From NCBI GenBank assembly GCA_012510445.1, contig JAAZIA010000045.1, forward strand, positions 1 to 64,000: DNA of 64,000 bases, written 5' to 3'. This DNA is from Bacteroidales bacterium. Lineage in GTDB: Bacteria > Bacteroidota > Bacteroidia > Bacteroidales > UBA932. Of this stretch, positions 1-64,000 are shown piece by piece; positions within the stretch are counted from its first letter, which is position 1, and every line of letters begins with the position of its first letter. Below the pieces are notes generated by a model. The model searched no databases. It saw only the letters and a program-made list of their open reading frames with translations, and was not told the origin of the DNA. A program made the position numbers and the translations under genes.

Positions 1-350
1 CGTCAAATCATGTAAAGGTAGGAGGTGATAAAAAACACCGAAAATCCTGTTGTGCGCACATACACAGGTAGTTATGCGCTTTCTTCTCAAAATAGCGACT
101 TCCTACCTTTACCGAAAAGCGTCAAATCATGTAAAGGTAGGAGGTGATAAAAAACACCGAAAACCCTGTTGTACGCATATACACAGGCAGTTATGCGCTT
201 TCTCCTCAAAATAGCGGGTTCCTACCTTTACCGAAAAACGTCAAATCATGTAAAGGTAGGAGGTGATAAAAAACACCGAAAATCCTGTTGTGCGCACATA
301 CACAGGCGGTTATGCGCTTTCTCCTCATAATAGCGGGTTCCTACCTTTAC
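1..350 (+). repeat. Repeat array A: three 119-bp-period units with inverted ends
   Basis: Three units of 101 bp (12-112, 131-231, 250-350) are separated by 18-bp spacers, giving an exact 119-bp period. Each unit starts GTAAAGGTAGGAGGT and ends TTCCTACCTTTAC, so the ends form an inverted repeat of about 13 bp. Inside lies a smaller dyad, CCTGT...ACAGG, around TGCGCACA. The array touches the left edge of the window and may continue. The same family appears in reverse orientation at 30474-30859. It is not a CRISPR array, because the spacers are near-identical and the 101-bp unit is too long. The function is unknown; a structured RNA, a terminator or a MITE-like element are all possible. Confidence 0.93.
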
Positions 351-584
351 ATATGCACGTGCCGGCGCATATCAAGAACCTGGAATGACACCAAGAACCG
401 GGAACCGGGAATGCTTCCGGCTGAAGACAATCGGTTTTAAAAGCGGAGATAATTTCTTACGGAACAATTTGACTACAGAGCCTTGCTGTTACTACTGCAA
501 AAAAAAGATTGGTGCTGCGAAGCAGCCTATTATAGGCGCCAAAGGCATTTGGCGCACTACATTCAATATAGCGCGCCAAAAGCA

Positions 585-630
585 TGCACCTGCACCGAAC
601 TGCACCTGCACCGAACTGCACCTGCACTGA
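585..630. repeat. 16-bp tandem repeat, about 2.9 copies
   Basis: The unit TGCACCTGCACCGAAC occurs at 585-600 and 601-616, followed by a partial copy at 617-630. The period is not a multiple of three and no gene is present. A comparable 10-bp repeat (CAAACTGCGC) ends the other repeat region at 30974-31029. Confidence 0.9.
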
Positions 631-743
631 AGAGGGGAGCTGGCAAGGGAGCTGCCACCAAAAGGAAAAGGGGAACCTCGCACCCGAGGAGGGAGGGACC
701 CGGTTGCGAAGCATCCGGGAGGTGTTCCCCGCTCTTTTGGTGT

Positions 744-783
744 AGCGACCAGAAGCGTGCAGCGACCAGAAGCGTGCAGCGAC
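744..783. repeat. 17-bp tandem repeat, about 2.4 copies
   Basis: The unit AGCGACCAGAAGCGTGC occurs at 744-760 and 761-777, with AGCGAC starting a third copy. It lies just past the aspS stop codon, so it would sit in the 3' untranslated region of the aspS mRNA. Confidence 0.9.
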
Positions 784-791
784 TCTATCTC

Positions 792-2555
792 TTACAGGCC
801 CAGTTCTTTTTTCTGGGCTGCATCTATGCCCGAGGGGGCGTCCAGCATGACGTCGCGTCCGGCATTGTTTTTGGGGAAGGCAATGAAGTCGCGGATGCTT
901 TCCGAGCCTCCAAAGAGGGCACACCAGCGGTCAAAACCAAAGGCGATTCCGCCGTGGGGAGGCGCTCCGTAGCGGAAGGCGTCTATGATGAAAGAAAATT
1001 TTGTCTGTACTTCTTCTTCCGTCAACCCCAGCACGCGGAACATCCGTTCCTGGATGTGCGGATTGTGGATGCGGATGGAACCTCCGCCGACCTCGGTTCC
1101 GTTAATGACAAAGTCGTAGGCATTGGCGTTTACATCCATCAGGGCATGGCGGTCGTCGCTGAAAAACGCTTCCATATCTTCCGGTTTTGGGGCTGTAAAC
1201 GGATGGTGCCTGGCATAAAAACGTTCCGTTTCTTCATCCCATTCCAGCAGAGGAAAGTCATATACCCAAAGAGGGGCATACGTTCCCGGCTCTCTTAATC
1301 CCAGGCGGTCTCCCATTTCCAGACGCAAGGTTCCCAGCGCTTCTTGTGTTTTCTCACGCGGACCGCTCATAACGAGCAACAAATCGCCGTCCCCGGCACC
1401 CATCAACTCGGCCCAAGCACTCAGGGCTTGTTGGTCAAAGAACTTGTCCACAGAAGATTTGTACCCCATCACGCCTTCCTCTGTTTTAGTACAACGGACA
1501 TGTACCAGCCCCGCCGCACCTATTTGCGGGCGTTTGACCCATTCAATCAGCTGGTCCAGTTGCTTGCGCGTAGTATAAGAGGCTGCTCCCGGAACGCAAA
1601 GGCCACCCACATACTCGGCGTTACGAAAAACCGCAAACTCGGTGTCCCGCGTAAGGAAAGTAAGGTCGTGCAACAACATTTCAAAACGCGTGTCGGGCTT
1701 ATCGCTTCCGTATTGCTCCATGGCCTTTTTATAGGAAAGCCGAGGCAAGGGAGTAGGGATATCCACGTTCAGCACAGCAGCAAACAGGTGGTGGGCCAGC
1801 CCTTCAAATTGAATCAGAACGTCCTCTTGTGTTACAAAAGACATTTCGCAATCAATCTGTGTGAATTCTGGTTGGCGGTCTGCACGCAGGTCTTCGTCCC
1901 TAAAACAACGGACTATTTGAAAATATTTATCAAAACCGCCCACCATCAGCAATTGCTTAAACGTCTGCGGGCTTTGCGGTAAGGCGTAAAATTGCCCCGG
2001 ATGCATGCGTGAAGGCACTACAAAGTCGCGGGCTCCTTCCGGTGTAGATTTGATTAAAAACGGAGTCTCAATCTCAAGAAATCCGCAGTTACTTAGGTAA
2101 TTACGCACCTCTTGCGCCATGGTATGACGCAGCCGCATGGCTTGTTGCAAAGGCATCCTGCGTAAATCCAGATAACGGTACCGGGCACGCAATTCCTCTC
2201 CGCCGTCTGATTCTTCTTCCAGGGTAAAAGGTGGAACTTCAGATGTATTTAGTATTTCTATGGCAGAGAGTTCTATTTCAATGTCCCCGGTAGGTAGTTT
2301 AGGATTTTTGCTGCTACGCTCCACTACGGTTCCGTGGACAGAAAGAACAAATTCCCGCCCCAAACCCTCTGCCACTTTTTTAACTTCTGCCGGTGAATCT
2401 TCTTTTACAACAAGCTGGGTAATGCCGTATCTGTCTCTTATATCAATAAAAGTCATCCCTCCCAATTTTCGTATCCGTTGTATCCATCCGGCTAGCTGAA
2501 CCTGAAGGCCTGTATGGGAAAGATTCAATTCTCCGCAAGTGTGATTTCTGTACAT
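792..2555 (-). CDS. aspS: Aspartyl-tRNA synthetase
   Basis: Class II aminoacyl-tRNA synthetase that charges tRNA-Asp in the cytoplasm. The 587-aa length is normal for the bacterial type. An N-terminal OB-fold anticodon-binding domain (about residues 1-105, with [11 protein letters not shown]) is followed by the catalytic core. Class II motif 2 is [18 protein letters not shown] at 218-235, and motif 3 is GIAFGFDRW at about 536-544. The stretch of about 290-420 between them fits the bacterial GAD insertion. The ATG at 2555 lies 18 nt after a TACCTTTG box. The gene is divergent from thyA. Whether it also charges tRNA-Asn cannot be told from the sequence. Confidence 0.97.
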
Positions 2556-2573
2556 GGCTGATCGTTTAAACTA

Positions 2574-2602
2574 CAAAGGTAAGGAGAAAAAGGCTACCTT
2601 TG
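2574..2602. promoter_or_regulatory. Divergent aspS / thyA promoters
   Basis: Two TACCTTTG boxes face away from each other: 2574-2581 on the minus strand for aspS and 2595-2602 on the plus strand for thyA. They match the Bacteroidota -7 consensus TAnnTTTG. Only 12 bp separate them, so the upstream region of each promoter overlaps the other, and the two should compete for polymerase. The thyA box ends 6 nt before the ATG, which predicts a leaderless or nearly leaderless mRNA. Confidence 0.75.
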
Positions 2603-2608
2603 TGAGGT

Positions 2609-3403
2609 ATGCAAAACTATTTAAACCTCCTGAAAGACATCCTGGACAACGGTACCGACAAAAAAGACAGAACCGGCACAGGTACCCGCTCCGTATTTGG
2701 CAGGCAGTTGCGTTTTCCTCTGCAACAAGGATTTCCGCTGTTGACTACTAAAAAAGTTCACCTTCGCTCCATCATTTACGAATTGCTTTGGTTTTTGCAG
2801 GGAGATACAAACATAGGCTACCTGAACAAAAACAGAGTTACCATTTGGGACGAATGGGCCGATGAAAATGGAGAGTTAGGACCTGTTTACGGAAAACAAT
2901 GGCGTTCCTGGAAAACGGGGGACGGAAAAACTGTGGACCAGATAAGCGGTCTTATAGACGGGCTGAAAACCAATCCCGACGGACGCCGCCACATTGTAAG
3001 TGCCTGGAATGTAGGAGAAATAGATCAAATGGCTTTGCCGCCATGCCATACACTGTTTCAGTTTTACGTAGCTAACGGTACGTTATCTTGCCAATTGTAC
3101 CAGCGCAGTGCAGATTTGTTTTTGGGAGTACCGTTCAACATCGCCTCGTACGCCTTGCTTACGCTCATGGTAGCTCAAGTTTGCGGGTACGCCCCCGGAG
3201 AATACGTACACACGTTTGGCGATGTGCATATATACAACAACCACAGAGAGCAGGTACTTCTGCAACTCTCCCGCACACCCCGCCCGTTGCCTGTCATGGC
3301 GCTGAACCCGCAACGCAAAGACATTTTTTCTTTTACTTACGAAGATTTTTGCTTGACCGGCTACAACCCACACCCGTCCATCAAGGCCCCCGTATCTGTA
3401 TAA
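2609..3403 (+). CDS. thyA: Thymidylate synthase
   Basis: Converts dUMP to dTMP using 5,10-methylenetetrahydrofolate, releasing dihydrofolate. The protein has 264 aa, the same length as the E. coli enzyme. The catalytic cysteine is Cys146 in [13 protein letters not shown]. The N-terminal [11 protein letters not shown] contains the phosphate-binding arginine. The C-terminus ends in IKAPVSV, close to the usual closing segment. folA follows 29 bp later on the same strand, which fits, since DHFR recycles the dihydrofolate made here. The start is the only ATG next to the -7 box. Confidence 0.97.
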
Positions 3404-3432
3404 CCCATGTCTATATAAATTGTTACACGCCC

Positions 3433-3945
3433 ATGAAAACAGAAAAACCGTATGTATTATCCCTTATTGCCGTCATTGGTCCTAAAGGAGAATTGGGTGC
3501 CAACAATGATTTGCTGTGGCATATTTCCGAAGACCTGAGGCATTTCAAAGCCCTTACTATGGGCCATACCATCATCATGGGGCGTAAAACCTTCGAATCC
3601 CTTGGGAAACCTCTACCCGGCCGTAACAACGTAGTGCTTTCGCGCAGCGGCCTTACGCTTGAACAAGCACTGGCACAGGAAAAGGCACAAGCGGCTGACA
3701 GAGCCAAAACACAAGCCGAGGTGTTTATTATTGGCGGAGCCGAGGTGTACCGCCAAGCCATAGATTTGGCAGATCGGTTGTACATCACGCACGTGCAGGC
3801 TCCTCTTCCGGAAGGAGGGGCAGATGTCTTTTTCCCGGAAATTGACCTTAGTGTATGGAAAGAAACGGGCCGAGAAGACCAGCCGCGAGGAGCTACGTTT
3901 CCTTACCCTTTCTCTTTTGTAACGTACGAACGACGCCCAAAATAA
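3433..3945 (+). CDS. folA: Dihydrofolate reductase
   Basis: Reduces dihydrofolate to tetrahydrofolate with NADPH. The 170-aa start at 3433 (MKTEKPYVLS) was chosen because the longer ORF from 3088 runs out of frame through thyA. Landmarks are LIAVIGPKGELG, the acid Asp34 in ISEDLRHFK, the NADPH-site segments IIMGRKTFESLG and PLPGRNNVVLSR, and IIGGAEVY at about 99-106. It is probably co-transcribed with thyA, as no -7 box lies between them. Its last 53 bp overlap the convergent YfhO-like gene. Confidence 0.96.
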   Translation: MKTEKPYVLSLIAVIGPKGELGANNDLLWHISEDLRHFKALTMGHTIIMGRKTFESLGKPLPGRNNVVLSRSGLTLEQALAQEKAQAADRAKTQAEVFIIGGAEVYRQAIDLADRLYITHVQAPLPEGGADVFFPEIDLSVWKETGREDQPRGATFPYPFSFVTYERRPK

Positions 3946-6541
3946 CAGCCAGCAGCAAGGCGCCCAGCAGGGCCAAGGAACTTATACGGGACACCAGAAC
4001 GCCTGTGGTATAGGATGCAGGCTTATAAGTGAAGCGTATGTTATGGTTTCCGGCCGGCACCAGCAAGGTACGTGTGATAAAATTAGACCGCAAAATAGGA
4101 ACTTCCACATTGTCAATCCATGCCTTCCAGCCTTTAGGGTAGAAAATTTCAGAAAAGACTACCACTCCGTCTTGCTCCATAGAAGCTTCGTATTCCAGCG
4201 TATTAGGTGAATACGACACCAACGTCACATCAGAAGCATCCGTGGCCGATGTACCGGGAGCATCCATGGCCGATGTACCGGGAGCATCTGTGGCCGATGC
4301 ACCGAGAACATCCGTGGCCGGTATGCCGGGGGCTGCCGTTGCTGGAACGCCGGGAGGCATACCGGAGGCTGCGGTTACCGCTTGTTCCGGTGCTGTAGCA
4401 GCTACGGTCGTAAGCCATTCGGCCGGGGGGTTCTGCATAACGGCGGTGGTACGAAAGTCTGTTTGTGATAAGCTCTCGAGTTCTTCCAGCGTGGATTCAA
4501 CAGTGTGGATATCGGATACTACCCAGGCGTTTCCTAAGGCATGCGGATTGGTTACGGGTATGGCCTGTGGCGATAGGATCACGTATTTTGTGTTCAGCAA
4601 GTTCATGACCGGCGTTAAGGTGTAGCTCCCTTGATAAGCAAACAACTCCCCCGCTTCTTCCATGGTTTGGCATTGCCCCAGTTTGTCTGCAAAGGACTGT
4701 ATTTCCGGTATCAGATGCCTGTCTATAACGTCTTGGTATCTTTGTAATTTAGCAGCGTTGTATCCTCCTGCAGATTTATGAAAATAACTGGCTGTAGCAT
4801 CTGAAAACGTACTTCCCGTTAAATCCAGTACCCTGTAATACAAAGCAGGGTCGTCTAAAATGTAGCTATCTGCCGGTCTTTCTTCAAACAAGTTTTGGTA
4901 ATGGTGTTTTGTAACAAAATGAGAACTGTTTAAATAACGTTTTCCTGCAGGCAAGTAATCTACCAAAAGCAGAACACCCAGCAGGGCAACCACCCATCCT
5001 TTTTTTAAGCGTTTTCTAAGTGCCGGGAAAAAAATCAATGCCGCTCCCATAATCAAAAAAGCAGAGCGCAGTGCATCTGCTCTTAGCAATGTTTTACGAT
5101 CTGCAACAAGAGAGGGGATTAATTCCCGCGGAAGCGACACGTCTGACGGACCGGTAAAAGATCCGGCCAAAGAGGGAAATAGCGCCAGCAACAGGCAGAA
5201 ACCGGCGGTAATCCCGGTAGCCAGATACAAGCCTTTGCGCACTTTGCCTTCCGGGAGCTTGTTCTCCAGCAGGTACCATACGGTGTAAATCCCCAAAAGC
5301 GGTACGGTCATTTGCCAAATGACAAGGATCATGCTTACCGTTCGGAATTTATTGTACAGTGGAACGTATTTAAAAAACAACAAAGAGAACCATTCCAGAT
5401 GGTATCCCCAAGAAAGCAGCAAGGCTAGTAATGACACCCCGCCCAGGGCCCAGGTAAGCGGACTTCTGATAAGGAGTAACCCCAGTACAAAGAGAAAAAG
5501 CATAATGGCTCCCATATACATAGGACCTGCCGTAAACGGCTGTTCTCCCCAGTATAGGGGCATATGGGAAATAATAGTACTCGCTTGGTATCCCATCTCG
5601 GAGAGTTTTTTGTACGTATGGGAGTCCCTGCCCAAAGCACCTACGGAAGAACCGCCCAGAAAGTTAGGAATGAGCATATTCAAAGATTCCTTCCCGGAGT
5701 AGCTCCATTGCGTTGCGTAATCTACTTCAAGGCCTTTTCGCGGCGTTTCTCCTTGGTCTGTTTCCAGCTCGGACCCTCCACGCATGGAATACTGTGTGTA
5801 TTCATACGTAGGCAACAAATGGTTGGCAGAGGTGGCCAACCCCAACATGCCTCCAGCCACTATCAGCAGGGTAGTTTTGGCAAATCGCGGGACGGTGCGC
5901 TCTTTGATAGCTTTTACAAACAGCCCTACCACCACAAACAGCATGATGAAACCCAGATAATATGTGATTTGAGGATGGTTGGCGGCTACATGCAAGCTTA
6001 CGGTCAAAGCAAAGAATAAAGCCCCCAAAAGAGGTTTCTTTCTATACGCATAGACTAGTGCAGCCAGCACCCAAGGCATGTAGGCAATAGCTATCATTTT
6101 TGTAACGTGACCGGCTTGTATAATCTGTAGGTTGTAAGAACAAAACGTAACGGCCACAGCTCCCAAAACGGCAATAGGCACTCCCGTTCCCAAAGCTAGA
6201 AACAGCAAGAACCCGCCAAGAAGGGATATCAACAAATAAGAAGCGGGAGCTGCTCCTGCTCCAAAGATTTTGTCTAACACCAACACATGGTTTCCTGTAG
6301 TGATTTTATTTATGGTAACCGTAGGCATGCCTCCAAACATAGAATTGGTCCAGAGGGCCTCGTCTTCATGAGTTTTGTTGTAGTCAGAAGCTTCTTTAGC
6401 CATAGCCCGCCAGGCAGTTATGTCTCCCTGGTTTAAGATTTTTCCTTGAAAAACCTGAGGTACGAACCCATACGATAAAACCAGAAAAAACAAGACGGCA
6501 GCCAACGGGGCAAGCCATTTTTTTAAGATTGTTTTCTGCAT
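3893..6541 (-). CDS. YfhO-like polytopic membrane protein
   Basis: A large (882 aa) inner-membrane protein with many hydrophobic helices in the first 560 residues, a soluble segment, and a last helix near the C-terminus (LALLGALLLAVILGVV) followed by basic residues. It resembles the Bacteroidota YfhO family, whose B. subtilis member is linked to sugar modification of lipoteichoic acid; its role here is unknown. The ORF track starts at a TTG at 6562 that lies inside the -7 box TACCTTTG (6560-6567), so the ATG at 6541 (MQKTILKKWL) is preferred. A Thr/Ala/Pro/Asp-rich minisatellite interrupts residues of about 725-775. The 3' end overlaps folA by 53 bp. Confidence 0.82.
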   Translation of the reverse strand: MQKTILKKWLAPLAAVLFFLVLSYGFVPQVFQGKILNQGDITAWRAMAKEASDYNKTHEDEALWTNSMFGGMPTVTINKITTGNHVLVLDKIFGAGAAPASYLLISLLGGFLLFLALGTGVPIAVLGAVAVTFCSYNLQIIQAGHVTKMIAIAYMPWVLAALVYAYRKKPLLGALFFALTVSLHVAANHPQITYYLGFIMLFVVVGLFVKAIKERTVPRFAKTTLLIVAGGMLGLATSANHLLPTYEYTQYSMRGGSELETDQGETPRKGLEVDYATQWSYSGKESLNMLIPNFLGGSSVGALGRDSHTYKKLSEMGYQASTIISHMPLYWGEQPFTAGPMYMGAIMLFLFVLGLLLIRSPLTWALGGVSLLALLLSWGYHLEWFSLLFFKYVPLYNKFRTVSMILVIWQMTVPLLGIYTVWYLLENKLPEGKVRKGLYLATGITAGFCLLLALFPSLAGSFTGPSDVSLPRELIPSLVADRKTLLRADALRSAFLIMGAALIFFPALRKRLKKGWVVALLGVLLLVDYLPAGKRYLNSSHFVTKHHYQNLFEERPADSYILDDPALYYRVLDLTGSTFSDATASYFHKSAGGYNAAKLQRYQDVIDRHLIPEIQSFADKLGQCQTMEEAGELFAYQGSYTLTPVMNLLNTKYVILSPQAIPVTNPHALGNAWVVSDIHTVESTLEELESLSQTDFRTTAVMQNPPAEWLTTVAATAPEQAVTAASGMPPGVPATAAPGIPATDVLGASATDAPGTSAMDAPGTSATDASDVTLVSYSPNTLEYEASMEQDGVVVFSEIFYPKGWKAWIDNVEVPILRSNFITRTLLVPAGNHNIRFTYKPASYTTGVLVSRISSLALLGALLLAVILGVVRTLQKRKGKET
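4236..4355. repeat. 24-bp coding minisatellite in the YfhO-like gene
   Basis: About five copies of a 24-bp unit (GCATCCGTGGCCGATGTACC plus 4 bp) lie in tandem at 4236-4259, 4260-4283, 4284-4307, 4308-4331 and 4332-4355, drifting toward the last. In the protein they give 8-residue repeats such as GTSATDAP. Copy changes would stay in frame. Confidence 0.88.
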
Positions 6542-6559
6542 AATGTAACCGATTTCAAA

Positions 6560-6588
6560 CAAAGGTATAAAGAAACAACGTATATTTG
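6560..6588. promoter_or_regulatory. Divergent promoters for the YfhO-like gene and the symporter
   Basis: TACCTTTG on the minus strand (6560-6567) lies 18 nt before the YfhO-like ATG. TATATTTG on the plus strand (6581-6588) lies 34 nt before the symporter ATG. Both fit TAnnTTTG. Confidence 0.65.
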
Positions 6589-6622
6589 TGTAAAACCATT
6601 AGTAGCGTAAAACCTTTTCCTT

Positions 6623-7960
6623 ATGAAGCGTGACGAGTTTTCAGGATTTTTTGGAGTCCTGGTAGCCACAGTAGGTTCTGCTGTGGGATTGGGTAATTTA
6701 TGGCGTTTCCCTTACCTGGTTGGTCAGAATGGAGGCGCCGCCTTTATTTTGATTTACCTGGCCTTTGTGCTGATAGTCTGTATGCCCATTATTGTGTCTG
6801 AATTTATCATCGGGCGCAGAACTAACGCCAATACAGTCAAAGCTTTTCAAATTTTGGCACCGGGAACTCCCTGGAGCATTGTGGGGATTGTGGGAGTGGT
6901 GGCTGCGCTGGCCATTCTGGCTTTTTATACGGTAGTGGGAGGGTGGACTTTTGATTACTTGGTACGATCTGTAATGTACGTTTTTTCAAAACCCGACTTG
7001 TCTTCTTTGGAACAGCAGTTTACCCAAATGGTAACGTCTCCGGTGCGTCCTATTCTATGGACCATACTTTTTATGGGAGTAAATGCTTTTATAGTCATGT
7101 GCGGTATAAAGAAAGGTATTGAAAAATACTCCCGTATTATGATGCCTGTATTGTTTGTTATGGTAGTCATGCTGGTCATTCGTTCGCTCACATTGGAAGG
7201 AGCCCGGGAAGGGTTGGAATTTCTATTCAGACCGGATTTTTCCAAAATAAACACTAAAGTTGTCTTGGCCGCTTTAGGGCAGGCTTTTTTCTCTTTAAGC
7301 TTGGGTATGGGGTGTCTGATTACGTATGGATCTTACATTCCCAAACAAGAAAACTTAACTAAGTTGGCTTTTTCAACAGGCATTGCAGATACGTTGTTTG
7401 CCATATTGGCAGGTATAGCCATTATGCCGGCCGTATTTGCTTTTGGGATTTCACCGGAAGAAGGCCCTGGCCTGGTTTTTATAGTATTGCCCCGGATTTT
7501 TGCACAGATTCCTTTGGGCAATGTCTTTGCAGTAATATTCTTTGCCATTCTGCTCATCGCAGCCATAACGTCTGTTATATCGCTTATGGAAGTAGTAACG
7601 GCCTATATTTCGGAACGGTTTACCATAAAAAGAAAAATTACGGTAGCCATTGTCTCTGTTTTCGTTACCGTTTGTGCCTCTTTCAGTTCGCTATCGCAGG
7701 GAGTGTTGCAAGAGGTGAAAGTTTTTGGAAAAACCATTTTTGATTTTTTTGATCACCTTTCTGCTAACATCCTGCTTCCCTTGGGAGGATTATCTATAGT
7801 TATTTTTATAGGCTGGTATCTGAAAAAAGAAGTGGTGTACGACGAGTATACAAACCAGGGCACCTTAAAAGGCACCCTGTTCAATGCGTGTTATTTTATC
7901 ATTCGTTACATAGCTCCCGTAGCGATTGCTGTGGTATTTCTGGATCTTATCTTACGGTAA
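6623..7960 (+). CDS. Sodium-dependent transporter, SNF/NSS family
   Basis: An inner-membrane symporter of the neurotransmitter:sodium symporter family; bacterial members such as LeuT import amino acids with Na+. The 445 aa are typical for bacterial members and are nearly all hydrophobic helices. The first helix carries the family hallmark VGLGNLWRFPYLVGQNGG at about 21-38, which lines the sodium and substrate sites. The substrate cannot be assigned. The stop codon overlaps the 3' end of the convergent BACON-LRR gene by 9 bp. Confidence 0.93.
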   Translation: MKRDEFSGFFGVLVATVGSAVGLGNLWRFPYLVGQNGGAAFILIYLAFVLIVCMPIIVSEFIIGRRTNANTVKAFQILAPGTPWSIVGIVGVVAALAILAFYTVVGGWTFDYLVRSVMYVFSKPDLSSLEQQFTQMVTSPVRPILWTILFMGVNAFIVMCGIKKGIEKYSRIMMPVLFVMVVMLVIRSLTLEGAREGLEFLFRPDFSKINTKVVLAALGQAFFSLSLGMGCLITYGSYIPKQENLTKLAFSTGIADTLFAILAGIAIMPAVFAFGISPEEGPGLVFIVLPRIFAQIPLGNVFAVIFFAILLIAAITSVISLMEVVTAYISERFTIKRKITVAIVSVFVTVCASFSSLSQGVLQEVKVFGKTIFDFFDHLSANILLPLGGLSIVIFIGWYLKKEVVYDEYTNQGTLKGTLFNACYFIIRYIAPVAIAVVFLDLILR

Positions 7961-10900
7961 TCTTACGGTAACTCCCAGATGCCAATTTCCGTTGTATCCT
8001 AAGTCTTCCAGGGTAGTTGCCCGGCCGGTATTTTCCTGACTCGAGCCCATTAAACCTATTAGATTTCCTCCCGGAACAGGCGGCCCTTCACCGTCTGTCA
8101 TCAACACCGGGTGTAGTTCTTGTTGAGTTAAGACCAAATTCAACAGCAGGCTGTGTCCTTCTTCCAGCTTGATCACATAACTTTCTGTAAAGAAATCTTT
8201 GACACTGTCCCACTTGCCCTCTTCTTTAATACCATCAATCATAATTCGTTTAAAATTATGTTCACTTTGCGAAACAAGGTTTGTTCTGCCCGGGATCACG
8301 TTTTCTATCATGATAACGTGTTTGGACAAATTTTCAATGAAGTCTATAAACTGCATGGGGTCAACAGACTGAGTAGAGCCGGTGTCTGCCTTTGAAATAA
8401 TAAGAAAGGCTTCAAAAATCTCTTCAAGCTGGTCATCGCTGTTAGCAGCAATCAAAATAGAAGCTGTAGTATCTGCCGGACAAAGCATGATGTTCTCCAA
8501 AATCTTTCCTTTAAATTGACGAACGTACTGATTCTCCATATGAACCAAGGCAACTACATGGTCGTTGGGTGTGGGCGATGCAAACGGTCTGATACCTGCG
8601 TTAGGCTTGAATAAAGACATGGTTTGCGATGTAGAGGGCAAAGTGGAGATATTCTCTATGGCAATAGTATTCTTGCCCTCCGGTACGGTAATGATGGTAT
8701 AAAAATCTTTAAGAATGCCGTAAGCTTCTGTTATGCGCACTCCATACGTGCCGGGTTCAATATCTTCAATCAAGACCTGGCCGGAGAAAGAACTTTGCCT
8801 GTCGTATTCTATTCCGGAAGCTTGCGCGTTGGCTGCCAAAACAGGGCGCGGTGTTGCCCCGGGTAGGGAACGTTTACCGGAACGCAACAGGTGTAAGTTT
8901 TTTTGAACTTCTGCACGGTAAGGCTTCAATAGGTGCGACAACCATTGGGCAGCCGATTGCAATACATCGGTCTGCGAGGGATCAATACGCAGCGACGTTT
9001 TTTTAGGAGCGGCCTGTTTTGCTGTACGTTGGGCTGTGTAGTGTGGCTGTGTTTCTTCCGATAGCTGCTTAAGGTACACTTTGGCATATTGCACCGGTTC
9101 GTTTTTGTCGTCTGTAAGAACTAAGGTGAGCCGGTTGTACAAAGGAGTAGTTACGGTTAATTCCGGACTGTAAGCTGTTCCCGCATTGCTTGTGGCATAA
9201 GCCTTCACGGTATACAGGGTGTTTTCATCAAGGTCCTTGAAAGAAACCTGATATGTTCCCGGACCGCTTCCCATCCTGCGACTAGTAGTATTTAATATGA
9301 TGCCGCGGTCTGTTACCGGGTGGCTCCCCTGTCTTTCTACCGTAGCAGAAACGCTAATTTCATTGTACAACAACTTGCTGATTGTTATTTCACTTACGGT
9401 AGGCAAGACGTTTTCCACATCCAGAAAAACGTTGTTCTGCTGGCTGCGGATGTAGTGCGTGTTTGAGTTGTCTTTGTAGGCATCCCATTGCTCCCAACAC
9501 GGATGTTCAATCAAGGCTGCCGGAATAGTATGCGTGAGCTGGTTTCCGTAAACAGACAAGCGTTCAGTGACTATGGGCAAACCGGCCCAAGACAGGGGAA
9601 TGCCTCCTGTGAAATTACATTCGTGAAGGTACAGAGCCAGGCTTTGGGCGCTTGTGGTTAACTCTCCCAAAGCTTGCGGCAAGTCGCCTTTCAAGTGGGG
9701 GTTGTTATTGATTTTAAACGTATGCAGGTGTTTCCATCCGCTGAAAATTTCAGAAGGAAGGGACTTGCTCAACTTTGCATGCGAGATATCAAAGCTTTCC
9801 AGGGCAATCATTCCTGCCCATTCTTTGGGAACGGTTCCGTCTATTTCTGTATGGTCCAACTGCAGGTGGGTTAATTTTTTTAAATTCCCCAAAGAGGCAG
9901 GCAGAGGTCCTTCCAATCCCGTTTCCGAGGCTTTCAACAAGGTTAGGTTGGGGAGCTTTTCCAGTTGCTTTGGTAAAGTTCCTGTAACCTTGGGGTTGTT
10001 GCTTACATCAATGGTCTTTAGAGAAGTTAGTTCTCCAAGGCATGAGGGTAGCTTCCCTTTCAATCCGAATCCGCTCAGGTGTAATCCTACAATAGCACTA
10101 TCTGCTACAGTTACGCCCTCCCATTGGTCTATATCCAGATCTGATCCCCAATGTTTCCCTTTTGTCCAGTGCACTCCGTCTAAAGCATCATACAAAGTCA
10201 TAAGACATTCGCGTTGGGCGTCCGGTACTTGTTCCAATTCCAGAAACAAGCCGTCTTGTTGGGTACGAATACCGTGTATCTCTTGGTCTTGTTCTTGTTC
10301 CACCCATCTGTCCCACTTATCTTCTGTCCAGGACGGGTGTCCCTGAATAGATAAAGGAACTTGTTCTGTAAGTTTGTTGCCGTAAACGAACAGTTCGTTA
10401 CAAACGTCCGGAAGGTTGCCCCATTCTTCCGGAATGCCTCCTTCAAAGCTGCAATTGTGCCAATGCAATTTCAAGGAAGAGGCGCTAGTTTCCAGTTGGC
10501 CCAAGTCTTTAGGTAAAGAGCCTTCTAAATGGGGGTTATCGTTAATTTTAAACGTATGCAGGTGTTTCCACCCGTTGAAAATTTCAGAAGGAAGGGAGCC
10601 CTTCAGTTTTGCATGCGAAATGTCAAAGCTTTCCAGGGCGGTCATTCCTGCCCATTCTTTGGGAAGCGGACCTTCTATGTTGTTATGGCTAAGCAACAAC
10701 ACCTTTAGCTTGTTGAGGTTGCCCAAAGATCCGGATAAAGGCCCTTCCAGGCCGGTGGTCTCGGCTTTTAAGGTTTCCAAGGCTGTCAGATTACCCAGTT
10801 CCCCGGGCAATGCTCCTGTCAATTCCGGATTGGAGCTTACGTCCAGGTCTCTCAGGTCTGCCAGGCTTCCCAAGCCGGCAGGAAGAACACCTTTTAAAAG

Positions 10901-11659
10901 GAAGCCACTTAGATCCAGCTCCGTTAATTTTTCCTCTTCCAGGGTAACTCCGCCCCAGGTGTCAATGGATTGATTGGTGTTCCAGTGGGTTTTCTTGGTG
11001 TCTTTCCAGTTTGCTCCGTCCAGGGTGTTGTACAGTTCCATAAGAACGGAACGGAGTTCGCTTTCTTTTTGTTCAAAAACAAAAGTTTGTGTCTGGGCAA
11101 TTCCGGCATTGTCCCGGACTTCTACTTTTCCTGAACGAGGAGCTCCCGGATTGGAAGCTATCAGGAAATCCAGAGTGGCCGTGGACAATGCTCGGGTACC
11201 CGTATATTGGATCCAAGATTTGGCAGAGGCCTCTACTTCAACGGAATAATTTGTATTGTATTCCAATTGCAGGGAGTATGAACCGCCCCGGGCATCTACC
11301 ACGTTGGTTCCTTTTAGAATTAATGTATTGCGTGCACTTTGTGTTATAGAGACGGAAGTCTGCATGGTTCCGCTTTTAACCGTTAGTGTTGCTGTCACGT
11401 CAGAGGAAGAGGTGGCGGCAACGGCTTTCAGTTGTAACGTGGTATTCCCCGATCCGGAAGACGGGCTTACAGAGAAGCCTTTACCGGATACAGAGGCAGT
11501 CCAGGAAATGCTGTTGGTAGAAAGCTGGATGTTTTGTACGCCGCCTTCCTGTGGGAAAGATACCGTTTGCGGTTCTGCTTTTATAAACGGTTCATCTTCA
11601 CAACCGGTTGTAAACAACAATGCAGAAACAATAATAAAAGACGTAATAATTCTTTTCAT
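7952..11659 (-). CDS. Surface lipoprotein with BACON and leucine-rich repeat domains
   Basis: A 1235-aa lipoprotein. The signal peptide ends in a lipobox with Cys20 (LLFTTGC). The residues after it, EDE, are acidic, a feature linked in Bacteroidota to export to the cell surface. Two BACON-like beta-sandwich domains (about 30-200) are followed by two leucine-rich repeat blocks (about 202-450 and 480-735). Each block opens with a segment like LYNTLDGANW and has plant-type repeats such as LTELDLSGFLLKGVLP. A fibronectin-III-like domain (about 750-840) and a C-terminal part I do not recognise complete it. The LRR blocks share nearly identical DNA. A shorter-LRR relative lies at 45166-47733. Binding of a protein or glycan ligand is likely; the ligand is unknown. 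Confidence 0.87.
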   Translation of the reverse strand: MKRIITSFIIVSALLFTTGCEDEPFIKAEPQTVSFPQEGGVQNIQLSTNSISWTASVSGKGFSVSPSSGSGNTTLQLKAVAATSSSDVTATLTVKSGTMQTSVSITQSARNTLILKGTNVVDARGGSYSLQLEYNTNYSVEVEASAKSWIQYTGTRALSTATLDFLIASNPGAPRSGKVEVRDNAGIAQTQTFVFEQKESELRSVLMELYNTLDGANWKDTKKTHWNTNQSIDTWGGVTLEEEKLTELDLSGFLLKGVLPAGLGSLADLRDLDVSSNPELTGALPGELGNLTALETLKAETTGLEGPLSGSLGNLNKLKVLLLSHNNIEGPLPKEWAGMTALESFDISHAKLKGSLPSEIFNGWKHLHTFKINDNPHLEGSLPKDLGQLETSASSLKLHWHNCSFEGGIPEEWGNLPDVCNELFVYGNKLTEQVPLSIQGHPSWTEDKWDRWVEQEQDQEIHGIRTQQDGLFLELEQVPDAQRECLMTLYDALDGVHWTKGKHWGSDLDIDQWEGVTVADSAIVGLHLSGFGLKGKLPSCLGELTSLKTIDVSNNPKVTGTLPKQLEKLPNLTLLKASETGLEGPLPASLGNLKKLTHLQLDHTEIDGTVPKEWAGMIALESFDISHAKLSKSLPSEIFSGWKHLHTFKINNNPHLKGDLPQALGELTTSAQSLALYLHECNFTGGIPLSWAGLPIVTERLSVYGNQLTHTIPAALIEHPCWEQWDAYKDNSNTHYIRSQQNNVFLDVENVLPTVSEITISKLLYNEISVSATVERQGSHPVTDRGIILNTTSRRMGSGPGTYQVSFKDLDENTLYTVKAYATSNAGTAYSPELTVTTPLYNRLTLVLTDDKNEPVQYAKVYLKQLSEETQPHYTAQRTAKQAAPKKTSLRIDPSQTDVLQSAAQWLSHLLKPYRAEVQKNLHLLRSGKRSLPGATPRPVLAANAQASGIEYDRQSSFSGQVLIEDIEPGTYGVRITEAYGILKDFYTIITVPEGKNTIAIENISTLPSTSQTMSLFKPNAGIRPFASPTPNDHVVALVHMENQYVRQFKGKILENIMLCPADTTASILIAANSDDQLEEIFEAFLIISKADTGSTQSVDPMQFIDFIENLSKHVIMIENVIPGRTNLVSQSEHNFKRIMIDGIKEEGKWDSVKDFFTESYVIKLEEGHSLLLNLVLTQQELHPVLMTDGEGPPVPGGNLIGLMGSSQENTGRATTLEDLGYNGNWHLGVTVRLP
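9711..9830. repeat. Copy 1 of a 120-bp internal duplication in the LRR gene
   Basis: This stretch is nearly identical to 10545-10664, with an offset of 834 bp (278 codons). It encodes the segment WKHLHTFKIN and the LRR around it in each block. The DNA-level similarity points to recent duplication or gene conversion between the two LRR blocks. Confidence 0.85.
10545..10664. repeat. Copy 2 of a 120-bp internal duplication in the LRR gene
   Basis: Partner of 9711-9830. Both contain AAACGTATGCAGGTGTTTCC, GAAAATTTCAGAAGGAAGGG and TTCCTGCCCATTCTTTGGGA. Most differences are single substitutions; the block is collinear. Confidence 0.85.
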
Positions 11660-11714
11660 ACCACAAAGACGTTAAAACAATACATTTGGTTGCTTATATA
11701 CTAAACCGGCTGCT

Positions 11715-12578
11715 TTATGAAATCAGTTGCTTTATTACTTTTTCTGCCAGTTCTTTAAAAGCTTTTCCTGCCGGGTTCTTATCGTTGGCAGAAGGAATAC
11801 CCTCATCCCCACGCTCTCTCACACTTTGTACAATAGGTATTTCAGCCAGTACAGATAAGCCGTATTTTTCAGAAAGGTTTTTTGCTCCTCCCTTTCCAAA
11901 GATATAGTACTTATTATCCGGAAGTTCTTCCGGAGTAAACCAAGCCATGTTTTCAACAAGACCCAACACTTTTGTATTGAGGTCTTTATGGAAAAACATA
12001 TTCAGGCATTTTTCCACATCGGTTACCGAAATTTGCTGAGGAGTAGTAACTATTATGCCTCCGCTCAAAGGTATTTCCTGCATTAGGCTCAGGTGGATGT
12101 CTCCCGTTCCCGGGGGTAAGTCAACGAGCAGGAAATCCAGCTCTCCCCACCGTGTTTGCTGCAACAACTGCTTAAGGGCATTGCTGGCCATAGGTCCTCT
12201 CCAGATGAGTGCTTGGTCCGGTTTTGCAAAATACCCGATAGACATCCATTTTACTCCGTATTTTTCAATGGGAACGAATACCTGTACGTTATCGTCCAAA
12301 GGTTCCACTTGTGGATGCTGATCTTGTGTTCCTGTGAGGGTTGGGACGGAGGGACCGTAAATGTCTGCATCTGCCAACCCTACTTTATATCCCTCTAAAG
12401 CAAGGGCTACTGCCAAGTTGACAGCCACGGTAGATTTGCCTACGCCTCCTTTTCCACTGGCAATGGCTATTACATGTTTAACGCCTGTAAGGCCATCTAT
12501 CAAATCACTTGCTGCCGGCTCTTTTTTCTTGCCGGCAGGTTGCAGCGGCTTCATGGCCGCGTAATCTATTTTTGCCAT
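11715..12578 (-). CDS. Mrp/NBP35-family P-loop ATPase (Fe-S carrier type), short form
   Basis: A soluble ATPase of the Mrp/ApbC group, thought to help load iron-sulfur clusters. A deviant Walker A, SGKGGVGKST, sits at about 41-50. DADIYGPSVPTL and LVDLPPGTGD are family hallmarks. The 287 aa are shorter than the usual 360 or so: the N-terminal MIP18/DUF59 domain is missing. The CxxC that binds the bridging cluster in many Mrp proteins is also not seen; the site reads MAWFTPEELPDNKYYIFG. The start lies 3 bp after the S46 peptidase stop codon, so the two are probably translated from one mRNA. Confidence 0.9.
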   Translation of the reverse strand: MAKIDYAAMKPLQPAGKKKEPAASDLIDGLTGVKHVIAIASGKGGVGKSTVAVNLAVALALEGYKVGLADADIYGPSVPTLTGTQDQHPQVEPLDDNVQVFVPIEKYGVKWMSIGYFAKPDQALIWRGPMASNALKQLLQQTRWGELDFLLVDLPPGTGDIHLSLMQEIPLSGGIIVTTPQQISVTDVEKCLNMFFHKDLNTKVLGLVENMAWFTPEELPDNKYYIFGKGGAKNLSEKYGLSVLAEIPIVQSVRERGDEGIPSANDKNPAGKAFKELAEKVIKQLIS

Positions 12579-12581
12579 ACT

Positions 12582-14732
12582 TTACTTTTTAATATCCATT
12601 TCTTTAAGCAGATAACCTGCTTGGCCGTATTTATCCATGATAAACAGCACGTATCTTATATCAACGGCAATACAACGTTGGAGCTCCGGTTCAAAGATTA
12701 CGTCACCACTCATAGATTCCCAGTTACCATCAAAAGCCAGGCCAAGAAGCTCTCCGTCTGCGTTGAGTACGGGAGAGCCCGAATTTCCTCCGGTTATGTC
12801 TGTGTTGGCAATAAAACCTGTTACTACTTCTTCACCGGGCAGGGCATACTGGCCGTAGTCTTTAGCGTGATAAAGTTGTTTTAATTTTTCAGGTACTACA
12901 AACTCCCAGTTGTCGGGATCTTCTTTTTCCATCACTCCTGTAAGGGTAGTGTAGTAATCGTAGATAACTCCGTCACGAGGTCTGTATGTTAGGACATTAC
13001 CATAAGTCAGGCGCATAGAGAAATTGGCATCGGGATACATAGCTTCTTCTTTTTTCATTTCCATCATGCCGGCCATCAAATTCCGGTGCCCGCGGGCATA
13101 TTGTCCGTAGTAAGGCATAATGGCCTGCTGGTATTCCATACTTTTCTCATTGACAGATTGTCCCAGTAACCAGGCCGGATCTTCCTGAACCTCTTTCCAG
13201 GCTTCTTCCCGCGTTGTTTCTTCTGCCATGCGCTCAATTAAGGCATCCACTTTGTCTTGTTCTGCAAAAAGCGTTTTAGCAAAAAGATCTTCTACATAAG
13301 TGTCTATATTGCCCGAGTAGTTGTTTTCAATGGTTTGGTATACGGTGGGGTGATATTCTGCACTTACTCTTTCTGCAAAAATTTTCAACATGGCTTTGGC
13401 TACCTTTACGTCTGTGGCCCGGTTGTAATTGGTGAAAAACCTGTTGGCTTGATTTTTAAGATTTTCTGCTTGTACAGGTCTGTCTGCACTCATGCGTCCA
13501 AACAACCGTGCTGCAAAAGCACTTACCTCAATGTTGCGTAGGGCTTCTGACAGGTAACGATTTACGTACATCATATCCCACTGCCCTTGAATGGATTCTT
13601 CAATGTCCCGGAGGGCTGTCCCGTATTTTTCACGACGTTTTTTCTTGGCTTGTACCCAGTTATTAAAGACAGCTTCTTCTTCTGCACGGCGTGCCCGAAC
13701 GTTTAGCTTTTTAAACGTTTCGTTCATTCCGGTCCATTTTTTCCAGGCGTTTGTACTTCCGGAATATTTGCTGGCGTATTGCAGCTGAACTTTGGGGTCT
13801 GCCAACATATCTTCCAGCAGCACGTTCTGACGAATGGTACGTACCTCAATACCAATCCCGTTGGTCAGTTGTTCCTGACGGTCTACCTCTATAGAGGTCA
13901 TATAGCGGGTGGTTGATCCGGGATACCCCAAGGTCATGACAAAATCTCCTTGTTGTACTCCTTTTAAGCTAACAGACAAGAAGTGCTTGGCTTGGTAGGG
14001 TTGGTTTTCCGGGGCATAAGCGGCCGGCTGGTTATCCGCTCCGGCATAAATACGAAACATGGCAAAGTCGCACGTCTGACGCGGCCAAATCCAGTTGTCT
14101 GTATCGGCTCCAAATTTTCCAATGGAAGAAGGAGGAGCTCCCACCAGGCGTACGTCTGTATACACTTTGTAGACTACAAAATAATATTGATTTCCTCCGT
14201 ACATGCTGTACAACCTTCCCATAAAGTGTGGGCTTTCTTCTTTGGCCCTTTCGGCAAAATCTTTGTTAAGCCGAGCTTCTGTTGCAGAACGGCTTTGCTC
14301 TGTGGTACAGGTATCGAGTACGGCCAGTACCTCTTTGGTCACGTCGGTCATCCGCTCCATGAAAGTAACTTGCAAACCGGGTGCGGGTAATTCTTCCCCT
14401 CTGTTTTTTGCCCAAAAACCGTCTTGCAGGTAATTGTGCTCTACGGTGCTAAGCCCATGTATGGCACCGTAACCGCAATGGTGGTTTGTCAGCAATAACC
14501 CTTCTGCAGAAACGACTTCTCCTGTACAGCCGCCTCCAAAAATAACGATGGCATCTTTCAGGCTGGACTTGTTAATGTCATAAATGTCTTCTGCATTGAG
14601 CCTAAGCCCGGCCTCTTTCATAGATTTGATATTAAGCTGATTGAGAAGCGGTAGCAACCACATTCCCTCGTCTGCACGTATAGTTCCGCTCATAAGCAGC
14701 AACGCGCATAGGATGTAACTTATTTTTTTCAT
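12582..14732 (-). CDS. S46 family dipeptidyl-peptidase, DPP7-like
   Basis: A periplasmic serine exopeptidase that removes N-terminal dipeptides, serving peptide use in asaccharolytic Bacteroidota. The 716 aa match DPP7/DPP11. A signal peptide (MKKISYILCALLLMSGTIRA) is followed by the catalytic histidine in LTNHHCGYG (His85), and the catalytic serine is Ser651 in GGNSGSPV. In the characterised Porphyromonas enzymes the residue 18 positions past that serine sets specificity: Gly in DPP7 (hydrophobic P1), Arg in DPP11 (Asp/Glu). Here it is Gly669 (FDGNWE), so DPP7-type specificity is inferred. It has its own TACCTTTG box and precedes mrp. Confidence 0.93.
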   Translation of the reverse strand: MKKISYILCALLLMSGTIRADEGMWLLPLLNQLNIKSMKEAGLRLNAEDIYDINKSSLKDAIVIFGGGCTGEVVSAEGLLLTNHHCGYGAIHGLSTVEHNYLQDGFWAKNRGEELPAPGLQVTFMERMTDVTKEVLAVLDTCTTEQSRSATEARLNKDFAERAKEESPHFMGRLYSMYGGNQYYFVVYKVYTDVRLVGAPPSSIGKFGADTDNWIWPRQTCDFAMFRIYAGADNQPAAYAPENQPYQAKHFLSVSLKGVQQGDFVMTLGYPGSTTRYMTSIEVDRQEQLTNGIGIEVRTIRQNVLLEDMLADPKVQLQYASKYSGSTNAWKKWTGMNETFKKLNVRARRAEEEAVFNNWVQAKKKRREKYGTALRDIEESIQGQWDMMYVNRYLSEALRNIEVSAFAARLFGRMSADRPVQAENLKNQANRFFTNYNRATDVKVAKAMLKIFAERVSAEYHPTVYQTIENNYSGNIDTYVEDLFAKTLFAEQDKVDALIERMAEETTREEAWKEVQEDPAWLLGQSVNEKSMEYQQAIMPYYGQYARGHRNLMAGMMEMKKEEAMYPDANFSMRLTYGNVLTYRPRDGVIYDYYTTLTGVMEKEDPDNWEFVVPEKLKQLYHAKDYGQYALPGEEVVTGFIANTDITGGNSGSPVLNADGELLGLAFDGNWESMSGDVIFEPELQRCIAVDIRYVLFIMDKYGQAGYLLKEMDIKK

Positions 14733-14767
14733 ACGGTTTATTTGTTTTTTGAGTTGTGATTATCTTA

Positions 14768-14775
14768 CAAAGGTA
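14768..14775 (-). promoter_or_regulatory. -7 box for the S46 peptidase
   Basis: TACCTTTG on the minus strand, 35 nt before the ATG at 14732, just past the rnhB stop codon. Confidence 0.65.
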
Positions 14776-14776
14776 A

Positions 14777-15394
14777 TTATAAATGATAAGAAAAAGATTT
14801 TCTATGTTGCAGAGTGGCACCGTGTTTTTTAAGGGCTATACGGTGTTCTTCTGTTGGGTATCCTTTGTTGCGGCCCCAACCGTATCCCGGAAACCAGGAA
14901 TCCAGTTCTTTCATGTACCGGTCGCGGTAGTTTTTGGCCAGTACAGAAGCTGCGGCAATAGAGGCAAAACGTGCATCTCCCTTGACAAAGCATTGGTGTG
15001 GAATGAGGTTCCCCGGCAAAGGATCCTTTCCCGGGGGTAAGTACGGATAAAACCGGTTGCCGTCAACCAGAATAAATTCCGGCGTTATGGACAATTTGTC
15101 TAGTGCTCGGTGCATGGCCGTAATGGATGCTCGCAGTATGTTCCATCGATCCACCTCGGCAGCAGAACACCAGGAAACACCCAAGCACAGCGCGTGTTTT
15201 TCTATGTATTCCCCTACCTTAAGGCGCTGTTTTTCACTCATTTTCTTAGAGTCTTGTAACAGAGGATGGCTGAACCCGCAAGGAAGAATAACGGCAGCTG
15301 TAAAGACAGGACCTGCCAGGGAACCTCTGCCGGATTCATCACAGCCTGCCTCTTTTCTTCCCGCTATAAGGTGCGGAAACAAAGGGGAATACAT
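14777..15394 (-). CDS. rnhB: Ribonuclease HII
   Basis: Cleaves the RNA strand of RNA-DNA hybrids and removes single ribonucleotides from DNA. The 205 aa are normal for the family. The metal-binding DES motif is at 19-21 in GCDESGRGSLAGP; the later acidic residues lie in ILVDGNRFYP and near KGDARFASIAAASVLAK. The ATG at 15394 is only 5 nt after a TACCTTTG box, which suggests a leaderless transcript. Divergent from the EF-G2 gene. Confidence 0.96.
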   Translation of the reverse strand: MYSPLFPHLIAGRKEAGCDESGRGSLAGPVFTAAVILPCGFSHPLLQDSKKMSEKQRLKVGEYIEKHALCLGVSWCSAAEVDRWNILRASITAMHRALDKLSITPEFILVDGNRFYPYLPPGKDPLPGNLIPHQCFVKGDARFASIAAASVLAKNYRDRYMKELDSWFPGYGWGRNKGYPTEEHRIALKKHGATLQHRKSFSYHL

Positions 15395-15399
15395 ATGTA

Positions 15400-15428
15400 C
15401 AAAGGTAAAGGAAAAATGATTACCTTTG
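15400..15428. promoter_or_regulatory. Divergent rnhB / EF-G2 promoters
   Basis: TACCTTTG on the minus strand (15400-15407, rnhB) and on the plus strand (15421-15428, EF-G2), with 13 bp between them. rnhB is nearly leaderless, while EF-G2 has a leader of about 40 nt carrying a palindrome. Confidence 0.72.
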
Positions 15429-15429
15429 A

Positions 15430-15446
15430 CGGCCTATATTAGGCCG
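15430..15446. promoter_or_regulatory. 17-bp palindrome in the EF-G2 leader
   Basis: CGGCCTATATTAGGCCG is an inverted repeat (CGGCCTA / TAGGCCG, 3-nt centre) that begins one base after the -7 box. The likely transcription start therefore falls inside it. It could be an operator or a 5' hairpin in the mRNA. Confidence 0.5.
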
Positions 15447-15470
15447 AAAACAAATAAAACGTTTTATTGA

Positions 15471-17624
15471 ATGAAAACTTATACAACAGAACAAATTCGC
15501 AACGTGGTTCTGATGGGAAATACCAAATCCGGAAAAACCACTCTTGCAGAATCCATGATGCTGGAAGGCAAAGTGATTGACCGTCGTGGAACCGTTGAAG
15601 CCAAAAACACCGTATGCGACAATACGGAAATTGAACAATTGTATCAGAGGTCCATTTATCCTACACTCTTTTATACAGAGTACGGAGATTTTAAACTGAA
15701 CTTTATAGATACACCGGGCTCTGACGATTTCATAGGCGGTCTTATATCGGCTTTCCGGGTGGCAGACTCGGGCGTAATGCTTGTTAACGGACAGCATGGC
15801 GTAGAGGTGGGAACAGAAATTTTTTCCCGCTATGCAGAACAACACAACAAACCGCTTTTTCTGGCCATAAGCCAATTGGATCACGAAAAAGCCAATTGGG
15901 ATGCCAGTCTGGACTCCCTTAAAGAAGCTTTTGGAAGCAAAGTATGTCCGCTCCAGTTTCCTGTAGAAACGGGACAGGCATTTGATTCTTATGTAGATGT
16001 GCTTTCCATGAAAATGTACCGCTTTAAAGACGACAGTGGTAATCGCGAAGAGCTGGACATTCCGGCAGAACTGACAGAGCAGGCAGAGGAACTTCATGCA
16101 GAGTTGATTGAGCGCGCTGCAGAAGCAAGCGAAGAATTGATGGAATTATTCTTTGAAACAGGAAGCCTCACACCGGAGCAAATCACACAAGGTTTGACTT
16201 TGGGATTTAGCAAATGCGAGATCATGCCTTTGGTTATTGTTTCCGGGAAAAAAGACATTGGCGTAAAACGCCTCTTGGAGCTCATAACCCTTATAGCTCC
16301 CCATCCGGGGCAGACAAGCGCCAAAACCGTTTCCGGAGAAGAAGTTCCTTGTGATGTAAACGGACCGGCCTCGCTGTATGTTTATAAAACCAGTCAAGAG
16401 CAACACTTGGGAGATATTGCTTATTTCCGTGTAATGTCGGGGAAAATCACAGAAGCCCTGGACTTGGTTAATGTTAATAACGGTAGCAGGGAAAGGATAT
16501 CGGCACTCTACGTGGCAGCCGGAAAAAAACGTGAAAAGGTTACACACCTGGTTGCCGGCGATATGGGTTGTACCGTTAAGCTTAGAAGTGCTAAATCTAA
16601 CCATACTCTTAATGCAGCCGGAAAAGATTGGGAATTTGAGCCCATTACATTCCCGCCTGCAAAGTTCAGAACAGCCATAAAGGCCAAGTCTGACAAAGAC
16701 GACGAAAAATTGGGAGAAATCCTGAACAAGGCTTCTGCAGAAGACCCCACCATTGTGGTAGAATATTCTAAAGAGCTTAAACAAATTATTGTTAGCGGAC
16801 AGGGAGAGCACCACATCAATACACTCAAATGGCATATCAACAATACACACAAAATGGAAGTGGATTTGCTGGCTCCCAAGATTCCTTACAGAGAAACCAT
16901 TACAAAAATGGCAGCTTCCAGCTACCGCCACAGAAAACAGTCGGGCGGTGCAGGGCAATTTGGTGAAGTCCATATGCTAATAGAGCCTTACGTAGAAGGG
17001 GCTCCGGAAAATACCCGCTTTAAGGTAGACGGAAAAGAATTGGTGCTTTCCATTCGAGGACGTGAAGAACACACTATGGAGTGGGGTGGTAAACTGGTTT
17101 ACTACAACTGTATTGTAGGAGGTTCTATTGACGGCCGTTTTATGCCGGCCATTCTTAAGGGGATTATGGAAAGAATGGAAGAAGGGCCTTTGACAGGGTC
17201 GTATGCCCGTGATATCAATTGCTATGTGTATGACGGTAAAATGCACCCGGTTGATTCTAACGAAATTTCCTTTAAACTGGCAGGACGTAATGCGTTCCGG
17301 GATGCTTTCAGGAAAGCAGGACCCAAGATTATGGAACCCATCTATTTAGTAGAGGTATTGGTGCCGTCGGATTGTATGGGTGATGTAATGAGTGACCTGC
17401 AGAACCGTAGGGCATTGATAGAAGGCATGAGCAGTGAAAAAGGATTTCAGGTGCTTAGGGCCAAAGTGCCCTTGGCAGAACTGAATAAATATTCAACCAC
17501 ACTCAGCTCACTTACTTCCGGTAGGGCAAGCTTTACCATGACACTTGCAGAATACACACAAGTTCCTGCTGATATTCAGGAAAAACTGTTGAGAGAATAC
17601 GAAGAAGAAGAGAAAGACGAATAA
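15471..17624 (+). CDS. EF-G paralog, EF-G2 type, with degenerate GTPase motifs
   Basis: A translation elongation factor G relative of 717 aa with the full domain set: G domain, domain II, and IV-V with [15 protein letters not shown]. The G motifs depart from canonical EF-G. G1 reads GNTKSGKTT, the switch I RGIT is RSIY, G3 reads DTPGSDDF with Ser84 in place of the catalytic histidine, and the G4 NKxD reads SQLD. This pattern fits the Bacteroides EF-G2 paralog, reported to support translocation without GTP hydrolysis during starvation and gut colonisation. I infer the same class. The canonical fusA is not in this window. lolD and trmN6 follow on the same strand. Confidence 0.88.
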
Positions 17625-17640
17625 CCGTTTTTCCGTAACC

Positions 17641-18291
17641 ATGATCAAAGCAGATTATATTACAAAGTCATTCGGCAGCGTGCAGGTACTGAAAGGAGTT
17701 TCTCTGGAAGTAGCACCTGCCGAAGTGCTTTGTATAACCGGGGCCAGTGGTGCCGGTAAAACTACTTTTCTACAAATCATAGGAACCCTTTTAAGGCCCG
17801 ATATGGGACAGGTCTGGATTGCAGACACTCCCGTTATGGAGCTTAAGAAAGACCGGTTGGCAGACTTCAGAAACAAACATATTGGGTTTGTTTTTCAGTT
17901 TCATCACTTGCTTCCGGAATTTACAGCGTTGGAAAATGTGTGCATTCCGGGATTGATTGCCAAAGATCCCGCAGATAAGGTGCGGACCAGAGCAAAAGAG
18001 CTTTTGGATTTCTTAGGTATGGGACATAGGATGGAACATAAACCGTCCGAGCTGAGCGGAGGAGAACAGCAACGGGTTGCCGTTGCCCGAGCGCTTGTAA
18101 ACCGTCCTAAAGTATTGCTGGCCGATGAGCCTTCGGGGAATTTAGATACGCGCAACAAAGAGGAGTTGCACCGCTTGTTCTTTCAGTTGCGTGATACCTA
18201 CCGGCAAACCATCGTTCTTGTTTCCCACGACCCGTCACTGGCAACGCTGAGCGACCGCAGCCTGATCATGAGTGATGGCCTTATTTTGTGA
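17641..18291 (+). CDS. lolD: ABC transporter ATP-binding protein, LolD-like
   Basis: The ATPase of a MacB/LolD-class exporter. Complete motifs are present: Walker [10 protein letters not shown] (34-42), Q-loop [18 protein letters not shown], signature LSGGEQQR, Walker [13 protein letters not shown] and the switch histidine in LVSHD. In the Lol system such a subunit energises release of lipoproteins from the inner membrane. The assignment to LolD rests on the [13 protein letters not shown] segment and on the many lipoproteins nearby; no LolC/E permease is encoded here. It starts 16 bp after the EF-G2 gene and overlaps trmN6. Confidence 0.85.
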
Positions 18292-19078
18292 CGTGGAACC
18301 ATTCCGTTTCAAATATTTTTCTCTACAACATCACCGTTCGGCCATGCGGCTGACCACAGACAGCGTGCTGTTAGGCGCTTGGGTACGGACAGGAGCCACA
18401 GCTCAAGCTGTTGTCCATATCACAACTCCCCAAACGGTCTTGGATGTGGGGACAGGTTGCGGTATTCTGGCACTCATGATGGCGCAGCGCTTTCAGCAAG
18501 CCCGTATCTATGCCATAGATATAGACGAACTTTCTGTGCGGGAGGCAAGAGAAAACGTCAGTCTTTCTCCCTGGCCGGAACGTATCTGCATTTTTGAAGG
18601 GGATTTTAGGAGTTTTGTTTTGCCCCATACGTATGATCTGATCATTACCAATCCGCCTTATTTTCGCGGGGCATTACTAAGTTCTTATGCACGGCGTACC
18701 AGAGCACGTCATAGCGACGACAGCAGCATAACGCATGAAGAGTTGCTCAAAGGGGCGGTACACAAGTTGACAGAAGATGGAGTTTTTGCGCTGATTTTGC
18801 CTGCAGATAGAGAAGTTGGTTTTCTTTCCATGGCCCTTAAAGGTTCGGTTCCCCTTTATCCGTCAAGAATTACACGGGTAACTGCCGGCAGCGCCCTAAG
18901 CTGTAACAACAGCACCCTTTGGAGCACTACGGATGAAGAGCCTACACGCGTTTTATTGGAGCTGACAAAAAAACAAACAACGCCCCGGATAGAGACGTTG
19001 CCGATGTATGATAAAGGCAGGGGTAAATACAGCCCGCAATATATGGCGCTTATAAAGGATTTTTACCTTTGGGCTTGA
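18275..19078 (+). CDS. trmN6: tRNA1(Val) adenine(37)-N6-methyltransferase
   Basis: A SAM-dependent methyltransferase of the YfiC/TrmN6 family, which makes m6A37 in tRNA-Val. It has the SAM-binding motif [17 protein letters not shown] and the N6-adenine catalytic motif NPPYF in [13 protein letters not shown]. The segment [15 protein letters not shown] is typical of the family's N-terminus. The track begins at a GTG (18272), but the ATG directly after it at 18275 is preferred. The start overlaps the end of lolD by 17 bp, implying translational coupling. 267 aa. Confidence 0.9.
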
Positions 19079-19080
19079 AT

Positions 19081-19683
19081 TTACTTGTCTTTTTTCTCCA
19101 GTTGTTTGTTAATAAAATCCCTGAAAATTTTATTGCTAAACTGTTCTTCTGCAAAGTAAAATCCAGCTATTTTTTTGGCAGAAAGGACTTTTAAAAACTT
19201 TTGGTGGTATTCCAACCGTACCCGACTTTCTTCTTCAAAGGTTTGTATAAACCTTTCTAAAGCATTTTCAACGGAAGGCACAGGCTTTGAGGAATGGTCT
19301 TCGCCAAAGGAGCGTAGGCCGGCATCGCGATGATCACCGGCTAGGGTACGTCCTTCCGATGAACCTCTAGGATTTAAAGCTCGGTACATTTCTGTTTTGG
19401 CTTGTCCGCGTTTGTGCATTACGGCTTTAATTTTTCCGTCCAGTTCGTTATACAAGGGCCAGAATTTCTCGGCTTCCTCTGCCGTAAATCCTACTTTTTG
19501 TGTAATGAAAGCTACTTTTTGTGCCTGCAGGGCTTCACTGTAAGCTTTCCTGTCTTTATTAAACTTTTGTGGTTCCTGTGTTTCTTCTGTTGCTTCCATA
19601 GACGGCACCTGGATTTTTATACTTTGTGCACTTACAATAAGCGGGCACAAATATAAAAAGCAGAGTAATAGTAAACGCTTCAT
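19081..19683 (-). CDS. Periplasmic Spy/CpxP-like protein of an ECF sigma operon
   Basis: A 200-aa secreted protein with a signal peptide (MKRLLLLCFLYLCPLIVSAQ). The helical, charged segment KVAFITQKVGFTAEEAEKFW resembles the Bacteroidota family annotated as sensor of ECF-type sigma factor, related to Spy/CpxP stress chaperones. It is the last gene of a sigma, membrane protein, Spy-like operon, and its ATG overlaps the stop of the gene before it (ATGA). A role in envelope stress is inferred from that context. Confidence 0.75.
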   Translation of the reverse strand: MKRLLLLCFLYLCPLIVSAQSIKIQVPSMEATEETQEPQKFNKDRKAYSEALQAQKVAFITQKVGFTAEEAEKFWPLYNELDGKIKAVMHKRGQAKTEMYRALNPRGSSEGRTLAGDHRDAGLRSFGEDHSSKPVPSVENALERFIQTFEEESRVRLEYHQKFLKVLSAKKIAGFYFAEEQFSNKIFRDFINKQLEKKDK

Positions 19684-20150
19684 GGTAAATGTCTTACATC
19701 GTAGATTAAGTTCAAATCAAGGTGTACTGGGTCAAATCCCGGATAGTTCATATAGTCCATAAGGTCTTCTATATCCATATCTAATAAAAAATGGGATTCG
19801 TCATCTTCCGGAAGACCCTCCAACACCAAATCGTATACCTTACGGTGGTCAAGACCCCAGTAAGGCCACTCGCTAAGAATGGATAATTCTTCTGTTTGCA
19901 AGGTGTCTGTCTTGCCTTTGGTAATGGTTATCATCAACAAATAGCCCAGTCCAAACAGAAGTGCAAAAGCAGCTGCTAATTGCAGTTGAGGCAACAACAA
20001 ACGCATAAACGACCGACCTTTTTCCTTGTCAGTTGCTTTTTCCTGAACAGCTGCCGAAGACCAGCGGGCTTCTACTTGTTCAAAGTAGCCCTCCGGAACG
20101 GTGAACGGGTTCTCTTTCAGGTGCGGGTTATTTAGTGTTTTGTTGCTCAT
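19680..20150 (-). CDS. Single-pass membrane protein, probable anti-sigma factor
   Basis: A 156-aa protein with a soluble N-terminal part (NPFTVPEGYFEQVEARW), one transmembrane helix (about 52-76, LAAAFALLFGLGYLLMITITK) and an acidic C-terminal part (EGLPEDDESHFLLDMDIEDL). It lies directly downstream of an ECF sigma factor, and the NPF.VPEGYF motif recurs in Bacteroidota proteins at such loci. I infer that it holds the sigma factor at the membrane. No zinc-binding HxxxCxxC anti-sigma motif is present. Confidence 0.7.
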   Translation of the reverse strand: MSNKTLNNPHLKENPFTVPEGYFEQVEARWSSAAVQEKATDKEKGRSFMRLLLPQLQLAAAFALLFGLGYLLMITITKGKTDTLQTEELSILSEWPYWGLDHRKVYDLVLEGLPEDDESHFLLDMDIEDLMDYMNYPGFDPVHLDLNLIYDVRHLP

Positions 20151-20185
20151 TATTCAATCGTTAGACAGATATAAAATCAAAAGGT

Positions 20186-20710
20186 TTAAAGGAGTAACTC
20201 CCGCAGTGTTTTCTGTACTTTTGTATAGGCATGATGGTAAGAGGCCTTCAAAGCACCTACAGAGGTCCCTAAAATTTGTGACATATCTTCGTACTTTATC
20301 TCGTCAAAATAACGCATGTTAAATACAAGACGCTGTTTTGACGGTAAACGTTGAATGGCTTCCTGTAAAGCTTTCTGTATTTGATCTCCGGAAAAATAAG
20401 AGGTGTCTGCTTCCAGGCGTTCTTCAACCGACAGGTTGGTATAGGCCTTGTTTTTCTTAAGAAAGGTCAATACTTCATTGGTAGCAATGCGATACAACCA
20501 GGTAAACAACTGTGATTTCCATCGGAAAGAAGGCAGTCCGGTCCATGCTTTTATGAGGGTGTTTTGCAGCACATCGTCTGCATCGTCATGCGACAGGACC
20601 ATTTTGCGAATATGCCAGTACAAACGCCGGCTGTATTGCCGTACAACCTCTTCAAAAGCCTGATTGTACAGCCCCTCTTCGCATAATTCCCGTAATTCTT
20701 TGTCTGACAT
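20186..20710 (-). CDS. ECF-type RNA polymerase sigma factor
   Basis: A 174-aa sigma-70-family factor with region 2 (ADDVLQNTLIKAWTGLPSF, then WLYRIATNEVLTFLKK) and region 4 (LPSKQRLVFNMRYFDEIKYE, then MSQILGTSVGALKASYHHA). It directs transcription of a specific regulon. The track begins at a GTG at 20713; the ATG at 20710 is preferred. It follows the transketolase C-terminal gene by under 20 bp on the same strand, so read-through from the transketolase operon is likely. Confidence 0.93.
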   Translation of the reverse strand: MSDKELRELCEEGLYNQAFEEVVRQYSRRLYWHIRKMVLSHDDADDVLQNTLIKAWTGLPSFRWKSQLFTWLYRIATNEVLTFLKKNKAYTNLSVEERLEADTSYFSGDQIQKALQEAIQRLPSKQRLVFNMRYFDEIKYEDMSQILGTSVGALKASYHHAYTKVQKTLRELLL

Positions 20711-20727
20711 CACCCTGTGTTAAGAGT

Positions 20728-21669
20728 TTACTTTTTTAACTCCAGTACTTTCTCAACAATACCTGCGGCATTTAGTCCGTAATGGTCCATTAATTCGGCC
20801 GGTTTTCCGCTCTGTCCAAAGCCTTCTTCCATAGCTACCATTCGCATGGGAACGGGGGAGTGCCTTGCTAGCAGACTAGCCGTTTTTTCTCCAAGTCCTC
20901 CTGTTATCAAATGTTCTTCTGCCGTAACTACGGCCCCTGTTTTCCGGGCCGAGTCCAGGATGGCTTTTTTATCCAAAGGCGTTATGGTGTGAATGTTGAT
21001 CAGTTCTACGCTAATGCCCTGTTGGCCCAGAATGCGAACGGCCTCTAAAGCTTCCCAAACCAGGTGTCCTGTAGCCAACAGTGTGACGTCTTCTCCAGGA
21101 TGCACAATCCAAGCTTTTCCTATAGTAAACGTGGCATCTGCCGGGGTGAAATTGGGAACGGACGGCCTTCCAAAACGCAAATACAAAGGTCCTTCCCACG
21201 CTGCCGCTGCCAGCGTTGCCAGACGCGTCTGGTTGTAATCGCAAGGGTTAACAACAGCCATATGGGGGAGGGCTCTTGTCAGAGCTATGTCTTCCATGGT
21301 TTGATGAGTGGCTCCGTCTTCTCCCAGCGTGATGCCTGCATGCGAGGCAGCAATTTTAACGTTGGCGTGTGAGTAGCAAACCGATTGCCTTAATTGGTCG
21401 TATACGCGTCCCGTAGCAAACTCGGCAAACGTCCCCACAAAGGGAATGTATCCTGTAATGGCCAGGCCGGCAGCCACTCCCATCATGTTGGCCTCGGCAA
21501 TACCGCATTGAAAAAAGCGATAAGGGTATTGAGCTGCAAATTGTTCCATTTTTAAAGAACCGGTCAAATCTGCACATAAAGCCACTACAGCGGGGTTTTT
21601 GCTGCCCAGTTCAAAAAGTCCGGCACCAAACCCGGAACGTGTATCTTTATTTCCTATGTTTTTCATCAT
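20728..21669 (-). CDS. Transketolase, C-terminal subunit
   Basis: The pyrimidine-binding and C-terminal half of transketolase, 313 aa, of the non-oxidative pentose phosphate pathway. The [19 protein letters not shown] segment carries the conserved glutamate that activates thiamine diphosphate. [20 protein letters not shown] is the typical substrate-site region. The gene encoding the other half lies 9 bp upstream, so the enzyme is split into two chains. Confidence 0.94.
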
Positions 21670-21678
21670 CTTTTCTTA

Positions 21679-22521
21679 TTAAAAATCCCCTAACGTTTCC
21701 GGCAGCTGTTCCAAAGCCCGTAACTCTTCTTCTGCAGACGGGGCTTTCCCGTGCCATGCATGTGTTCCTGCCATAAAATCTACGCCCTGTCCCATGTGCG
21801 TATGCATTAGGATCATCATGGGTTTGTCTCGCGGCTGGAGCGAAGCTTTGTAAGCTTCACGTATGGCTTCCGGATTGTGTCCGTCACATTCCCGGACTGT
21901 CCATCCAAACGACTCCCATTTGGCCACCAGGTCTCCCAGGCCGGCCACGTCATTCACCGGTCCGTCAATTTGCTGCCTGTTCCAGTCTGTTATGGCAGTA
22001 AGGTTTCCCAGTTTGTTGTGTGCAGCAAACAAAGCGGCTTCCCATATTTGGCCTTCTTCACTTTCACCGTCTCCAATCAAGACGTACACTTTGTGAGGGT
22101 CTTGCGCCAGTCGTTTTCCCAAGGCTGCTCCGCAGGCAACGGAAAGGCCTTGCCCCAACGATCCGCTGGCTACGTGTACTCCGGGAAGTCCTTCTTCTAT
22201 ACTGGGATGCCCCTGTAACCGGGATCCCAACTTGCGGAAGGTGCTTAATTCTTCTATAGGAAAATAACCCATCCTGGCCAGCAAACTGTAATACAAAGGC
22301 GTGATATGGCCAATGGAAAGAAAAAACATGTCTGTGTTTTTACCGTCACGCCTCCATTGGGCGGGACTTTGTTGCAGGAATTCTGCAAAAAGTAAGGTTA
22401 AAAAATCGGTGCTACTGAGTGAGCCTCCGGGATGTCCGCTTTTGGCAGCTGTCACCATCCGTATGATGTCTCGGCGTATTTGTGATGTAAGGTCTGAGAG
22501 GGGGGGATTCTTTTGCTCCAT
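21679..22521 (-). CDS. Transketolase, N-terminal (thiamine diphosphate-binding) subunit
   Basis: The diphosphate-binding half of transketolase, 280 aa. Its ThDP/Mg2+ motif begins [17 protein letters not shown]. Substrate-site histidines lie in [16 protein letters not shown] and [13 protein letters not shown]. It precedes the C-terminal subunit. A TATCTTTG box lies 23 nt before the ATG. Divergent from lepA. Confidence 0.95.
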
Positions 22522-22544
22522 GCTGTCTGAATTTGATTATCCCA

Positions 22545-22571
22545 CAAAGATAAAAATTATATTTACCTTTG
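22545..22571. promoter_or_regulatory. Divergent transketolase / lepA promoters
   Basis: TATCTTTG on the minus strand (22545-22552) serves the transketolase gene. TACCTTTG on the plus strand (22564-22571) serves lepA and ends 8 nt before its ATG. Spacing between boxes is 11 bp. Confidence 0.72.
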
Positions 22572-22579
22572 TCCCACCT

Positions 22580-24367
22580 ATGAAGAACATCAGAAATTTC
22601 TGCATTATTGCCCATATTGATCACGGGAAGAGTACTTTGGCAGACCGCTTGTTGGAGCTAACCCATACGGTAGATGAGCGTGACATGGAAGCCCGGGTTC
22701 TGGACAGTATGGACCTGGAGAAAGAAAAAGGGATTACTATAAAATCCCATGCCATACAATTGGATTACGAACATAACGGAGAAAAACACATACTGAACCT
22801 GCTGGACACACCGGGACACGTAGATTTTTCCTATGAAGTATCCAGGGCTATTGCTTCTTGTGAAGGTGCTCTGTTGGTAGTGGATGCTACACAGGGAGTT
22901 CAGGCCCAAACCATATCTAACTTATACCTGGCCATTTCGCATAACCTGGAAATAGTACCGGTGCTGAATAAAATTGACATGGAATCGGCTATGATAGATG
23001 TGGTTCAGGACCAAATCATGGATCTTTTAGGGTGTGAGAAGGAGGAAATTCTGCACATAAGTGCCCGTACAGGAGAGGGTGTTTCAGAATTGCTCCATGC
23101 CATTATTGAGCGCATTCCGGCACCGCAAGGAGACCCCGATGCACCGTTGCAAGCCCTCATTTTCGACTCTGTTTACAATTCGTACCGAGGCATTATCGGC
23201 TACTTTAGGGTTATGAACGGGTCTATTAAACAAGGCGATAAAGTTAAGTTTTTTAATACCGGGAAAGAGTACGATGCAGACGAGGTAGGGATTCTTAAAA
23301 TCAAGATGATCCCAAGGCAGGAGGTACATACGGGAGATGTGGGGTACATCATATCCGGGATTAAAACAGTATCCGAGGTGAAAGTGGGAGATACCATCAC
23401 TACGGTAGAACGTCCCTGCCAGAAAGCCATCGAAGGGTTTGAAGAGGTAAAACCTATGGTCTTTGCCGGTCTGTACCCGGTAGATACAGACGGCTACGAA
23501 GACCTGAGAGCGGCGTTGGAAAAATTACAGCTGAACGATGCTTCGCTTACTTATGAGCCGGAATCGTCTCTGGCCCTGGGCTTTGGTTTTCGTTGCGGAT
23601 TTTTGGGATTGCTCCATATGGAAATTGTCCAGGAAAGGTTGTTTAGGGAATTTGATTGTGATGTAATCACTACCGTTCCTAACGTTTCCTATAAAGTATA
23701 TACAACGCAGGGAGAAGAATCGGAAGTGCACAACCCTTCCGGGCTGCCCGCAGTAACATTGATTGACCGTATAGAAGAACCTTATATAAGGGCACAGGTT
23801 ATTTCCAAATCGGAGTATTTTGGTCCTATAATGAAACTTTGTCTGGATAAACGTGGTATATTGCTTAACCAACACTTTCTGACTTCAGACCGGGTAGAGC
23901 TTACTTTTAAGATGCCTCTTTCAGAAATAGTGTTCGATTTCTATGATAAACTTAAAAGCGTTTCGCGCGGTTATGCTTCTTTTGATTACCACATAACCGG
24001 GTACGAACAGGCAGACTTGGTCAAATTAGATATCCTTCTGAACGGAGAACAGGTAGATGCCCTTTCTAGCCTTATCCACAGAGCACACTCCTATACGTTT
24101 GGCAGACGCATGTGTGAAAAGTTGAAAGAATTGATTCCGCGTCAACAGTTTGAAATTGCCATTCAGGCAGCTATTGGTGCCAAGATCATTGCACGAGAAA
24201 CGGTAAAGGCTGTAAGGAAAGACGTGACCGCTAAATGCTACGGAGGAGACATAAGCCGTAAACGCAAACTGCTGGAAAAGCAGAAAAAAGGGAAGCGCCG
24301 TATGCGGCAGATTGGCAACGTAGAAGTGCCGCAATCGGCCTTTATGGCCGTCCTCAAGCTGGACTAA
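22580..24367 (+). CDS. lepA: Elongation factor 4 (LepA) back-translocase
   Basis: A ribosome-associated GTPase that acts on stalled or newly initiating ribosomes. From the ATG at 22580 ([10 protein letters not shown]) the protein has 595 aa, the normal length. The longer track ORF runs antisense through the transketolase gene and lacks homology there. The G motifs are canonical: AHIDHGKST (10-18), RGIT-equivalent [18 protein letters not shown] and NKIDM. The C-terminal LepA-specific domain ends in [20 protein letters not shown], the family hallmark. This contrasts with the degenerate EF-G2 nearby. Confidence 0.97.
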
Positions 24368-24436
24368 ACCGGTTCTACTCAAACAAAACAGTCTTATTCA
24401 GATCGGGCAGTGCTACTCACGCCGCACAGTGCTTTG

Positions 24437-25018
24437 CTACTCAGAAACATGGAGGTTTCTGAGGGCTCTTCTCACTTTTCTGTCCATTTCTTTTGCCACA
24501 ACGGCCGTACATATCATAAATATAATACTTGCAAAGCCGACACCTGTGAAAACCCCACTCAAAAAATCAGAGACAGGATAGAAGTACCAGTGTTTGAGGC
24601 ATAAGATGCAGGCTATGGAAAAAGCGAGCAGCCGGGTGAAGAAATATTGTAGTTTATGAGCAAACCTTTGTGCTTTCAGGGTGCGTACCAGCTGCTGCAA
24701 AGCGTGCTCCTCAGAGCCCATCACATGTTCTCCTCGTCGGCTGCGCAGGTATATCCAATACCGGCTACGAGCCGCTACTTCTACCCCCGATTCTTTAAGA
24801 AAATCTAAATACCCTTCACGGCTGCCGGCGTAAGGATCTTTTTCTTTCAATTCCAGGTTGTATTCCCAGGCGCCGGGGGTGTCTTTCTCAAAATAGTAAA
24901 ACACATACCTTATTTTAAACAACATCCAGCCATCAAGAGCCATGTCGTTTATCCAGGCTTCTTCCTTTTCGAAATTCCATAAAAAGAAGGGTTTTAGAAC
25001 GCATTTTTTTTCCATCAT
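24437..25018 (-). CDS. DUF2812 membrane protein
   Basis: A 194-aa protein with the DUF2812 pattern: an N-terminal aromatic-rich domain (FFLWNFEKEEAWINDMALDG, then YYFEKDTPGAWEYNLEL) and two hydrophobic helices in the C-terminal half. DUF2812 genes are usually paired with a PadR regulator, as here: the PadR gene ends 8 bp upstream. The start MMEKKCVL at 25018 is preferred to the longer ORF, which runs back into the PadR gene. Function unknown. Confidence 0.85.
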   Translation of the reverse strand: MMEKKCVLKPFFLWNFEKEEAWINDMALDGWMLFKIRYVFYYFEKDTPGAWEYNLELKEKDPYAGSREGYLDFLKESGVEVAARSRYWIYLRSRRGEHVMGSEEHALQQLVRTLKAQRFAHKLQYFFTRLLAFSIACILCLKHWYFYPVSDFLSGVFTGVGFASIIFMICTAVVAKEMDRKVRRALRNLHVSE

Positions 25019-25026
25019 CTTATAGA

Positions 25027-25335
25027 TTATAGATTTAAAAATTTTTCTCCGTTTGTAACAAGCTCTTGCAACCTTCTCCACTCGGCTTGCACCACCTGTT
25101 TGCCCTTAGAGGTAATGATATACTCTTTGCGCCGGCTGTCTTCTTCCACGGGCAGGGGTTTGATCCACCCTTTCTCAAGCATAGTGGAAATAGCTCCGTA
25201 CAACGTGCCGGCAGACAAGTTGAGTCTGCCGTTTGTCAACGTTTTTGTTTCTTGCATAATTCCGTAGCCGTGCAACGGGCGGTGCAATACCAGTAAGGTA
25301 TAAAAGACGGCTTCTGTTAAAACTATACTATTCAT
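25027..25335 (-). CDS. PadR-family transcriptional regulator
   Basis: A small winged-helix repressor of 102 aa. The fold is seen in LTEAVFYTLLVLHRPLHGYG, LSAGTLYGAISTMLEKGWIK and RRKEYIITSKGKQVV. It is the first gene of a two-gene operon with the DUF2812 protein. Autoregulation is likely: palindromes with TATCGG/CCGATA half-sites lie between its -7 box and ATG. The inducer is unknown. Confidence 0.93.
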   Translation of the reverse strand: MNSIVLTEAVFYTLLVLHRPLHGYGIMQETKTLTNGRLNLSAGTLYGAISTMLEKGWIKPLPVEEDSRRKEYIITSKGKQVVQAEWRRLQELVTNGEKFLNL

Positions 25336-25352
25336 GTTAGCTATAAAGAGCT

Positions 25353-25381
25353 CCGATATATCGGCGGCCGATACAAAGGTA
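25353..25381 (-). promoter_or_regulatory. PadR operon promoter with overlapping palindromes
   Basis: A TACCTTTG box (minus strand, 25374-25381) is followed directly by TATCGGC-G-GCCGATA (25359-25373) and the overlapping palindrome CCGATATATCGG (25353-25364). Three CCGATA/TATCGG half-sites thus cover the likely transcription start. The position fits a repressor operator, probably for the PadR protein encoded 18 bp downstream. Confidence 0.62.
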
Positions 25382-25445
25382 GTTAAAAAAAGGAGACAAA
25401 CAAATTTTTATCTCCTTTTCTAATAAGGTGTGAGGTTAAATGGAT

Positions 25446-27095
25446 TTAACGATATTTTGCAAATTCAATATCTTTTGCGGCTTTTTCAGCCAGTGCAGGT
25501 ACTTTGTTGATTTCTGTCATCAGTTCCCTGACTTTAGAAGCTTGTCCCTTGCGTGCAGCAATAACGGCTTTTATGTAGTTGCCGCTTGCACATTTGCAGG
25601 TTGCCATAGCAGCTTCTGCTTTGTCCAGGTTGCCGTTAAGCAGTTGGGCCAATGCACCGTTCATATGGGTTTGACCGTCCAGCTTAGCCAAGGCTTCTTT
25701 GTATTTTCCATTTAGGATATCAAGAGCTCCTTGGTTGTACTTGGCAGTTTCACATCCGGATTTAGCAAAATATTCGGCAGCTTTTCCGTAATTTCCTTTA
25801 CGCATTTCAATAACTCCCAGGTTGTTAGCAACCATGGGGTTGGATGCGTCGCACTTAGCCAGAGCAGCAGCGGCCTCGTTTACCTTCTTTGCGTTCAGGT
25901 AAGCCACTGCCAGGTTGTTGTAGCCTCTGAGCGAGTTGTATTTCTCGGCAGCTTTCTTATACAATGCAATCTTGGTATCGTTGTCATTGGTAAGGGTGGC
26001 AGCGTACAACAGCGCTTCTTCATTCATAGCTTCCATATTGCCGGCTGTCAGTTCAATCAACTCTTCGTCAGAATAGTTGGTAAACTCTACGTTGGCAATC
26101 AAACGTGCACGACGCAGCTTGGGCAATACTTTGTCTTCCAGGATTTTATAAACGGCAGACATGTTTCTGATTTCACGTTCGCGAATAACAGGGTCTGTGT
26201 ACATAGACAGTACGCGCAGGATCAGATCCTTATCACCCAGGTCTGTTTGGCTGACCAATTCTTGGAATCCTTCCCAGTCTTCCCCTTTGGTCTGCAAGCT
26301 CAACTCTCCATCCGGTTTGATTCTGCGGGTAATGGACTGAAACGCTCTTTCCGCACTCTTCATACGGTTTTCCGAGAGTTTTTCGTTGAAATCTACAGGG
26401 CCTTCCGGAGAAGCATAGGCTATAATATCTGTGCCTTTAATGACCCTTCTTTCGTCTTCAGGTAAGTTTTTCAAGAATTCCTGGAACTCTTTGATCTCGG
26501 ATTTTGTTAATTCACGGGCCCTTACTTGCGCAGAGTTCTTTGCGTACATAATGTTTGTTTCTTCTGCTTCCATAATCACCTTTTGGTAATTATCGGGAAT
26601 GATTACAGGCGTTCCGTCAAGCTCAACCCATTTGTAGGTTATGTTTGCACCGTCAGCAATCTTATAGGCTGCAGGATATGGCCATACGTTGTCTTTATAC
26701 AGAACAGCACCACGCAGCTCAAGATGTGATTTGGCCATGCCTTCTACATAGTCAAACTGGATTTTATGCTGAATACGATCTCCGGCAACAGGAATTACGT
26801 TGTAGTTATCCAGGATTTTTTCTCCCTGGAGTCTGAGTGCCTGTGCGGCTACTTCACCACCTTCGTATACTAATACAGGTGTAATTTCCAGCATGGCTTT
26901 GGGGTGGAAATACCCTTCGGGGAAATTTAGGGTGTAGGTAACATCAATTTTATCGGCTATAACTTCAAGGATTTCCGGCTGGCAAGATTTCTCAACGTCA
27001 TCTGCGTATTTTACCATGTCCTTTGGGTTATTACAAGCCATAAGCATCACACCAAAAACGGCAATGCCCAAAAAGCGCAAAAAAGATTTTTTCAT
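25446..27095 (-). CDS. TPR lipoprotein with an OmpA-like middle region
   Basis: A 549-aa lipoprotein. From the ATG at 27095 the signal peptide ends in a lipobox, VMLMACNN. An alternative ATG at 27116 adds seven polar residues. The N-terminal half has beta-rich segments (MLEITPVLVYEGGE). The segment GTDIIAYASPEGPVDFNEKL resembles OmpA C-terminal domains, which bind peptidoglycan. The C-terminal part (about 370-549) has tetratricopeptide-like repeats such as RGYNNLAVAYLNAKKVNEAA. A role linking envelope layers is plausible; function unproven. Confidence 0.75.
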   Translation of the reverse strand: MKKSFLRFLGIAVFGVMLMACNNPKDMVKYADDVEKSCQPEILEVIADKIDVTYTLNFPEGYFHPKAMLEITPVLVYEGGEVAAQALRLQGEKILDNYNVIPVAGDRIQHKIQFDYVEGMAKSHLELRGAVLYKDNVWPYPAAYKIADGANITYKWVELDGTPVIIPDNYQKVIMEAEETNIMYAKNSAQVRARELTKSEIKEFQEFLKNLPEDERRVIKGTDIIAYASPEGPVDFNEKLSENRMKSAERAFQSITRRIKPDGELSLQTKGEDWEGFQELVSQTDLGDKDLILRVLSMYTDPVIREREIRNMSAVYKILEDKVLPKLRRARLIANVEFTNYSDEELIELTAGNMEAMNEEALLYAATLTNDNDTKIALYKKAAEKYNSLRGYNNLAVAYLNAKKVNEAAAALAKCDASNPMVANNLGVIEMRKGNYGKAAEYFAKSGCETAKYNQGALDILNGKYKEALAKLDGQTHMNGALAQLLNGNLDKAEAAMATCKCASGNYIKAVIAARKGQASKVRELMTEINKVPALAEKAAKDIEFAKYR

Positions 27096-27158
27096 AACAA
27101 GTTGATTATTATTCATGTTTCAAGTTAAGTCAGGGAAGTAGACACTTGGTTTAGCTTA

Positions 27159-27186
27159 CAAATATAGGACAAAATTTATATCTTTG
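27159..27186. promoter_or_regulatory. Divergent promoters for the TPR lipoprotein and the sigma-54 activator operon
   Basis: TATATTTG on the minus strand (27159-27166) serves the TPR lipoprotein. TATCTTTG on the plus strand (27179-27186) ends 5 nt before the activator ATG at 27192, so that mRNA should be nearly leaderless. Confidence 0.7.
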
Positions 27187-27191
27187 CAAAG

Positions 27192-28460
27192 ATGGATGTT
27201 ACTGGAATTAAGCAAAGATTTGAAATTATTGGAAACAGCCCTTTATTGGACAGGGCGCTGGATATAGCTGCTCAGGTAGCCACTACGGATCTCTCTGTTT
27301 TGGTTACCGGTGAAACGGGTGTTGGAAAAGAATTTATTCCTAAGATTATACACTCCTACAGCATAAGAAAACACGGTCACTATTTTGCTGTCAACTGCGG
27401 AGCCATTCCGGAGGGCACTATAGATTCGGAATTGTTTGGGCATTTAAAAGGATCTTTTACCGGAGCTCACGAAGACAGGAAAGGGTATTTTGAAGCAGCA
27501 GACAAAGGCACGCTTTTTCTTGACGAGGTGGCAGAACTACCCTTATCTACGCAAGTACGCCTGTTGAGAGCTTTGGAAACGGGAGAGTTTATACGGGTGG
27601 GTTCTTCTACGGTACAGAAGACAGATGTACGCGTAATAGCTGCTACCAACGTGAATCTGCACCATGCCATTAAGTCGGGGAAATTTAGAGAAGATCTTTA
27701 TTATAGATTAAATACGGTGCCTATTACCGTTCCGGCATTGAGGGAACGTCCCGGAGACATTCACTTGTTATTCCGGAAGTTTGCGGCAGACTTTGCAGAA
27801 AAGTACAAAATGCCGGTCATTCGTCTTACTGACCAGGCACGTAACGTATTGGAACATTACCGATGGCCGGGCAACGTAAGGCAATTGAAGAACGTAGCTG
27901 AACAACTGAGCGTTTTGGAACAAAACAGAACGGTTACGGCAGAAACCTTACAACGATACCTGCCGGAAGACAGCCCCCTGCACTTGCCGGTGGTATACGA
28001 CAAAGCCGCCCGCGGCAGGGACGACTTTATTTCCGAGAGAGACATTCTCTACAAAATTCTCTTTCAACTGCGTTCAGAAATGGACGACTTGAAAAAAAAG
28101 ATGGACCTGATACAGCAGACAGATTTGACACAACGTACAGACCTGATGCAACGTACAGACCTGATGCAACGTACAGATCTGATGCAACAGAAAGATTTGT
28201 ATCCTGCGTCTGTTTCCGGTACTATGTTATCCCATTCGGTACACGAGCACAACAATGGTGAAGAGGAAGTGACGGAAGGAGAAATCCTGCCCATAGAAAC
28301 GGTAGAAGAAAAACAAGATCTTTCTTTGAATTCTTTAGAGAAAGAATTAATCACAAAAGTACTCCAAAAGAACAAAGGACACCGCAAATCCACGGCTAAA
28401 GAACTGGGCATTGCAGAACGAACTTTGTACCGCAAAATCAAAGAATATGAAATTGAATAA
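27192..28460 (+). CDS. Sigma-54-dependent transcriptional activator without a receiver domain
   Basis: A 422-aa bacterial enhancer-binding protein. The AAA+ domain starts almost at once: Walker A GETGVGKE (about 39-46), the sigma-54 contact loop GSFTGA (canonical GAFTGA) and Walker B GTLFLDEVAELPL. A Fis-type helix-turn-helix ends the protein (HRKSTAKELGIAERTLYRKI). No N-terminal sensory domain is present, so its activity may be set by its level. Between the domains lies a run of 18-bp in-frame repeats (TDLMQR units). First gene of an operon with lptE and secG. Confidence 0.93.
   Translation: MDVTGIKQRFEIIGNSPLLDRALDIAAQVATTDLSVLVTGETGVGKEFIPKIIHSYSIRKHGHYFAVNCGAIPEGTIDSELFGHLKGSFTGAHEDRKGYFEAADKGTLFLDEVAELPLSTQVRLLRALETGEFIRVGSSTVQKTDVRVIAATNVNLHHAIKSGKFREDLYYRLNTVPITVPALRERPGDIHLLFRKFAADFAEKYKMPVIRLTDQARNVLEHYRWPGNVRQLKNVAEQLSVLEQNRTVTAETLQRYLPEDSPLHLPVVYDKAARGRDDFISERDILYKILFQLRSEMDDLKKKMDLIQQTDLTQRTDLMQRTDLMQRTDLMQQKDLYPASVSGTMLSHSVHEHNNGEEEVTEGEILPIETVEEKQDLSLNSLEKELITKVLQKNKGHRKSTAKELGIAERTLYRKIKEYEIE
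28101..28190. repeat. 18-bp coding minisatellite in the sigma-54 activator
   Basis: Five 18-bp units resembling ACAGACCTGATGCAACGT lie in tandem (28101-28118 to 28173-28190) with a partial sixth. They encode a TDLMQR hexapeptide in the linker between the AAA+ domain and the helix-turn-helix. Confidence 0.9.
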
Positions 28461-28950
28461 ATTGCTGCTCCTGCTCCTTTCGCCCTTATTGCTCACACAG
28501 TGTTGGTGGTACTCTTTTTCCGGTACCTCTATTCATCCTCAAGCACAAACCATCAGTGTTTCGTATATTGAAAACCGTGCAGAACGCATTAACCCGGCAC
28601 TGAGCAATACGTTTACAGAAGCTCTAATGGACAAATACACCAAGCTCACCCGGCTTTCTGTAATTCGTGAAGACGGAGATTATGCCGTTGATGGTTATAT
28701 TACAGGATACAATATGGCACCCATTGCCGTAACGTCAGACGAGGTGGCTTCTATGGCAAGACTTACGGTAACAATTAAAATCATATTTCAAAACAAAATG
28801 GATCCTTCAGAAAACTTTGAGAGAGACTTTTCCGGATACGAAGATTACGATTCTACCATATCGTTCGATGCTGCCGAAGGGGGCTTGGTAGACGCCATAG
28901 TAGAAAAAATAGTAGAAGACATTTTCAACGCCACCGTAGCCAACTGGTAA
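28447..28950 (+). CDS. lptE: LPS-assembly lipoprotein LptE-like
   Basis: A 167-aa lipoprotein from the ATG at 28447 (MKLNKLLLLLLSPLLLTQC, Cys19). Its sequence after the lipobox (WWYSFSGTSIHPQAQTISV) matches the Bacteroidota LptE family, in which LptE plugs the LptD barrel that inserts LPS in the outer membrane. The position between a sigma-54 activator and secG is a recurrent Bacteroidales arrangement. The start overlaps the end of the activator gene by 14 bp. The track start at 28411 was rejected because it adds 12 residues before the signal peptide. Confidence 0.88.
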   Translation: MKLNKLLLLLLSPLLLTQCWWYSFSGTSIHPQAQTISVSYIENRAERINPALSNTFTEALMDKYTKLTRLSVIREDGDYAVDGYITGYNMAPIAVTSDEVASMARLTVTIKIIFQNKMDPSENFERDFSGYEDYDSTISFDAAEGGLVDAIVEKIVEDIFNATVANW

Positions 28951-28962
28951 AACAAAAAAATC

Positions 28963-29805
28963 ATGGATACTTCAGTTTTTTACAAACAATACGTAAACGC
29001 AGCACCGCAAGAGCTGGCCCCCAACGGATATGTACTTCAAGACCTGGTTCGTCGTTACCCTTGGTTCTCCCTAGGGTACCTCCTGTTATTCAAAGCGCTC
29101 TGCGGCATGGGTGGTGACGCCAGTCTTTCCCAATCAGAAAAAACAGCCGCCTATATCTACTCACGAAAGAAACTGTATTTCATACTGCAACAAACCAGAA
29201 AGGATTTTGAAACACTTGCCGAGGAAGAGTTTTTCACCCTGGACGTCCCAGAGCAAGAGCCCATTTTAGACACAGGAGCCGCCGCAGACAAAACCCTATC
29301 CGCCGCCGCAGACAAAACCCTGGCCGCCGCCGCAGACAAAACCCTGGCCGCCGCCGCAGACAAAACCCTGGCCGCCGCCGCAGACAAAACCCAAAGCCGA
29401 AGTATCGGGACGGCTTCTCTTTCCGATGCAGGTCCTCTGGAATTTGTTTTGGACATTCCAAAGAATCGTACTTTTTATCCAGGAGCGGATTATTTCGGAA
29501 AAGAACAAATGGCTTCTGTCTCGTTAGATGTAACTACGCCCATAGATCGTTTTATAAGTGAGAACCCCCGGTTTACGCAAGCACTCAAAAGAGCGGGAGA
29601 GAATCTGGACACCTCAGAACAAGATGCACCGCCGGCACTCAAAGACGATGAATTTGTAACAGAAACCCTTGCAAAGATTTACGCTGCGCAAGGTTACCAT
29701 AAATTAGCCATTGACTGTTACGCAAAACTTATTTTGCTATATCCGGAAAAAAGCGCTTACTTTGCGTCCCTTGTAGAAGAAATCAAACAAAAATCCAATA
29801 ATTAA
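28963..29805 (+). CDS. Conserved hypothetical protein with a C-terminal TPR-like helix pair
   Basis: A 280-aa soluble protein of unknown function. The N-terminal part (PNGYVLQDLVRRYPWFSLGY) recurs in Bacteroidales genes between lptE and secG, as far as I recall. The C-terminal helices LAKIYAAQGYHKLAIDCYAK fit a tetratricopeptide repeat. Five 24-bp repeats give an AAADKTLA tract at about residues 106-145, which would form a flexible linker. It is 12 bp from lptE and 2 bp from secG. Confidence 0.8.
   Translation: MDTSVFYKQYVNAAPQELAPNGYVLQDLVRRYPWFSLGYLLLFKALCGMGGDASLSQSEKTAAYIYSRKKLYFILQQTRKDFETLAEEEFFTLDVPEQEPILDTGAAADKTLSAAADKTLAAAADKTLAAAADKTLAAAADKTQSRSIGTASLSDAGPLEFVLDIPKNRTFYPGADYFGKEQMASVSLDVTTPIDRFISENPRFTQALKRAGENLDTSEQDAPPALKDDEFVTETLAKIYAAQGYHKLAIDCYAKLILLYPEKSAYFASLVEEIKQKSNN
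29278..29397. repeat. 24-bp coding minisatellite in the lptE-secG hypothetical gene
   Basis: Five 24-bp units, GCCGCCGCAGACAAAACCCT plus 4 bp, run from 29278 to 29397. Units 2 to 4 are identical, a sign of recent copy-number change. They encode AAADKTLA. Confidence 0.93.
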
Positions 29806-29807
29806 AA

Positions 29808-30146
29808 ATGTATACAGCAACCGCCATTCTTATTGTTATAGCAAGCATATTGCTAACCCTTGTTGTTCTGGTACAGAACTCTAAGGGAGGCGGACTGGCA
29901 GCCAATTTTGCAACAGGTAACACCACATTTGGCGTTCGTCAGACGGCCGACTTTTTGGAAAAAACCACATGGACCCTAGCCATTACCATTTTGGTATTGT
30001 GTCTTTTGGGTACTACTTTCATATCAACAGGAAAAGCGAAGAAAGCTTCTGACCTGGAACAACGTTTGGAGCAAACTCAACAAACCCCCGGCCTTCCCCA
30101 ATTCCCGGTAGGAACGGAAGACCTGCCACTCACCCCCGTTGAATAA
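29808..30146 (+). CDS. secG: Preprotein translocase subunit SecG
   Basis: A small inner-membrane subunit of the SecYEG channel that aids protein export. The 112 aa have two transmembrane helices: TAILIVIASILLTLVVLVQ at about 4-22 and TWTLAITILVLCLLGTTFI at about 54-72. The connecting loop SKGGGLAANFATGN is typical of SecG. It is the last gene of the sigma-54 activator operon and converges on the large PspC gene, with repeat array B between them. Confidence 0.95.
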   Translation: MYTATAILIVIASILLTLVVLVQNSKGGGLAANFATGNTTFGVRQTADFLEKTTWTLAITILVLCLLGTTFISTGKAKKASDLEQRLEQTQQTPGLPQFPVGTEDLPLTPVE

Positions 30147-30149
30147 GAT

Positions 30150-30270
30150 ACTTTAGATTCAATCTAGCGCGCCAGAGTTTTCAGCCACTGCTGTATTTCT
30201 CTGGCAACTAGCCATTTGCTATTTTTGCAAAAAGGTTGGCGCGTTAGATTGAATCTAACTGCGCCAAAAC
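30150..30270 (+). repeat. 121-bp repeat, copy 1
   Basis: Begins ACTTTAGATTCAATCTAGCG and ends CTAACTGCGCCAAAAC. Its ends form an inverted repeat built on TTAGATTCAATCTA plus GCGCGCCA. Copy 2 at 30865-30985 is in the same orientation and has the same length, with roughly 15 differences by eye. Confidence 0.9.
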
Positions 30271-30401
30271 ATTGCGTACCCACACCCACACTTTAGTGCG
30301 TCGCACTCGGAGGTTAATTTACTGGTTACCTGCAAGTTACCAAAAACATGTATAGGGGTACGTTTATAGTAATCGACTATAGTACGGCCTTCAAATATAG
30401 T

Positions 30402-30446
30402 GCGCCAAAAGCTTTTGGCGCTTTTTAAAGCGCTGCTTTGCAGCTC
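30402..30446. repeat. Cluster of dyads including a perfect 20-bp palindrome
   Basis: GCGCCAAAAGCTTTTGGCGC (30402-30421) is a perfect palindrome. It runs into GCGCTTT-TT-AAAGCGC (30418-30433) and then GCTGC-TTT-GCAGC. The cluster resembles the reverse complement of the 513-562 region beside array A. Confidence 0.8.
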
Positions 30447-30473
30447 CTTCTTTTTAACGCAGCATGTGCATAT

Positions 30474-30859
30474 GTAAAGGTAGGAAGTCACTGTTTTCAA
30501 GAAAAGAGGTCTAACTGTCTGTATATGCGCACATAGCAAGATCGGCGTCAGTTTTTCTTACCTCCTACCTTTACACGATTTGCTGTTTTCCTGTAAAGGT
30601 AGGAAGTCACTGTTTTTTGAGAAAAGTGTATAATTACTTGATTTTGTGCGCATAACAAGGACAGGTGTGTTTTTTCTTACCTCCTACCTTTACACGATTT
30701 GCTGTTTTCCTGTAAAGGTAGGAAGTAGTTGTTTTTTGAGAAAAGTGTACAACTGCTTGATTTTGTGCGCATAACAAAGGCAGGTGTATTTTTTCTTACC
30801 TCCTACCTTTACACGATTTGCTGTTTTCCTGTAAAGGTAGGAAGTAGTTGTTTTTTGAG
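30474..30859 (-). repeat. Repeat array B: three full and one partial 119-bp-period units
   Basis: Units of 101 bp at 30474-30574, 30593-30693 and 30712-30812 are separated by 18-bp spacers (ACGATTTGCTGTTTTCCT). A fourth unit starts at 30831 and breaks off at about 30859. The reverse complement aligns with array A nearly without gaps, ends and spacer included, so the family is the same and the orientation opposite. Confidence 0.93.
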
Positions 30860-30864
30860 TAGGC

Positions 30865-30985
30865 ACTTTAGATTCAATCTAGCGCACCAGAATTTTCAAC
30901 CACTGCTGCATTTCTCTTGCAACCAGCTACTTGCGGTTTTTGCAAAAAAAATTGGCGCGTTAGATTCAATCTAACTGCGCCAAAC
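30865..30985 (+). repeat. 121-bp repeat, copy 2
   Basis: Direct repeat of 30150-30270. It replaces the rest of the fourth array B unit, so it may have entered or recombined there. It runs into the 10-bp tandem repeat. Confidence 0.9.
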
Positions 30986-31029
30986 TGCGCCAAACTGCGC
31001 CAAACTGCGCCAAAACTGCGCAAAACTGC
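30974..31029. repeat. 10-bp tandem repeat, about five copies
   Basis: The unit CAAACTGCGC repeats at 30981, 30991 and 31001 and continues as CAAAACTGCG and CAAAACTGCA. It is an expansion of the right end of the 121-bp repeat (AACTGCGCCAAA) and ends about 20 bp from the stop codon of the PspC gene. Confidence 0.9.
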
Positions 31030-31048
31030 ATCCAAATGCAGTGGTGCT

Positions 31049-32890
31049 TTAATCAAAGCCTTTAATGGTGACTTTGCGGGAGCTCGATTTACCAAATTCG
31101 TGGTAGATGGGTTTGCGTACGATGATCACTTGGTTAGCGGGAACGTACAATCTTAGGGAGCCTATGGTGCCGTCCCAAGGATGGGCTTTGTTAATCTGGT
31201 ACGAGGGGATGGTCATCACATTGCCGGTTAAATGAAAAGCGGGTGTTTGTTTTTCTGCCGTTTCCAGTGCATCTGATTTTGATTGACCAAAGGAGCGAGA
31301 TTTCAGCAATACAGACGGAGTCTCAAACTGGGACTGTCGTACAACGGTTACAGGCGGAAATATGACCACATTGGGATCTTTTCTTTTGCCTTCAATCCAT
31401 CCCAGTTTGTAAACCGCGTTGTCTGCTTCTATCCAGTAGCGCTCAAACAGAAAATCTTCCCTTGCATCCAGGTCTATGAATAAGGTGTCTGAGGTTAGTT
31501 CAATAGGTATGCGTTCTTCTACAGAGGCGTGCTTTTTGAAATGTGAAGCTCCACGGGAGCCGGTTACAATCAGACCAACCAGTGCGACAAGCCAAGTGAA
31601 AAACATAATACCGCCAATCCATCGAGGGCCTCTTATGTTGAATACCAGAACAGAGCCGAGGTATAAGAAGCCCAGTACGGGAATAAGAACCGTGAGCATA
31701 CCAAACACCTTGAACCAGAAGATGCTACCTGTAAAAGCCACTAGGTTAAACAGTGCAGTAGGAAGGAAATTCAGGGCAAATCCCGTAACGGAAAAGGCCA
31801 GAACCAAGCTTATTAATACAGCAGAGCTGCCTATCAGAAAAAACAACCCTACAATCACTGCAACTACTCGTAGTAAAATATACCACGCCTTATTTCTGCC
31901 GGAAGAGCTATACGAAGGATGACGGTAAGAATCGTAGAGGCTGTGTGATGTTCCATAGCTTTGTGACGGCTCGAAGCTGCGAGGTGCACGAGAGCTGCGA
32001 GGTGCACGAGAGCTGCGAGGTGCACGAGAGCTGCGAGGTGCACGAGAGCTGCGAGGTACACGAGAGCTGCGAGGTGCACGAGAGCTGTATGCTGCACGAG
32101 AGCTGCGAGGTACACGAGAGCTGCGTGGTGCACGAGAGCTGCGTGGTACACGAGAGCTGTATGTTGCACGAGAGCTGTGTGCTGCACGAGAGCTGTGTGC
32201 TGCACGAGAGCTGTGTGTTGCACGAGAGCTACGCGATGCTCGGGCAGAGCTGCGTGTCCTGTCAGCTCTGCTTACACGCTGTAACCCTCTTGCAGACAGC
32301 GGTTCCCCGCGCATGGCATATTTTTCTTCTACGGTGCGTGCTGCCGGTATGAGGATCCACATAATCAAATAAATTATAAAGAAGAACCCTCCAAAGTTGA
32401 AAGTAAAAGTACCCCGACCAGAGATAAATTCACCGTAGTGAACAACAGAAGGTAAAAAGAGCAAAACAGCATATACCAGGCGGACAATCACCACGTCTAT
32501 ATTAAAATAGGCAGCCAGTCCCGAACAAACTCCGCCAAGCACTTTGCGGTCTATGTTCCGATACAATTTCTTAGGTGGAAAGGGGGTATCGTGGTATGTA
32601 CTGCCAGTAAAATCAGAGGCTCCGCTTTCTTCTTCTATAACTTCCAGCGGTCCCATAATTTCTAAAACTTGGTTTACTATGTCTTTAGATACTACATGTT
32701 CTCCGGCATGGGTGCGTTCAGAAAGAAGCTCGGCAATACGCTCTTCTATTCCGTCCACTATTTCCATCCCTCCTTCCTTGCCGGAATAGTACCTGCGTAA
32801 ATGGTCCAGATATACTTTTAGAGTGCTATAGGCATCTTCCGACAGCGTAAAAGGTATCTTATTGATACTTACCCTGATTACTTTTTTCAT
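31049..32890 (-). CDS. Large PspC-domain membrane protein with an arginine-serine repeat
   Basis: A 613-aa membrane protein. The N-terminal region (about 1-80) is shared with the smaller PspC protein upstream. A PspC domain follows (KKLYRNIDRKVLGGVCSGLAAYF) with a transmembrane helix ending WILIPAARTVEEKY. Then comes a basic tract of about 14 hexapeptides, SSRAPR and variants (about residues 215-305). Three or four further helices and a soluble C-terminal domain complete it. PspC domains occur in membrane-stress systems. It overlaps the PadR gene by 4 bp. Confidence 0.85.
   Translation of the reverse strand: MKKVIRVSINKIPFTLSEDAYSTLKVYLDHLRRYYSGKEGGMEIVDGIEERIAELLSERTHAGEHVVSKDIVNQVLEIMGPLEVIEEESGASDFTGSTYHDTPFPPKKLYRNIDRKVLGGVCSGLAAYFNIDVVIVRLVYAVLLFLPSVVHYGEFISGRGTFTFNFGGFFFIIYLIMWILIPAARTVEEKYAMRGEPLSARGLQRVSRADRTRSSARASRSSRATHSSRAAHSSRAAHSSRATYSSRVPRSSRAPRSSRVPRSSRAAYSSRAPRSSRVPRSSRAPRSSRAPRSSRAPRSSRAPRSFEPSQSYGTSHSLYDSYRHPSYSSSGRNKAWYILLRVVAVIVGLFFLIGSSAVLISLVLAFSVTGFALNFLPTALFNLVAFTGSIFWFKVFGMLTVLIPVLGFLYLGSVLVFNIRGPRWIGGIMFFTWLVALVGLIVTGSRGASHFKKHASVEERIPIELTSDTLFIDLDAREDFLFERYWIEADNAVYKLGWIEGKRKDPNVVIFPPVTVVRQSQFETPSVLLKSRSFGQSKSDALETAEKQTPAFHLTGNVMTIPSYQINKAHPWDGTIGSLRLYVPANQVIIVRKPIYHEFGKSSSRKVTIKGFD
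31976..32230. repeat. 18-bp coding minisatellite in the large PspC gene
   Basis: About 14 units of 18 bp like AGCTGCGAGGTGCACGAG encode SSR-A-P-R hexapeptides on the minus strand. The four units nearest 31980 are the most alike. The antisense strand is open as well and would read HESCEV repeats. Confidence 0.93.
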
Positions 32891-33219
32891 TTTCTTAAAA
32901 TCTCAAGTGTTTCTACCAATTCTTTCCAAGCCTTGTCCATTTCCAGAAGTACGGCTTGCCCTTTGTCTGTGAGGGAGTAATATTTACGAGGAGGTCCTTG
33001 AGTGGACTCTTCCCAACGGTACGTAAGAAGACCCTGATTTTTCTGCCGGGTCAATAAAGGGTACAATGTCCCCTCTACCACTATAATACGCGCCTCTTTC
33101 AGTTTGCCAATCAATTCAGAGGCGTATGCGTGTTTTTTTTCTAAAATGCTAAGGATGCAATACTCCAGTACGCCTCTACGCATTTGCGATTTAATGTTTT
33201 CAATATTGTTTTGATTCAT
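32887..33219 (-). CDS. PadR-family transcriptional regulator
   Basis: A 110-aa PadR winged-helix protein. Hallmarks are MRRGVLEYCILSILEKKHAY, VEGTLYPLLTRQKNQGLL and PPRKYYSLTDKG. It lies between two PspC genes; its stop overlaps the ATG of the large PspC gene (ATGA). It probably represses the operon through the dyad next to the operon's -7 box. Confidence 0.94.
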   Translation of the reverse strand: MNQNNIENIKSQMRRGVLEYCILSILEKKHAYASELIGKLKEARIIVVEGTLYPLLTRQKNQGLLTYRWEESTQGPPRKYYSLTDKGQAVLLEMDKAWKELVETLEILRK

Positions 33220-33247
33220 AACGGCTCTTTTTAGTTGATTAAGGTTC

Positions 33248-33853
33248 TTAGCGATGCTTGCTATAACGACGCAAATTTTCAGCAGTTATAGGGAGTCCTC
33301 GCATTTCCAGTTTTTCAGAAGCTGTTCGTGCTTTTGGGACGGCAATCCAAAGAATAATATAAATCCAAAACCCTGCACTTCCCATGAAGAAAGAAGCTAC
33401 TGCCAGTACGCGTACCAGTACGGGATCACAATTAAAGTAAGCAGCCAGACCGCTGCAGACTCCTCCTATTACAGAATCATCGGGATTTCTGTACAACCGT
33501 CGTTCCGGTTTTTCGCCCAGACCGTCGTAACGTTCGTAATCTGAATACCCGTTACGACGTTTGGCCCTCGCCGTCCGTTCCTGCCTTTCTTCCCGCGCTG
33601 CAGAATCGTTAGGGTATCCCAGTTGTCTTATCACACGCTCTACTACCTCTAATGAAACTACCTCTGTTTTGCCTGTAGTATATTCAAAGAAAAGTTCGGC
33701 AATGCGTTGCTCAACGTCTTCCATAACTTCTGCCGCTTCTTTACTATCCATTTCACTACGAAAGCGTTCCAGGTAAAGATCCAGCCTTTGGTATGCATCT
33801 TCTTCTATGATAAAGCTGCTTTTTCCAATGCCTACATTCAATACTTTTTTCAT
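33248..33853 (-). CDS. Small PspC-domain membrane protein
   Basis: A 201-aa protein with an N-terminal soluble domain (about 1-75), a charged linker, and a PspC domain (RRLYRNPDDSVIGGVCSGLAAYF) with a helical hairpin ending WIYIILWIAVPKARTASEK. It is paralogous to the first 200 residues of the large PspC protein. It is first in the PspC-PadR-PspC operon. Likely role in membrane homeostasis, from the family. Confidence 0.9.
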   Translation of the reverse strand: MKKVLNVGIGKSSFIIEEDAYQRLDLYLERFRSEMDSKEAAEVMEDVEQRIAELFFEYTTGKTEVVSLEVVERVIRQLGYPNDSAAREERQERTARAKRRNGYSDYERYDGLGEKPERRLYRNPDDSVIGGVCSGLAAYFNCDPVLVRVLAVASFFMGSAGFWIYIILWIAVPKARTASEKLEMRGLPITAENLRRYSKHR

Positions 33854-33873
33854 AATTTTCCTTTAATAAAAAT

Positions 33874-33903
33874 TCGCATTCAGAATAATATGCGACAAAG
33901 ATA
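33874..33903 (-). promoter_or_regulatory. PspC operon promoter with adjacent dyad
   Basis: TATCTTTG on the minus strand (33896-33903) is followed directly by the dyad TCGCAT-N10-ATGCGA (33874-33895). The arrangement copies that of the other PadR operon (25353-25381): dyad on the transcription start. Candidate PadR operator. Confidence 0.55.
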
Positions 33904-33977
33904 TATAAAAAAATTGATACCTTGTACCACAAGGTACTGAAATATTTAAAAAATCTTAAAAGAAACCTATATATGCC

Positions 33978-33985
33978 TATCTTTG
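33978..33985 (+). promoter_or_regulatory. -7 box for sdaA
   Basis: TATCTTTG ends 6 nt before the sdaA ATG, predicting a leaderless or nearly leaderless transcript. Confidence 0.65.
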
Positions 33986-33991
33986 TAGGCT

Positions 33992-35188
33992 ATGGAAAGT
34001 ATTAAACAAATTTTCAAAATAGGAAACGGTCCTTCCAGTTCTCATACCATGGCTCCTCGTTGGGCAGCCTTGGAATTTGCCTCAAGAAATCCGGAAGCAG
34101 CCGCTTTTTCTGTGACTTTGTACGGCAGCTTGGCGGCTACCGGAAAAGGACACTATACAGATAGGTCTTTAGAAGAAGCTTTTGCTCCCAAACACGTAGA
34201 GATTTTTTGGGACTACCATACCGTACTGAAACAACATCCCAACGGGATGGAGTTCAAAGCACTGGACCAAGAAAAGAACGTTTTGGACACGTGGCTTACC
34301 TTTAGTATTGGCGGAGGAGACCTTTCAGATACGGGCAAAAGAAAAGCACATAAAACCATATATCCTCTGAATAAAATGGCAGATATTTTAACGTACTGTC
34401 AAGAAAAAGGGCTGCATTTTTGGGAATACGTAGCCATGCACGAAGAGGAAGATTTATGGGATTACCTTGACGAGGTATGGCAAACCATGAAAGCTGCCAT
34501 ACGCAGAGGCTTACAAAACGAGGGAGTACTTCCCGGACCGCTCCACCTGGCGCGCAGGGCTGCTTCTTATTACATCAAAGCACAAGGTTACAAAGGTTCT
34601 ATGCAAAGAAGGGCTATGGCTTTTTCGTATGCCCTTGCCGTAGCAGAAGAAAATGCAGAAGGCACAAAAATTGTGACAGCCCCTACTTGCGGCAGTTGCG
34701 GAGTAATACCTTCTGTACTGTATTTAAATCAAACTTCCTACAATTTCCCGGAAAGCCGTATATTACGCGCCCTTGCTACTGCAGGGCTTATTGGGACGCT
34801 TATTAAGCATAATGCTTCCATATCGGGGGCCGAGGTAGGTTGCCAGGGAGAGATTGGCTCGGCCTGTTCTATGTCAGCCGCAGCAGCCGTACAGCTTTTT
34901 GGAGGAAGCATTGCTCAGGCAGAGTATGCAGCCAGCATAGGCATGGAACATTTTTTGGGGCTTACTTGTGACCCCATTCACGGGTTGGTTCAAATACCGT
35001 GTATTGAAAGAAATGCTTTTGGAGCCACCCGTGCCATTGATGCCAATATGTACGCTTTACTCTCTGACGGTACACATAGAGTAAGCTTTGATACCATTAT
35101 AGAAGTGATGAAAAGAACGGGTCACGACCTGCCTTCTATATACAAAGAAACGTCGGAGGGAGGGCTGGCCATTGTGTCTAATACATGA
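33992..35188 (+). CDS. sdaA: L-serine ammonia-lyase, iron-sulfur type, single chain
   Basis: Converts L-serine to pyruvate and ammonia with a [4Fe-4S] cluster. 398 aa. The N-terminal domain opens with IKQIFKIGNGPSSSHTMAP. The catalytic domain has VTAPTCGSCGVIPSVLY, GEIGSACSMSAAAAVQLFGG and LTCDPIHGLVQIPCIERN, which supply the cluster cysteines. Thioredoxin follows 50 bp later. With gcvP in the same window, serine and glycine catabolism is well served. Confidence 0.95.
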   Translation: MESIKQIFKIGNGPSSSHTMAPRWAALEFASRNPEAAAFSVTLYGSLAATGKGHYTDRSLEEAFAPKHVEIFWDYHTVLKQHPNGMEFKALDQEKNVLDTWLTFSIGGGDLSDTGKRKAHKTIYPLNKMADILTYCQEKGLHFWEYVAMHEEEDLWDYLDEVWQTMKAAIRRGLQNEGVLPGPLHLARRAASYYIKAQGYKGSMQRRAMAFSYALAVAEENAEGTKIVTAPTCGSCGVIPSVLYLNQTSYNFPESRILRALATAGLIGTLIKHNASISGAEVGCQGEIGSACSMSAAAAVQLFGGSIAQAEYAASIGMEHFLGLTCDPIHGLVQIPCIERNAFGATRAIDANMYALLSDGTHRVSFDTIIEVMKRTGHDLPSIYKETSEGGLAIVSNT

Positions 35189-35238
35189 TTTTTTATAAAT
35201 TTACAAAAAATAGTATCAGTATTAAAAGTTAAAAGATT

Positions 35239-35562
35239 ATGAGTCAAATAGTAACGGATGATAATTTTAATTCGGTAGTATTAAAGTCAACGGTACCTGT
35301 TTTGGTTGACTTTTGGGCTGAATGGTGCGGCCCCTGTCGTCAGATTTCTCCCATGGTTGACGAATTGTCACAGGAAATGGAAGGAAAGATCTTAGTATGC
35401 AAATGCGATGTAGATCAGGCTACGGAAGTGCCTGCAAAATATATGATTCGCAGCATCCCTACCTTGCTTTTCTTTAAAAACGGAGAGCTTGTCCACAAGA
35501 TTGTAGGAGCTACCAATAAACAGACCATTCAAGAAAAATTGAATTCTCTAATAAACGAATGA
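35239..35562 (+). CDS. trxA: Thioredoxin
   Basis: A 107-aa cytoplasmic disulfide reductase with the active site WCGPC (29-33) in VDFWAEWCGPCRQ and the cis-proline segment IRSIPTLLFFKNG. No signal peptide. The next gene starts 1 bp after the stop codon. No clear -7 box is seen upstream, so read-through from sdaA is possible. Confidence 0.95.
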   Translation: MSQIVTDDNFNSVVLKSTVPVLVDFWAEWCGPCRQISPMVDELSQEMEGKILVCKCDVDQATEVPAKYMIRSIPTLLFFKNGELVHKIVGATNKQTIQEKLNSLINE

Positions 35563-35563
35563 T

Positions 35564-36181
35564 ATGAAAAAACACGTGATTACGTTCGTACTTTTGTTAG
35601 GACTAAGTACGGCAGCCCTGGCACAGGGCAGCTTTGTAGTAAAAGCAGGATTAAACTTCAACAAACTCCAGGATATTCAGGTAGGTAATGCAGAAGAAGC
35701 GTGGCAAGCCCAAACCGGATTTCATGCGGGAATAGGTGGTCAATACAGAATTCCGCTTATTGGACTTTCCTTCCAACCGGAAATTCTATACAGCCGTGTG
35801 CGTACAGATTTGGTAGGAGCCCCGGTAGGTCAGGATTCTTACGGCTTTAGGATTGATTACCTTGAGGTTCCCTTGAACATGCAGTTGGGAATCAATATAC
35901 TTTTCCTGCGTCCCTATGTATTTGCAGCACCTTACGTAAGGTACGCTCTGTTTAAAGGAGACCTGCTGGAACATGTAGACTGGAAGAACCTTAACCGGCT
36001 GGATTACGGATTTAGTCTGGGAGCCGGTTTAGAAATCTGGAAATTACAAATCTCGGGGAAATACAATTGGAGCTTTGGAAAATTGGCAAGAGGCGGAAGC
36101 TTACGTATTGATACGGATGATTGGAAGCTTGGGAACTCCAATATGAGAGGATTTGAATTATCCGTTGCTGTTCTCTTTTAA
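35564..36181 (+). CDS. Outer-membrane beta-barrel protein, OMP_b-brl type
   Basis: A 205-aa protein with a signal peptide (MKKHVITFVLLLGLSTAALA) and alternating beta strands (SFVVKAGLNFNKL, IGLSFQPEILYSRV), ending in a strand FELSVAVLF with a terminal aromatic residue suited to Bam insertion. It fits the eight-stranded OMP_b-brl family of Bacteroidota. It lies in a same-strand run with trxA and the polyprenyl synthetase. Substrate unknown. Confidence 0.85.
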   Translation: MKKHVITFVLLLGLSTAALAQGSFVVKAGLNFNKLQDIQVGNAEEAWQAQTGFHAGIGGQYRIPLIGLSFQPEILYSRVRTDLVGAPVGQDSYGFRIDYLEVPLNMQLGINILFLRPYVFAAPYVRYALFKGDLLEHVDWKNLNRLDYGFSLGAGLEIWKLQISGKYNWSFGKLARGGSLRIDTDDWKLGNSNMRGFELSVAVLF

Positions 36182-36184
36182 TAC

Positions 36185-37129
36185 ATGAAAGATGCTATGG
36201 ATTGGGTAAGGCAGTCTCTGGGGGCTGATTGGATGGCTTTTGAAAACATATTAAAAACAGCCCTGGACACTCCGCATGCTCTACTAACTACCATAGATCA
36301 ATACATTCTTAACAGGCCCGGTAAACAGATAAGGCCTGCTTTGGCTTTGTCTGCAGCAGGCGTATGTGGTACTCCGGGCCCGCTAAGCCATGCCGTAGCT
36401 GCCATAGCAGAAATGATTCATACGGCATCGCTCCTGCACGACGACGTGGCAGACAACGCTCAGACACGCCGTGGGAAAGAAAGCGTACAAAAACAGTTTG
36501 GTCCGCGAGCGGCCATTATGTTGGGGGATTTCTGGTTGGCCAGGGCTTTGCAAATTTTAATACAACATAATGGAACTCACTTGCTTCCCCTGTATGCCAA
36601 TGTTATTGAAGACCTTAGTGAGGGGGAAATTTTTCAAATGGAAAAGGCGAAAACATTGGATATAACGTTGGCAGACTACTATACTGTCTGTAAAAAGAAG
36701 ACGGCTTCTTTGTTCCATGTGTCGGTCATGTCCGGCGTGCTGTCCGTTCCCAATTCATCAACAACAGAAACTTATCGTCCCTTTTTAAGCCGAGCAGCCT
36801 ACCATATGGGTATGGCTTTTCAAATTAGGGACGACCTGGCAGATGTAACGCAAGACCTTGCCGAGGCAAAAATCACCTTGCCTCTCTTAGGTGCCTTGCG
36901 CCAAGCAGGAGACGAACGTTTTAGACCGCAAGTAATTCTGTGGATACGCAGTTTGGAAAAAGAAGACCTTACGGCCCATGATCAACTGATATCTTTTATA
37001 AAAGACCATAAAGGAAGAGAGTATGCCCAAAAGGTATTTAATCACCATAAAGAACAGGCCCGGGAACGGATCGGTCACCTTCCCAACTCTGTTTGGAAAG
37101 AGTGCCTGCTAACCATTTCAGATATGTAA
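36185..37129 (+). CDS. Polyprenyl diphosphate synthase family protein with a shortened second motif
   Basis: A trans-isoprenyl diphosphate synthase relative, 314 aa, presumed to make the polyprenyl chain for menaquinone. The first Asp-rich motif is intact: LLHDDVADNAQTRRG. The second reads DDLADVTQDLAEAKITLP; usual members have about ten more residues here, including a GKPxGND stretch. The lesion is in frame and no frameshift is seen. The protein may be active with altered chain length, or may be a regulatory subunit. Starts 3 bp after the OMP gene. Confidence 0.85.
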   Translation: MKDAMDWVRQSLGADWMAFENILKTALDTPHALLTTIDQYILNRPGKQIRPALALSAAGVCGTPGPLSHAVAAIAEMIHTASLLHDDVADNAQTRRGKESVQKQFGPRAAIMLGDFWLARALQILIQHNGTHLLPLYANVIEDLSEGEIFQMEKAKTLDITLADYYTVCKKKTASLFHVSVMSGVLSVPNSSTTETYRPFLSRAAYHMGMAFQIRDDLADVTQDLAEAKITLPLLGALRQAGDERFRPQVILWIRSLEKEDLTAHDQLISFIKDHKGREYAQKVFNHHKEQARERIGHLPNSVWKECLLTISDM

Positions 37130-37140
37130 CGGGTTATTAA

Positions 37141-38319
37141 ATGAACAGCATACAAAACTTCTTTACTACGCAAAGTGTTTCCTCTACTTTGCTCTACTTG
37201 AGCCTTACTGTCTTTACCGGAGCCTTGCTTGGGAAGATTAAGTATAAAGGCATTGGCTTTGGGGCGGCGGGTGTATTGTTTACAGGCATACTCATTGCCC
37301 ATTTTGGCGCTCCTATAGATGTACAAACGTTGCACTTTGCACGTGATTTTGGACTCATTTTCTTTGTGTACAGTATAGGGCTGAGCATGGGACCGCGTTT
37401 CTTTTCTTCATTCAAAAAAGACGGTTTGCTACTGAATATACTGGCAGTAGTCATAGTGTTGGGAGGGTTTGGGATAGCTCTTTTGATTTATCGCTTTACC
37501 GGTATATCGCGTATTGCCGTTGCGGGGATTATGTGTGGCGCAGTAACCAATACACCTAGCCTGGGGGCTGCTCAGGAGGTGCTTGCCGGTCAAGGGGCAA
37601 GTGAGGCTGCCATTGCTCAAACAGGCATGGCGTATGCCAGTACTTATCCGTTTGGAGTTTTGGGAGTTATTCTTTCTATGGTGTTGCTAAGGGTATTTTT
37701 TAAGATAAAAATAGACCGTGAAATACAGAAATGCACAGACTATCCTAACGGGGCTCAAGCAAAGAAAGAGACTTGGGAAGCTCCTAGTATTCTCTTGCTT
37801 TTTCTTGGAATATTTATAGGAGTATTGGTGGGCAGCATTCCTATCTTTTTCCCCGGTTTGCCGGCACCTGCCAAATTAGGACTTGCCGGAGGCCCTTTGT
37901 TAGTGGCCATTCTTTTGGGGCATAAGGGACGCATTGGTAAAGTGAATTTTCACATGAGTCCACAAGTCATTTTTTTTATGCGTGATCTGGGTATTCTTCT
38001 CTTTCTCTCTTGCGTAGGACTGCTTTCCGGTGGGACGTTTGTAGAGACTATACTAAGCGGAGGATGGCAATGGATGCTGTACGGGACTGCCGTTACATTT
38101 ATTCCTGTTATGGTTGTAGGTGTTATTGCCCGCCTAATGAAAGTAAATTACCTTAAAATATGCGGTATGCTGGGAGGGGCCACGACCAATCCGCCTGCAT
38201 TGGATTTTATCAATGGTATTGCTCCCGTTCAGGCACAGGCTGCGGCTTATGCTATGGTATATCCCCTGGCCATGCTTCTTAGAATTCTTCTGGTTCAGGT
38301 TTTTATTCTTGTAACGTAG
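37141..38319 (+). CDS. AspT/YidE-like transporter lacking RCK domains
   Basis: A 392-aa inner-membrane protein with two copies of the AspT/YidE/YbjL domain. The paired motifs are GIMCGAVTNTPSLGAA and GMLGGATTNPPALDFI. Usual YidE-like proteins are about 550 aa and carry two TrkA-C (RCK) domains between the halves; here only a short hydrophilic stretch (about 195-215) remains. Substrate unknown. It follows the polyprenyl synthetase by 11 bp and overlaps convergent trmB by 17 bp. Confidence 0.88.
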   Translation: MNSIQNFFTTQSVSSTLLYLSLTVFTGALLGKIKYKGIGFGAAGVLFTGILIAHFGAPIDVQTLHFARDFGLIFFVYSIGLSMGPRFFSSFKKDGLLLNILAVVIVLGGFGIALLIYRFTGISRIAVAGIMCGAVTNTPSLGAAQEVLAGQGASEAAIAQTGMAYASTYPFGVLGVILSMVLLRVFFKIKIDREIQKCTDYPNGAQAKKETWEAPSILLLFLGIFIGVLVGSIPIFFPGLPAPAKLGLAGGPLLVAILLGHKGRIGKVNFHMSPQVIFFMRDLGILLFLSCVGLLSGGTFVETILSGGWQWMLYGTAVTFIPVMVVGVIARLMKVNYLKICGMLGGATTNPPALDFINGIAPVQAQAAAYAMVYPLAMLLRILLVQVFILVT

Positions 38320-39004
38320 CAATACCTTGCCCTGTCTTTATTGAAAACTTGAGGTATGTGATGGGCTTTCCTTCGGCAAGAAACATTTCTTCGTAGAAGG
38401 TACGCACAGCTATCAGAGGGTCTGTACTTTGGCGACCGCTGCCGTAAATGTCAGTGTCTGCCTCTAACAGCTGCATCCCCTCCCACTCTTCTACTACTTG
38501 TCGCGTATAATCGTGCAATGGGCGACTGTCTGTTTTCAGGTGGATGATGGCATCCGGTTGTAGAAAGGTAAGGTATCTATTTAAAAACCCGGGCGAGGTC
38601 AACCTTTTCTTTTCTTTTTTAGGCTGAGGGTCGGGAAAAGTAATCCAGATTTCCGAGACTTCTCCCGCAGCAAAAAAGCTTTCAATCAGTTCAATACGTG
38701 TGCGAATGAAAGCCACGTTTTCAATCTTTTTTTCCAGAGCTGTTTTGGCCCCTCGCCACAGACGAGCCCCTTTTATATCTATACCAATGAAGTTTTTTCG
38801 TTTATGATGCTCGGCCAAGGCCAGGGTGTACTCGCCTTTTCCACATCCCAGTTCCAGAACAATGGGATGATTGTTCTTAAAGACTTTTTGAGTCCAATGC
38901 CCCTTGAGTGGATAATCTTTCCGGTACACCTCCTGAAAAGAAGGTTCATATAAGTTTTTAAAACCTTTGTTTTCCTGAAACCGTTGCAGTTTATTTTTCC
39001 CCAT
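38303..39004 (-). CDS. trmB: tRNA (guanine-N7)-methyltransferase
   Basis: Makes m7G46 in tRNA variable loops. 233 aa. The SAM motif is VLELGCGKGEYTLALAE; the catalytic segment is ITFPDPQPKKEKKRL, followed by KTDSRPLHDYT, both family hallmarks. The start overlaps the end of gldH by 14 bp, so it probably belongs to the holB-ricT-gldH-trmB operon. Confidence 0.96.
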   Translation of the reverse strand: MGKNKLQRFQENKGFKNLYEPSFQEVYRKDYPLKGHWTQKVFKNNHPIVLELGCGKGEYTLALAEHHKRKNFIGIDIKGARLWRGAKTALEKKIENVAFIRTRIELIESFFAAGEVSEIWITFPDPQPKKEKKRLTSPGFLNRYLTFLQPDAIIHLKTDSRPLHDYTRQVVEEWEGMQLLEADTDIYGSGRQSTDPLIAVRTFYEEMFLAEGKPITYLKFSIKTGQGIATLQE

Positions 39005-39482
39005 TCTCTTGCATTTTCATAAGGATGCCTGCTTTAAGCAACCCTCGTAATGAGGCTTGCGGCATATTATGTTCCATCTGCCAGTAAAAAACAGAATCGC
39101 TTGCCCAAATTCCGTCTGTATTGACGGGAAGCCTGTAATCCAAAAATTGGCCCGAACGGAGGGCTTGTTGCGGAAGCAGCGGTAACCACAACGTGTCTGT
39201 GGATGGTTGTCCGCGGGCAGAAGAAAGTGCCTCGGGCGCGTATGTTAGTACAACAGACAGGTAATCGTAAGGATATTCTTTACTTACCCTAAGGTCCAGA
39301 AAGACACAATAGCGGGTATTAAGTTGTGGTAAAGACAGTTGTAGGGTAAGCTTATGCCCCTTTTCCCAGACAGCAGGAACAACCAATTCCCTTTGAGCAG
39401 AAGAGGGAGCAGAGCAACCGGTATGCAGGAACAACAGGCTTGCTAAAACGGCAAAAAACCATTTATGATTTTTAAGAAACAT
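38991..39482 (-). CDS. gldH: Gliding-motility-type lipoprotein GldH-like
   Basis: A 163-aa lipoprotein from the ATG at 39482 (MFLKNHKWFFAVLASLLF, Cys23 in LHTGCSAP). GldH is needed for gliding in Flavobacterium, but homologs occur in non-gliding Bacteroidales, so motility should not be inferred from it alone. Placement next to ricT is typical. The longer track ORF begins inside ricT and puts 22 charged residues before the signal peptide. It overlaps ricT by 11 bp and trmB by 14 bp. Confidence 0.85.
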   Translation of the reverse strand: MFLKNHKWFFAVLASLLFLHTGCSAPSSAQRELVVPAVWEKGHKLTLQLSLPQLNTRYCVFLDLRVSKEYPYDYLSVVLTYAPEALSSARGQPSTDTLWLPLLPQQALRSGQFLDYRLPVNTDGIWASDSVFYWQMEHNMPQASLRGLLKAGILMKMQENGEK

Positions 39483-40629
39483 TTTTTCTTTGGCCGGATT
39501 TTCTTCTTTTGTTTCTGCCCTTACTCTTACTCTTGCTTTTCTTATCAAAACGCGTGATGCTCTCTTCTCCTGCTGAGGATCTGAAATTGTTCTTTTCCTC
39601 TATGGCCTTATCTTTGATGCGGAGCGAAGGTACTTTTTCTCCTTTGTTGTTGGCGGCCAACATCTCTTTTACTTTTTTGGCAGGTACCGGCTGCATATTG
39701 GCCATGCTTTGTTTGTCGTAGCTAAACCACATAGTACCTTTAAGCACATCTGTCTTAACAAGATAAATGAGGCCGTCTTCTGTTTCTATGGGATGGGTAA
39801 CTTCCGGAATTTCTTTTAAAGCATCTATGTAAACAGGAGTCTCGTAATCTATGCAGCATTTAAGCTTGGAACATTGGCCTGCCAACTTTTGCGGATTTAA
39901 AGAAAGGTCTTGAATTCGGGCTGCTTGTGTAGTGACAGAATTAAAATCTGCCATCCAGCGACTGCAACACAATTCCCGTCCGCAAACTCCAATGCCGCCA
40001 ATCAATCCGGCTTCTTGACGCGCACCAAATTGCCTCATTTCTATACGAATACAAAACTCAGAGGCAAACAACTTAATGAGCTTTCTGAAATCAATCCTTT
40101 CGTCTGCGATGTAATAGAAAATGGCTTTGGTTCCGTCTCCTTGGAATTCCACATCTCCAATTTTCATTTGCAAATTCTCCGAGGCTGCAATTTGTCGTGC
40201 ACGAATCATCACCTGATATTCTCTGGCAATGGCCTCTTGCCATTTTTCAAGGTCCAGCAGTTTGGCTTTCCTGTAAATTTTTTTGAACTCGTATGTTTCC
40301 GGATTCAAGTTGTGGCGTTTCATCTGTTTTAAAACAAGAGGACCTGCCAAGTCTATAAACCCAATATCATGTCCCGTAGTCGCTTCTACGGCAACCAGGT
40401 CGCCTACCTTTAAGGGCATTTGGGAAGCGTTTCGGTAATATCCTTTATGGGTATTTTTAAAGCGCACCTCAAACAGATCGTCACACTTAGGATCTTGTAA
40501 GCCTTCCAGCCAATCATAGGTGGCCAGTTTGCTGCAACTCTGTGTCATATCACACCTAAGGTCTCCCATAGGTGTTCTTTCCACCAGGCATCCGCGTGAA
40601 CAATCGTATACTATATTTTTAGTTTCCAT
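39472..40629 (-). CDS. ricT: PSP1-domain protein, RicT-like
   Basis: A 385-aa protein with a PSP1 domain (about 50-270). In B. subtilis the relative RicT joins RicA and RicF in an iron-sulfur complex that works with RNase Y. Cysteine groups stand out: GIGVCGRELCCSRW and QCSKLKCCIDYE, plus two N-terminal cysteines. The C-terminus is a lysine/arginine-rich tail (KSKSKGRNKRRK), which suggests RNA contact. It lies between holB and gldH. Confidence 0.9.
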   Translation of the reverse strand: METKNIVYDCSRGCLVERTPMGDLRCDMTQSCSKLATYDWLEGLQDPKCDDLFEVRFKNTHKGYYRNASQMPLKVGDLVAVEATTGHDIGFIDLAGPLVLKQMKRHNLNPETYEFKKIYRKAKLLDLEKWQEAIAREYQVMIRARQIAASENLQMKIGDVEFQGDGTKAIFYYIADERIDFRKLIKLFASEFCIRIEMRQFGARQEAGLIGGIGVCGRELCCSRWMADFNSVTTQAARIQDLSLNPQKLAGQCSKLKCCIDYETPVYIDALKEIPEVTHPIETEDGLIYLVKTDVLKGTMWFSYDKQSMANMQPVPAKKVKEMLAANNKGEKVPSLRIKDKAIEEKNNFRSSAGEESITRFDKKSKSKSKGRNKRRKSGQRKNVS

Positions 40630-40640
40630 GAGTCTGTTGT

Positions 40641-41606
40641 CTATCTCTGCAAAGATAGGAAAAAGTCAAAAGCCAGTGAACAGAAGAGTATTCTTGAGTT
40701 TACGTTGCGCTCCAGCCTTAAGGCTGCTGTATTTAACCGATCACATACGCTGGTGAAGAAAGTATCCGACATACGGTCTGCGTATCGTTGTGCTTTGGTT
40801 TGCCGGGCAGGGTCTACCCAAGCCAGTGAGGGAACCCCAAGAAAGACCATATAATATTGTCGGAGAATTTGCAGCGCATAGCTAATGAATTTCTTTTGTT
40901 CTTCTCGTCCCAAGTTAGCCATTTCTTCTGCCCAGTCAATAATACCGGCAGGCTTTCCGGCTAGGCACAAGTCCAGTAATTTTTCAAGTTGCATATACCC
41001 CTCATCGGAAGGAGGAATTTGCCCGGCGGGAGGTACCTGAATATGCATGCAACGGCTCCTTATGGTAGGAAGCAATTGATCCGGTCTGTGACTTACCAGC
41101 AGAAAGTATGTTCCCGGGGAGGGCTCTTCTAAAATCTTCAGCAACTTGTTGGCTGCTGCCGGATGCATACGTTCGGGCAACCAAATAAGAATTACCCTGG
41201 ATCCTCCTTCAAAAGGCTTGTATTTAAGTTTATGTAATAGGTTGGCTGCCTCGGCCACTCCAATGAGTCCCTGTTTGTTTTCTATATCAATTTTTTTGTA
41301 CCATTCCTGTTCCGTTATCAGACTGTTTTCAAGCAAGGCTTCTCGCCACAAGCTTAAAAAATCATCCGTTACAGGAGCCCTGCCGGCAGGTACGGCAGCC
41401 GAACGATTTACCGGAACAACAAAATGAAAGTCGGGGTGAACAAAATTATGGGTTTTACGGCATGCGTCACATGTCCCACAAGCTGTATTTTTACCTTCTT
41501 TATGGGAACAAAGGATGTATTTAGCCAGCGAGAGGGCCTGCGGTAAAGCACCTGAGCCCTCTTCTGCACTAAATAATATAGCGTGAGACAAATTGCCTAT
41601 TCGCAC
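40641..41606 (-). CDS. holB: DNA polymerase III delta-prime subunit
   Basis: A clamp-loader subunit. 321 aa with a zinc-binding cysteine group (CSHKEG...CGTCDACRK) and the AAA+ segments VAEAANLLHKLKYKPFEG and ANKLLKILEEPSPGTYFLL, plus SRCMHIQVPP. The P-loop is degenerate (EEGSGALP), as usual for delta-prime. The start is a GTG at 41606 overlapping the TPR gene by 10 bp; an in-frame stop lies not far upstream. The protein thus lacks about 20 residues usually found before SHAILF. Confidence 0.88.
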   Translation of the reverse strand: MRIGNLSHAILFSAEEGSGALPQALSLAKYILCSHKEGKNTACGTCDACRKTHNFVHPDFHFVVPVNRSAAVPAGRAPVTDDFLSLWREALLENSLITEQEWYKKIDIENKQGLIGVAEAANLLHKLKYKPFEGGSRVILIWLPERMHPAAANKLLKILEEPSPGTYFLLVSHRPDQLLPTIRSRCMHIQVPPAGQIPPSDEGYMQLEKLLDLCLAGKPAGIIDWAEEMANLGREEQKKFISYALQILRQYYMVFLGVPSLAWVDPARQTKAQRYADRMSDTFFTSVCDRLNTAALRLERNVNSRILFCSLAFDFFLSLQR

Positions 41607-42544
41607 TTCAGTTCTGTTTTGATCTTGTATTCTGCGATGGATTTAAAGTTGGGATCGTTTAGTATTTTCTTGTAATAGGTACAAGCGTTTGCTTTGTCTC
41701 CTAAGCCTTCATACACAACGGCCAAACGGTAATATGTAGTGTTAATGTCTTTGGCATTGAGGTCTGCATTCATAACCTTTTCCCATGAGGTAAGAGCTTG
41801 TGGGAAACGTTTCAGTTCCATGGCAGCCAAGCCCAACAATTTGTTGGCCTGTACATTGTCTGCAAATTCGGCAGCTTTTAAAGAAGCTTCGTATACTTGT
41901 TCCCATTCTTTATTTTTCTGTGCCCCAACAGCTTGTCTTAAGAAAATGGAAGCCAACAACCGATTAGCATTGGCTTCTTGTCCCAATTGTGCGGCGTTTT
42001 GTAAAGCCGCAATGGCATTTTCTTCTTGTCCGCTGTTGGCGAAAGCTTGTCCCAGGCGCAGGCAGGCAATACCGTTGGAAGGATCCAGCTCAAGTACTTT
42101 GTTGTAGTTTTCAATAGCGTTTTCAAAATCTTTCTTTCCAAAAGCTTCGTTAGCTATAATGTAATACACTTTAGACTTAAGGTCGTTTACTTCTTCCGGA
42201 ATACCTCCTTGACCGTATGCAAAAGCCGTTTCTGCTGCTTTGTCCAGAAAAGGAAGCGATTCCAAACCTTTTCCACCGGCAGCCAGTTCTTTGGCATGGC
42301 GTAAATACAATTGAGGGATGAGGTTTTTACAATCTGTCACCACAGAAATACCGTCTTCACCCAAGGCATTACCCAAGTCAAGAGCACGGTTTAAATGTTC
42401 AATAGCAGTGACATAATTACCTTCTTGTGCGGCTGTTGCTCCCAGGTTATACGCTTCAATGGCATCGTTAAGGTCTTGTGCCTGCAAAAAACCTGTGCAA
42501 GCGACCACAAGCAAGGTGGCAAATAAAATCCTGATTTTTTTCAT
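41597..42544 (-). CDS. Exported TPR protein
   Basis: A 315-aa protein with a signal peptide (MKKIRILFATLLVVACTGFLQA). A type I site after LQA or a lipobox at Cys16 are both possible. At least five TPR motifs follow, e.g. AATAAQEGNYVTAIEHLNRA and EAFGKKDFENAIENYNKVLE. Probably a periplasmic scaffold. A TACCTTTG box (42598-42605) lies upstream. It is the first gene of the run to holB, ricT, gldH and trmB. Confidence 0.85.
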   Translation of the reverse strand: MKKIRILFATLLVVACTGFLQAQDLNDAIEAYNLGATAAQEGNYVTAIEHLNRALDLGNALGEDGISVVTDCKNLIPQLYLRHAKELAAGGKGLESLPFLDKAAETAFAYGQGGIPEEVNDLKSKVYYIIANEAFGKKDFENAIENYNKVLELDPSNGIACLRLGQAFANSGQEENAIAALQNAAQLGQEANANRLLASIFLRQAVGAQKNKEWEQVYEASLKAAEFADNVQANKLLGLAAMELKRFPQALTSWEKVMNADLNAKDINTTYYRLAVVYEGLGDKANACTYYKKILNDPNFKSIAEYKIKTELKCE

Positions 42545-42597
42545 TTTTCGTTACCTTAATTTTTGTAAGAGTTATAATTAACTGTTTTTCAAACCAA

Positions 42598-42625
42598 CAA
42601 AGGTAGAGCTTTTTTTATACCTTTG
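42598..42625. promoter_or_regulatory. Divergent promoters for the TPR gene and the M16-like gene
   Basis: TACCTTTG on the minus strand (42598-42605) and on the plus strand (42618-42625), 12 bp apart. The M16-like ATG is 28 nt downstream of its box. Confidence 0.72.
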
Positions 42626-42653
42626 CAATGGAACCAACTGTAATTTTTAGGAT

Positions 42654-45125
42654 ATGAAATGGCGTAGTCTGTTTGCGGGATTGATTCTTTTTGTAGGGGC
42701 AGCAAGTGCCTGCCCGGCGTGGGGATCTTCTGCAGTACCATTAGATGGAAATTTTCGTACCGGTCAACTAGCCAATGGACTTACGTACTTTATTCAAGTC
42801 AATGATCTACCCAAAGGACAAATGCACTTTGCTTTGGTTCAAAAACCAGTAAGAAAACCTTTTTACCGGCAAGTGCTTCTCTCTCCTTCTCATGTAAAAG
42901 AAGGAGTAGCTCAAATGGAAAGGGTGCTCAGAGAACAGTTGATTACTTCTCCTAAACAATACAGGCCCCACCTGATGGGTGTCATTATAATAGGTGCGTT
43001 CCATGCAGATTCTGTAGAGTCTTTGGTACGTACCCGGCTAAGTGATTTGCCGGCCACAGTGGATGTTATGCAGGCCCAGAAAGTGCCCGATGGAGCAGAC
43101 TCTGCTTTTGCTGCTAAAGCTTTTTCTGCCACACCCTTGCCTCCTGTTTGGCAGGATGGGTGTTATCGTATGGAAATTTCATTCCCCATTCCCGCACTTT
43201 CCAGAGAGCTGCGTGCAGGAAATGAGTTTTTTGTTATGGATTTCCTAAGGCATGTCATGCTCTATGCGGCTAAGGGGCCTTTGACGTATCCGGCCCAAGT
43301 TTATGCTCATAGGGATATGGTTTGGGCAGCCCGCGTTCACCCGGACAGCCTGACAGAGGCATTCAGCCGTCTGGCTCGGGAGTGTGTACGACTGGCGCGA
43401 AGCGGGGTTTCACAGGAGATGTTTGATTTGGCCGGGGAAGATTACCTGCGTAGGGAAACGTGGCGCTATAAAAACAGTAAGGTACGTACCAACCGTTTTA
43501 TAGAACAAGAATGTATACGCCATTTTTTTGACGGAACGCCTATGGCACAAGCTGCCTGGAGGTATGGATTTGTAAGTCGTATGGTGCCTTATGTTACCCT
43601 TAACCACGTCAACCAATATATAAGAGGGATACTTCTTTCTTCAGAACCCGGTATTTTTCTTTACCCGGCCACAAGTGCGGCCGACAGCCTGATGACCCCT
43701 ATAGAGTACCTTCCCGCAGCGTTGCAAGAGGAAAGGGTTCGCTTAGAAGAGGAGCTTGCCGGAATATCCTTTCCCTTTGAAGAGGATCGGCTTATGGAAC
43801 TCTCGGAAAGGATTTTGGATATTGACCTAAGGTTGCAACTGGATAGTTTACAGCGCAGCCAGGTGATTCCGGTTATAGATGCAGACAGTCTGCAAGCATT
43901 ATACAGTAAGGTAAGGTATACGCAAGACAGACCGTTTGTACCGGAGGATATTTCTGTTTCCGAGGATTTGTTACATAGTGGAGAAGTATTGCGCTGTATT
44001 CCTGTGGCGCACCACGATGTTTCTGTATGGCAGCTTTCCGGAGGTTCACTTTTGTATGTACGTCCCGATACTTTGCAACAAGGCAGAATATACTTTGCCG
44101 CTGTAGAAAAAGATCCTATCGCATTTTCATCTTACGTGCCCGGAGAAGGGTTCCGTAAGTATTCCGGACCGCTTTTGTGGAAACAAACTACACAAGGGTT
44201 GTTATTATACAATACTACCACTCCGGATTCTTTACATACGTTTTTACAAGAAGTGGCACGGCAAATAGAGAAAATAACAAGAAACCGGGAATATCGGCAA
44301 GGTATGTGGAGCGAAAGAGAAAAACACATACAGTCTGCCAGAAACTTATCCCGCAACCTGTTGCTTGACAGTTTACGCGTGATGCTTTTTGAAGACCGCT
44401 CACCCGGGAAAGATGCCGTACCCAAAGGGTTTGATTTTATTTGTACCGGAGATGTTCCCACAGACTCTCTGTTATCATGGGCAGAAAAATACCTGGCCGG
44501 TATTCTGTGTACAAAAGGACATACTCGGGAGCCTGTTGCACAAGGCGAGGGCATACGTAGGGGTATGCACAATCAAATCATTCCTTTTCCTAATCCGGCT
44601 GCAGAAAGCAAGGCCGCACGTCTCTACTCGGGCCCTTGTCCTTATACACTAGAACAATATGTCTTGTTGCAGATGCTGGAAAGGCTGGTAGAACAAAGCA
44701 CAGACGGTGCTGTATCTATTCAGTCTTCTTTGGAATATCATCCGCGTGGTCATTACTTCTTCTATATGGGCTTTTCCTCCGATGCCAGAGATCTGGCGTA
44801 CAATCGGCACCGGCTGGATCAAATTCTGGCCAACCTGGCAGCTTTTGGCCCCACACAAGAGCAATTGGAAAAAGCACGTCACTCCCTATTGGTAGAATAC
44901 AAAGAGAACCAACTGGATGCTGCCTGGCATTGCCGTATGCTGGTTGGGTACAGCCGTAGTGGAAGGGATTTTGTGACAGGGTATGGTAACATGCTTCAAC
45001 AAATAGATACTGCTATGGTGAGGGATTTTGTAAGGCAAATTATGGAATACGGAAACGCGGCTTCATTGGTGCTATCGGGTGCAACAAATGAAAGGGAGCA
45101 TACGTCTTATGTAAAAAATCCGTAA
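42654..45125 (+). CDS. M16 peptidase-like protein without the zinc motif
   Basis: An 823-aa exported protein (signal peptide MKWRSLFAGLILFVGAASA) of the PqqL-like M16 family. LANGLTYFIQVND opens the first domain, but the following part with HxxEH is absent. The sequence goes straight to a later segment (YRPHLMGVIIIGAFHADSVE). No HxxEH occurs anywhere in the protein. Family members are usually over 900 aa, so about 115 residues are missing. Later domains are recognisable (FIEQECIRHFFDG). A non-catalytic scaffold or chaperone role is inferred. The BACON-LRR gene follows 40 bp later. Confidence 0.85.
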   Translation: MKWRSLFAGLILFVGAASACPAWGSSAVPLDGNFRTGQLANGLTYFIQVNDLPKGQMHFALVQKPVRKPFYRQVLLSPSHVKEGVAQMERVLREQLITSPKQYRPHLMGVIIIGAFHADSVESLVRTRLSDLPATVDVMQAQKVPDGADSAFAAKAFSATPLPPVWQDGCYRMEISFPIPALSRELRAGNEFFVMDFLRHVMLYAAKGPLTYPAQVYAHRDMVWAARVHPDSLTEAFSRLARECVRLARSGVSQEMFDLAGEDYLRRETWRYKNSKVRTNRFIEQECIRHFFDGTPMAQAAWRYGFVSRMVPYVTLNHVNQYIRGILLSSEPGIFLYPATSAADSLMTPIEYLPAALQEERVRLEEELAGISFPFEEDRLMELSERILDIDLRLQLDSLQRSQVIPVIDADSLQALYSKVRYTQDRPFVPEDISVSEDLLHSGEVLRCIPVAHHDVSVWQLSGGSLLYVRPDTLQQGRIYFAAVEKDPIAFSSYVPGEGFRKYSGPLLWKQTTQGLLLYNTTTPDSLHTFLQEVARQIEKITRNREYRQGMWSEREKHIQSARNLSRNLLLDSLRVMLFEDRSPGKDAVPKGFDFICTGDVPTDSLLSWAEKYLAGILCTKGHTREPVAQGEGIRRGMHNQIIPFPNPAAESKAARLYSGPCPYTLEQYVLLQMLERLVEQSTDGAVSIQSSLEYHPRGHYFFYMGFSSDARDLAYNRHRLDQILANLAAFGPTQEQLEKARHSLLVEYKENQLDAAWHCRMLVGYSRSGRDFVTGYGNMLQQIDTAMVRDFVRQIMEYGNAASLVLSGATNEREHTSYVKNP

Positions 45126-45165
45126 CTTGCACCTCCTTAATGTGACTTTGAAAAATAAGAAACTT

Positions 45166-47733
45166 ATGTTACGCCATTTCATACAACGGATGAACTCTCC
45201 ACTAGCTAGGGTAACCCTTCTTTTTCTTGCCTTTCTTTTGAGCGCATGTATAAAGCCCGGGAGTGATGAGATCTTGGTAACTCCGTACACTAAGATAGAT
45301 TTCCCCGCATCAGGAGAAACGAGCGATTTTGCTATTTCTTCCAATTTTCTTTGGACTATTGAAATATCAGATACTTGGGTTACTATAAATCCCATGAGGG
45401 GATACGGAGACCGTAATGTAACGGTTACGGCTGCACCCAATACAAACCTTGCTGCCCGTGAAGCTACTTTTACCATTTCCGGAGAAAAAGCCGTAAGAGA
45501 AATAACCGTCACGCAAAAAGGAGAGACTCCGCAGCTTACGTTAGACAGTATGCAAAAAACAGTACAAGCTGCCGGAGATACGGTCTCTGTGGGAGTAACT
45601 ACCAATTTGGAGTTGCAAGTGACTCCGGATCAGGGATGGATTTCCTTTACAGAAACACGGACCGTTACCACAACACGTTACGTATTTACTGTGGAACCCA
45701 ATACGTTGCTGGAAGCCAGACAGGGAAGCGTTCTCTTTAAACAAAAAGACGGTTCGCTTTCTGCCGTACTTAGGATAACACAAGACGCAGAAGCACCCGG
45801 TATAGAGGTAGAGACTAAAACAGTGACGGCTACAGCAGAAGGAGGAGCCTATAAAGTAACGGTGGTATCTAATATAGAGTGGGAAGCCACTACAGAAACG
45901 CCCTGGATAGACTTGACCGGAACAAAACTTATGCAGCCCAAAGATTGCGAGTTTACCGTAGCGCCAAACACACGGGTAGAAACAAGGGCAGGTACCATAT
46001 ATATTTGGGCACCGGAACATCCGCAACTGGGACAGACCATTGTAACCGTAACACAGGAAGGAGCAGAGCCTCTGGCAGAACTCACACCGCAAATCTTGGA
46101 AGACATTCCGGCGGAAGGCGGCATATATACCGTAACGGTAGAAACTAATTTTCATTGGCAAACAGACCTTTCCGAAACAGCCGGATGGGTAACCTGTGAA
46201 GAGCAGCCGAATGACCAACTGCGTATTACCATTGAAAAGAACGAAAGTGTACAGCCCAGGTCCACCACATTGGAGGTAGTGGAAAAAGGCGGTACCTATA
46301 AGAAGACACTCATTATAGAGCAACAAGCAGGAGAACGTTTTCTGGAGCTGCCCACACAGTCAAAAATGCCCCAAGCCTCTGCAGCGGGAGGGGTATTAGA
46401 GATTCCCATAACCTCTAATGTACCTTGGAAAGCCACTGTTTCTGAAACATGGTTGACTGTTATAGAAACCAAATCTAAAGAGACAACTATACTTACGTTG
46501 CAGGTAGATCCCAATGAACAAACAGAACCGCGCCAAGCTGCACTTACTGTTATTACAGAGGATCAATCTGAGATGCCTTTATTAGTAGCTCGCATCATAA
46601 GACAGGAAGGCGCGCAACCGCACATTACAGCACAAACCGATACGTTACAAGTTCCTTCTGCCGGCGGATTTTATGAAATTCCCGTACAGGCCAACGTTCC
46701 CTGGAAAATATTTACGTATCCTTCTTGGTTGGAAGACGTGCTTAGTGTAACTACGGAAAGACATGACGGAACCCTTTCTTTCACGGTACTTCCCAACAAA
46801 CAAACTGTTCCACGGTCTGCCAAAATTGAGTTGGTTTCTACAGACAACCGTTTGCGCACAGCACTTGTGATAGAACAAGCTCCCGAACAGGTGTTTGTAA
46901 ACGCCACCTTGGATGCTCCTGATTTTCTGCATAACGAAGGAGATGTATTTACCTTAGCCGTAGAGACTAATATACAGGCAGAGTATGTGCTGGAAGCTCC
47001 TTGGGTGGTTCAGAAAACAGTGAAAACCGAAGACAGAACCACTACCTGGACTTTTGAGGTTTTACCGGTGCCCACAGTAAACAGCCGAACGGCAGTAATA
47101 CAAATACGTAAAGTGGGTACAGAGCAGGTGTTTGCCACGTTCAAATTGACCCAACGCGGAGCACGCGTTGCCCAAAGGGATAGTTTGGCCCTAGTAAGTT
47201 TCTACAACAAAATGCATGGCGAAAATTGGAGAGACACCTATTTATGGATTATACAGCTTCCCGTAGATTCTTGGCCGGGGGTGGTGTTGGAAACAGCCGT
47301 ACGCAACGGAGCTCGTTACGTAAAGGAAATAAGTTTGCCTAATGCTCGTTTGCAAGGTTCCATAGGGGACGGACTGGAAACAGATCCGCTAGCAGTACTC
47401 AGTTACTTGGAAAAACTGGATTTATCCAACAACGAAAAGATAACCGGCTGGCTACCCCTGTCGTGGAGAAACTTAAACAATCTGGAAAAGTTAAACCTTG
47501 AAAGCTGCAACATTGGCAACTACATCCTTTTTGGGTACAACATCCCTGCGCAATATGCTACAGGGCTACGGAGCCTAAAATCTTTAGTCCTGAAAAACAA
47601 CTTGCTTAACGGAGAAATACCACGTGAACTTCTTGATCATCCGTATTTTGAAGAATGGGATTTTGAAAAGAACATACAACCGCAAAAAGGAAGCAACCTA
47701 TTGACTTTACCCCCAGGGTCGGAAGAACCCTGA
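45166..47733 (+). CDS. Lipoprotein with seven BACON-like domains and C-terminal LRRs
   Basis: An 855-aa lipoprotein. The ATG at 45166 gives a signal peptide with lipobox LLSACIKPGSDE; the track start is a TTG. Seven tandem BACON-like domains follow. Each has a pattern like SNxxWxxxxxxxWxxxx, a stretch PNTxxxxRxxTxxx, and an end ITVTQKG. The C-terminus (about 690-855) has an LRR block opened by SFYNKMHGENW. It is a relative of the 1235-aa lipoprotein at 7952-11659. Binding of a glycan or protein at the surface is likely. A hairpin overlaps the stop codon. Confidence 0.87.
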   Translation: MLRHFIQRMNSPLARVTLLFLAFLLSACIKPGSDEILVTPYTKIDFPASGETSDFAISSNFLWTIEISDTWVTINPMRGYGDRNVTVTAAPNTNLAAREATFTISGEKAVREITVTQKGETPQLTLDSMQKTVQAAGDTVSVGVTTNLELQVTPDQGWISFTETRTVTTTRYVFTVEPNTLLEARQGSVLFKQKDGSLSAVLRITQDAEAPGIEVETKTVTATAEGGAYKVTVVSNIEWEATTETPWIDLTGTKLMQPKDCEFTVAPNTRVETRAGTIYIWAPEHPQLGQTIVTVTQEGAEPLAELTPQILEDIPAEGGIYTVTVETNFHWQTDLSETAGWVTCEEQPNDQLRITIEKNESVQPRSTTLEVVEKGGTYKKTLIIEQQAGERFLELPTQSKMPQASAAGGVLEIPITSNVPWKATVSETWLTVIETKSKETTILTLQVDPNEQTEPRQAALTVITEDQSEMPLLVARIIRQEGAQPHITAQTDTLQVPSAGGFYEIPVQANVPWKIFTYPSWLEDVLSVTTERHDGTLSFTVLPNKQTVPRSAKIELVSTDNRLRTALVIEQAPEQVFVNATLDAPDFLHNEGDVFTLAVETNIQAEYVLEAPWVVQKTVKTEDRTTTWTFEVLPVPTVNSRTAVIQIRKVGTEQVFATFKLTQRGARVAQRDSLALVSFYNKMHGENWRDTYLWIIQLPVDSWPGVVLETAVRNGARYVKEISLPNARLQGSIGDGLETDPLAVLSYLEKLDLSNNEKITGWLPLSWRNLNNLEKLNLESCNIGNYILFGYNIPAQYATGLRSLKSLVLKNNLLNGEIPRELLDHPYFEEWDFEKNIQPQKGSNLLTLPPGSEEP

Positions 47734-47745
47734 TTTCGCAGGGTT
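47726..47745 (+). terminator. Hairpin at the end of the BACON-LRR gene
   Basis: AACCCTG-ATTTCG-CAGGGTT forms a 7-bp stem containing the stop codon. The run of T after it is weak (TCTAACAAGTTTT), so termination may be partial. Confidence 0.5.
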
Positions 47746-47771
47746 TCTAACAAGTTTTCAACAAAAATTAT

Positions 47772-47801
47772 TTTGCGGTTTCAAATTATCGTTTAACTTT
47801 G
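47772..47801 (+). promoter_or_regulatory. Promoter of the coiled-coil lipoprotein operon, -33 and -7 elements
   Basis: TTTG (47772-47775) and TAACTTTG (47794-47801), 18 bp apart, match the Bacteroidota -33/-7 promoter. The leader is about 74 nt long. Confidence 0.68.
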
Positions 47802-47875
47802 CAATTATATATACCGTAACGGGAAACAGATAATTGATAACTATAAACTTTTGTTTAACTTAAAATTTTTAATGC

Positions 47876-50773
47876 ATGAAAAAATTTTTTAAATGGAGTG
47901 CAGCCTTTTTAGTATTAGGTGTACTCGCTGTGGGCTGTATTAAGAACGAGCCTAGCAACGGCATAGAGGCCATGCGTAATGCAAAAGCCTCTCTGTTAAG
48001 CGCTCAGGCCGAACTTGAAAAAGCCAAAGCACAGGTAGAAATTGCTCAGGCCGCTGTTTTGCAGGCCCAGGCAGGCTTAATAGATGCAAACGCAGCCATT
48101 CTTGCAGCTCAGAAAGCTGCCATAGAGGCAGAAACAGCATGGCAGAAAGCTCTTACAGAATTCCATAAGGAAGGCTGGGAAATAAGAATAAAAGAGATGG
48201 AAGAAGACCTGCGCGCCAGGCAGGCAGAAACAGATGCACTTGTTGCTGCATTTGAACTGCAAATAGCGCAAATGCAGGTAGAACTGATTAATGCACAGCG
48301 TGCTTATGAGGCCTCTCTGCTGGCTTTTGAACGTTGGAAACTAGCCAACATAGATGCTCTTGCACAAGACCTCATTGATGCTCTGGATGCTCTTACTCTT
48401 CAGATTCAAGGTATTATTTATGAGTTGGCAGAAGCACAGATTGATTTGAACTATGCCAAGGCGGAATATTTGTGGTACATTCAGGTAGAATATCCGGAAG
48501 ACATATCCCACATAAGGCAACAGTTGGAAGCCAACAAACGTCGCCTTACCTGTGAAGTGGATTACTTGGAAGGTGTTGTAGCCGCTTACGATGCCTTGTA
48601 CAACAACTACCATGGTGAACTGGACGGTATGATTGCAGAATTCCAGGATATGATTACCATGTTCCGTGCAGGAATTGCAGAAATGGAAATCAGATACATT
48701 GAACTGCAAGAAGAATATTTCTGGTTCAATGATGGTCCATTAAAAGCAGCTCTTGCAGCACTTACTAAATCAAGGAAAGTTGGTATCAAGGGCGTATTTT
48801 CCGATGGTGGCAGCGATCCCAACATCCACGTAGGAAACGGAAATTACGAAATTACTGCTCCTTGGGTAGGAACTCCCAGTATGTTTCTTATAATGAAAAG
48901 AGATATGCGTGTAATTGAAGATACACGTGCAGAGTTTAACGACCAGAATTCAGGACTCATTGAAAGAAACTTGAATGCCAAGAAAACGGCTGCAAACAAT
49001 GCGGTCAAAGCTTATGAAGATAATTGGAAAAAATGGCAGGAATACTATGACGGAGCCCGTATAGAGACAGGTCATACCGGCGCTTTGTACACTGCATGGG
49101 TAAACGCATGGAACGCGTGGGATGCAGACATGAAAGACTACAACGCCCACCTGAACACGTATGACAAGATGTATACAGAGGCCGAAAAATTGATAAGGCT
49201 CTTTATGAAATACATGAACGGTTTTCTGAATGAAGGCAACCTCACAGTTCCCGGAAGTGCTACTATTTCAGAGATTTTAGGTGGAATTGACTTTAACGCA
49301 GGCACCCTGGCTCAATATGTATTTGGCGTAAACGCACAGGCGTTCATAGACGTTGTGAATACCATCATAGGCCTGATTAACCTGCCTACAGAAATTGATG
49401 CTATTGTAACGCAGCTGAAAGGCCTTATGGACGGAACTCACCACGACGGATATCCTCCTTTCTGGGAGCACGCCACTGCTTGGACATACAAACCTACTCC
49501 TGTAGTATACGGAGACATCATGCGTAGCGTTTACAGCAGACAAGATAGAGAGCTTACGCAAATCACTACCAATGACTGGTATTCATGGCTGTTCCTATAT
49601 TGGCTGTTTGAAAACAGAACCGTTGAACTGGGTCTGGATGGACCTAATGGAGGTCCTGTAATTACCATAAATCCGGCTCCCTACACAGATGCTGCAGAAC
49701 AGGTACTGTATGACTTCTTTGGAAAATTAAACAAAGCCAAATATGACGCCTATATGGTTGGTACTTCTACAGCAGCTATTGAAAAAGCCGTTAAGGCCTA
49801 TTACGATGCAGTAGAAGGATTGGGAGATCTTGAAACAAAAATGTTCCGTCCTTTCAATAGGGAGTGGTTTGCTTATAAAGGAGCCGCTAAATTTGAACGG
49901 AGCGATGTGGTTTATACAGTAAAACCTGCCTTGACAGGAATTAAACCGACTCCTTCCACCTATACACCTATAGCGTATAACGATTCGCTTCTCCTGAATG
50001 AAGAGCAACCCGATCCAATAAATGTAAACAATTTCTTCTTTGTTCTGGAAGCCTATAAAGATCAAACAGGCCCCATTCCGTCACTTGACTTTGACATTAC
50101 TTATTTGGACAAATACTGCAACCTGTGGGTTGAATATGCAGCACTGTTGGCTGCTGGTGAAGATTGCGGTAAGCAGTGGTCCCAGTGGGTAGGTGATATG
50201 AGGCTCTGGAAATGGGCAGATAGAGCTACTTATTCCAGTGGTCACTATTTCTACGCCATCTATCTGGACCGCGATTACAGGGCGTATCAAGATACCTGGG
50301 ACCGTGTGGATAATGGCGAATACGCCGCTCTCTATGACAAGATTCAAGAACTGTACGACACAGAGTGGGCAAAATATGAAGATGCACAAGATCTTGCCGA
50401 TGAACTGCAAGACCAAGCAGATGAGCTTGACGACGAATTAGATTATATTGAAGCAATGATTCCCACGTATGAGCTCCTTATTGTATACTACGAGGGCTGG
50501 ATTGCTCAGGCACAATGGGCACACAACGGAGGCAACGTGGCAAATGACGGATTGCTGAGTGCGTGGAATAAAGCAAAACACCGCTTGATTGCCAGACAGA
50601 ACGAGCTGAACAGAGTACTAACAGCTCTTGAGATTCTGGATCAAGAATTCCTTAACGAAGCTCCCTTGTTCTTAGCAGAAATTGAAGCTATCCTGGATAG
50701 AATTGAAACTCTGCAGAAGCAGATGGAAGCTTTAGAAAAGTTACGTGATAAACTGCTGGCAGAATATCTATAA
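47876..50773 (+). CDS. Large coiled-coil lipoprotein of unknown function
   Basis: A 965-aa lipoprotein: MKKFFKWSAAFLVLGVLAVGC with Cys21. Residues 30-290 are Ala/Glu/Lys/Gln-rich heptads (AQAELEKAKAQVEIAQAAVL), a long coiled coil. The middle (about 300-820) is rich in Trp and Tyr (AWVNAWNAWDADMKDYNAHL) and I do not recognise it. The C-terminus (about 825-965) returns to coiled coil (DLADELQDQADELDDELDYI). It may be a rod held to the outer membrane. The beta-barrel gene 23 bp downstream suggests the two work together. Confidence 0.82.
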   Translation: MKKFFKWSAAFLVLGVLAVGCIKNEPSNGIEAMRNAKASLLSAQAELEKAKAQVEIAQAAVLQAQAGLIDANAAILAAQKAAIEAETAWQKALTEFHKEGWEIRIKEMEEDLRARQAETDALVAAFELQIAQMQVELINAQRAYEASLLAFERWKLANIDALAQDLIDALDALTLQIQGIIYELAEAQIDLNYAKAEYLWYIQVEYPEDISHIRQQLEANKRRLTCEVDYLEGVVAAYDALYNNYHGELDGMIAEFQDMITMFRAGIAEMEIRYIELQEEYFWFNDGPLKAALAALTKSRKVGIKGVFSDGGSDPNIHVGNGNYEITAPWVGTPSMFLIMKRDMRVIEDTRAEFNDQNSGLIERNLNAKKTAANNAVKAYEDNWKKWQEYYDGARIETGHTGALYTAWVNAWNAWDADMKDYNAHLNTYDKMYTEAEKLIRLFMKYMNGFLNEGNLTVPGSATISEILGGIDFNAGTLAQYVFGVNAQAFIDVVNTIIGLINLPTEIDAIVTQLKGLMDGTHHDGYPPFWEHATAWTYKPTPVVYGDIMRSVYSRQDRELTQITTNDWYSWLFLYWLFENRTVELGLDGPNGGPVITINPAPYTDAAEQVLYDFFGKLNKAKYDAYMVGTSTAAIEKAVKAYYDAVEGLGDLETKMFRPFNREWFAYKGAAKFERSDVVYTVKPALTGIKPTPSTYTPIAYNDSLLLNEEQPDPINVNNFFFVLEAYKDQTGPIPSLDFDITYLDKYCNLWVEYAALLAAGEDCGKQWSQWVGDMRLWKWADRATYSSGHYFYAIYLDRDYRAYQDTWDRVDNGEYAALYDKIQELYDTEWAKYEDAQDLADELQDQADELDDELDYIEAMIPTYELLIVYYEGWIAQAQWAHNGGNVANDGLLSAWNKAKHRLIARQNELNRVLTALEILDQEFLNEAPLFLAEIEAILDRIETLQKQMEALEKLRDKLLAEYL

Positions 50774-50796
50774 CATACGGATAAGATTTGCGTATA

Positions 50797-51651
50797 ATGA
50801 TTAAAAAACTTAGCATATTTCTGATAGCTGTTCTAACGGTTGCGTCTTTAGGGGCGCAACCGGCGGAACGCTCCGGAAGTGCTGTATATGCTCCGCGTGC
50901 AGGGCAAGTGCAAGTCTCTGCGGTGTTGGGAAGCAGTCTGTATTTTGAATTCCTGGATAACCTCACGCCCTTGTTGCCCGGCTACTTGCCCGGTGATGAA
51001 TTAGGTATAGACCCTATGGGGTACTCAGTGGGGTATTACCTGCAAATGGGAAGTCTGAATAAAAATTCAGCAGCCAATATTGCCGGAATTCAAGCCAAAC
51101 TGTTTTTGACAAACCGCTTGGCAGTGCACTCTATGTTTGCTATGCAAATAGATGTCACCCCGCAACGCGATTATATAGAAGGCATAGATCTGGATAGTCA
51201 GGGATTACTGGATCTGGGGGGCATACAGTGGGTTGAAGGCAGACTGACCAACAAATACCTTGTAAATGTTGGAGCAGATTACTACTTCAACAACTGTAAC
51301 GGCAGGCTGTTTCCCTACGTTGGTGTGCTGGGAGGTTTCCAACACGCCAGGGTACAAGCCTACCTTCCCTATACCGGGATAGAAATTCCGGTAGGGAGTG
51401 GCCAAACAGACCCCATTGAACTCTATGCACTAGACAGACGTGCCGGAGAAGCATATGCAATATCCGGAGCCATTACGGCCGGCGTGGAATACAATTTCCT
51501 TCCCGGTATGAACATAGCTCTTGAGGTACGCCCTTTCAATTATTACTATTCAGCAGTCCGTATGTATGCAGATGGCCAAGAATTTAATGCCTATGAAATG
51601 CAATTTAAATTCTTTGCTTTTCCGCAACTGAAGATAGGATTCCGTTTTTAG
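50797..51651 (+). CDS. Outer-membrane beta-barrel protein
   Basis: A 284-aa protein with a signal peptide (MIKKLSIFLIAVLTVASLGA). Beta strands such as KYLVNVGADYYFNN and FPYVGVLGGFQHARV end with LKIGFRF, whose terminal Phe suits Bam-dependent insertion. The ATG at 50797 is preferred to the TTG at 50788. It is second in the operon with the coiled-coil lipoprotein and has a terminator after it. Confidence 0.84.
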   Translation: MIKKLSIFLIAVLTVASLGAQPAERSGSAVYAPRAGQVQVSAVLGSSLYFEFLDNLTPLLPGYLPGDELGIDPMGYSVGYYLQMGSLNKNSAANIAGIQAKLFLTNRLAVHSMFAMQIDVTPQRDYIEGIDLDSQGLLDLGGIQWVEGRLTNKYLVNVGADYYFNNCNGRLFPYVGVLGGFQHARVQAYLPYTGIEIPVGSGQTDPIELYALDRRAGEAYAISGAITAGVEYNFLPGMNIALEVRPFNYYYSAVRMYADGQEFNAYEMQFKFFAFPQLKIGFRF

Positions 51652-51673
51652 TAATCATTGAATATTCTTATAG

Positions 51674-51703
51674 AACCGCTCCTGCAAAGGGCGGTTTTTT
51701 TTT
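51674..51703 (+). terminator. Intrinsic terminator after the beta-barrel gene
   Basis: AACCGCTCC / GGGCGGTT forms a stem around a short loop, followed by a run of nine or more T. It is the clearest intrinsic terminator in the window. Confidence 0.8.
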
Positions 51704-51705
51704 AT

Positions 51706-51713
51706 TACCTTTG
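51706..51713 (+). promoter_or_regulatory. -7 box for the small lipoprotein gene
   Basis: TACCTTTG directly after the terminator, 19 nt before the ATG at 51733. Confidence 0.68.
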
Positions 51714-51732
51714 TAGCTCAAACAGAACATAT

Positions 51733-52242
51733 ATGAAAAAAATGGTAGTACTGGCTCTGCTTATAGCAGGGATCACAGCTTGCAAGAGTACGGCAAACGT
51801 TCCTCATCTGAATGTAGAATTGCCCAAATCTTTGAAAGAAAATAAAGAACTCAAAGAATTTGTGTTGGAAGCACAGAAAGAAGCCAATGAGCTGGCGGTC
51901 GGTTGTGTTAAAATGCATGCAGAAGCGCTTCCTTTTCTGGAGGCAGATTTTGATGCATTAGATGAAAAACAACAAGTAGCCTTGGTGAAGCTGGATTATG
52001 ATTACGTAGAAATGTGGTATAACTTCAACGTTAAATCTACAACAAGGGCTTTTAAAATCATGCAATACATGCAGGACAAGAGCCGATTGCCCCAAGAAAT
52101 CGCAGACCTGGGGAAAACTATGGCGGTTGTAAATCAATTTGTACAGGAATTGAAAGATACGTACGGAGAAGACCTTAGGTTAGATCCGTATCCGGTGACA
52201 GATCCGGAGTCTGAAGTTCCGGAGTTGTTGGAAGTAGAATAG
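51733..52242 (+). CDS. Small lipoprotein, hypothetical
   Basis: A 169-aa lipoprotein from the ATG at 51733 (MKKMVVLALLIAGITACKS, Cys17). The body is helical and charged (ELKEFVLEAQKEANELAVGC) with an acidic Pro-rich tail (VTDPESEVPELLEVE). I do not recognise a family. The track start at 51658 lies upstream of the terminator and the promoter. The stop codon shares one base with the GTG of the DUF3109 gene, so the two are coupled. Confidence 0.78.
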   Translation: MKKMVVLALLIAGITACKSTANVPHLNVELPKSLKENKELKEFVLEAQKEANELAVGCVKMHAEALPFLEADFDALDEKQQVALVKLDYDYVEMWYNFNVKSTTRAFKIMQYMQDKSRLPQEIADLGKTMAVVNQFVQELKDTYGEDLRLDPYPVTDPESEVPELLEVE

Positions 52243-52814
52243 TGGTTCTGGTTTCAGATAAAATTATAGTCAGCGAAAGTGTGCTTACTGAATACTTTTG
52301 CTGCCATCCCGCACTTTGTAAAGGTTTTTGCTGCGTGGAAGGAGATAGCGGAGCCCCTCTCACCCCGGAAGAATGTGTTTTACTGGATGCAGAATGGCCA
52401 CGTTTTGCACATTATATGCAACCCAGTGGTATAGAAACCATTAAGCGTCAAGGTGCCTGGGTTATAGATGTTGAAGAAGATGCCGTTACTCCACTGATAG
52501 ACAAAGGAGAGTGTGCCTATGCCTATTTTAACGACAGCGGCACTTGTATGTGTGCCATAGAAAAACATTGGACAGTACACCAAGCTCCTTTGCGCAAACC
52601 CAACTCCTGTTGGCTGTATCCCATACGGGTACAGAAATTATCTAACGGGTCTATAGGTCTTAATTACCACCGCTGGCATTTATGTCAACCGGCCAGAGAG
52701 TTGGGTACAGAGAAAAAAATGCGTGTCTTCGAATTTTGCAAAGAACCTCTTATTCATTGTTTTGGAGAAAAGGTATATCGCGCCATTACTATGGCTGCAG
52801 ACAATTCTCTATAA
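52242..52814 (+). CDS. DUF3109 family cysteine-rich protein
   Basis: A 190-aa cytoplasmic protein with the DUF3109 cysteine pattern: EYFCCHPALCKGFCCVEGDS, then GTCMCAIEKHW and KPNSCWLYPIRV, consistent with a bound metal or iron-sulfur cluster. GTG start at 52242, one base into the preceding stop codon. The biochemical role is unknown. Its 3' end overlaps hemW by 26 bp. Confidence 0.9.
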   Translation: MVLVSDKIIVSESVLTEYFCCHPALCKGFCCVEGDSGAPLTPEECVLLDAEWPRFAHYMQPSGIETIKRQGAWVIDVEEDAVTPLIDKGECAYAYFNDSGTCMCAIEKHWTVHQAPLRKPNSCWLYPIRVQKLSNGSIGLNYHRWHLCQPARELGTEKKMRVFEFCKEPLIHCFGEKVYRAITMAADNSL

Positions 52815-53907
52815 TACGGTCGGCTATAAAGAATAAAGACGGAGGGATGAGTATTCGTTCATCTTCTTGAATGAGCACTCCTTCTCTCATTAGTGAATCT
52901 ATTCGGGAAAGGAACACTTCTACGGCACGGCGGCCTTTGCGAGCCTCCAGTTGTTCCAGTGAAAAACCGGCAGTAGTACGCAATTGCAACATTATCCACT
53001 CGTTAGATACATTGCGACGGGTAAGGTAATCGTGCCTGCGGTAGGGTCTTCTTTTACGCAATCCGTTCATATATTTACTTATATGATATACATTGGCGTA
53101 CCTGTTACGTCCGTTAAAGGAATGTGCAGAGGGTCCCAACCCCAAGTAAGGTATGCGTTGCCAGTACCGGCTGTTATGTATGGCTTCTTTTCCCGGACGG
53201 CAAAAACTGGAAATTTCATACTGTTTGTACCCGTGGGTTTTCAACGTTCCTTGTAAAAAAGTATATTGTGCAAAACAAGTGTCTTCCGAGGGAAGAGTGG
53301 CTTGTTGTTCCCACAAACTGGGAGGATCCAAAGAGAGCTGATAAGCCGATATATGCTCCGGTGCCAGTTCAATGGCTTGATGTAGGGTTGCCTCCCACTG
53401 CTCCATAGAAAGGTCCGGGAATCCAAAAAGCAGGTCAATGTTAATGTTTCGGAACCCGGCCTGGCGTGCAGTCCATACTGCCTCTATAGCTTGACGGGCT
53501 GTGTGTCTTCTGTTCATGGCCGCTAAGTGGTCATCATGGAAAGACTGAATACCTATGCTCAATCGGTTAATTCCCATTTCCAGCCACGCCTTACAATATT
53601 CCGGTGATATATCGCACGGGTTGGCCTCTATGGTAACTTCTGTTATTTCATTACCAAAAGACTTTATGTCATCAAGAATTTGTTGCATAAAGGGTTGTAG
53701 TTCTTCTAACGGACAAAGGCTGGGAGTTCCACCACCTATATATAAGGTTTGGTTTTTGCTTAACAAAGGAAGCCACTTGTCACGCTCCAAAAGCCATTCT
53801 TTTCTAATGGCATGCATGACATCGGGAATGAAAGTAAGTTTTGTACTGGAATAAAAACTGCAATAAGAACAAAAGCTTTTGCAAAAGGGGAAATGAATGT
53901 AAATCAA
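52789..53907 (-). CDS. hemW: Radical SAM protein HemW-like (heme chaperone)
   Basis: A 372-aa radical SAM protein. The cluster motif is CKSFCSYCSF (Cys9, Cys13, Cys16). HemN carries a fourth cysteine, CxxCxC, right after; here it is CSYCSF, which favours HemW, a heme-binding protein, over coproporphyrinogen oxidase. YIGGGTPSLCP, TIEANPCDI, RLSIGIQSFHDDHLAAMNR and YEISSFCRPG are typical. Confidence 0.92.
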   Translation of the reverse strand: MIYIHFPFCKSFCSYCSFYSSTKLTFIPDVMHAIRKEWLLERDKWLPLLSKNQTLYIGGGTPSLCPLEELQPFMQQILDDIKSFGNEITEVTIEANPCDISPEYCKAWLEMGINRLSIGIQSFHDDHLAAMNRRHTARQAIEAVWTARQAGFRNINIDLLFGFPDLSMEQWEATLHQAIELAPEHISAYQLSLDPPSLWEQQATLPSEDTCFAQYTFLQGTLKTHGYKQYEISSFCRPGKEAIHNSRYWQRIPYLGLGPSAHSFNGRNRYANVYHISKYMNGLRKRRPYRRHDYLTRRNVSNEWIMLQLRTTAGFSLEQLEARKGRRAVEVFLSRIDSLMREGVLIQEDERILIPPSLFFIADRIIENCLQP

Positions 53908-53919
53908 AATATTAATTAA

Positions 53920-54777
53920 TTAACGTAATAGAATATCCGCTGTCCCAATTTTACCGTCTACCGTATAGAGCTCTGCTGTATAAACGCCGCGAAGGAAACC
54001 AACACCTCCAAAAAAGATGCAAAATTCTACTTCGGCTCCCTGATAATCAATTTCACGTACTGCAGAATAAATAAGCTGTTCTCCGGCGGCATTAAAGACA
54101 CCTTGATCCGGGTTGGTCAGTAAAATACCATCCGGTCCTTTAATACGCAGGTAAATGTATCTGGGTCCTTTAGGAGCAATAGCGTTTTCTATAAGGCTTC
54201 CACAGACCTTAAGTTTTGAGATGCGGCTGGAACGTTCAGACTCCCTTCCTGTTTCTGTGATTCCGGTCATAACAAAATCTCGTCCCTTCAGTTGCGCCCC
54301 AATCTCTACCTGACGGGCGTATTCTTCTGTTGTGGTCTGAAGCTCCTGATACTGTCTGGTGGCGCGTGTGGCTTCTTCCCGAGCTTGTGTTGCGTCTTTA
54401 CGCAATACCAAGGTTAGCGTGTTAAGGGAGTCTATCTGGTGTATGTAACTGCGCATGATGCTACGCAAGGTTCCCAATTCCCTTTCGTATTCACGCATGC
54501 GAGTGCGATTGGTAGCTTCTGTTTTATTTATACGCTCAATGAGCTGGTCTATTTTCTCTTTTTCTTCCATAAGTCGCAGGTTTAGCGTATCGTTGGTAGT
54601 GCTCAAAGAGTCGTATTCTGAACGCAGCCGGACCATTTGTTGCGTAAGGTCATCTTTTTCCAGATTTAGTTCTTTGATCACACCACCGCGATCAATCCAA
54701 ATCCAGGCAAGGGCTCCTGCCAGTAGTACGGCTAAGGAGGCCAGTACAATGACAATGGTTTTGAGTTGTTTTTCCAT
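53920..54777 (-). CDS. Membrane-anchored coiled-coil protein, hypothetical
   Basis: A 285-aa protein from the ATG at 54777 (MEKQLKTIVIVLASL). One N-terminal transmembrane helix (about 7-28) is followed by a long coiled coil (about 35-165, e.g. NLRLMEEKEKIDQLIERINK). A beta-rich C-terminal domain follows (RYIYLRIKGPDGILLTNPDQ). The topology suggests a periplasmic or cytoplasmic tether; the side cannot be told. Function unknown. A TACTTTTG box at 54799-54806 stands upstream. Confidence 0.78.
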   Translation of the reverse strand: MEKQLKTIVIVLASLAVLLAGALAWIWIDRGGVIKELNLEKDDLTQQMVRLRSEYDSLSTTNDTLNLRLMEEKEKIDQLIERINKTEATNRTRMREYERELGTLRSIMRSYIHQIDSLNTLTLVLRKDATQAREEATRATRQYQELQTTTEEYARQVEIGAQLKGRDFVMTGITETGRESERSSRISKLKVCGSLIENAIAPKGPRYIYLRIKGPDGILLTNPDQGVFNAAGEQLIYSAVREIDYQGAEVEFCIFFGGVGFLRGVYTAELYTVDGKIGTADILLR

Positions 54778-54798
54778 AAGTGAAAATATTAGTTCATA

Positions 54799-54826
54799 CA
54801 AAAGTAGTAAAAAAGCAGTACATTTG
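54799..54826. promoter_or_regulatory. Divergent promoters of two hypothetical membrane-protein genes
   Basis: TACTTTTG on the minus strand (54799-54806) and TACATTTG on the plus strand (54819-54826), both fitting TAnnTTTG, with 12 bp between them. Confidence 0.6.
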
Positions 54827-54852
54827 TTTAGTTAACTTAATGAATACATACT

Positions 54853-55338
54853 ATGAAAGGCTTTCGTGCATGGGTATACTTACGCCGTGTAGCTAAGTAT
54901 ATTCTTTTTTATACTCTTTTTATCTTGGCTCTGTTGGCTATTGTTTATTTTACAACAAAAGACCCGTCTATTACTTTTAAAGAACTGATTTCTCCCCAAA
55001 GTAGGAAAGATCTGATTTTGCTTATCATTGCCTTTTCTGCTGTGTATCCGTTTATAGGATTTGTCAAAAAAGATGTACACGTTAATAAATTTACAGAAGA
55101 AGACAAAGAAAAAGTTTGTCATATGGCTGCCGAGGCAGGGTTCTTTTTGGTTTCAGATGAAAACGGGCAAATGATCTTTAAGGCACGTCGTTTTGGCATG
55201 CGGTTATTCCGTGTTTTTGAAGATAAGATAACGTTGGATTACCATGAAAACCCACTTGTTATGGATGGCATGCGCCGTGATGTTCAGCGCATTGCACGTC
55301 ATATGGAATACTACTTTAGGCAAGTAGAGAAGGAATAA
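54853..55338 (+). CDS. Two-helix membrane protein, hypothetical
   Basis: A 161-aa protein with two transmembrane helices: YILFYTLFILALLAIVYFTT at about 16-35 and LILLIIAFSAVYPFIGFV at about 53-70. A soluble domain follows (EEDKEKVCHMAAEAGFFLVS, then RRFGMRLFRVFEDKITLDYH). I do not recognise a family. It overlaps the convergent sdhC-like gene by 23 bp. Confidence 0.78.
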   Translation: MKGFRAWVYLRRVAKYILFYTLFILALLAIVYFTTKDPSITFKELISPQSRKDLILLIIAFSAVYPFIGFVKKDVHVNKFTEEDKEKVCHMAAEAGFFLVSDENGQMIFKARRFGMRLFRVFEDKITLDYHENPLVMDGMRRDVQRIARHMEYYFRQVEKE

Positions 55339-55978
55339 ACAGGCAACGTAGTACAATCAGCGAAAAAACGGCAAACAATACGGTAGAATATACAAGAGCT
55401 AAGGCTCGCCATATGGGTAACAAACGTTTGTTGCTTAATCCCAGGGTCTGGAAAGCAGACCAAAAACCGTGGTTAATGTGTAACCATAAGGCTGTAAACC
55501 AAATGAAATAACAAACTGCCATAAGGGGAGTTCCCAAGTGATGAGTTACTAAAACGTAACCGTTTTGAGGATCTTGCCCCGTCCATTGTTTCCATTGCAT
55601 TTTTGTCCAGAACTGAGACAAATGCAACACTAGGAAACCTAAAATGATAATCCCCAAGATCAACATATTGCGCGAGGTCCAATGTCCAAATCCCAAGCCA
55701 CGTGACTTATGTCCCCCGGCATAGCTTGCCGGGCCCCGAGCTTTTCTGTTGATGAGGGTCAGCCAAAGAGACATTCCAATATGCAGCAGAAAACCTAACG
55801 CAAGGACAGGGACCATTACTTGTATAAAAGGGTTGGTTCCCATAAAGTGTGTTACAGTATCGTACGCTTCTTTTCCCCAAAGTAAGGAACTGTTGGCTGT
55901 TGCATGGAGCGTTAAAAACAGGATTAAAAACAACCCCGTAAGGCTCATGGTCACTTTTTTAAGAATGGATGATATCAT
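55316..55978 (-). CDS. sdhC: Succinate dehydrogenase/fumarate reductase cytochrome b subunit
   Basis: A 220-aa membrane anchor of the Bacteroidota cytochrome b558 type with five helices and likely heme-ligand histidines in LFLTLHATANSSL, GFLLHIGMSLWL, FLVLHLSQFW, LVTHHLGTPLMAV and LWLHINHGFWSAF. It should pass electrons between quinone and the flavoprotein. The ATG at 55978 is preferred over the track's 56008. The flavoprotein and iron-sulfur subunit genes are not next to it, which is unusual. A TATCTTTG box (55998-56005) lies 19 nt upstream. Confidence 0.92.
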   Translation of the reverse strand: MISSILKKVTMSLTGLFLILFLTLHATANSSLLWGKEAYDTVTHFMGTNPFIQVMVPVLALGFLLHIGMSLWLTLINRKARGPASYAGGHKSRGLGFGHWTSRNMLILGIIILGFLVLHLSQFWTKMQWKQWTGQDPQNGYVLVTHHLGTPLMAVCYFIWFTALWLHINHGFWSAFQTLGLSNKRLLPIWRALALVYSTVLFAVFSLIVLRCLFIPSLLA

Positions 55979-55997
55979 GTTGAACGGCTCTGTAAGG

Positions 55998-56027
55998 CAA
56001 AGATACACGGAATTTTATATATCTTTG
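55998..56027. promoter_or_regulatory. Divergent sdhC / pyrH promoters
   Basis: TATCTTTG on the minus strand (55998-56005, sdhC) and on the plus strand (56020-56027, pyrH), 14 bp apart. Confidence 0.72.
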
Positions 56028-56048
56028 TGTACCATCAACAGTTAACGT

Positions 56049-56753
56049 ATGAAGTATTCTTCCATTTTATTAAAACTGAGCGGTGAAAGCTTGGGCGGAA
56101 AAGAAGGACAGGGGTTGGACCCTGCTACGTTGCAAAGTTATGCAAAAGACATTGAGTCTCTTGTGAAAAAAGGAGTGCGGGTGGCCGTTGTGGTTGGCGG
56201 AGGGAATATTTTCCGTGGACTGCAGGGAACAGGCAAAGGGATGGATCGCGTACACGGAGATCAAATGGGTATGCTGGCCACTACCATCAACAGCCTGGCT
56301 TTGGCAGGTGCTCTGCATGATTGCGGGTTGAAGGCCTTAGTATATTCGGCTACACTTATGCCTGCTGTAGCCGCGTATTACCGCAGAGACCAGGTAAAGG
56401 AACAAATGGACAATGGAACCGTTGTTTTGTTGTCCGGCGGCACAGGCAACCCGTTCTTTACTACAGATTCTGCAGCTGCTCTGCGTGCTGTAGAACTGGG
56501 GGTAGATGCCGTATTTAAAGGAACACGGGTAGATGGGGTGTATAGTGCAGACCCGGAAAAAGATCCCCTGGCCACCAAGTATGATACGCTTAGCTTTGAT
56601 GAGGTTTTGCAAAAAGAATTAAAGGTTATGGATAGTACGGCCTTTACTTTATGCAGGGAAAACCATATGCCCGTTGTGGTATTTAATATGAACGTCCCCG
56701 GTAACCTAATTAAGGTAATAAACGGGGAGCCTATAGGAACAATAGTAAAATAA
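56049..56753 (+). CDS. pyrH: UMP kinase
   Basis: Phosphorylates UMP to UDP, the first step from UMP to all pyrimidine nucleotides. 234 aa, amino-acid-kinase fold with KLSGESLGGKEGQGLD, VVVGGGNIFRG, DQMGMLATTINSLAL and LLSGGTGNPFFTTDSAA. frr follows 9 bp later, the usual pairing in bacteria. Confidence 0.97.
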   Translation: MKYSSILLKLSGESLGGKEGQGLDPATLQSYAKDIESLVKKGVRVAVVVGGGNIFRGLQGTGKGMDRVHGDQMGMLATTINSLALAGALHDCGLKALVYSATLMPAVAAYYRRDQVKEQMDNGTVVLLSGGTGNPFFTTDSAAALRAVELGVDAVFKGTRVDGVYSADPEKDPLATKYDTLSFDEVLQKELKVMDSTAFTLCRENHMPVVVFNMNVPGNLIKVINGEPIGTIVK

Positions 56754-56762
56754 CAATACAAT

Positions 56763-57329
56763 ATGGAAATTAGTGATGCACAAATGGTACTGGAAATGGC
56801 CAGAGAGAAGATGACAAAAACAGTAGAGTACCTGGAAAACGAACTGGCCACTTACAGGGTAGGGAAAGCCAATCCTGCTATTTTTTCCGGAGTGACCGTA
56901 GAGTATTACGGTACGCCTACGCCTTTGGCACAAGTCTCTAGTATTTCTGTTCCCGATGCCAGAACCATGATCATTCAACCTTGGGAAAAAACCTTGATAC
57001 CTCTTATAGAAAAAGCCATTATGGCTGCTAATCTGGGGTTTACTCCGCAAAACAACGGAGAGGTTATTCGTATTTTAGTACCTCCGTTAACGGAAGAACG
57101 TCGTAAAGAATTGGTGAAAAGAGCCCGGGCAGAAGGAGAAAATGCTCGAATAAGCATTCGTAATGCACGTCGCGATGGGGTGGACCAGCTTAAAAAGTAT
57201 CAAAAAGAAGGTCTTTCAGAAGATACTGTTAAAGACACAGAAGGTTTAATACAAAAAGAAGTAGATGCTTTTTCCAAACAAATAGAAGAAATTCTAGTAG
57301 CTAAGGAAAAAGAAATTATGACTGTGTAA
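56763..57329 (+). CDS. frr: Ribosome recycling factor
   Basis: Splits post-termination ribosomes together with EF-G. 188 aa, normal length. Helical domain I with RVGKANPAIFSGVTVEYYGT and the later PPLTEERRKELVKRARAEGE are family hallmarks. Second gene of the pyrH-frr operon. Its stop codon is 11 bp from the convergent pgk. Confidence 0.97.
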   Translation: MEISDAQMVLEMAREKMTKTVEYLENELATYRVGKANPAIFSGVTVEYYGTPTPLAQVSSISVPDARTMIIQPWEKTLIPLIEKAIMAANLGFTPQNNGEVIRILVPPLTEERRKELVKRARAEGENARISIRNARRDGVDQLKKYQKEGLSEDTVKDTEGLIQKEVDAFSKQIEEILVAKEKEIMTV

Positions 57330-57340
57330 GCCTAAAGGAA

Positions 57341-58546
57341 TCATGTCATAGCGGCAATACCGGGAAGCTCTTTACCTTCCAAGTATTCCAACATAGCACC
57401 GCCTCCGGTAGAAACGTAACTCACTTTATCTGCATACCCCATTTGGGTAACGGCAGCTACAGAATCCCCTCCTCCTACCAGAGAGAAAGCTCCGTTTTGG
57501 GTAGCTTCTGCCACATAAGTTACCAATTGCAATGTGCCATTGGCAAATGCAGGTATTTCAAAGACACCGGCCGGACCGTTCCATAACAAGGTTTTAGACT
57601 GTAAGATTACTTTTTTCCAGACCTTTAGTGTTTCCGATCCTGCATCTACTCCCATCCATCCATCCGGGATGTTGTCCACAGGGCATGTGACGGTTTCAGC
57701 ATGAGGGTCAAGCGAACGGACTGCCAGTACATCTGTAGGCAGGTATATTTGTACGCCTTTTTGGGCTGCTTTGTTCAAAATGTCCAGCGCCGTATCCAGC
57801 AAATGATCTTCACACAGAGAATTGCCAATGTTTCCGCCGCTGGCTTTGATAAAGGTGAAAGCCATACCTCCACCAATAATCAGGTTGTCCACTTTGTTAA
57901 GCAAGTTTTTGATGATGCCCATTTTACTTGATACCTTAGCGCCTCCCAAAAGGGCGGTTACCGGCTGAGCGGGGTTGTGTAACAGGTTATCCAAGGCTTG
58001 TATCTCGGCAAGTAACAGATATCCAAACATTTTATCGTTAGGGAAATGTTCCGTAATGAGTGTGTTAGATGCATGGGCTCTGTGGGCAGTTCCAAACGCA
58101 TCGTTAATGTAACAGTCTGCATAAGAAGCCAGAGTGGCTGTAAACTTCTTTTGGCTTTCCGGCAGGCTGCGTGGTTTCCCTTCTTCCTGGGCATAAAAAC
58201 GCAGGTTTTCCAAGAGCAACACTTGCCCGGGTTGTAATGATCGGGCTATTTTTGCGGCTTCTTCTCCCATACAGTCGGGAGCAAAAAGTACAGGAACCTC
58301 CAGCAGTTCTTCAACGGCAGGAAGAATATGGCGTAGCGAGTATTTCTCCTCGGCCTTTTTTGGACGTCCCAAGTGAGACATTAGAATAAGTGATCCACCA
58401 CTTTCCAACACCTTTTTTAAGGTGGGGAGGGCTGCACGTATGCGAGTATTGTCGGTAACGCGGTATTCACTGTCCAGAGGAACGTTAAAATCTACGCGTA
58501 CCAAGGCACGTTTGCCTTTGAAAGAGTAGGTATGGATGTCTTGCAT
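57341..58546 (-). CDS. pgk: Phosphoglycerate kinase
   Basis: Glycolytic enzyme making ATP from 1,3-bisphosphoglycerate. The 401 aa from the ATG at 58546 ([20 protein letters not shown]) match the usual length. Hallmarks are [53 protein letters not shown] and GGGDSVAAV. The track start at 58603 adds residues from the promoter region. The promoter is shared with the divergent methyltransferase gene. Confidence 0.97.
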
Positions 58547-58564
58547 TTCTATACGTATTAAAAC

Positions 58565-58597
58565 AAGGTAAAGATATAAAAAATGTATCTTTACCTT
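58565..58597. promoter_or_regulatory. Symmetric divergent promoter of pgk and the methyltransferase gene
   Basis: AAGGTAAAGATA (58565-58576) and TATCTTTACCTT (58586-58597) form a perfect 12-bp inverted repeat with a 9-bp centre. Each arm carries TATCTTTA, a near match to the -7 box, pointing outward. On the right the ATG follows after 4 nt. The symmetry also suits a dimeric regulator. Confidence 0.6.
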
Positions 58598-59515
58598 ATG
58601 CAAATAGTAAGCCCTGTATCCCGGACAGATTACCGGCTGGAGGATTGTGGGGATGGCGAGAAGCTGGAACGTTTTGGCCCTTACCTAACCATTCGTCCCG
58701 AGCCCAATGCTACTTGGGCTCGTTCAGAACCGCTTGAGAAGTGGATCCAACGGGCGCACCTATACTATCAGGCGGGAAAGGGGCAAGGAGTTCCCGGCAG
58801 AGAGGACAGCGGTACTTGGAAAAAGTTGAAAAACGTTCCCCGTGTATGGAACATACAATATAAGGATCTTTTTACACTACAGGTGGGGCCTACGGCTTAT
58901 AAGCATGTAGGAGTTTTCCCGGAACAGGCCTGCAACTGGGATTTTATTTACGACAAAACGGAACAGGTTAAAAAACAATTAACAAAAACTGGAGGGAACG
59001 CCTCCGATGCCGTTCCGTGGGTACTCAATTTGTTTGCCTATACGGGGGCTGCTTCGCTTGCAGCCAAAGCAGCCGGAGCAGAAGTAGTACATCTGGATGC
59101 TGTACGGCAGGTGATTACATGGAGCAGAAAAAACATGGAACTGAGCGGTATGACAGGCATCCGATGGGCAGTGGAAGATGCCCTTACGTTTGTAGAGCGA
59201 GAAGTACGACGAGGAAACAAATACCACGGCATTGTCTTGGATCCTCCTACGTACGGATATGGTCCCAAGGGAGAAAGATGGAAACTGGAGGAAGGTATTC
59301 ATGCTCTTTTAGAAGGATGTTCCCGTATTTTAGAAAAAGAAAGTGCCTTTTTGGTGTTAAATTTGTACACTCCGGGGTACACGGCTACTAAGGCCGGTCA
59401 TTTAATAAAAGAGTTTTTCCCGGGGAAAGGAAAACTTACCATGGGACAGCCGTCTTTGGAAGATGCTTATGGCAAGCGGCTTTCCTTGGGAGCATTTGCA
59501 AGGTTGGAATTATAA
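58598..59515 (+). CDS. Class I SAM-dependent methyltransferase, RlmI/RlmK-like
   Basis: A 305-aa methyltransferase with the SAM motif [20 protein letters not shown], an acidic loop VVHLDA and the catalytic DPP segment [17 protein letters not shown]. This fits the RlmI/RlmL group that methylates rRNA cytosine or guanine, but an N-terminal PUA domain is not evident. Target unproven. The ATG at 58598 begins 4 nt after a -7-like box, so a leaderless mRNA is expected. lgt follows 12 bp later. Confidence 0.85.
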
Positions 59516-59527
59516 AAAATACATATT

Positions 59528-60409
59528 ATGAATTGGTTGGCTATTACATGGGATGTAAATCCAGAAATTTTTTCTTTTGGGAAAATAGGGGTTCGTTACT
59601 ACTCTTTGTTTTTCATCATAGCGTTTACCATCGGGTATTTTCTTTTTAAATACTTTTTTAAAAGAGAAGAAATAACTACAAAATTGCTGGACCCGTTGTT
59701 GTATACTTTGGCATTGGGCACATTGGTGGGAGCCCGTTTGGGGCATTGCCTGTTTTATCAGCCCGATTATTACCTGGCTAATCCCATTGAAATTTTGTAC
59801 GTATGGGAGGGGGGGCTGGCATCGCACGGTGGGGCCATTGCCCTTTTGTTTGCCATGTGGTGGTTTGCCCGCCATTACGGACGCAAACACAACTTCAGTT
59901 TTTTGTGGATTATGGACCGTTTGGGCATTACCGTAGCCCTCGCCGGTTTTTTTATTCGTATGGGAAACCTTATGAATTCAGAAATTTACGGGAACCCTAC
60001 CGATTTGCCGTGGGGTTTTGTATTTGTGCGAAACGGAGAAATCCTTCCCAAACATCCTACACAGTTGTACGAAGCGTTGTCTTACTTGCTCCTTTTTGGC
60101 GTGTTGCTGTTCCTGTACCGTAAAAAGCTGCCTAAACTTAAAGAAGGAACGCTCTTTGGAATTTTTTTGGTAGTATTGTTTGCTGCAAGATTTTTTATAG
60201 AATACATAAAAGAACCTCAGGTACCTTTTGAACAAGGTATGGCACTTAATATGGGGCAAATTTTGAGTATTCCGTTTGTTTTAGCCGGAGTGGCCTTGTT
60301 GTTGTACAGCATTTTGCGGGGTAAACCGGCCCTTAGAACTGCAGGGGAAGAACAACAGAAAGAAAAAGAGAAACCTTTGCCATTGAGTGGAACACGCGGG
60401 ACGTATTGA
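59528..60409 (+). CDS. lgt: Prolipoprotein diacylglyceryl transferase
   Basis: An inner-membrane enzyme that adds diacylglycerol to the lipobox cysteine of prolipoproteins. 293 aa, about seven transmembrane helices. Hallmarks are [27 protein letters not shown] (catalytic histidine) and [15 protein letters not shown] (Lgt signature). The C-terminus is charged (EEQQKEKEK). It serves the many lipoproteins in this window. Its end overlaps the track's long smpB ORF but not the chosen smpB start. Confidence 0.96.
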
Positions 60410-60422
60410 AATTTTTAAAAAC

Positions 60423-60881
60423 ATGGCAAAAGCAAAATCCGGGGTAGTGATCAGGAACAAACGGGCTTCCTATGAATACGAACTCTTAGATACGTATACG
60501 GCAGGTATTGTTTTAGTAGGAACGGAAATTAAATCCATCCGTGCCGGCAGGGCGTCTTTGGCTGATGCGTATTGCTATTTTGTAGGGAACGAGCTTTTTG
60601 TTAAAAACATGAACGTAGCGGAGTACGCTCAGGCATCCTACAACCGTCATGAACCGGAACGTGACAGGAAGTTGCTTTTGACCCGTCGCGAATTGAACAA
60701 ATTGTACAGGGCTACCCGTCAGAAAGGATTCACCATTGTGGTCACTAAACTCTTTATTGCAGAAAACGGCTATGCCAAATTGACCATAGCCCTTGCCCGT
60801 GGGAAGCGCAAGTATGATAAGCGTGAATCCATTAAGGAAAAGGACATGCAAAGAGAGGCAGACCGGATGGCCCGCCTCTGA
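60423..60881 (+). CDS. smpB: SsrA-binding protein
   Basis: Binds tmRNA and brings it to stalled ribosomes. 152 aa from the ATG at 60423 ([20 protein letters not shown]). Family hallmarks: [43 protein letters not shown] and the C-terminal [16 protein letters not shown]. It starts 13 bp after lgt. The tmRNA gene is not in the window. Confidence 0.96.
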
Positions 60882-60894
60882 TTGTCATACGTCT

Positions 60895-61065
60895 TCACCC
60901 CTTGGGAAAAGGAACAAAGATAGCAAGAGCCAGTATGAGCACAACGGCAATAAGGCTCCCTATGATTCCCCACATGGGGAAACCCATAGATTCTAAAGCG
61001 GCCCAAAGCCCGTTATCTAAATATTCCAGATACCATTGTCCGGGTGTTGATAAAATGATATTCAT
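60895..61065 (-). CDS. 56-aa single-helix membrane protein, not in the ORF track
   Basis: Reading the minus strand from the ATG at 61065 gives 56 codons and a TGA at 60895. The N-terminus is MNIILSTPGQWYLEYLDNGL and the C-terminal half is one hydrophobic helix (IIGSLIAVVLILALAIFVPF) ending PKG. The spacing fits a gene: 26 bp after gcvP on the same strand and 13 bp from the convergent smpB. No own -7 box is seen, so it would be expressed with gcvP. Family unknown. Confidence 0.6.
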   Translation of the reverse strand: MNIILSTPGQWYLEYLDNGLWAALESMGFPMWGIIGSLIAVVLILALAIFVPFPKG

Positions 61066-61091
61066 CGTCTTAATTTTTTACAATAGATGCA

Positions 61092-63935
61092 TTATTCATC
61101 CATAAGGTTGCAGCAAACCAGGTTTCTGTCTCCGTAAGCATTGTCTACACGTGTTACTATGGGCCAAAATTTATGCTGTGCAATCCACGGTAGCGGATAG
61201 ACGGCCTTTTCGCGTGAATAGGGATGTGTCCACTCGTTGCCGGTGGCTTCGGCTGCTGTATGAGGAGCGTTTTTCAATAAATTGTCTTCTTCTGTCCCAT
61301 AGGAAAGGTCTTTGCGGGCCAGACCTTCACATTCTTCCATAATGCTGAGCATGGCTTCTGCAAAGCGATCCAATTCTTCTTTAGATTCGCTTTCCGTGGG
61401 TTCTATCATTAAGGTTTCATACACCGGGAAAGAAAGGGTGGGGGCATGAAAACCATAGTCCATCAAACGTTTTGCTACGTCTGTAGCATCTACGCCATAT
61501 GTTTTGGCAAAATGACGCAGGTCTATGATACATTCATGAGCTACATATCCGTTTTCTCCTGTGTACAAGGTGGTGTATTTGCCGGCTAGTTTGCGAGATA
61601 AGTAATTGGCATTCAAGATGGCATATTCAGAAGCACGCTTAACCCCTTCTCTTCCCAACATAGTAATGTAGCCGTACGTAATGGGAAGCAGTAACGGGCT
61701 TCCGTAAGGAGAGCCGGCTACAGTATTTCCCCCTCCGCAATCTACCAATGGGTGACCCGGCAGGTACGGTTCCAATGCTTTGGTACAGCAAATGGGGCCT
61801 ACGCCCGGGCCGCCTCCACCGTGAGGCATGGCAAATGTTTTGTGCAAGTTCAGGTGGCATACGTCGGCTCCTGTAATACCGGGATTGGTAATGCCGGTTT
61901 GAGCGTTCATGTTGGCCCCGTCCATGTATACCAGTCCCCCATTGCGGTGAATGGTTTCTGTAATCTCACAGATGGCACTTTCATACACTCCGTGAGTAGA
62001 TGGATAGGTAATCATTATACAAGACAGGTTTTCTTTATGCTCTTCTGCCTTTTTACGCAAATCTTCCACATCTACGTTTCCTTGCTCATCACAAGCCACA
62101 ATAACTACCTTAAGGCCGGCCATTATGGCGCTGGCAGGGTTTGTTCCGTGGGCAGACGAAGGAATAAGTGCAATATTTCTGTGTTCTTCTCCTTGCGCTT
62201 TTTGGTAAGCACGAATGACCATCAGTCCGGCATGTTCTCCCGAGGCACCTGAGTTGGGCTGCAGCGAGCAGGCATCCAGACCTGTAATTACAGACAGTTG
62301 ATGTTCCAGCTCTTTTATCAATTGCAGGTATCCTTCTACTTGCCAAGAAGGGGCAAACGGATGTATGGAATTCCATTCAGACCAGCTGAGTGGCATCATT
62401 TCTGCCGCTGCATTTAGCTTCATAGTACAGGAACCTAGGGGGATCATGGAGTGAGCCAAAGAAATATCCCTTGTTTCCAACATTTTGATGTAACGCATCA
62501 TCTCTGTTTCTGAGTGGTACGTGTTGAATATGGGTTCCCTTAAGGCAGCCTGCTCTCTTTCCATAAATGCGGGAATTTGAAGAGCCGGCAATTCTCCTTC
62601 TATATCAATATCAAAAACACGCAACACTTCTTTCAGCTCTGCCGGGGTGGTTAGTTCATCAAAAGAAATCCTTACCGTATCTTTGTTGGGATAGAAGAAA
62701 TTAATCATAGAAGCTTCTGCAGCAGCCCGTATACGCTCTGTATCTACTCCCGTAACTTCTATGGTGTCAAAAAAATGTTTGTGTTTTATTGTGATACCTT
62801 GCTTTGTAAATGCCTGTGCTGCTGCGTGGGCATAATTTCTGCCGTTTTGTGCAATGTTTTTAATGCCGTCACTGCCATGATACACAGCGTACATTCCTGC
62901 CATAGTAGCCATCAGAGCAGTTGCCGTACAAATATTAGACGTGGCTCGTTCGCGTTTGATGTGTTGTTCCCTGGTTTGTAAAGCCAGCCGGTAAGCTTGG
63001 TTGCCTAACCTATCAACAGAAAGCCCTACAATCCGTCCCGGCAGGTTGCGGCGGTATTTTTCATCGCAGGCAATGTATCCGGCAGTAGGTCCACCAAAAC
63101 CCATGGGCAAGCCAAAACGCTGAGCACACCCTGCTGCTATGTCTGCACCCCAAGCGGCCGGCTCTTTAAGTACGGCTAAAGACAACAAGTCACAGACAGC
63201 GGTTACCATCAGTTGCTTTTCATGAGCCTCTTTACATAACGCACTGTGATCACATATTTTTCCATCTGCTCCGGGGTATTGAACTACCACTCCAAAAATA
63301 CGGGAAGCATGTTTTTCAAGGGCGTCCAAGGGGTTGCTTTCCAAATCTTCCGGGATAACCTCTATGCCCAGCCCCAATGCCCGTGTTTCTATAACGGCCA
63401 GCGTTTGGGGAAATACATTCTTGTCAACCAAAACGGCGTTTCTTCCTTCTTTAACAAAAGCTCTGGGACGCAGGTCTTGCATCATGCGCATGGCTTCTGC
63501 CGCAGCGGTGGACTCGTCAAGAAGCGAGCTGTTGGACAGGTTGAATCCTGTTAGGCTGCATATCATGGTTTGGTAATTGAACAAAGCCTGAAGCCTTCCT
63601 TGTGAAATCTCTGATTGATAAGGAGTATACGAAGTGTACCATGCCGGATTTTCAAAAATGTTCCGTAACACAACGGGAAAACTTGCCGTGCCGTAGTAAC
63701 CCATTCCTATGAGCGACCTGAAAGGCAGGTTTTTAGCTGCCATGGCTTTTAAGTGTTTGGTAAATTCATACTCACTCAACCCTTCTTCCAAAGGCAACGG
63801 TTCCTTCATACGAATGTTTGCCGGAACCGTTTTCTCAATGAGTTCTTCCATAGATTCAACCCCTACAAATTGCAGCATTTCTTGTATTTGCTCGGGACGG
63901 GGCCCCATGTGTCTTTCTGTAAATGATCGTGCCAT
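61092..63935 (-). CDS. gcvP: Glycine dehydrogenase (decarboxylating), P-protein
   Basis: The PLP-dependent P-protein of the glycine cleavage system, single-chain form. 947 aa. The PLP lysine lies in HLNLHKTFAMPHGGGGPG, and the start FTERHMGPRPEQIQEML is typical. Two homologous halves are both present (SQGRLQALFNYQTMI and MIPLGSCTMKLNAAAE). The T, H and L genes are not adjacent. The ATG at 63935 is 65 bp from the window edge. ACTTTTG at 63994-64000 on the minus strand may be part of a -7 box cut by the edge. Confidence 0.97.
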   Translation of the reverse strand: MARSFTERHMGPRPEQIQEMLQFVGVESMEELIEKTVPANIRMKEPLPLEEGLSEYEFTKHLKAMAAKNLPFRSLIGMGYYGTASFPVVLRNIFENPAWYTSYTPYQSEISQGRLQALFNYQTMICSLTGFNLSNSSLLDESTAAAEAMRMMQDLRPRAFVKEGRNAVLVDKNVFPQTLAVIETRALGLGIEVIPEDLESNPLDALEKHASRIFGVVVQYPGADGKICDHSALCKEAHEKQLMVTAVCDLLSLAVLKEPAAWGADIAAGCAQRFGLPMGFGGPTAGYIACDEKYRRNLPGRIVGLSVDRLGNQAYRLALQTREQHIKRERATSNICTATALMATMAGMYAVYHGSDGIKNIAQNGRNYAHAAAQAFTKQGITIKHKHFFDTIEVTGVDTERIRAAAEASMINFFYPNKDTVRISFDELTTPAELKEVLRVFDIDIEGELPALQIPAFMEREQAALREPIFNTYHSETEMMRYIKMLETRDISLAHSMIPLGSCTMKLNAAAEMMPLSWSEWNSIHPFAPSWQVEGYLQLIKELEHQLSVITGLDACSLQPNSGASGEHAGLMVIRAYQKAQGEEHRNIALIPSSAHGTNPASAIMAGLKVVIVACDEQGNVDVEDLRKKAEEHKENLSCIMITYPSTHGVYESAICEITETIHRNGGLVYMDGANMNAQTGITNPGITGADVCHLNLHKTFAMPHGGGGPGVGPICCTKALEPYLPGHPLVDCGGGNTVAGSPYGSPLLLPITYGYITMLGREGVKRASEYAILNANYLSRKLAGKYTTLYTGENGYVAHECIIDLRHFAKTYGVDATDVAKRLMDYGFHAPTLSFPVYETLMIEPTESESKEELDRFAEAMLSIMEECEGLARKDLSYGTEEDNLLKNAPHTAAEATGNEWTHPYSREKAVYPLPWIAQHKFWPIVTRVDNAYGDRNLVCCNLMDE

Positions 63936-64000
63936 ATATGATGTTATAAAATTATTTTCAATGATTGGTTGCGTCTAATTTCAGCAAAATAAACAAAAGT

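Follow-up and report, generated by a model that had tools for sequence, protein, structure and literature searches.

The 119-bp-period tandem arrays described here are very probably non-coding, non-autonomous repeats of the BIME/REPIN type whose mobility relies in trans on a RAYT (REP-associated tyrosine transposase, of the HUH/Y1 type) encoded on contig C43 of the same genome. They extend the known BIME/REPIN kind by a lineage-specific form and do not represent a novel class of element. What appeared to be an orphan repeat can now be studied as one half of a tractable RAYT/repeat pair. Because the genus has three or more end types and this one genome has two or more RAYTs with separate repeats, the system offers good material for study of RAYT/repeat co-evolution and of tandem array formation. 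The questions of a new family and of a 30-kb inversion switch are largely settled, and the answer is negative in both cases.

The window is the whole stretch of 64,000 nucleotides that was analysed, bases 1-64000 of contig C30 of a 1.7-Mb draft genome (G000; 51 contigs, 86.7% complete), which its gene content suggests to be from Bacteroidota. All copy numbers given for G000 are from searches of the assembly contigs.

Two arrays of a dispersed repeat family

The window contains two tandem arrays, A and B, with the following units and neighbours.

1..351, minus strand: array A, consisting of three 101-bp units and array-specific spacers and truncated by the contig end
11-113, 130-232 and 249-351: units of array A, each with one flanking base per side
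792..2555, minus strand: aspS, 3' end facing array A, convergent with its neighbour on contig C27
29808..30146, plus strand: secG, 3' end facing array B
30153..30265, no strand assigned: left-hand neighbour of array B, one unit of another inverted-repeat family (TTAGATTCAATCTAGCGCGCCA...TTGGCGCGTTAGATTGAATCTAA; the second family)
30473..30575, plus strand: array B unit 1 (GTAAAGGTAGGAAGT ... ACCTCCTACCTTTAC), model match E 4.1e-18
30576..30591, plus strand: array B spacer CGATTTGCTGTTTTCC, identical at 3/3 spacer positions of array B
30592..30694, plus strand: array B unit 2, model match E 3.3e-19
30711..30813, plus strand: array B unit 3, model match E 5.5e-18
30830..30859, plus strand: array B unit 4, truncated, a 30-bp fragment matching the first 30 bp of unit 3 at 30/30 positions
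30868..30981, no strand assigned: second copy of the second inverted-repeat family, right of array B and beside truncated unit 4
31049..32890, minus strand: PspC-domain protein gene, 3' end facing array B

The initial annotation had reported two arrays of 119-bp period in opposite orientation. Both statements were confirmed, and the positions agree to within one base, with three full units in A and three plus a truncated unit in B. TRF gave a period of 119 with 94-95% matches and zero indels in both arrays, far above chance, and array A units start 119 bp apart. Unit 4 of array B is cut off beside the second repeat family. That array A starts at base 1 reflects the start of the contig. The array carries on at contig C27, the first units of which are near-identical to those of A, and the C27 gene next to the array adjoins aspS in 12/12 congeners. 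The two arrays had also been said to share the same unit. They do belong to one family, but A and B are only about 72% identical and their longest exact stretch in common is 16 bp.

Searches of the full genome and of congeners uncovered a dispersed family of about 31 units in G000, spread over about 13 arrays (contigs C3, C14, C15, C16, C23, C24, C25, C27, C28, C30, C43 and C46). A and B are real, but they are two arrays among these 13 or so and not a lone pair. The arrays are intergenic as judged by ORF analysis only, the overlapping ORFs being short and likely spurious. Several arrays end at contig ends, that is, at assembly break points. C16 and C43 have near-identical units at their contig ends, as do C27 and array A, and the assembler therefore broke inside longer arrays. 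Across arrays, one-base departures from the 119-bp period are rare. Inside an array the spacer varies little or not at all, and it differs from array to array; mean unit identity is 81% within arrays versus 64% between them. Tandem modules with array-specific repeated spacers are a trait of BIME/REPIN arrays, and these values bear out the earlier proposal that unit plus spacer was amplified as a whole.

Most arrays lie beside gene 3' ends. The aspS/serine-hydrolase and secG/PspC genes are convergent pairs and the C15 array likewise sits between convergent ORFs, the array on C24 being a divergent exception. A DUF805 RNA motif (Rfam RF03081, above its gathering score) was seen near one array, at L003 2157-2224 (G000:C24).

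Several other features of the window were recorded. A tandem 10-bp repeat, AACTGCGCCA, lies at 30973-31029 on the edge of the second repeat family. A 1235-aa protein is encoded at 7952-11659 on the minus strand, and its best NCBIfam matches are the leucine-rich-repeat effector models XopAC, XopAE and XopL; all score far under cut-off and probably reflect merely common leucine-rich repeats. Short tandem repeats of 18 or 24 bp, multiples of three, occur within ORFs at 31975-32230, 28131-28188, 29278-29392 and 4235-4320, which suggests low-complexity protein segments expanding by slippage.

Structure of the repeat unit

In the 101-bp unit an inverted end pair (GTAAAGGTAGGARGT) encloses a centre of 65-70 bp. 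Consecutive units follow head-to-tail with an 18-bp spacer. The arms match as inverted repeats at 12-15 of 16 positions, and the unit length falls within the range of inverted-pair BIME/REPIN units (~70-110 bp). The whole unit folds back on itself (mean z -2.9). In a canonical REP each half-unit would form a 20-50-nt hairpin; no half-unit hairpin above chance was found among 29 units compared with shuffles (mean DNA-fold z of -0.15 for left and -0.30 for right halves). Because the half-units fold no better than shuffled sequences, we do not class the ends as canonical REPs, and the repeats are nearer to the TIR or atypical RAYT-linked sort. GTAG or GTGG occurs in the ends of all three repeat types of the genus (see below) and in most G000 units, with GTCG and GTTG as variants.

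Covariation analysis gave a consensus stem lacking compensatory changes and hence no support for structure at the RNA level. The arrays had no Rfam match above a gathering score and no match among plasmid records. Upon searching the GTDB 220 contigs, from which G000 is possibly absent, the exact-end pattern gave five matches, none of which on inspection had a tandem array or the unit centre; the one in Bacteroidales lies inside coding sequence. As these five matches have neither array nor centre, the repeat type is lineage-restricted within this collection, which may omit G000. Three other element classes were considered and rejected: integron attC sites (no GTTRRRY core), CRISPR (spacers constant, not unique) and bridge-RNA elements (no IS110-type gene seen adjoining the arrays).

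A RAYT gene bracketed by arrays

The initial annotation had stated that no transposase is near. This holds within the window, but on C43 a RAYT gene is bracketed by arrays of the same family, placed as follows.

17484-17703: upstream array
17790-18695: RAYT ORF, 301 aa
18699 to contig end: downstream array, beginning 3 bp past the RAYT stop codon

The sole NCBIfam match of the C43 ORF is REP_Tyr_transpos (REP-associated tyrosine transposase), with an E value of 1.9e-6 and a score below the curated cut-off (27.8 versus 80 bits). The same model is matched by 17 of 18 homologs, and Pfam Y1_Tnp matches the ORF with an E value of 0.0015. The HUH histidines His50 and His52 (NHFH) and Tyr107, the RAYT motif residues, are invariant in the 18 homologs. 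A search of the PDB by sequence alone gave no meaningful match to the protein. However, the AlphaFold2 model (pLDDT 84.8, pTM 0.83) had as its best PDB fold match 4er8 (E 5.6e-6), which is E. coli TnpA-REP, a RAYT bound to a REP hairpin, and the fold matches that follow, with E values up to 0.001, are all IS200/IS605-type transposases. The C43 gene is thus assigned as a RAYT at the levels of profile (below cut-off) and predicted fold. Its bracketing by genome-dispersed repeats is also characteristic of RAYT genes. The protein has a long C-terminal extension, the final part of which may be helix-turn-helix-like (the model has helices at residues 262-274 and 279-285). Pfam HTH_psq was found in 4 of the 18 homologs, the C43 protein itself having no HTH profile match. 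Its Y motif is YVLRN[AG]VHH, and the W-motif tryptophan is lacking. The 3'-terminal 15 bp of the RAYT gene recur beside other arrays, with 12/15 matches at C28 and 11/15 at C43a and C25 (P about 3e-5 to 2e-4); the others are weaker.

A second RAYT, on contig C2 (L110), is tightly bracketed by the TTAGATTCAATCTAGCGCGCCA family at 7710-7817 and 8696-8802. This is the family that also flanks array B, and it was absent from the ~199 kb of congener loci searched. Hence each of these two RAYTs has its own repeat family, the C43 RAYT having the GTAAAGGTAGG arrays and the C2 RAYT the TTAGATTCAATCTAGCGCGCCA family. A palindrome, TGGCGCACTA...TAGTGCGCCA, was seen by inspection near a third RAYT at 1234-2091 (G000:C18, L076), and its core is also present in the window at 550 and 30398; the two may constitute a third RAYT/repeat pair.

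Repeat type follows the RAYT across the genus

The comparison set was composed of 12 congeners (G001, G002 and so on) plus G000. RAYT orthologs, 55-67% identical, are present in seven of the 12 congeners. Where flanks could be read, the gene mostly adjoins homologous but species-specific inverted units of ~100 bp. These have three types of end: GTAAAGGTAGG (G000 and G007), GGGAGGTGGTAAGT (G004, G001 and G012) and GAAGGGTAGTRAGT (G008 and G009). In DNA searches, each type turned up chiefly in those genomes whose RAYT it adjoins. Matches to the G008 type numbered 15 in G008, 16 in G009 and 2 in G000, and those to the G004 type numbered 25, 19 and 21 in G004, G001 and G012, with seven or fewer elsewhere. 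Repeats of the window type were found in G000 only, and the G007 type gave hardly any additional copies.

In six of the seven congeners with an ortholog, a model built from G000 units found 7-41 matches. These frequently stand in tandem, 119-131 bp apart, and some palindromic units are counted twice because they match both strands. Zero matches were found in four of the five congeners lacking a RAYT ortholog. The two exceptions are G003, which has a partial ortholog and in which repeats were not detected (its genome is fragmentary and 79% complete), and G010, which has three repeats and no ortholog. The association of RAYT and repeats by presence or absence gave p = 0.07 for the 12 congeners and 0.03 with G000 included. 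Type-specific pairing is the stronger argument, the presence/absence association being modest.

Near-empty insertion sites and the 30-kb segment

The aspS gene and the serine-hydrolase gene of C27 are adjacent, convergent and 5-118 bp apart in all 12 congeners, the site that array A and other repeats fill in G000. The secG-PspC gap, the site of array B, is 8-30 bp in G001, G004, G005 and G009 and 276 bp in G008. In six other congeners (L128-L130, L134, L136 and L137) it has an extra ~1.2 kb. By eye this stretch resembles an intact glycine C-acetyltransferase-like gene; it is absent from the site in G000, G001, G004, G005, G008 and G009. For the C15 array no clean base-exact empty site was obtained, the congener neighbourhood being too diverged.

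Recombination between A and B had been proposed to invert the intervening 30 kb. This finds no support, given an exact match of at most 16 bp. In addition, aspS and the PspC gene are ~28-31 kb apart and in the same relative strand as in G000 in all seven congeners that have both on one contig (G001, G002, G004-G007 and G010), and no fixed inversion of the segment was seen against these seven. The arrays are probably tolerated passengers of the RAYT rather than an inversion switch.

Origin and growth of the arrays

Dependence on the RAYT would proceed as follows. The enzyme would cut single-stranded DNA at unit ends and copy units to new intergenic sites, mostly beside gene 3' ends. A founder unit plus spacer would then be amplified in place, either by RAYT-driven rolling-circle copying or by slippage or unequal exchange, and such amplification would give near-identical units within an array and diverged units between arrays. 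A conceivable but rather doubtful elaboration is that a RAYT subfamily of this genus, with an HTH-like C-terminus, left the hairpin-plus-GTAG recognition of known TnpA-REP enzymes and instead recognises the 101-nt fold-back or a double-stranded end, with tandem arrays as its main product and with ends and enzyme co-diverging by species.

Array growth, as opposed to dispersal, might have been local tandem duplication via slippage or unequal exchange, with no role of the transposase in that step. We regard this as possible, albeit not favoured; it is a variant of the RAYT-dependent scheme, and our confidences in the two overlap. Array-specific spacers and high within-array identity are as local duplication predicts, but duplication alone leaves dispersal to ~13 sites and the RAYT linkage unexplained, and tandem arrays of similar period (119-131 bp) recur in RAYT-bearing congeners.

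The arrays could also be sites kept by host selection as bidirectional terminators, mRNA 3' stabilisers or gyrase/chromosome-structuring sites, roles that have been proposed for E. coli BIMEs. The position of most arrays facing gene 3' ends, several of them between convergent genes, would fit such roles, and BIME-2 was reported to bind gyrase (cited in PMC2817692). However, the convergent sites of congeners do without arrays (aspS in 12/12, secG in the four with 8-30-bp gaps), array content is species-specific, and a 3'-end position is also expected once insertions into genes and promoters have been purged. We consider host selection improbable as the explanation of the arrays, although it is compatible with RAYT dependence, the two not being exclusive. 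The RAYT-dependent repeats probably lack a host function.

It is likewise improbable that a conventional insertion sequence of DDE type, with ends GTAAAGGTAGGA, gave rise to the units as its MITEs and that their linkage to the RAYT is a coincidence. Long terminal inverted repeats and halves devoid of a REP hairpin are MITE-like traits, but repeat type tracks the RAYT across species, arrays bracket the RAYT, and among the listed G000 end occurrences the only ORF between two nearby arrays is the RAYT. Moreover, by inspection a constant target-site duplication was not evident in the array flanks that were viewed. Finally, an assembly artefact, to which array A and several others might owe their position at contig ends, can be dismissed with near certainty, as array B lies well inside an assembled stretch, an 83-kb contig, and has unique sequence on both sides, units differ among themselves and homologous arrays were assembled in other congener genomes; the contig-end arrays more likely mark where the assembler stops at true repeats, with copy number underestimated.

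Comparison with known systems

RAYT genes are flanked by inverted REPs, one third being directly associated with BIMEs, and a rolling-circle model has been put forward for array growth (PMC2817692). The recurrence of the 3'-terminal 15 bp of the C43 RAYT by other arrays resembles the capture of rayt 3' ends in BIMEs (PMC2817692). In E. coli the rayt gene has BIME-2 on both sides (PMC2817692), and the REPs of this species are hairpins whose GTAG foot is essential (PMC8266576). The G000 family differs from the E. coli system in that GTAG/GTGG is common rather than strict and in that its RAYT has the long C-terminal extension with a possibly HTH-like end. It is like the BIME-2/REPtron of TnpA-REP (y and z2 REPs) in having two inverted end kinds that alternate in tandem. 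In E. coli BIME-2, long and short spacers also alternate.

Pseudomonas fluorescens SBW25 has 16 clusters in which near-identical REPINs recur in tandem together with their flanks, and each of its RAYTs adjoins one REPIN type; most of its REPINs are singlets, with 431 doublets given in Table 3 (Bertels and Rainey 2011, PMC3116915). The present arrays share the inverted doublets, the tandem near-identical units with flanks and the RAYT adjacency. They differ in that SBW25 units are composed of hairpin REPs, whereas the halves here form no significant hairpin, and in that most units are in arrays, the total being ~31.

Large clusters of GTAG repeats frequently occur as tandem copies that take in adjoining DNA, and at TIRYT genes long inverted repeats replace the REPs (Di Nocera 2013, PMC3733652). 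The TIRYT/TIRtron group (PMC3733652) and TnpA-Y1 subclass 2.1 (Quentin 2018, PMC6006769) resemble our system in having long inverted repeats on either side of a RAYT relative, further repeat copies scattered as dimers or in groups, and perhaps an HTH-like C-terminus. In contrast to these, the G000 ends show no evident GGGGWSAS, the motif common to TIRs, and mostly carry GT[AG]G, the Y motif is YVLRN[AG]VHH rather than Y[IV]HLNP, and there is no W-motif tryptophan. TnpA-Y1 subclasses 2.4 and 2.6 occur in Bacteroidetes, and subclass 2.6 RAYTs are mostly from this phylum, with "atypical secondary structures", no GT[AG]G and a median length of 179 aa (PMC6006769). Subclass 2.6 and the C43 pair have in common a repeat structure that is weak and atypical, further copies in the genome and probably the phylum, but at 301 aa this RAYT is unlike the short subclass 2.6 proteins and most of its repeats have GT[AG]G.

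The initial annotation knew of no described family with this layout. However, clusters of tandem REPINs or BIMEs in which the flanks are repeated too and to which a RAYT is linked have been described (PMC3116915, PMC2817692, PMC3733652), and the layout, linkage and pairing seen here correspond to those of RAYT-dependent BIME/REPIN arrays.
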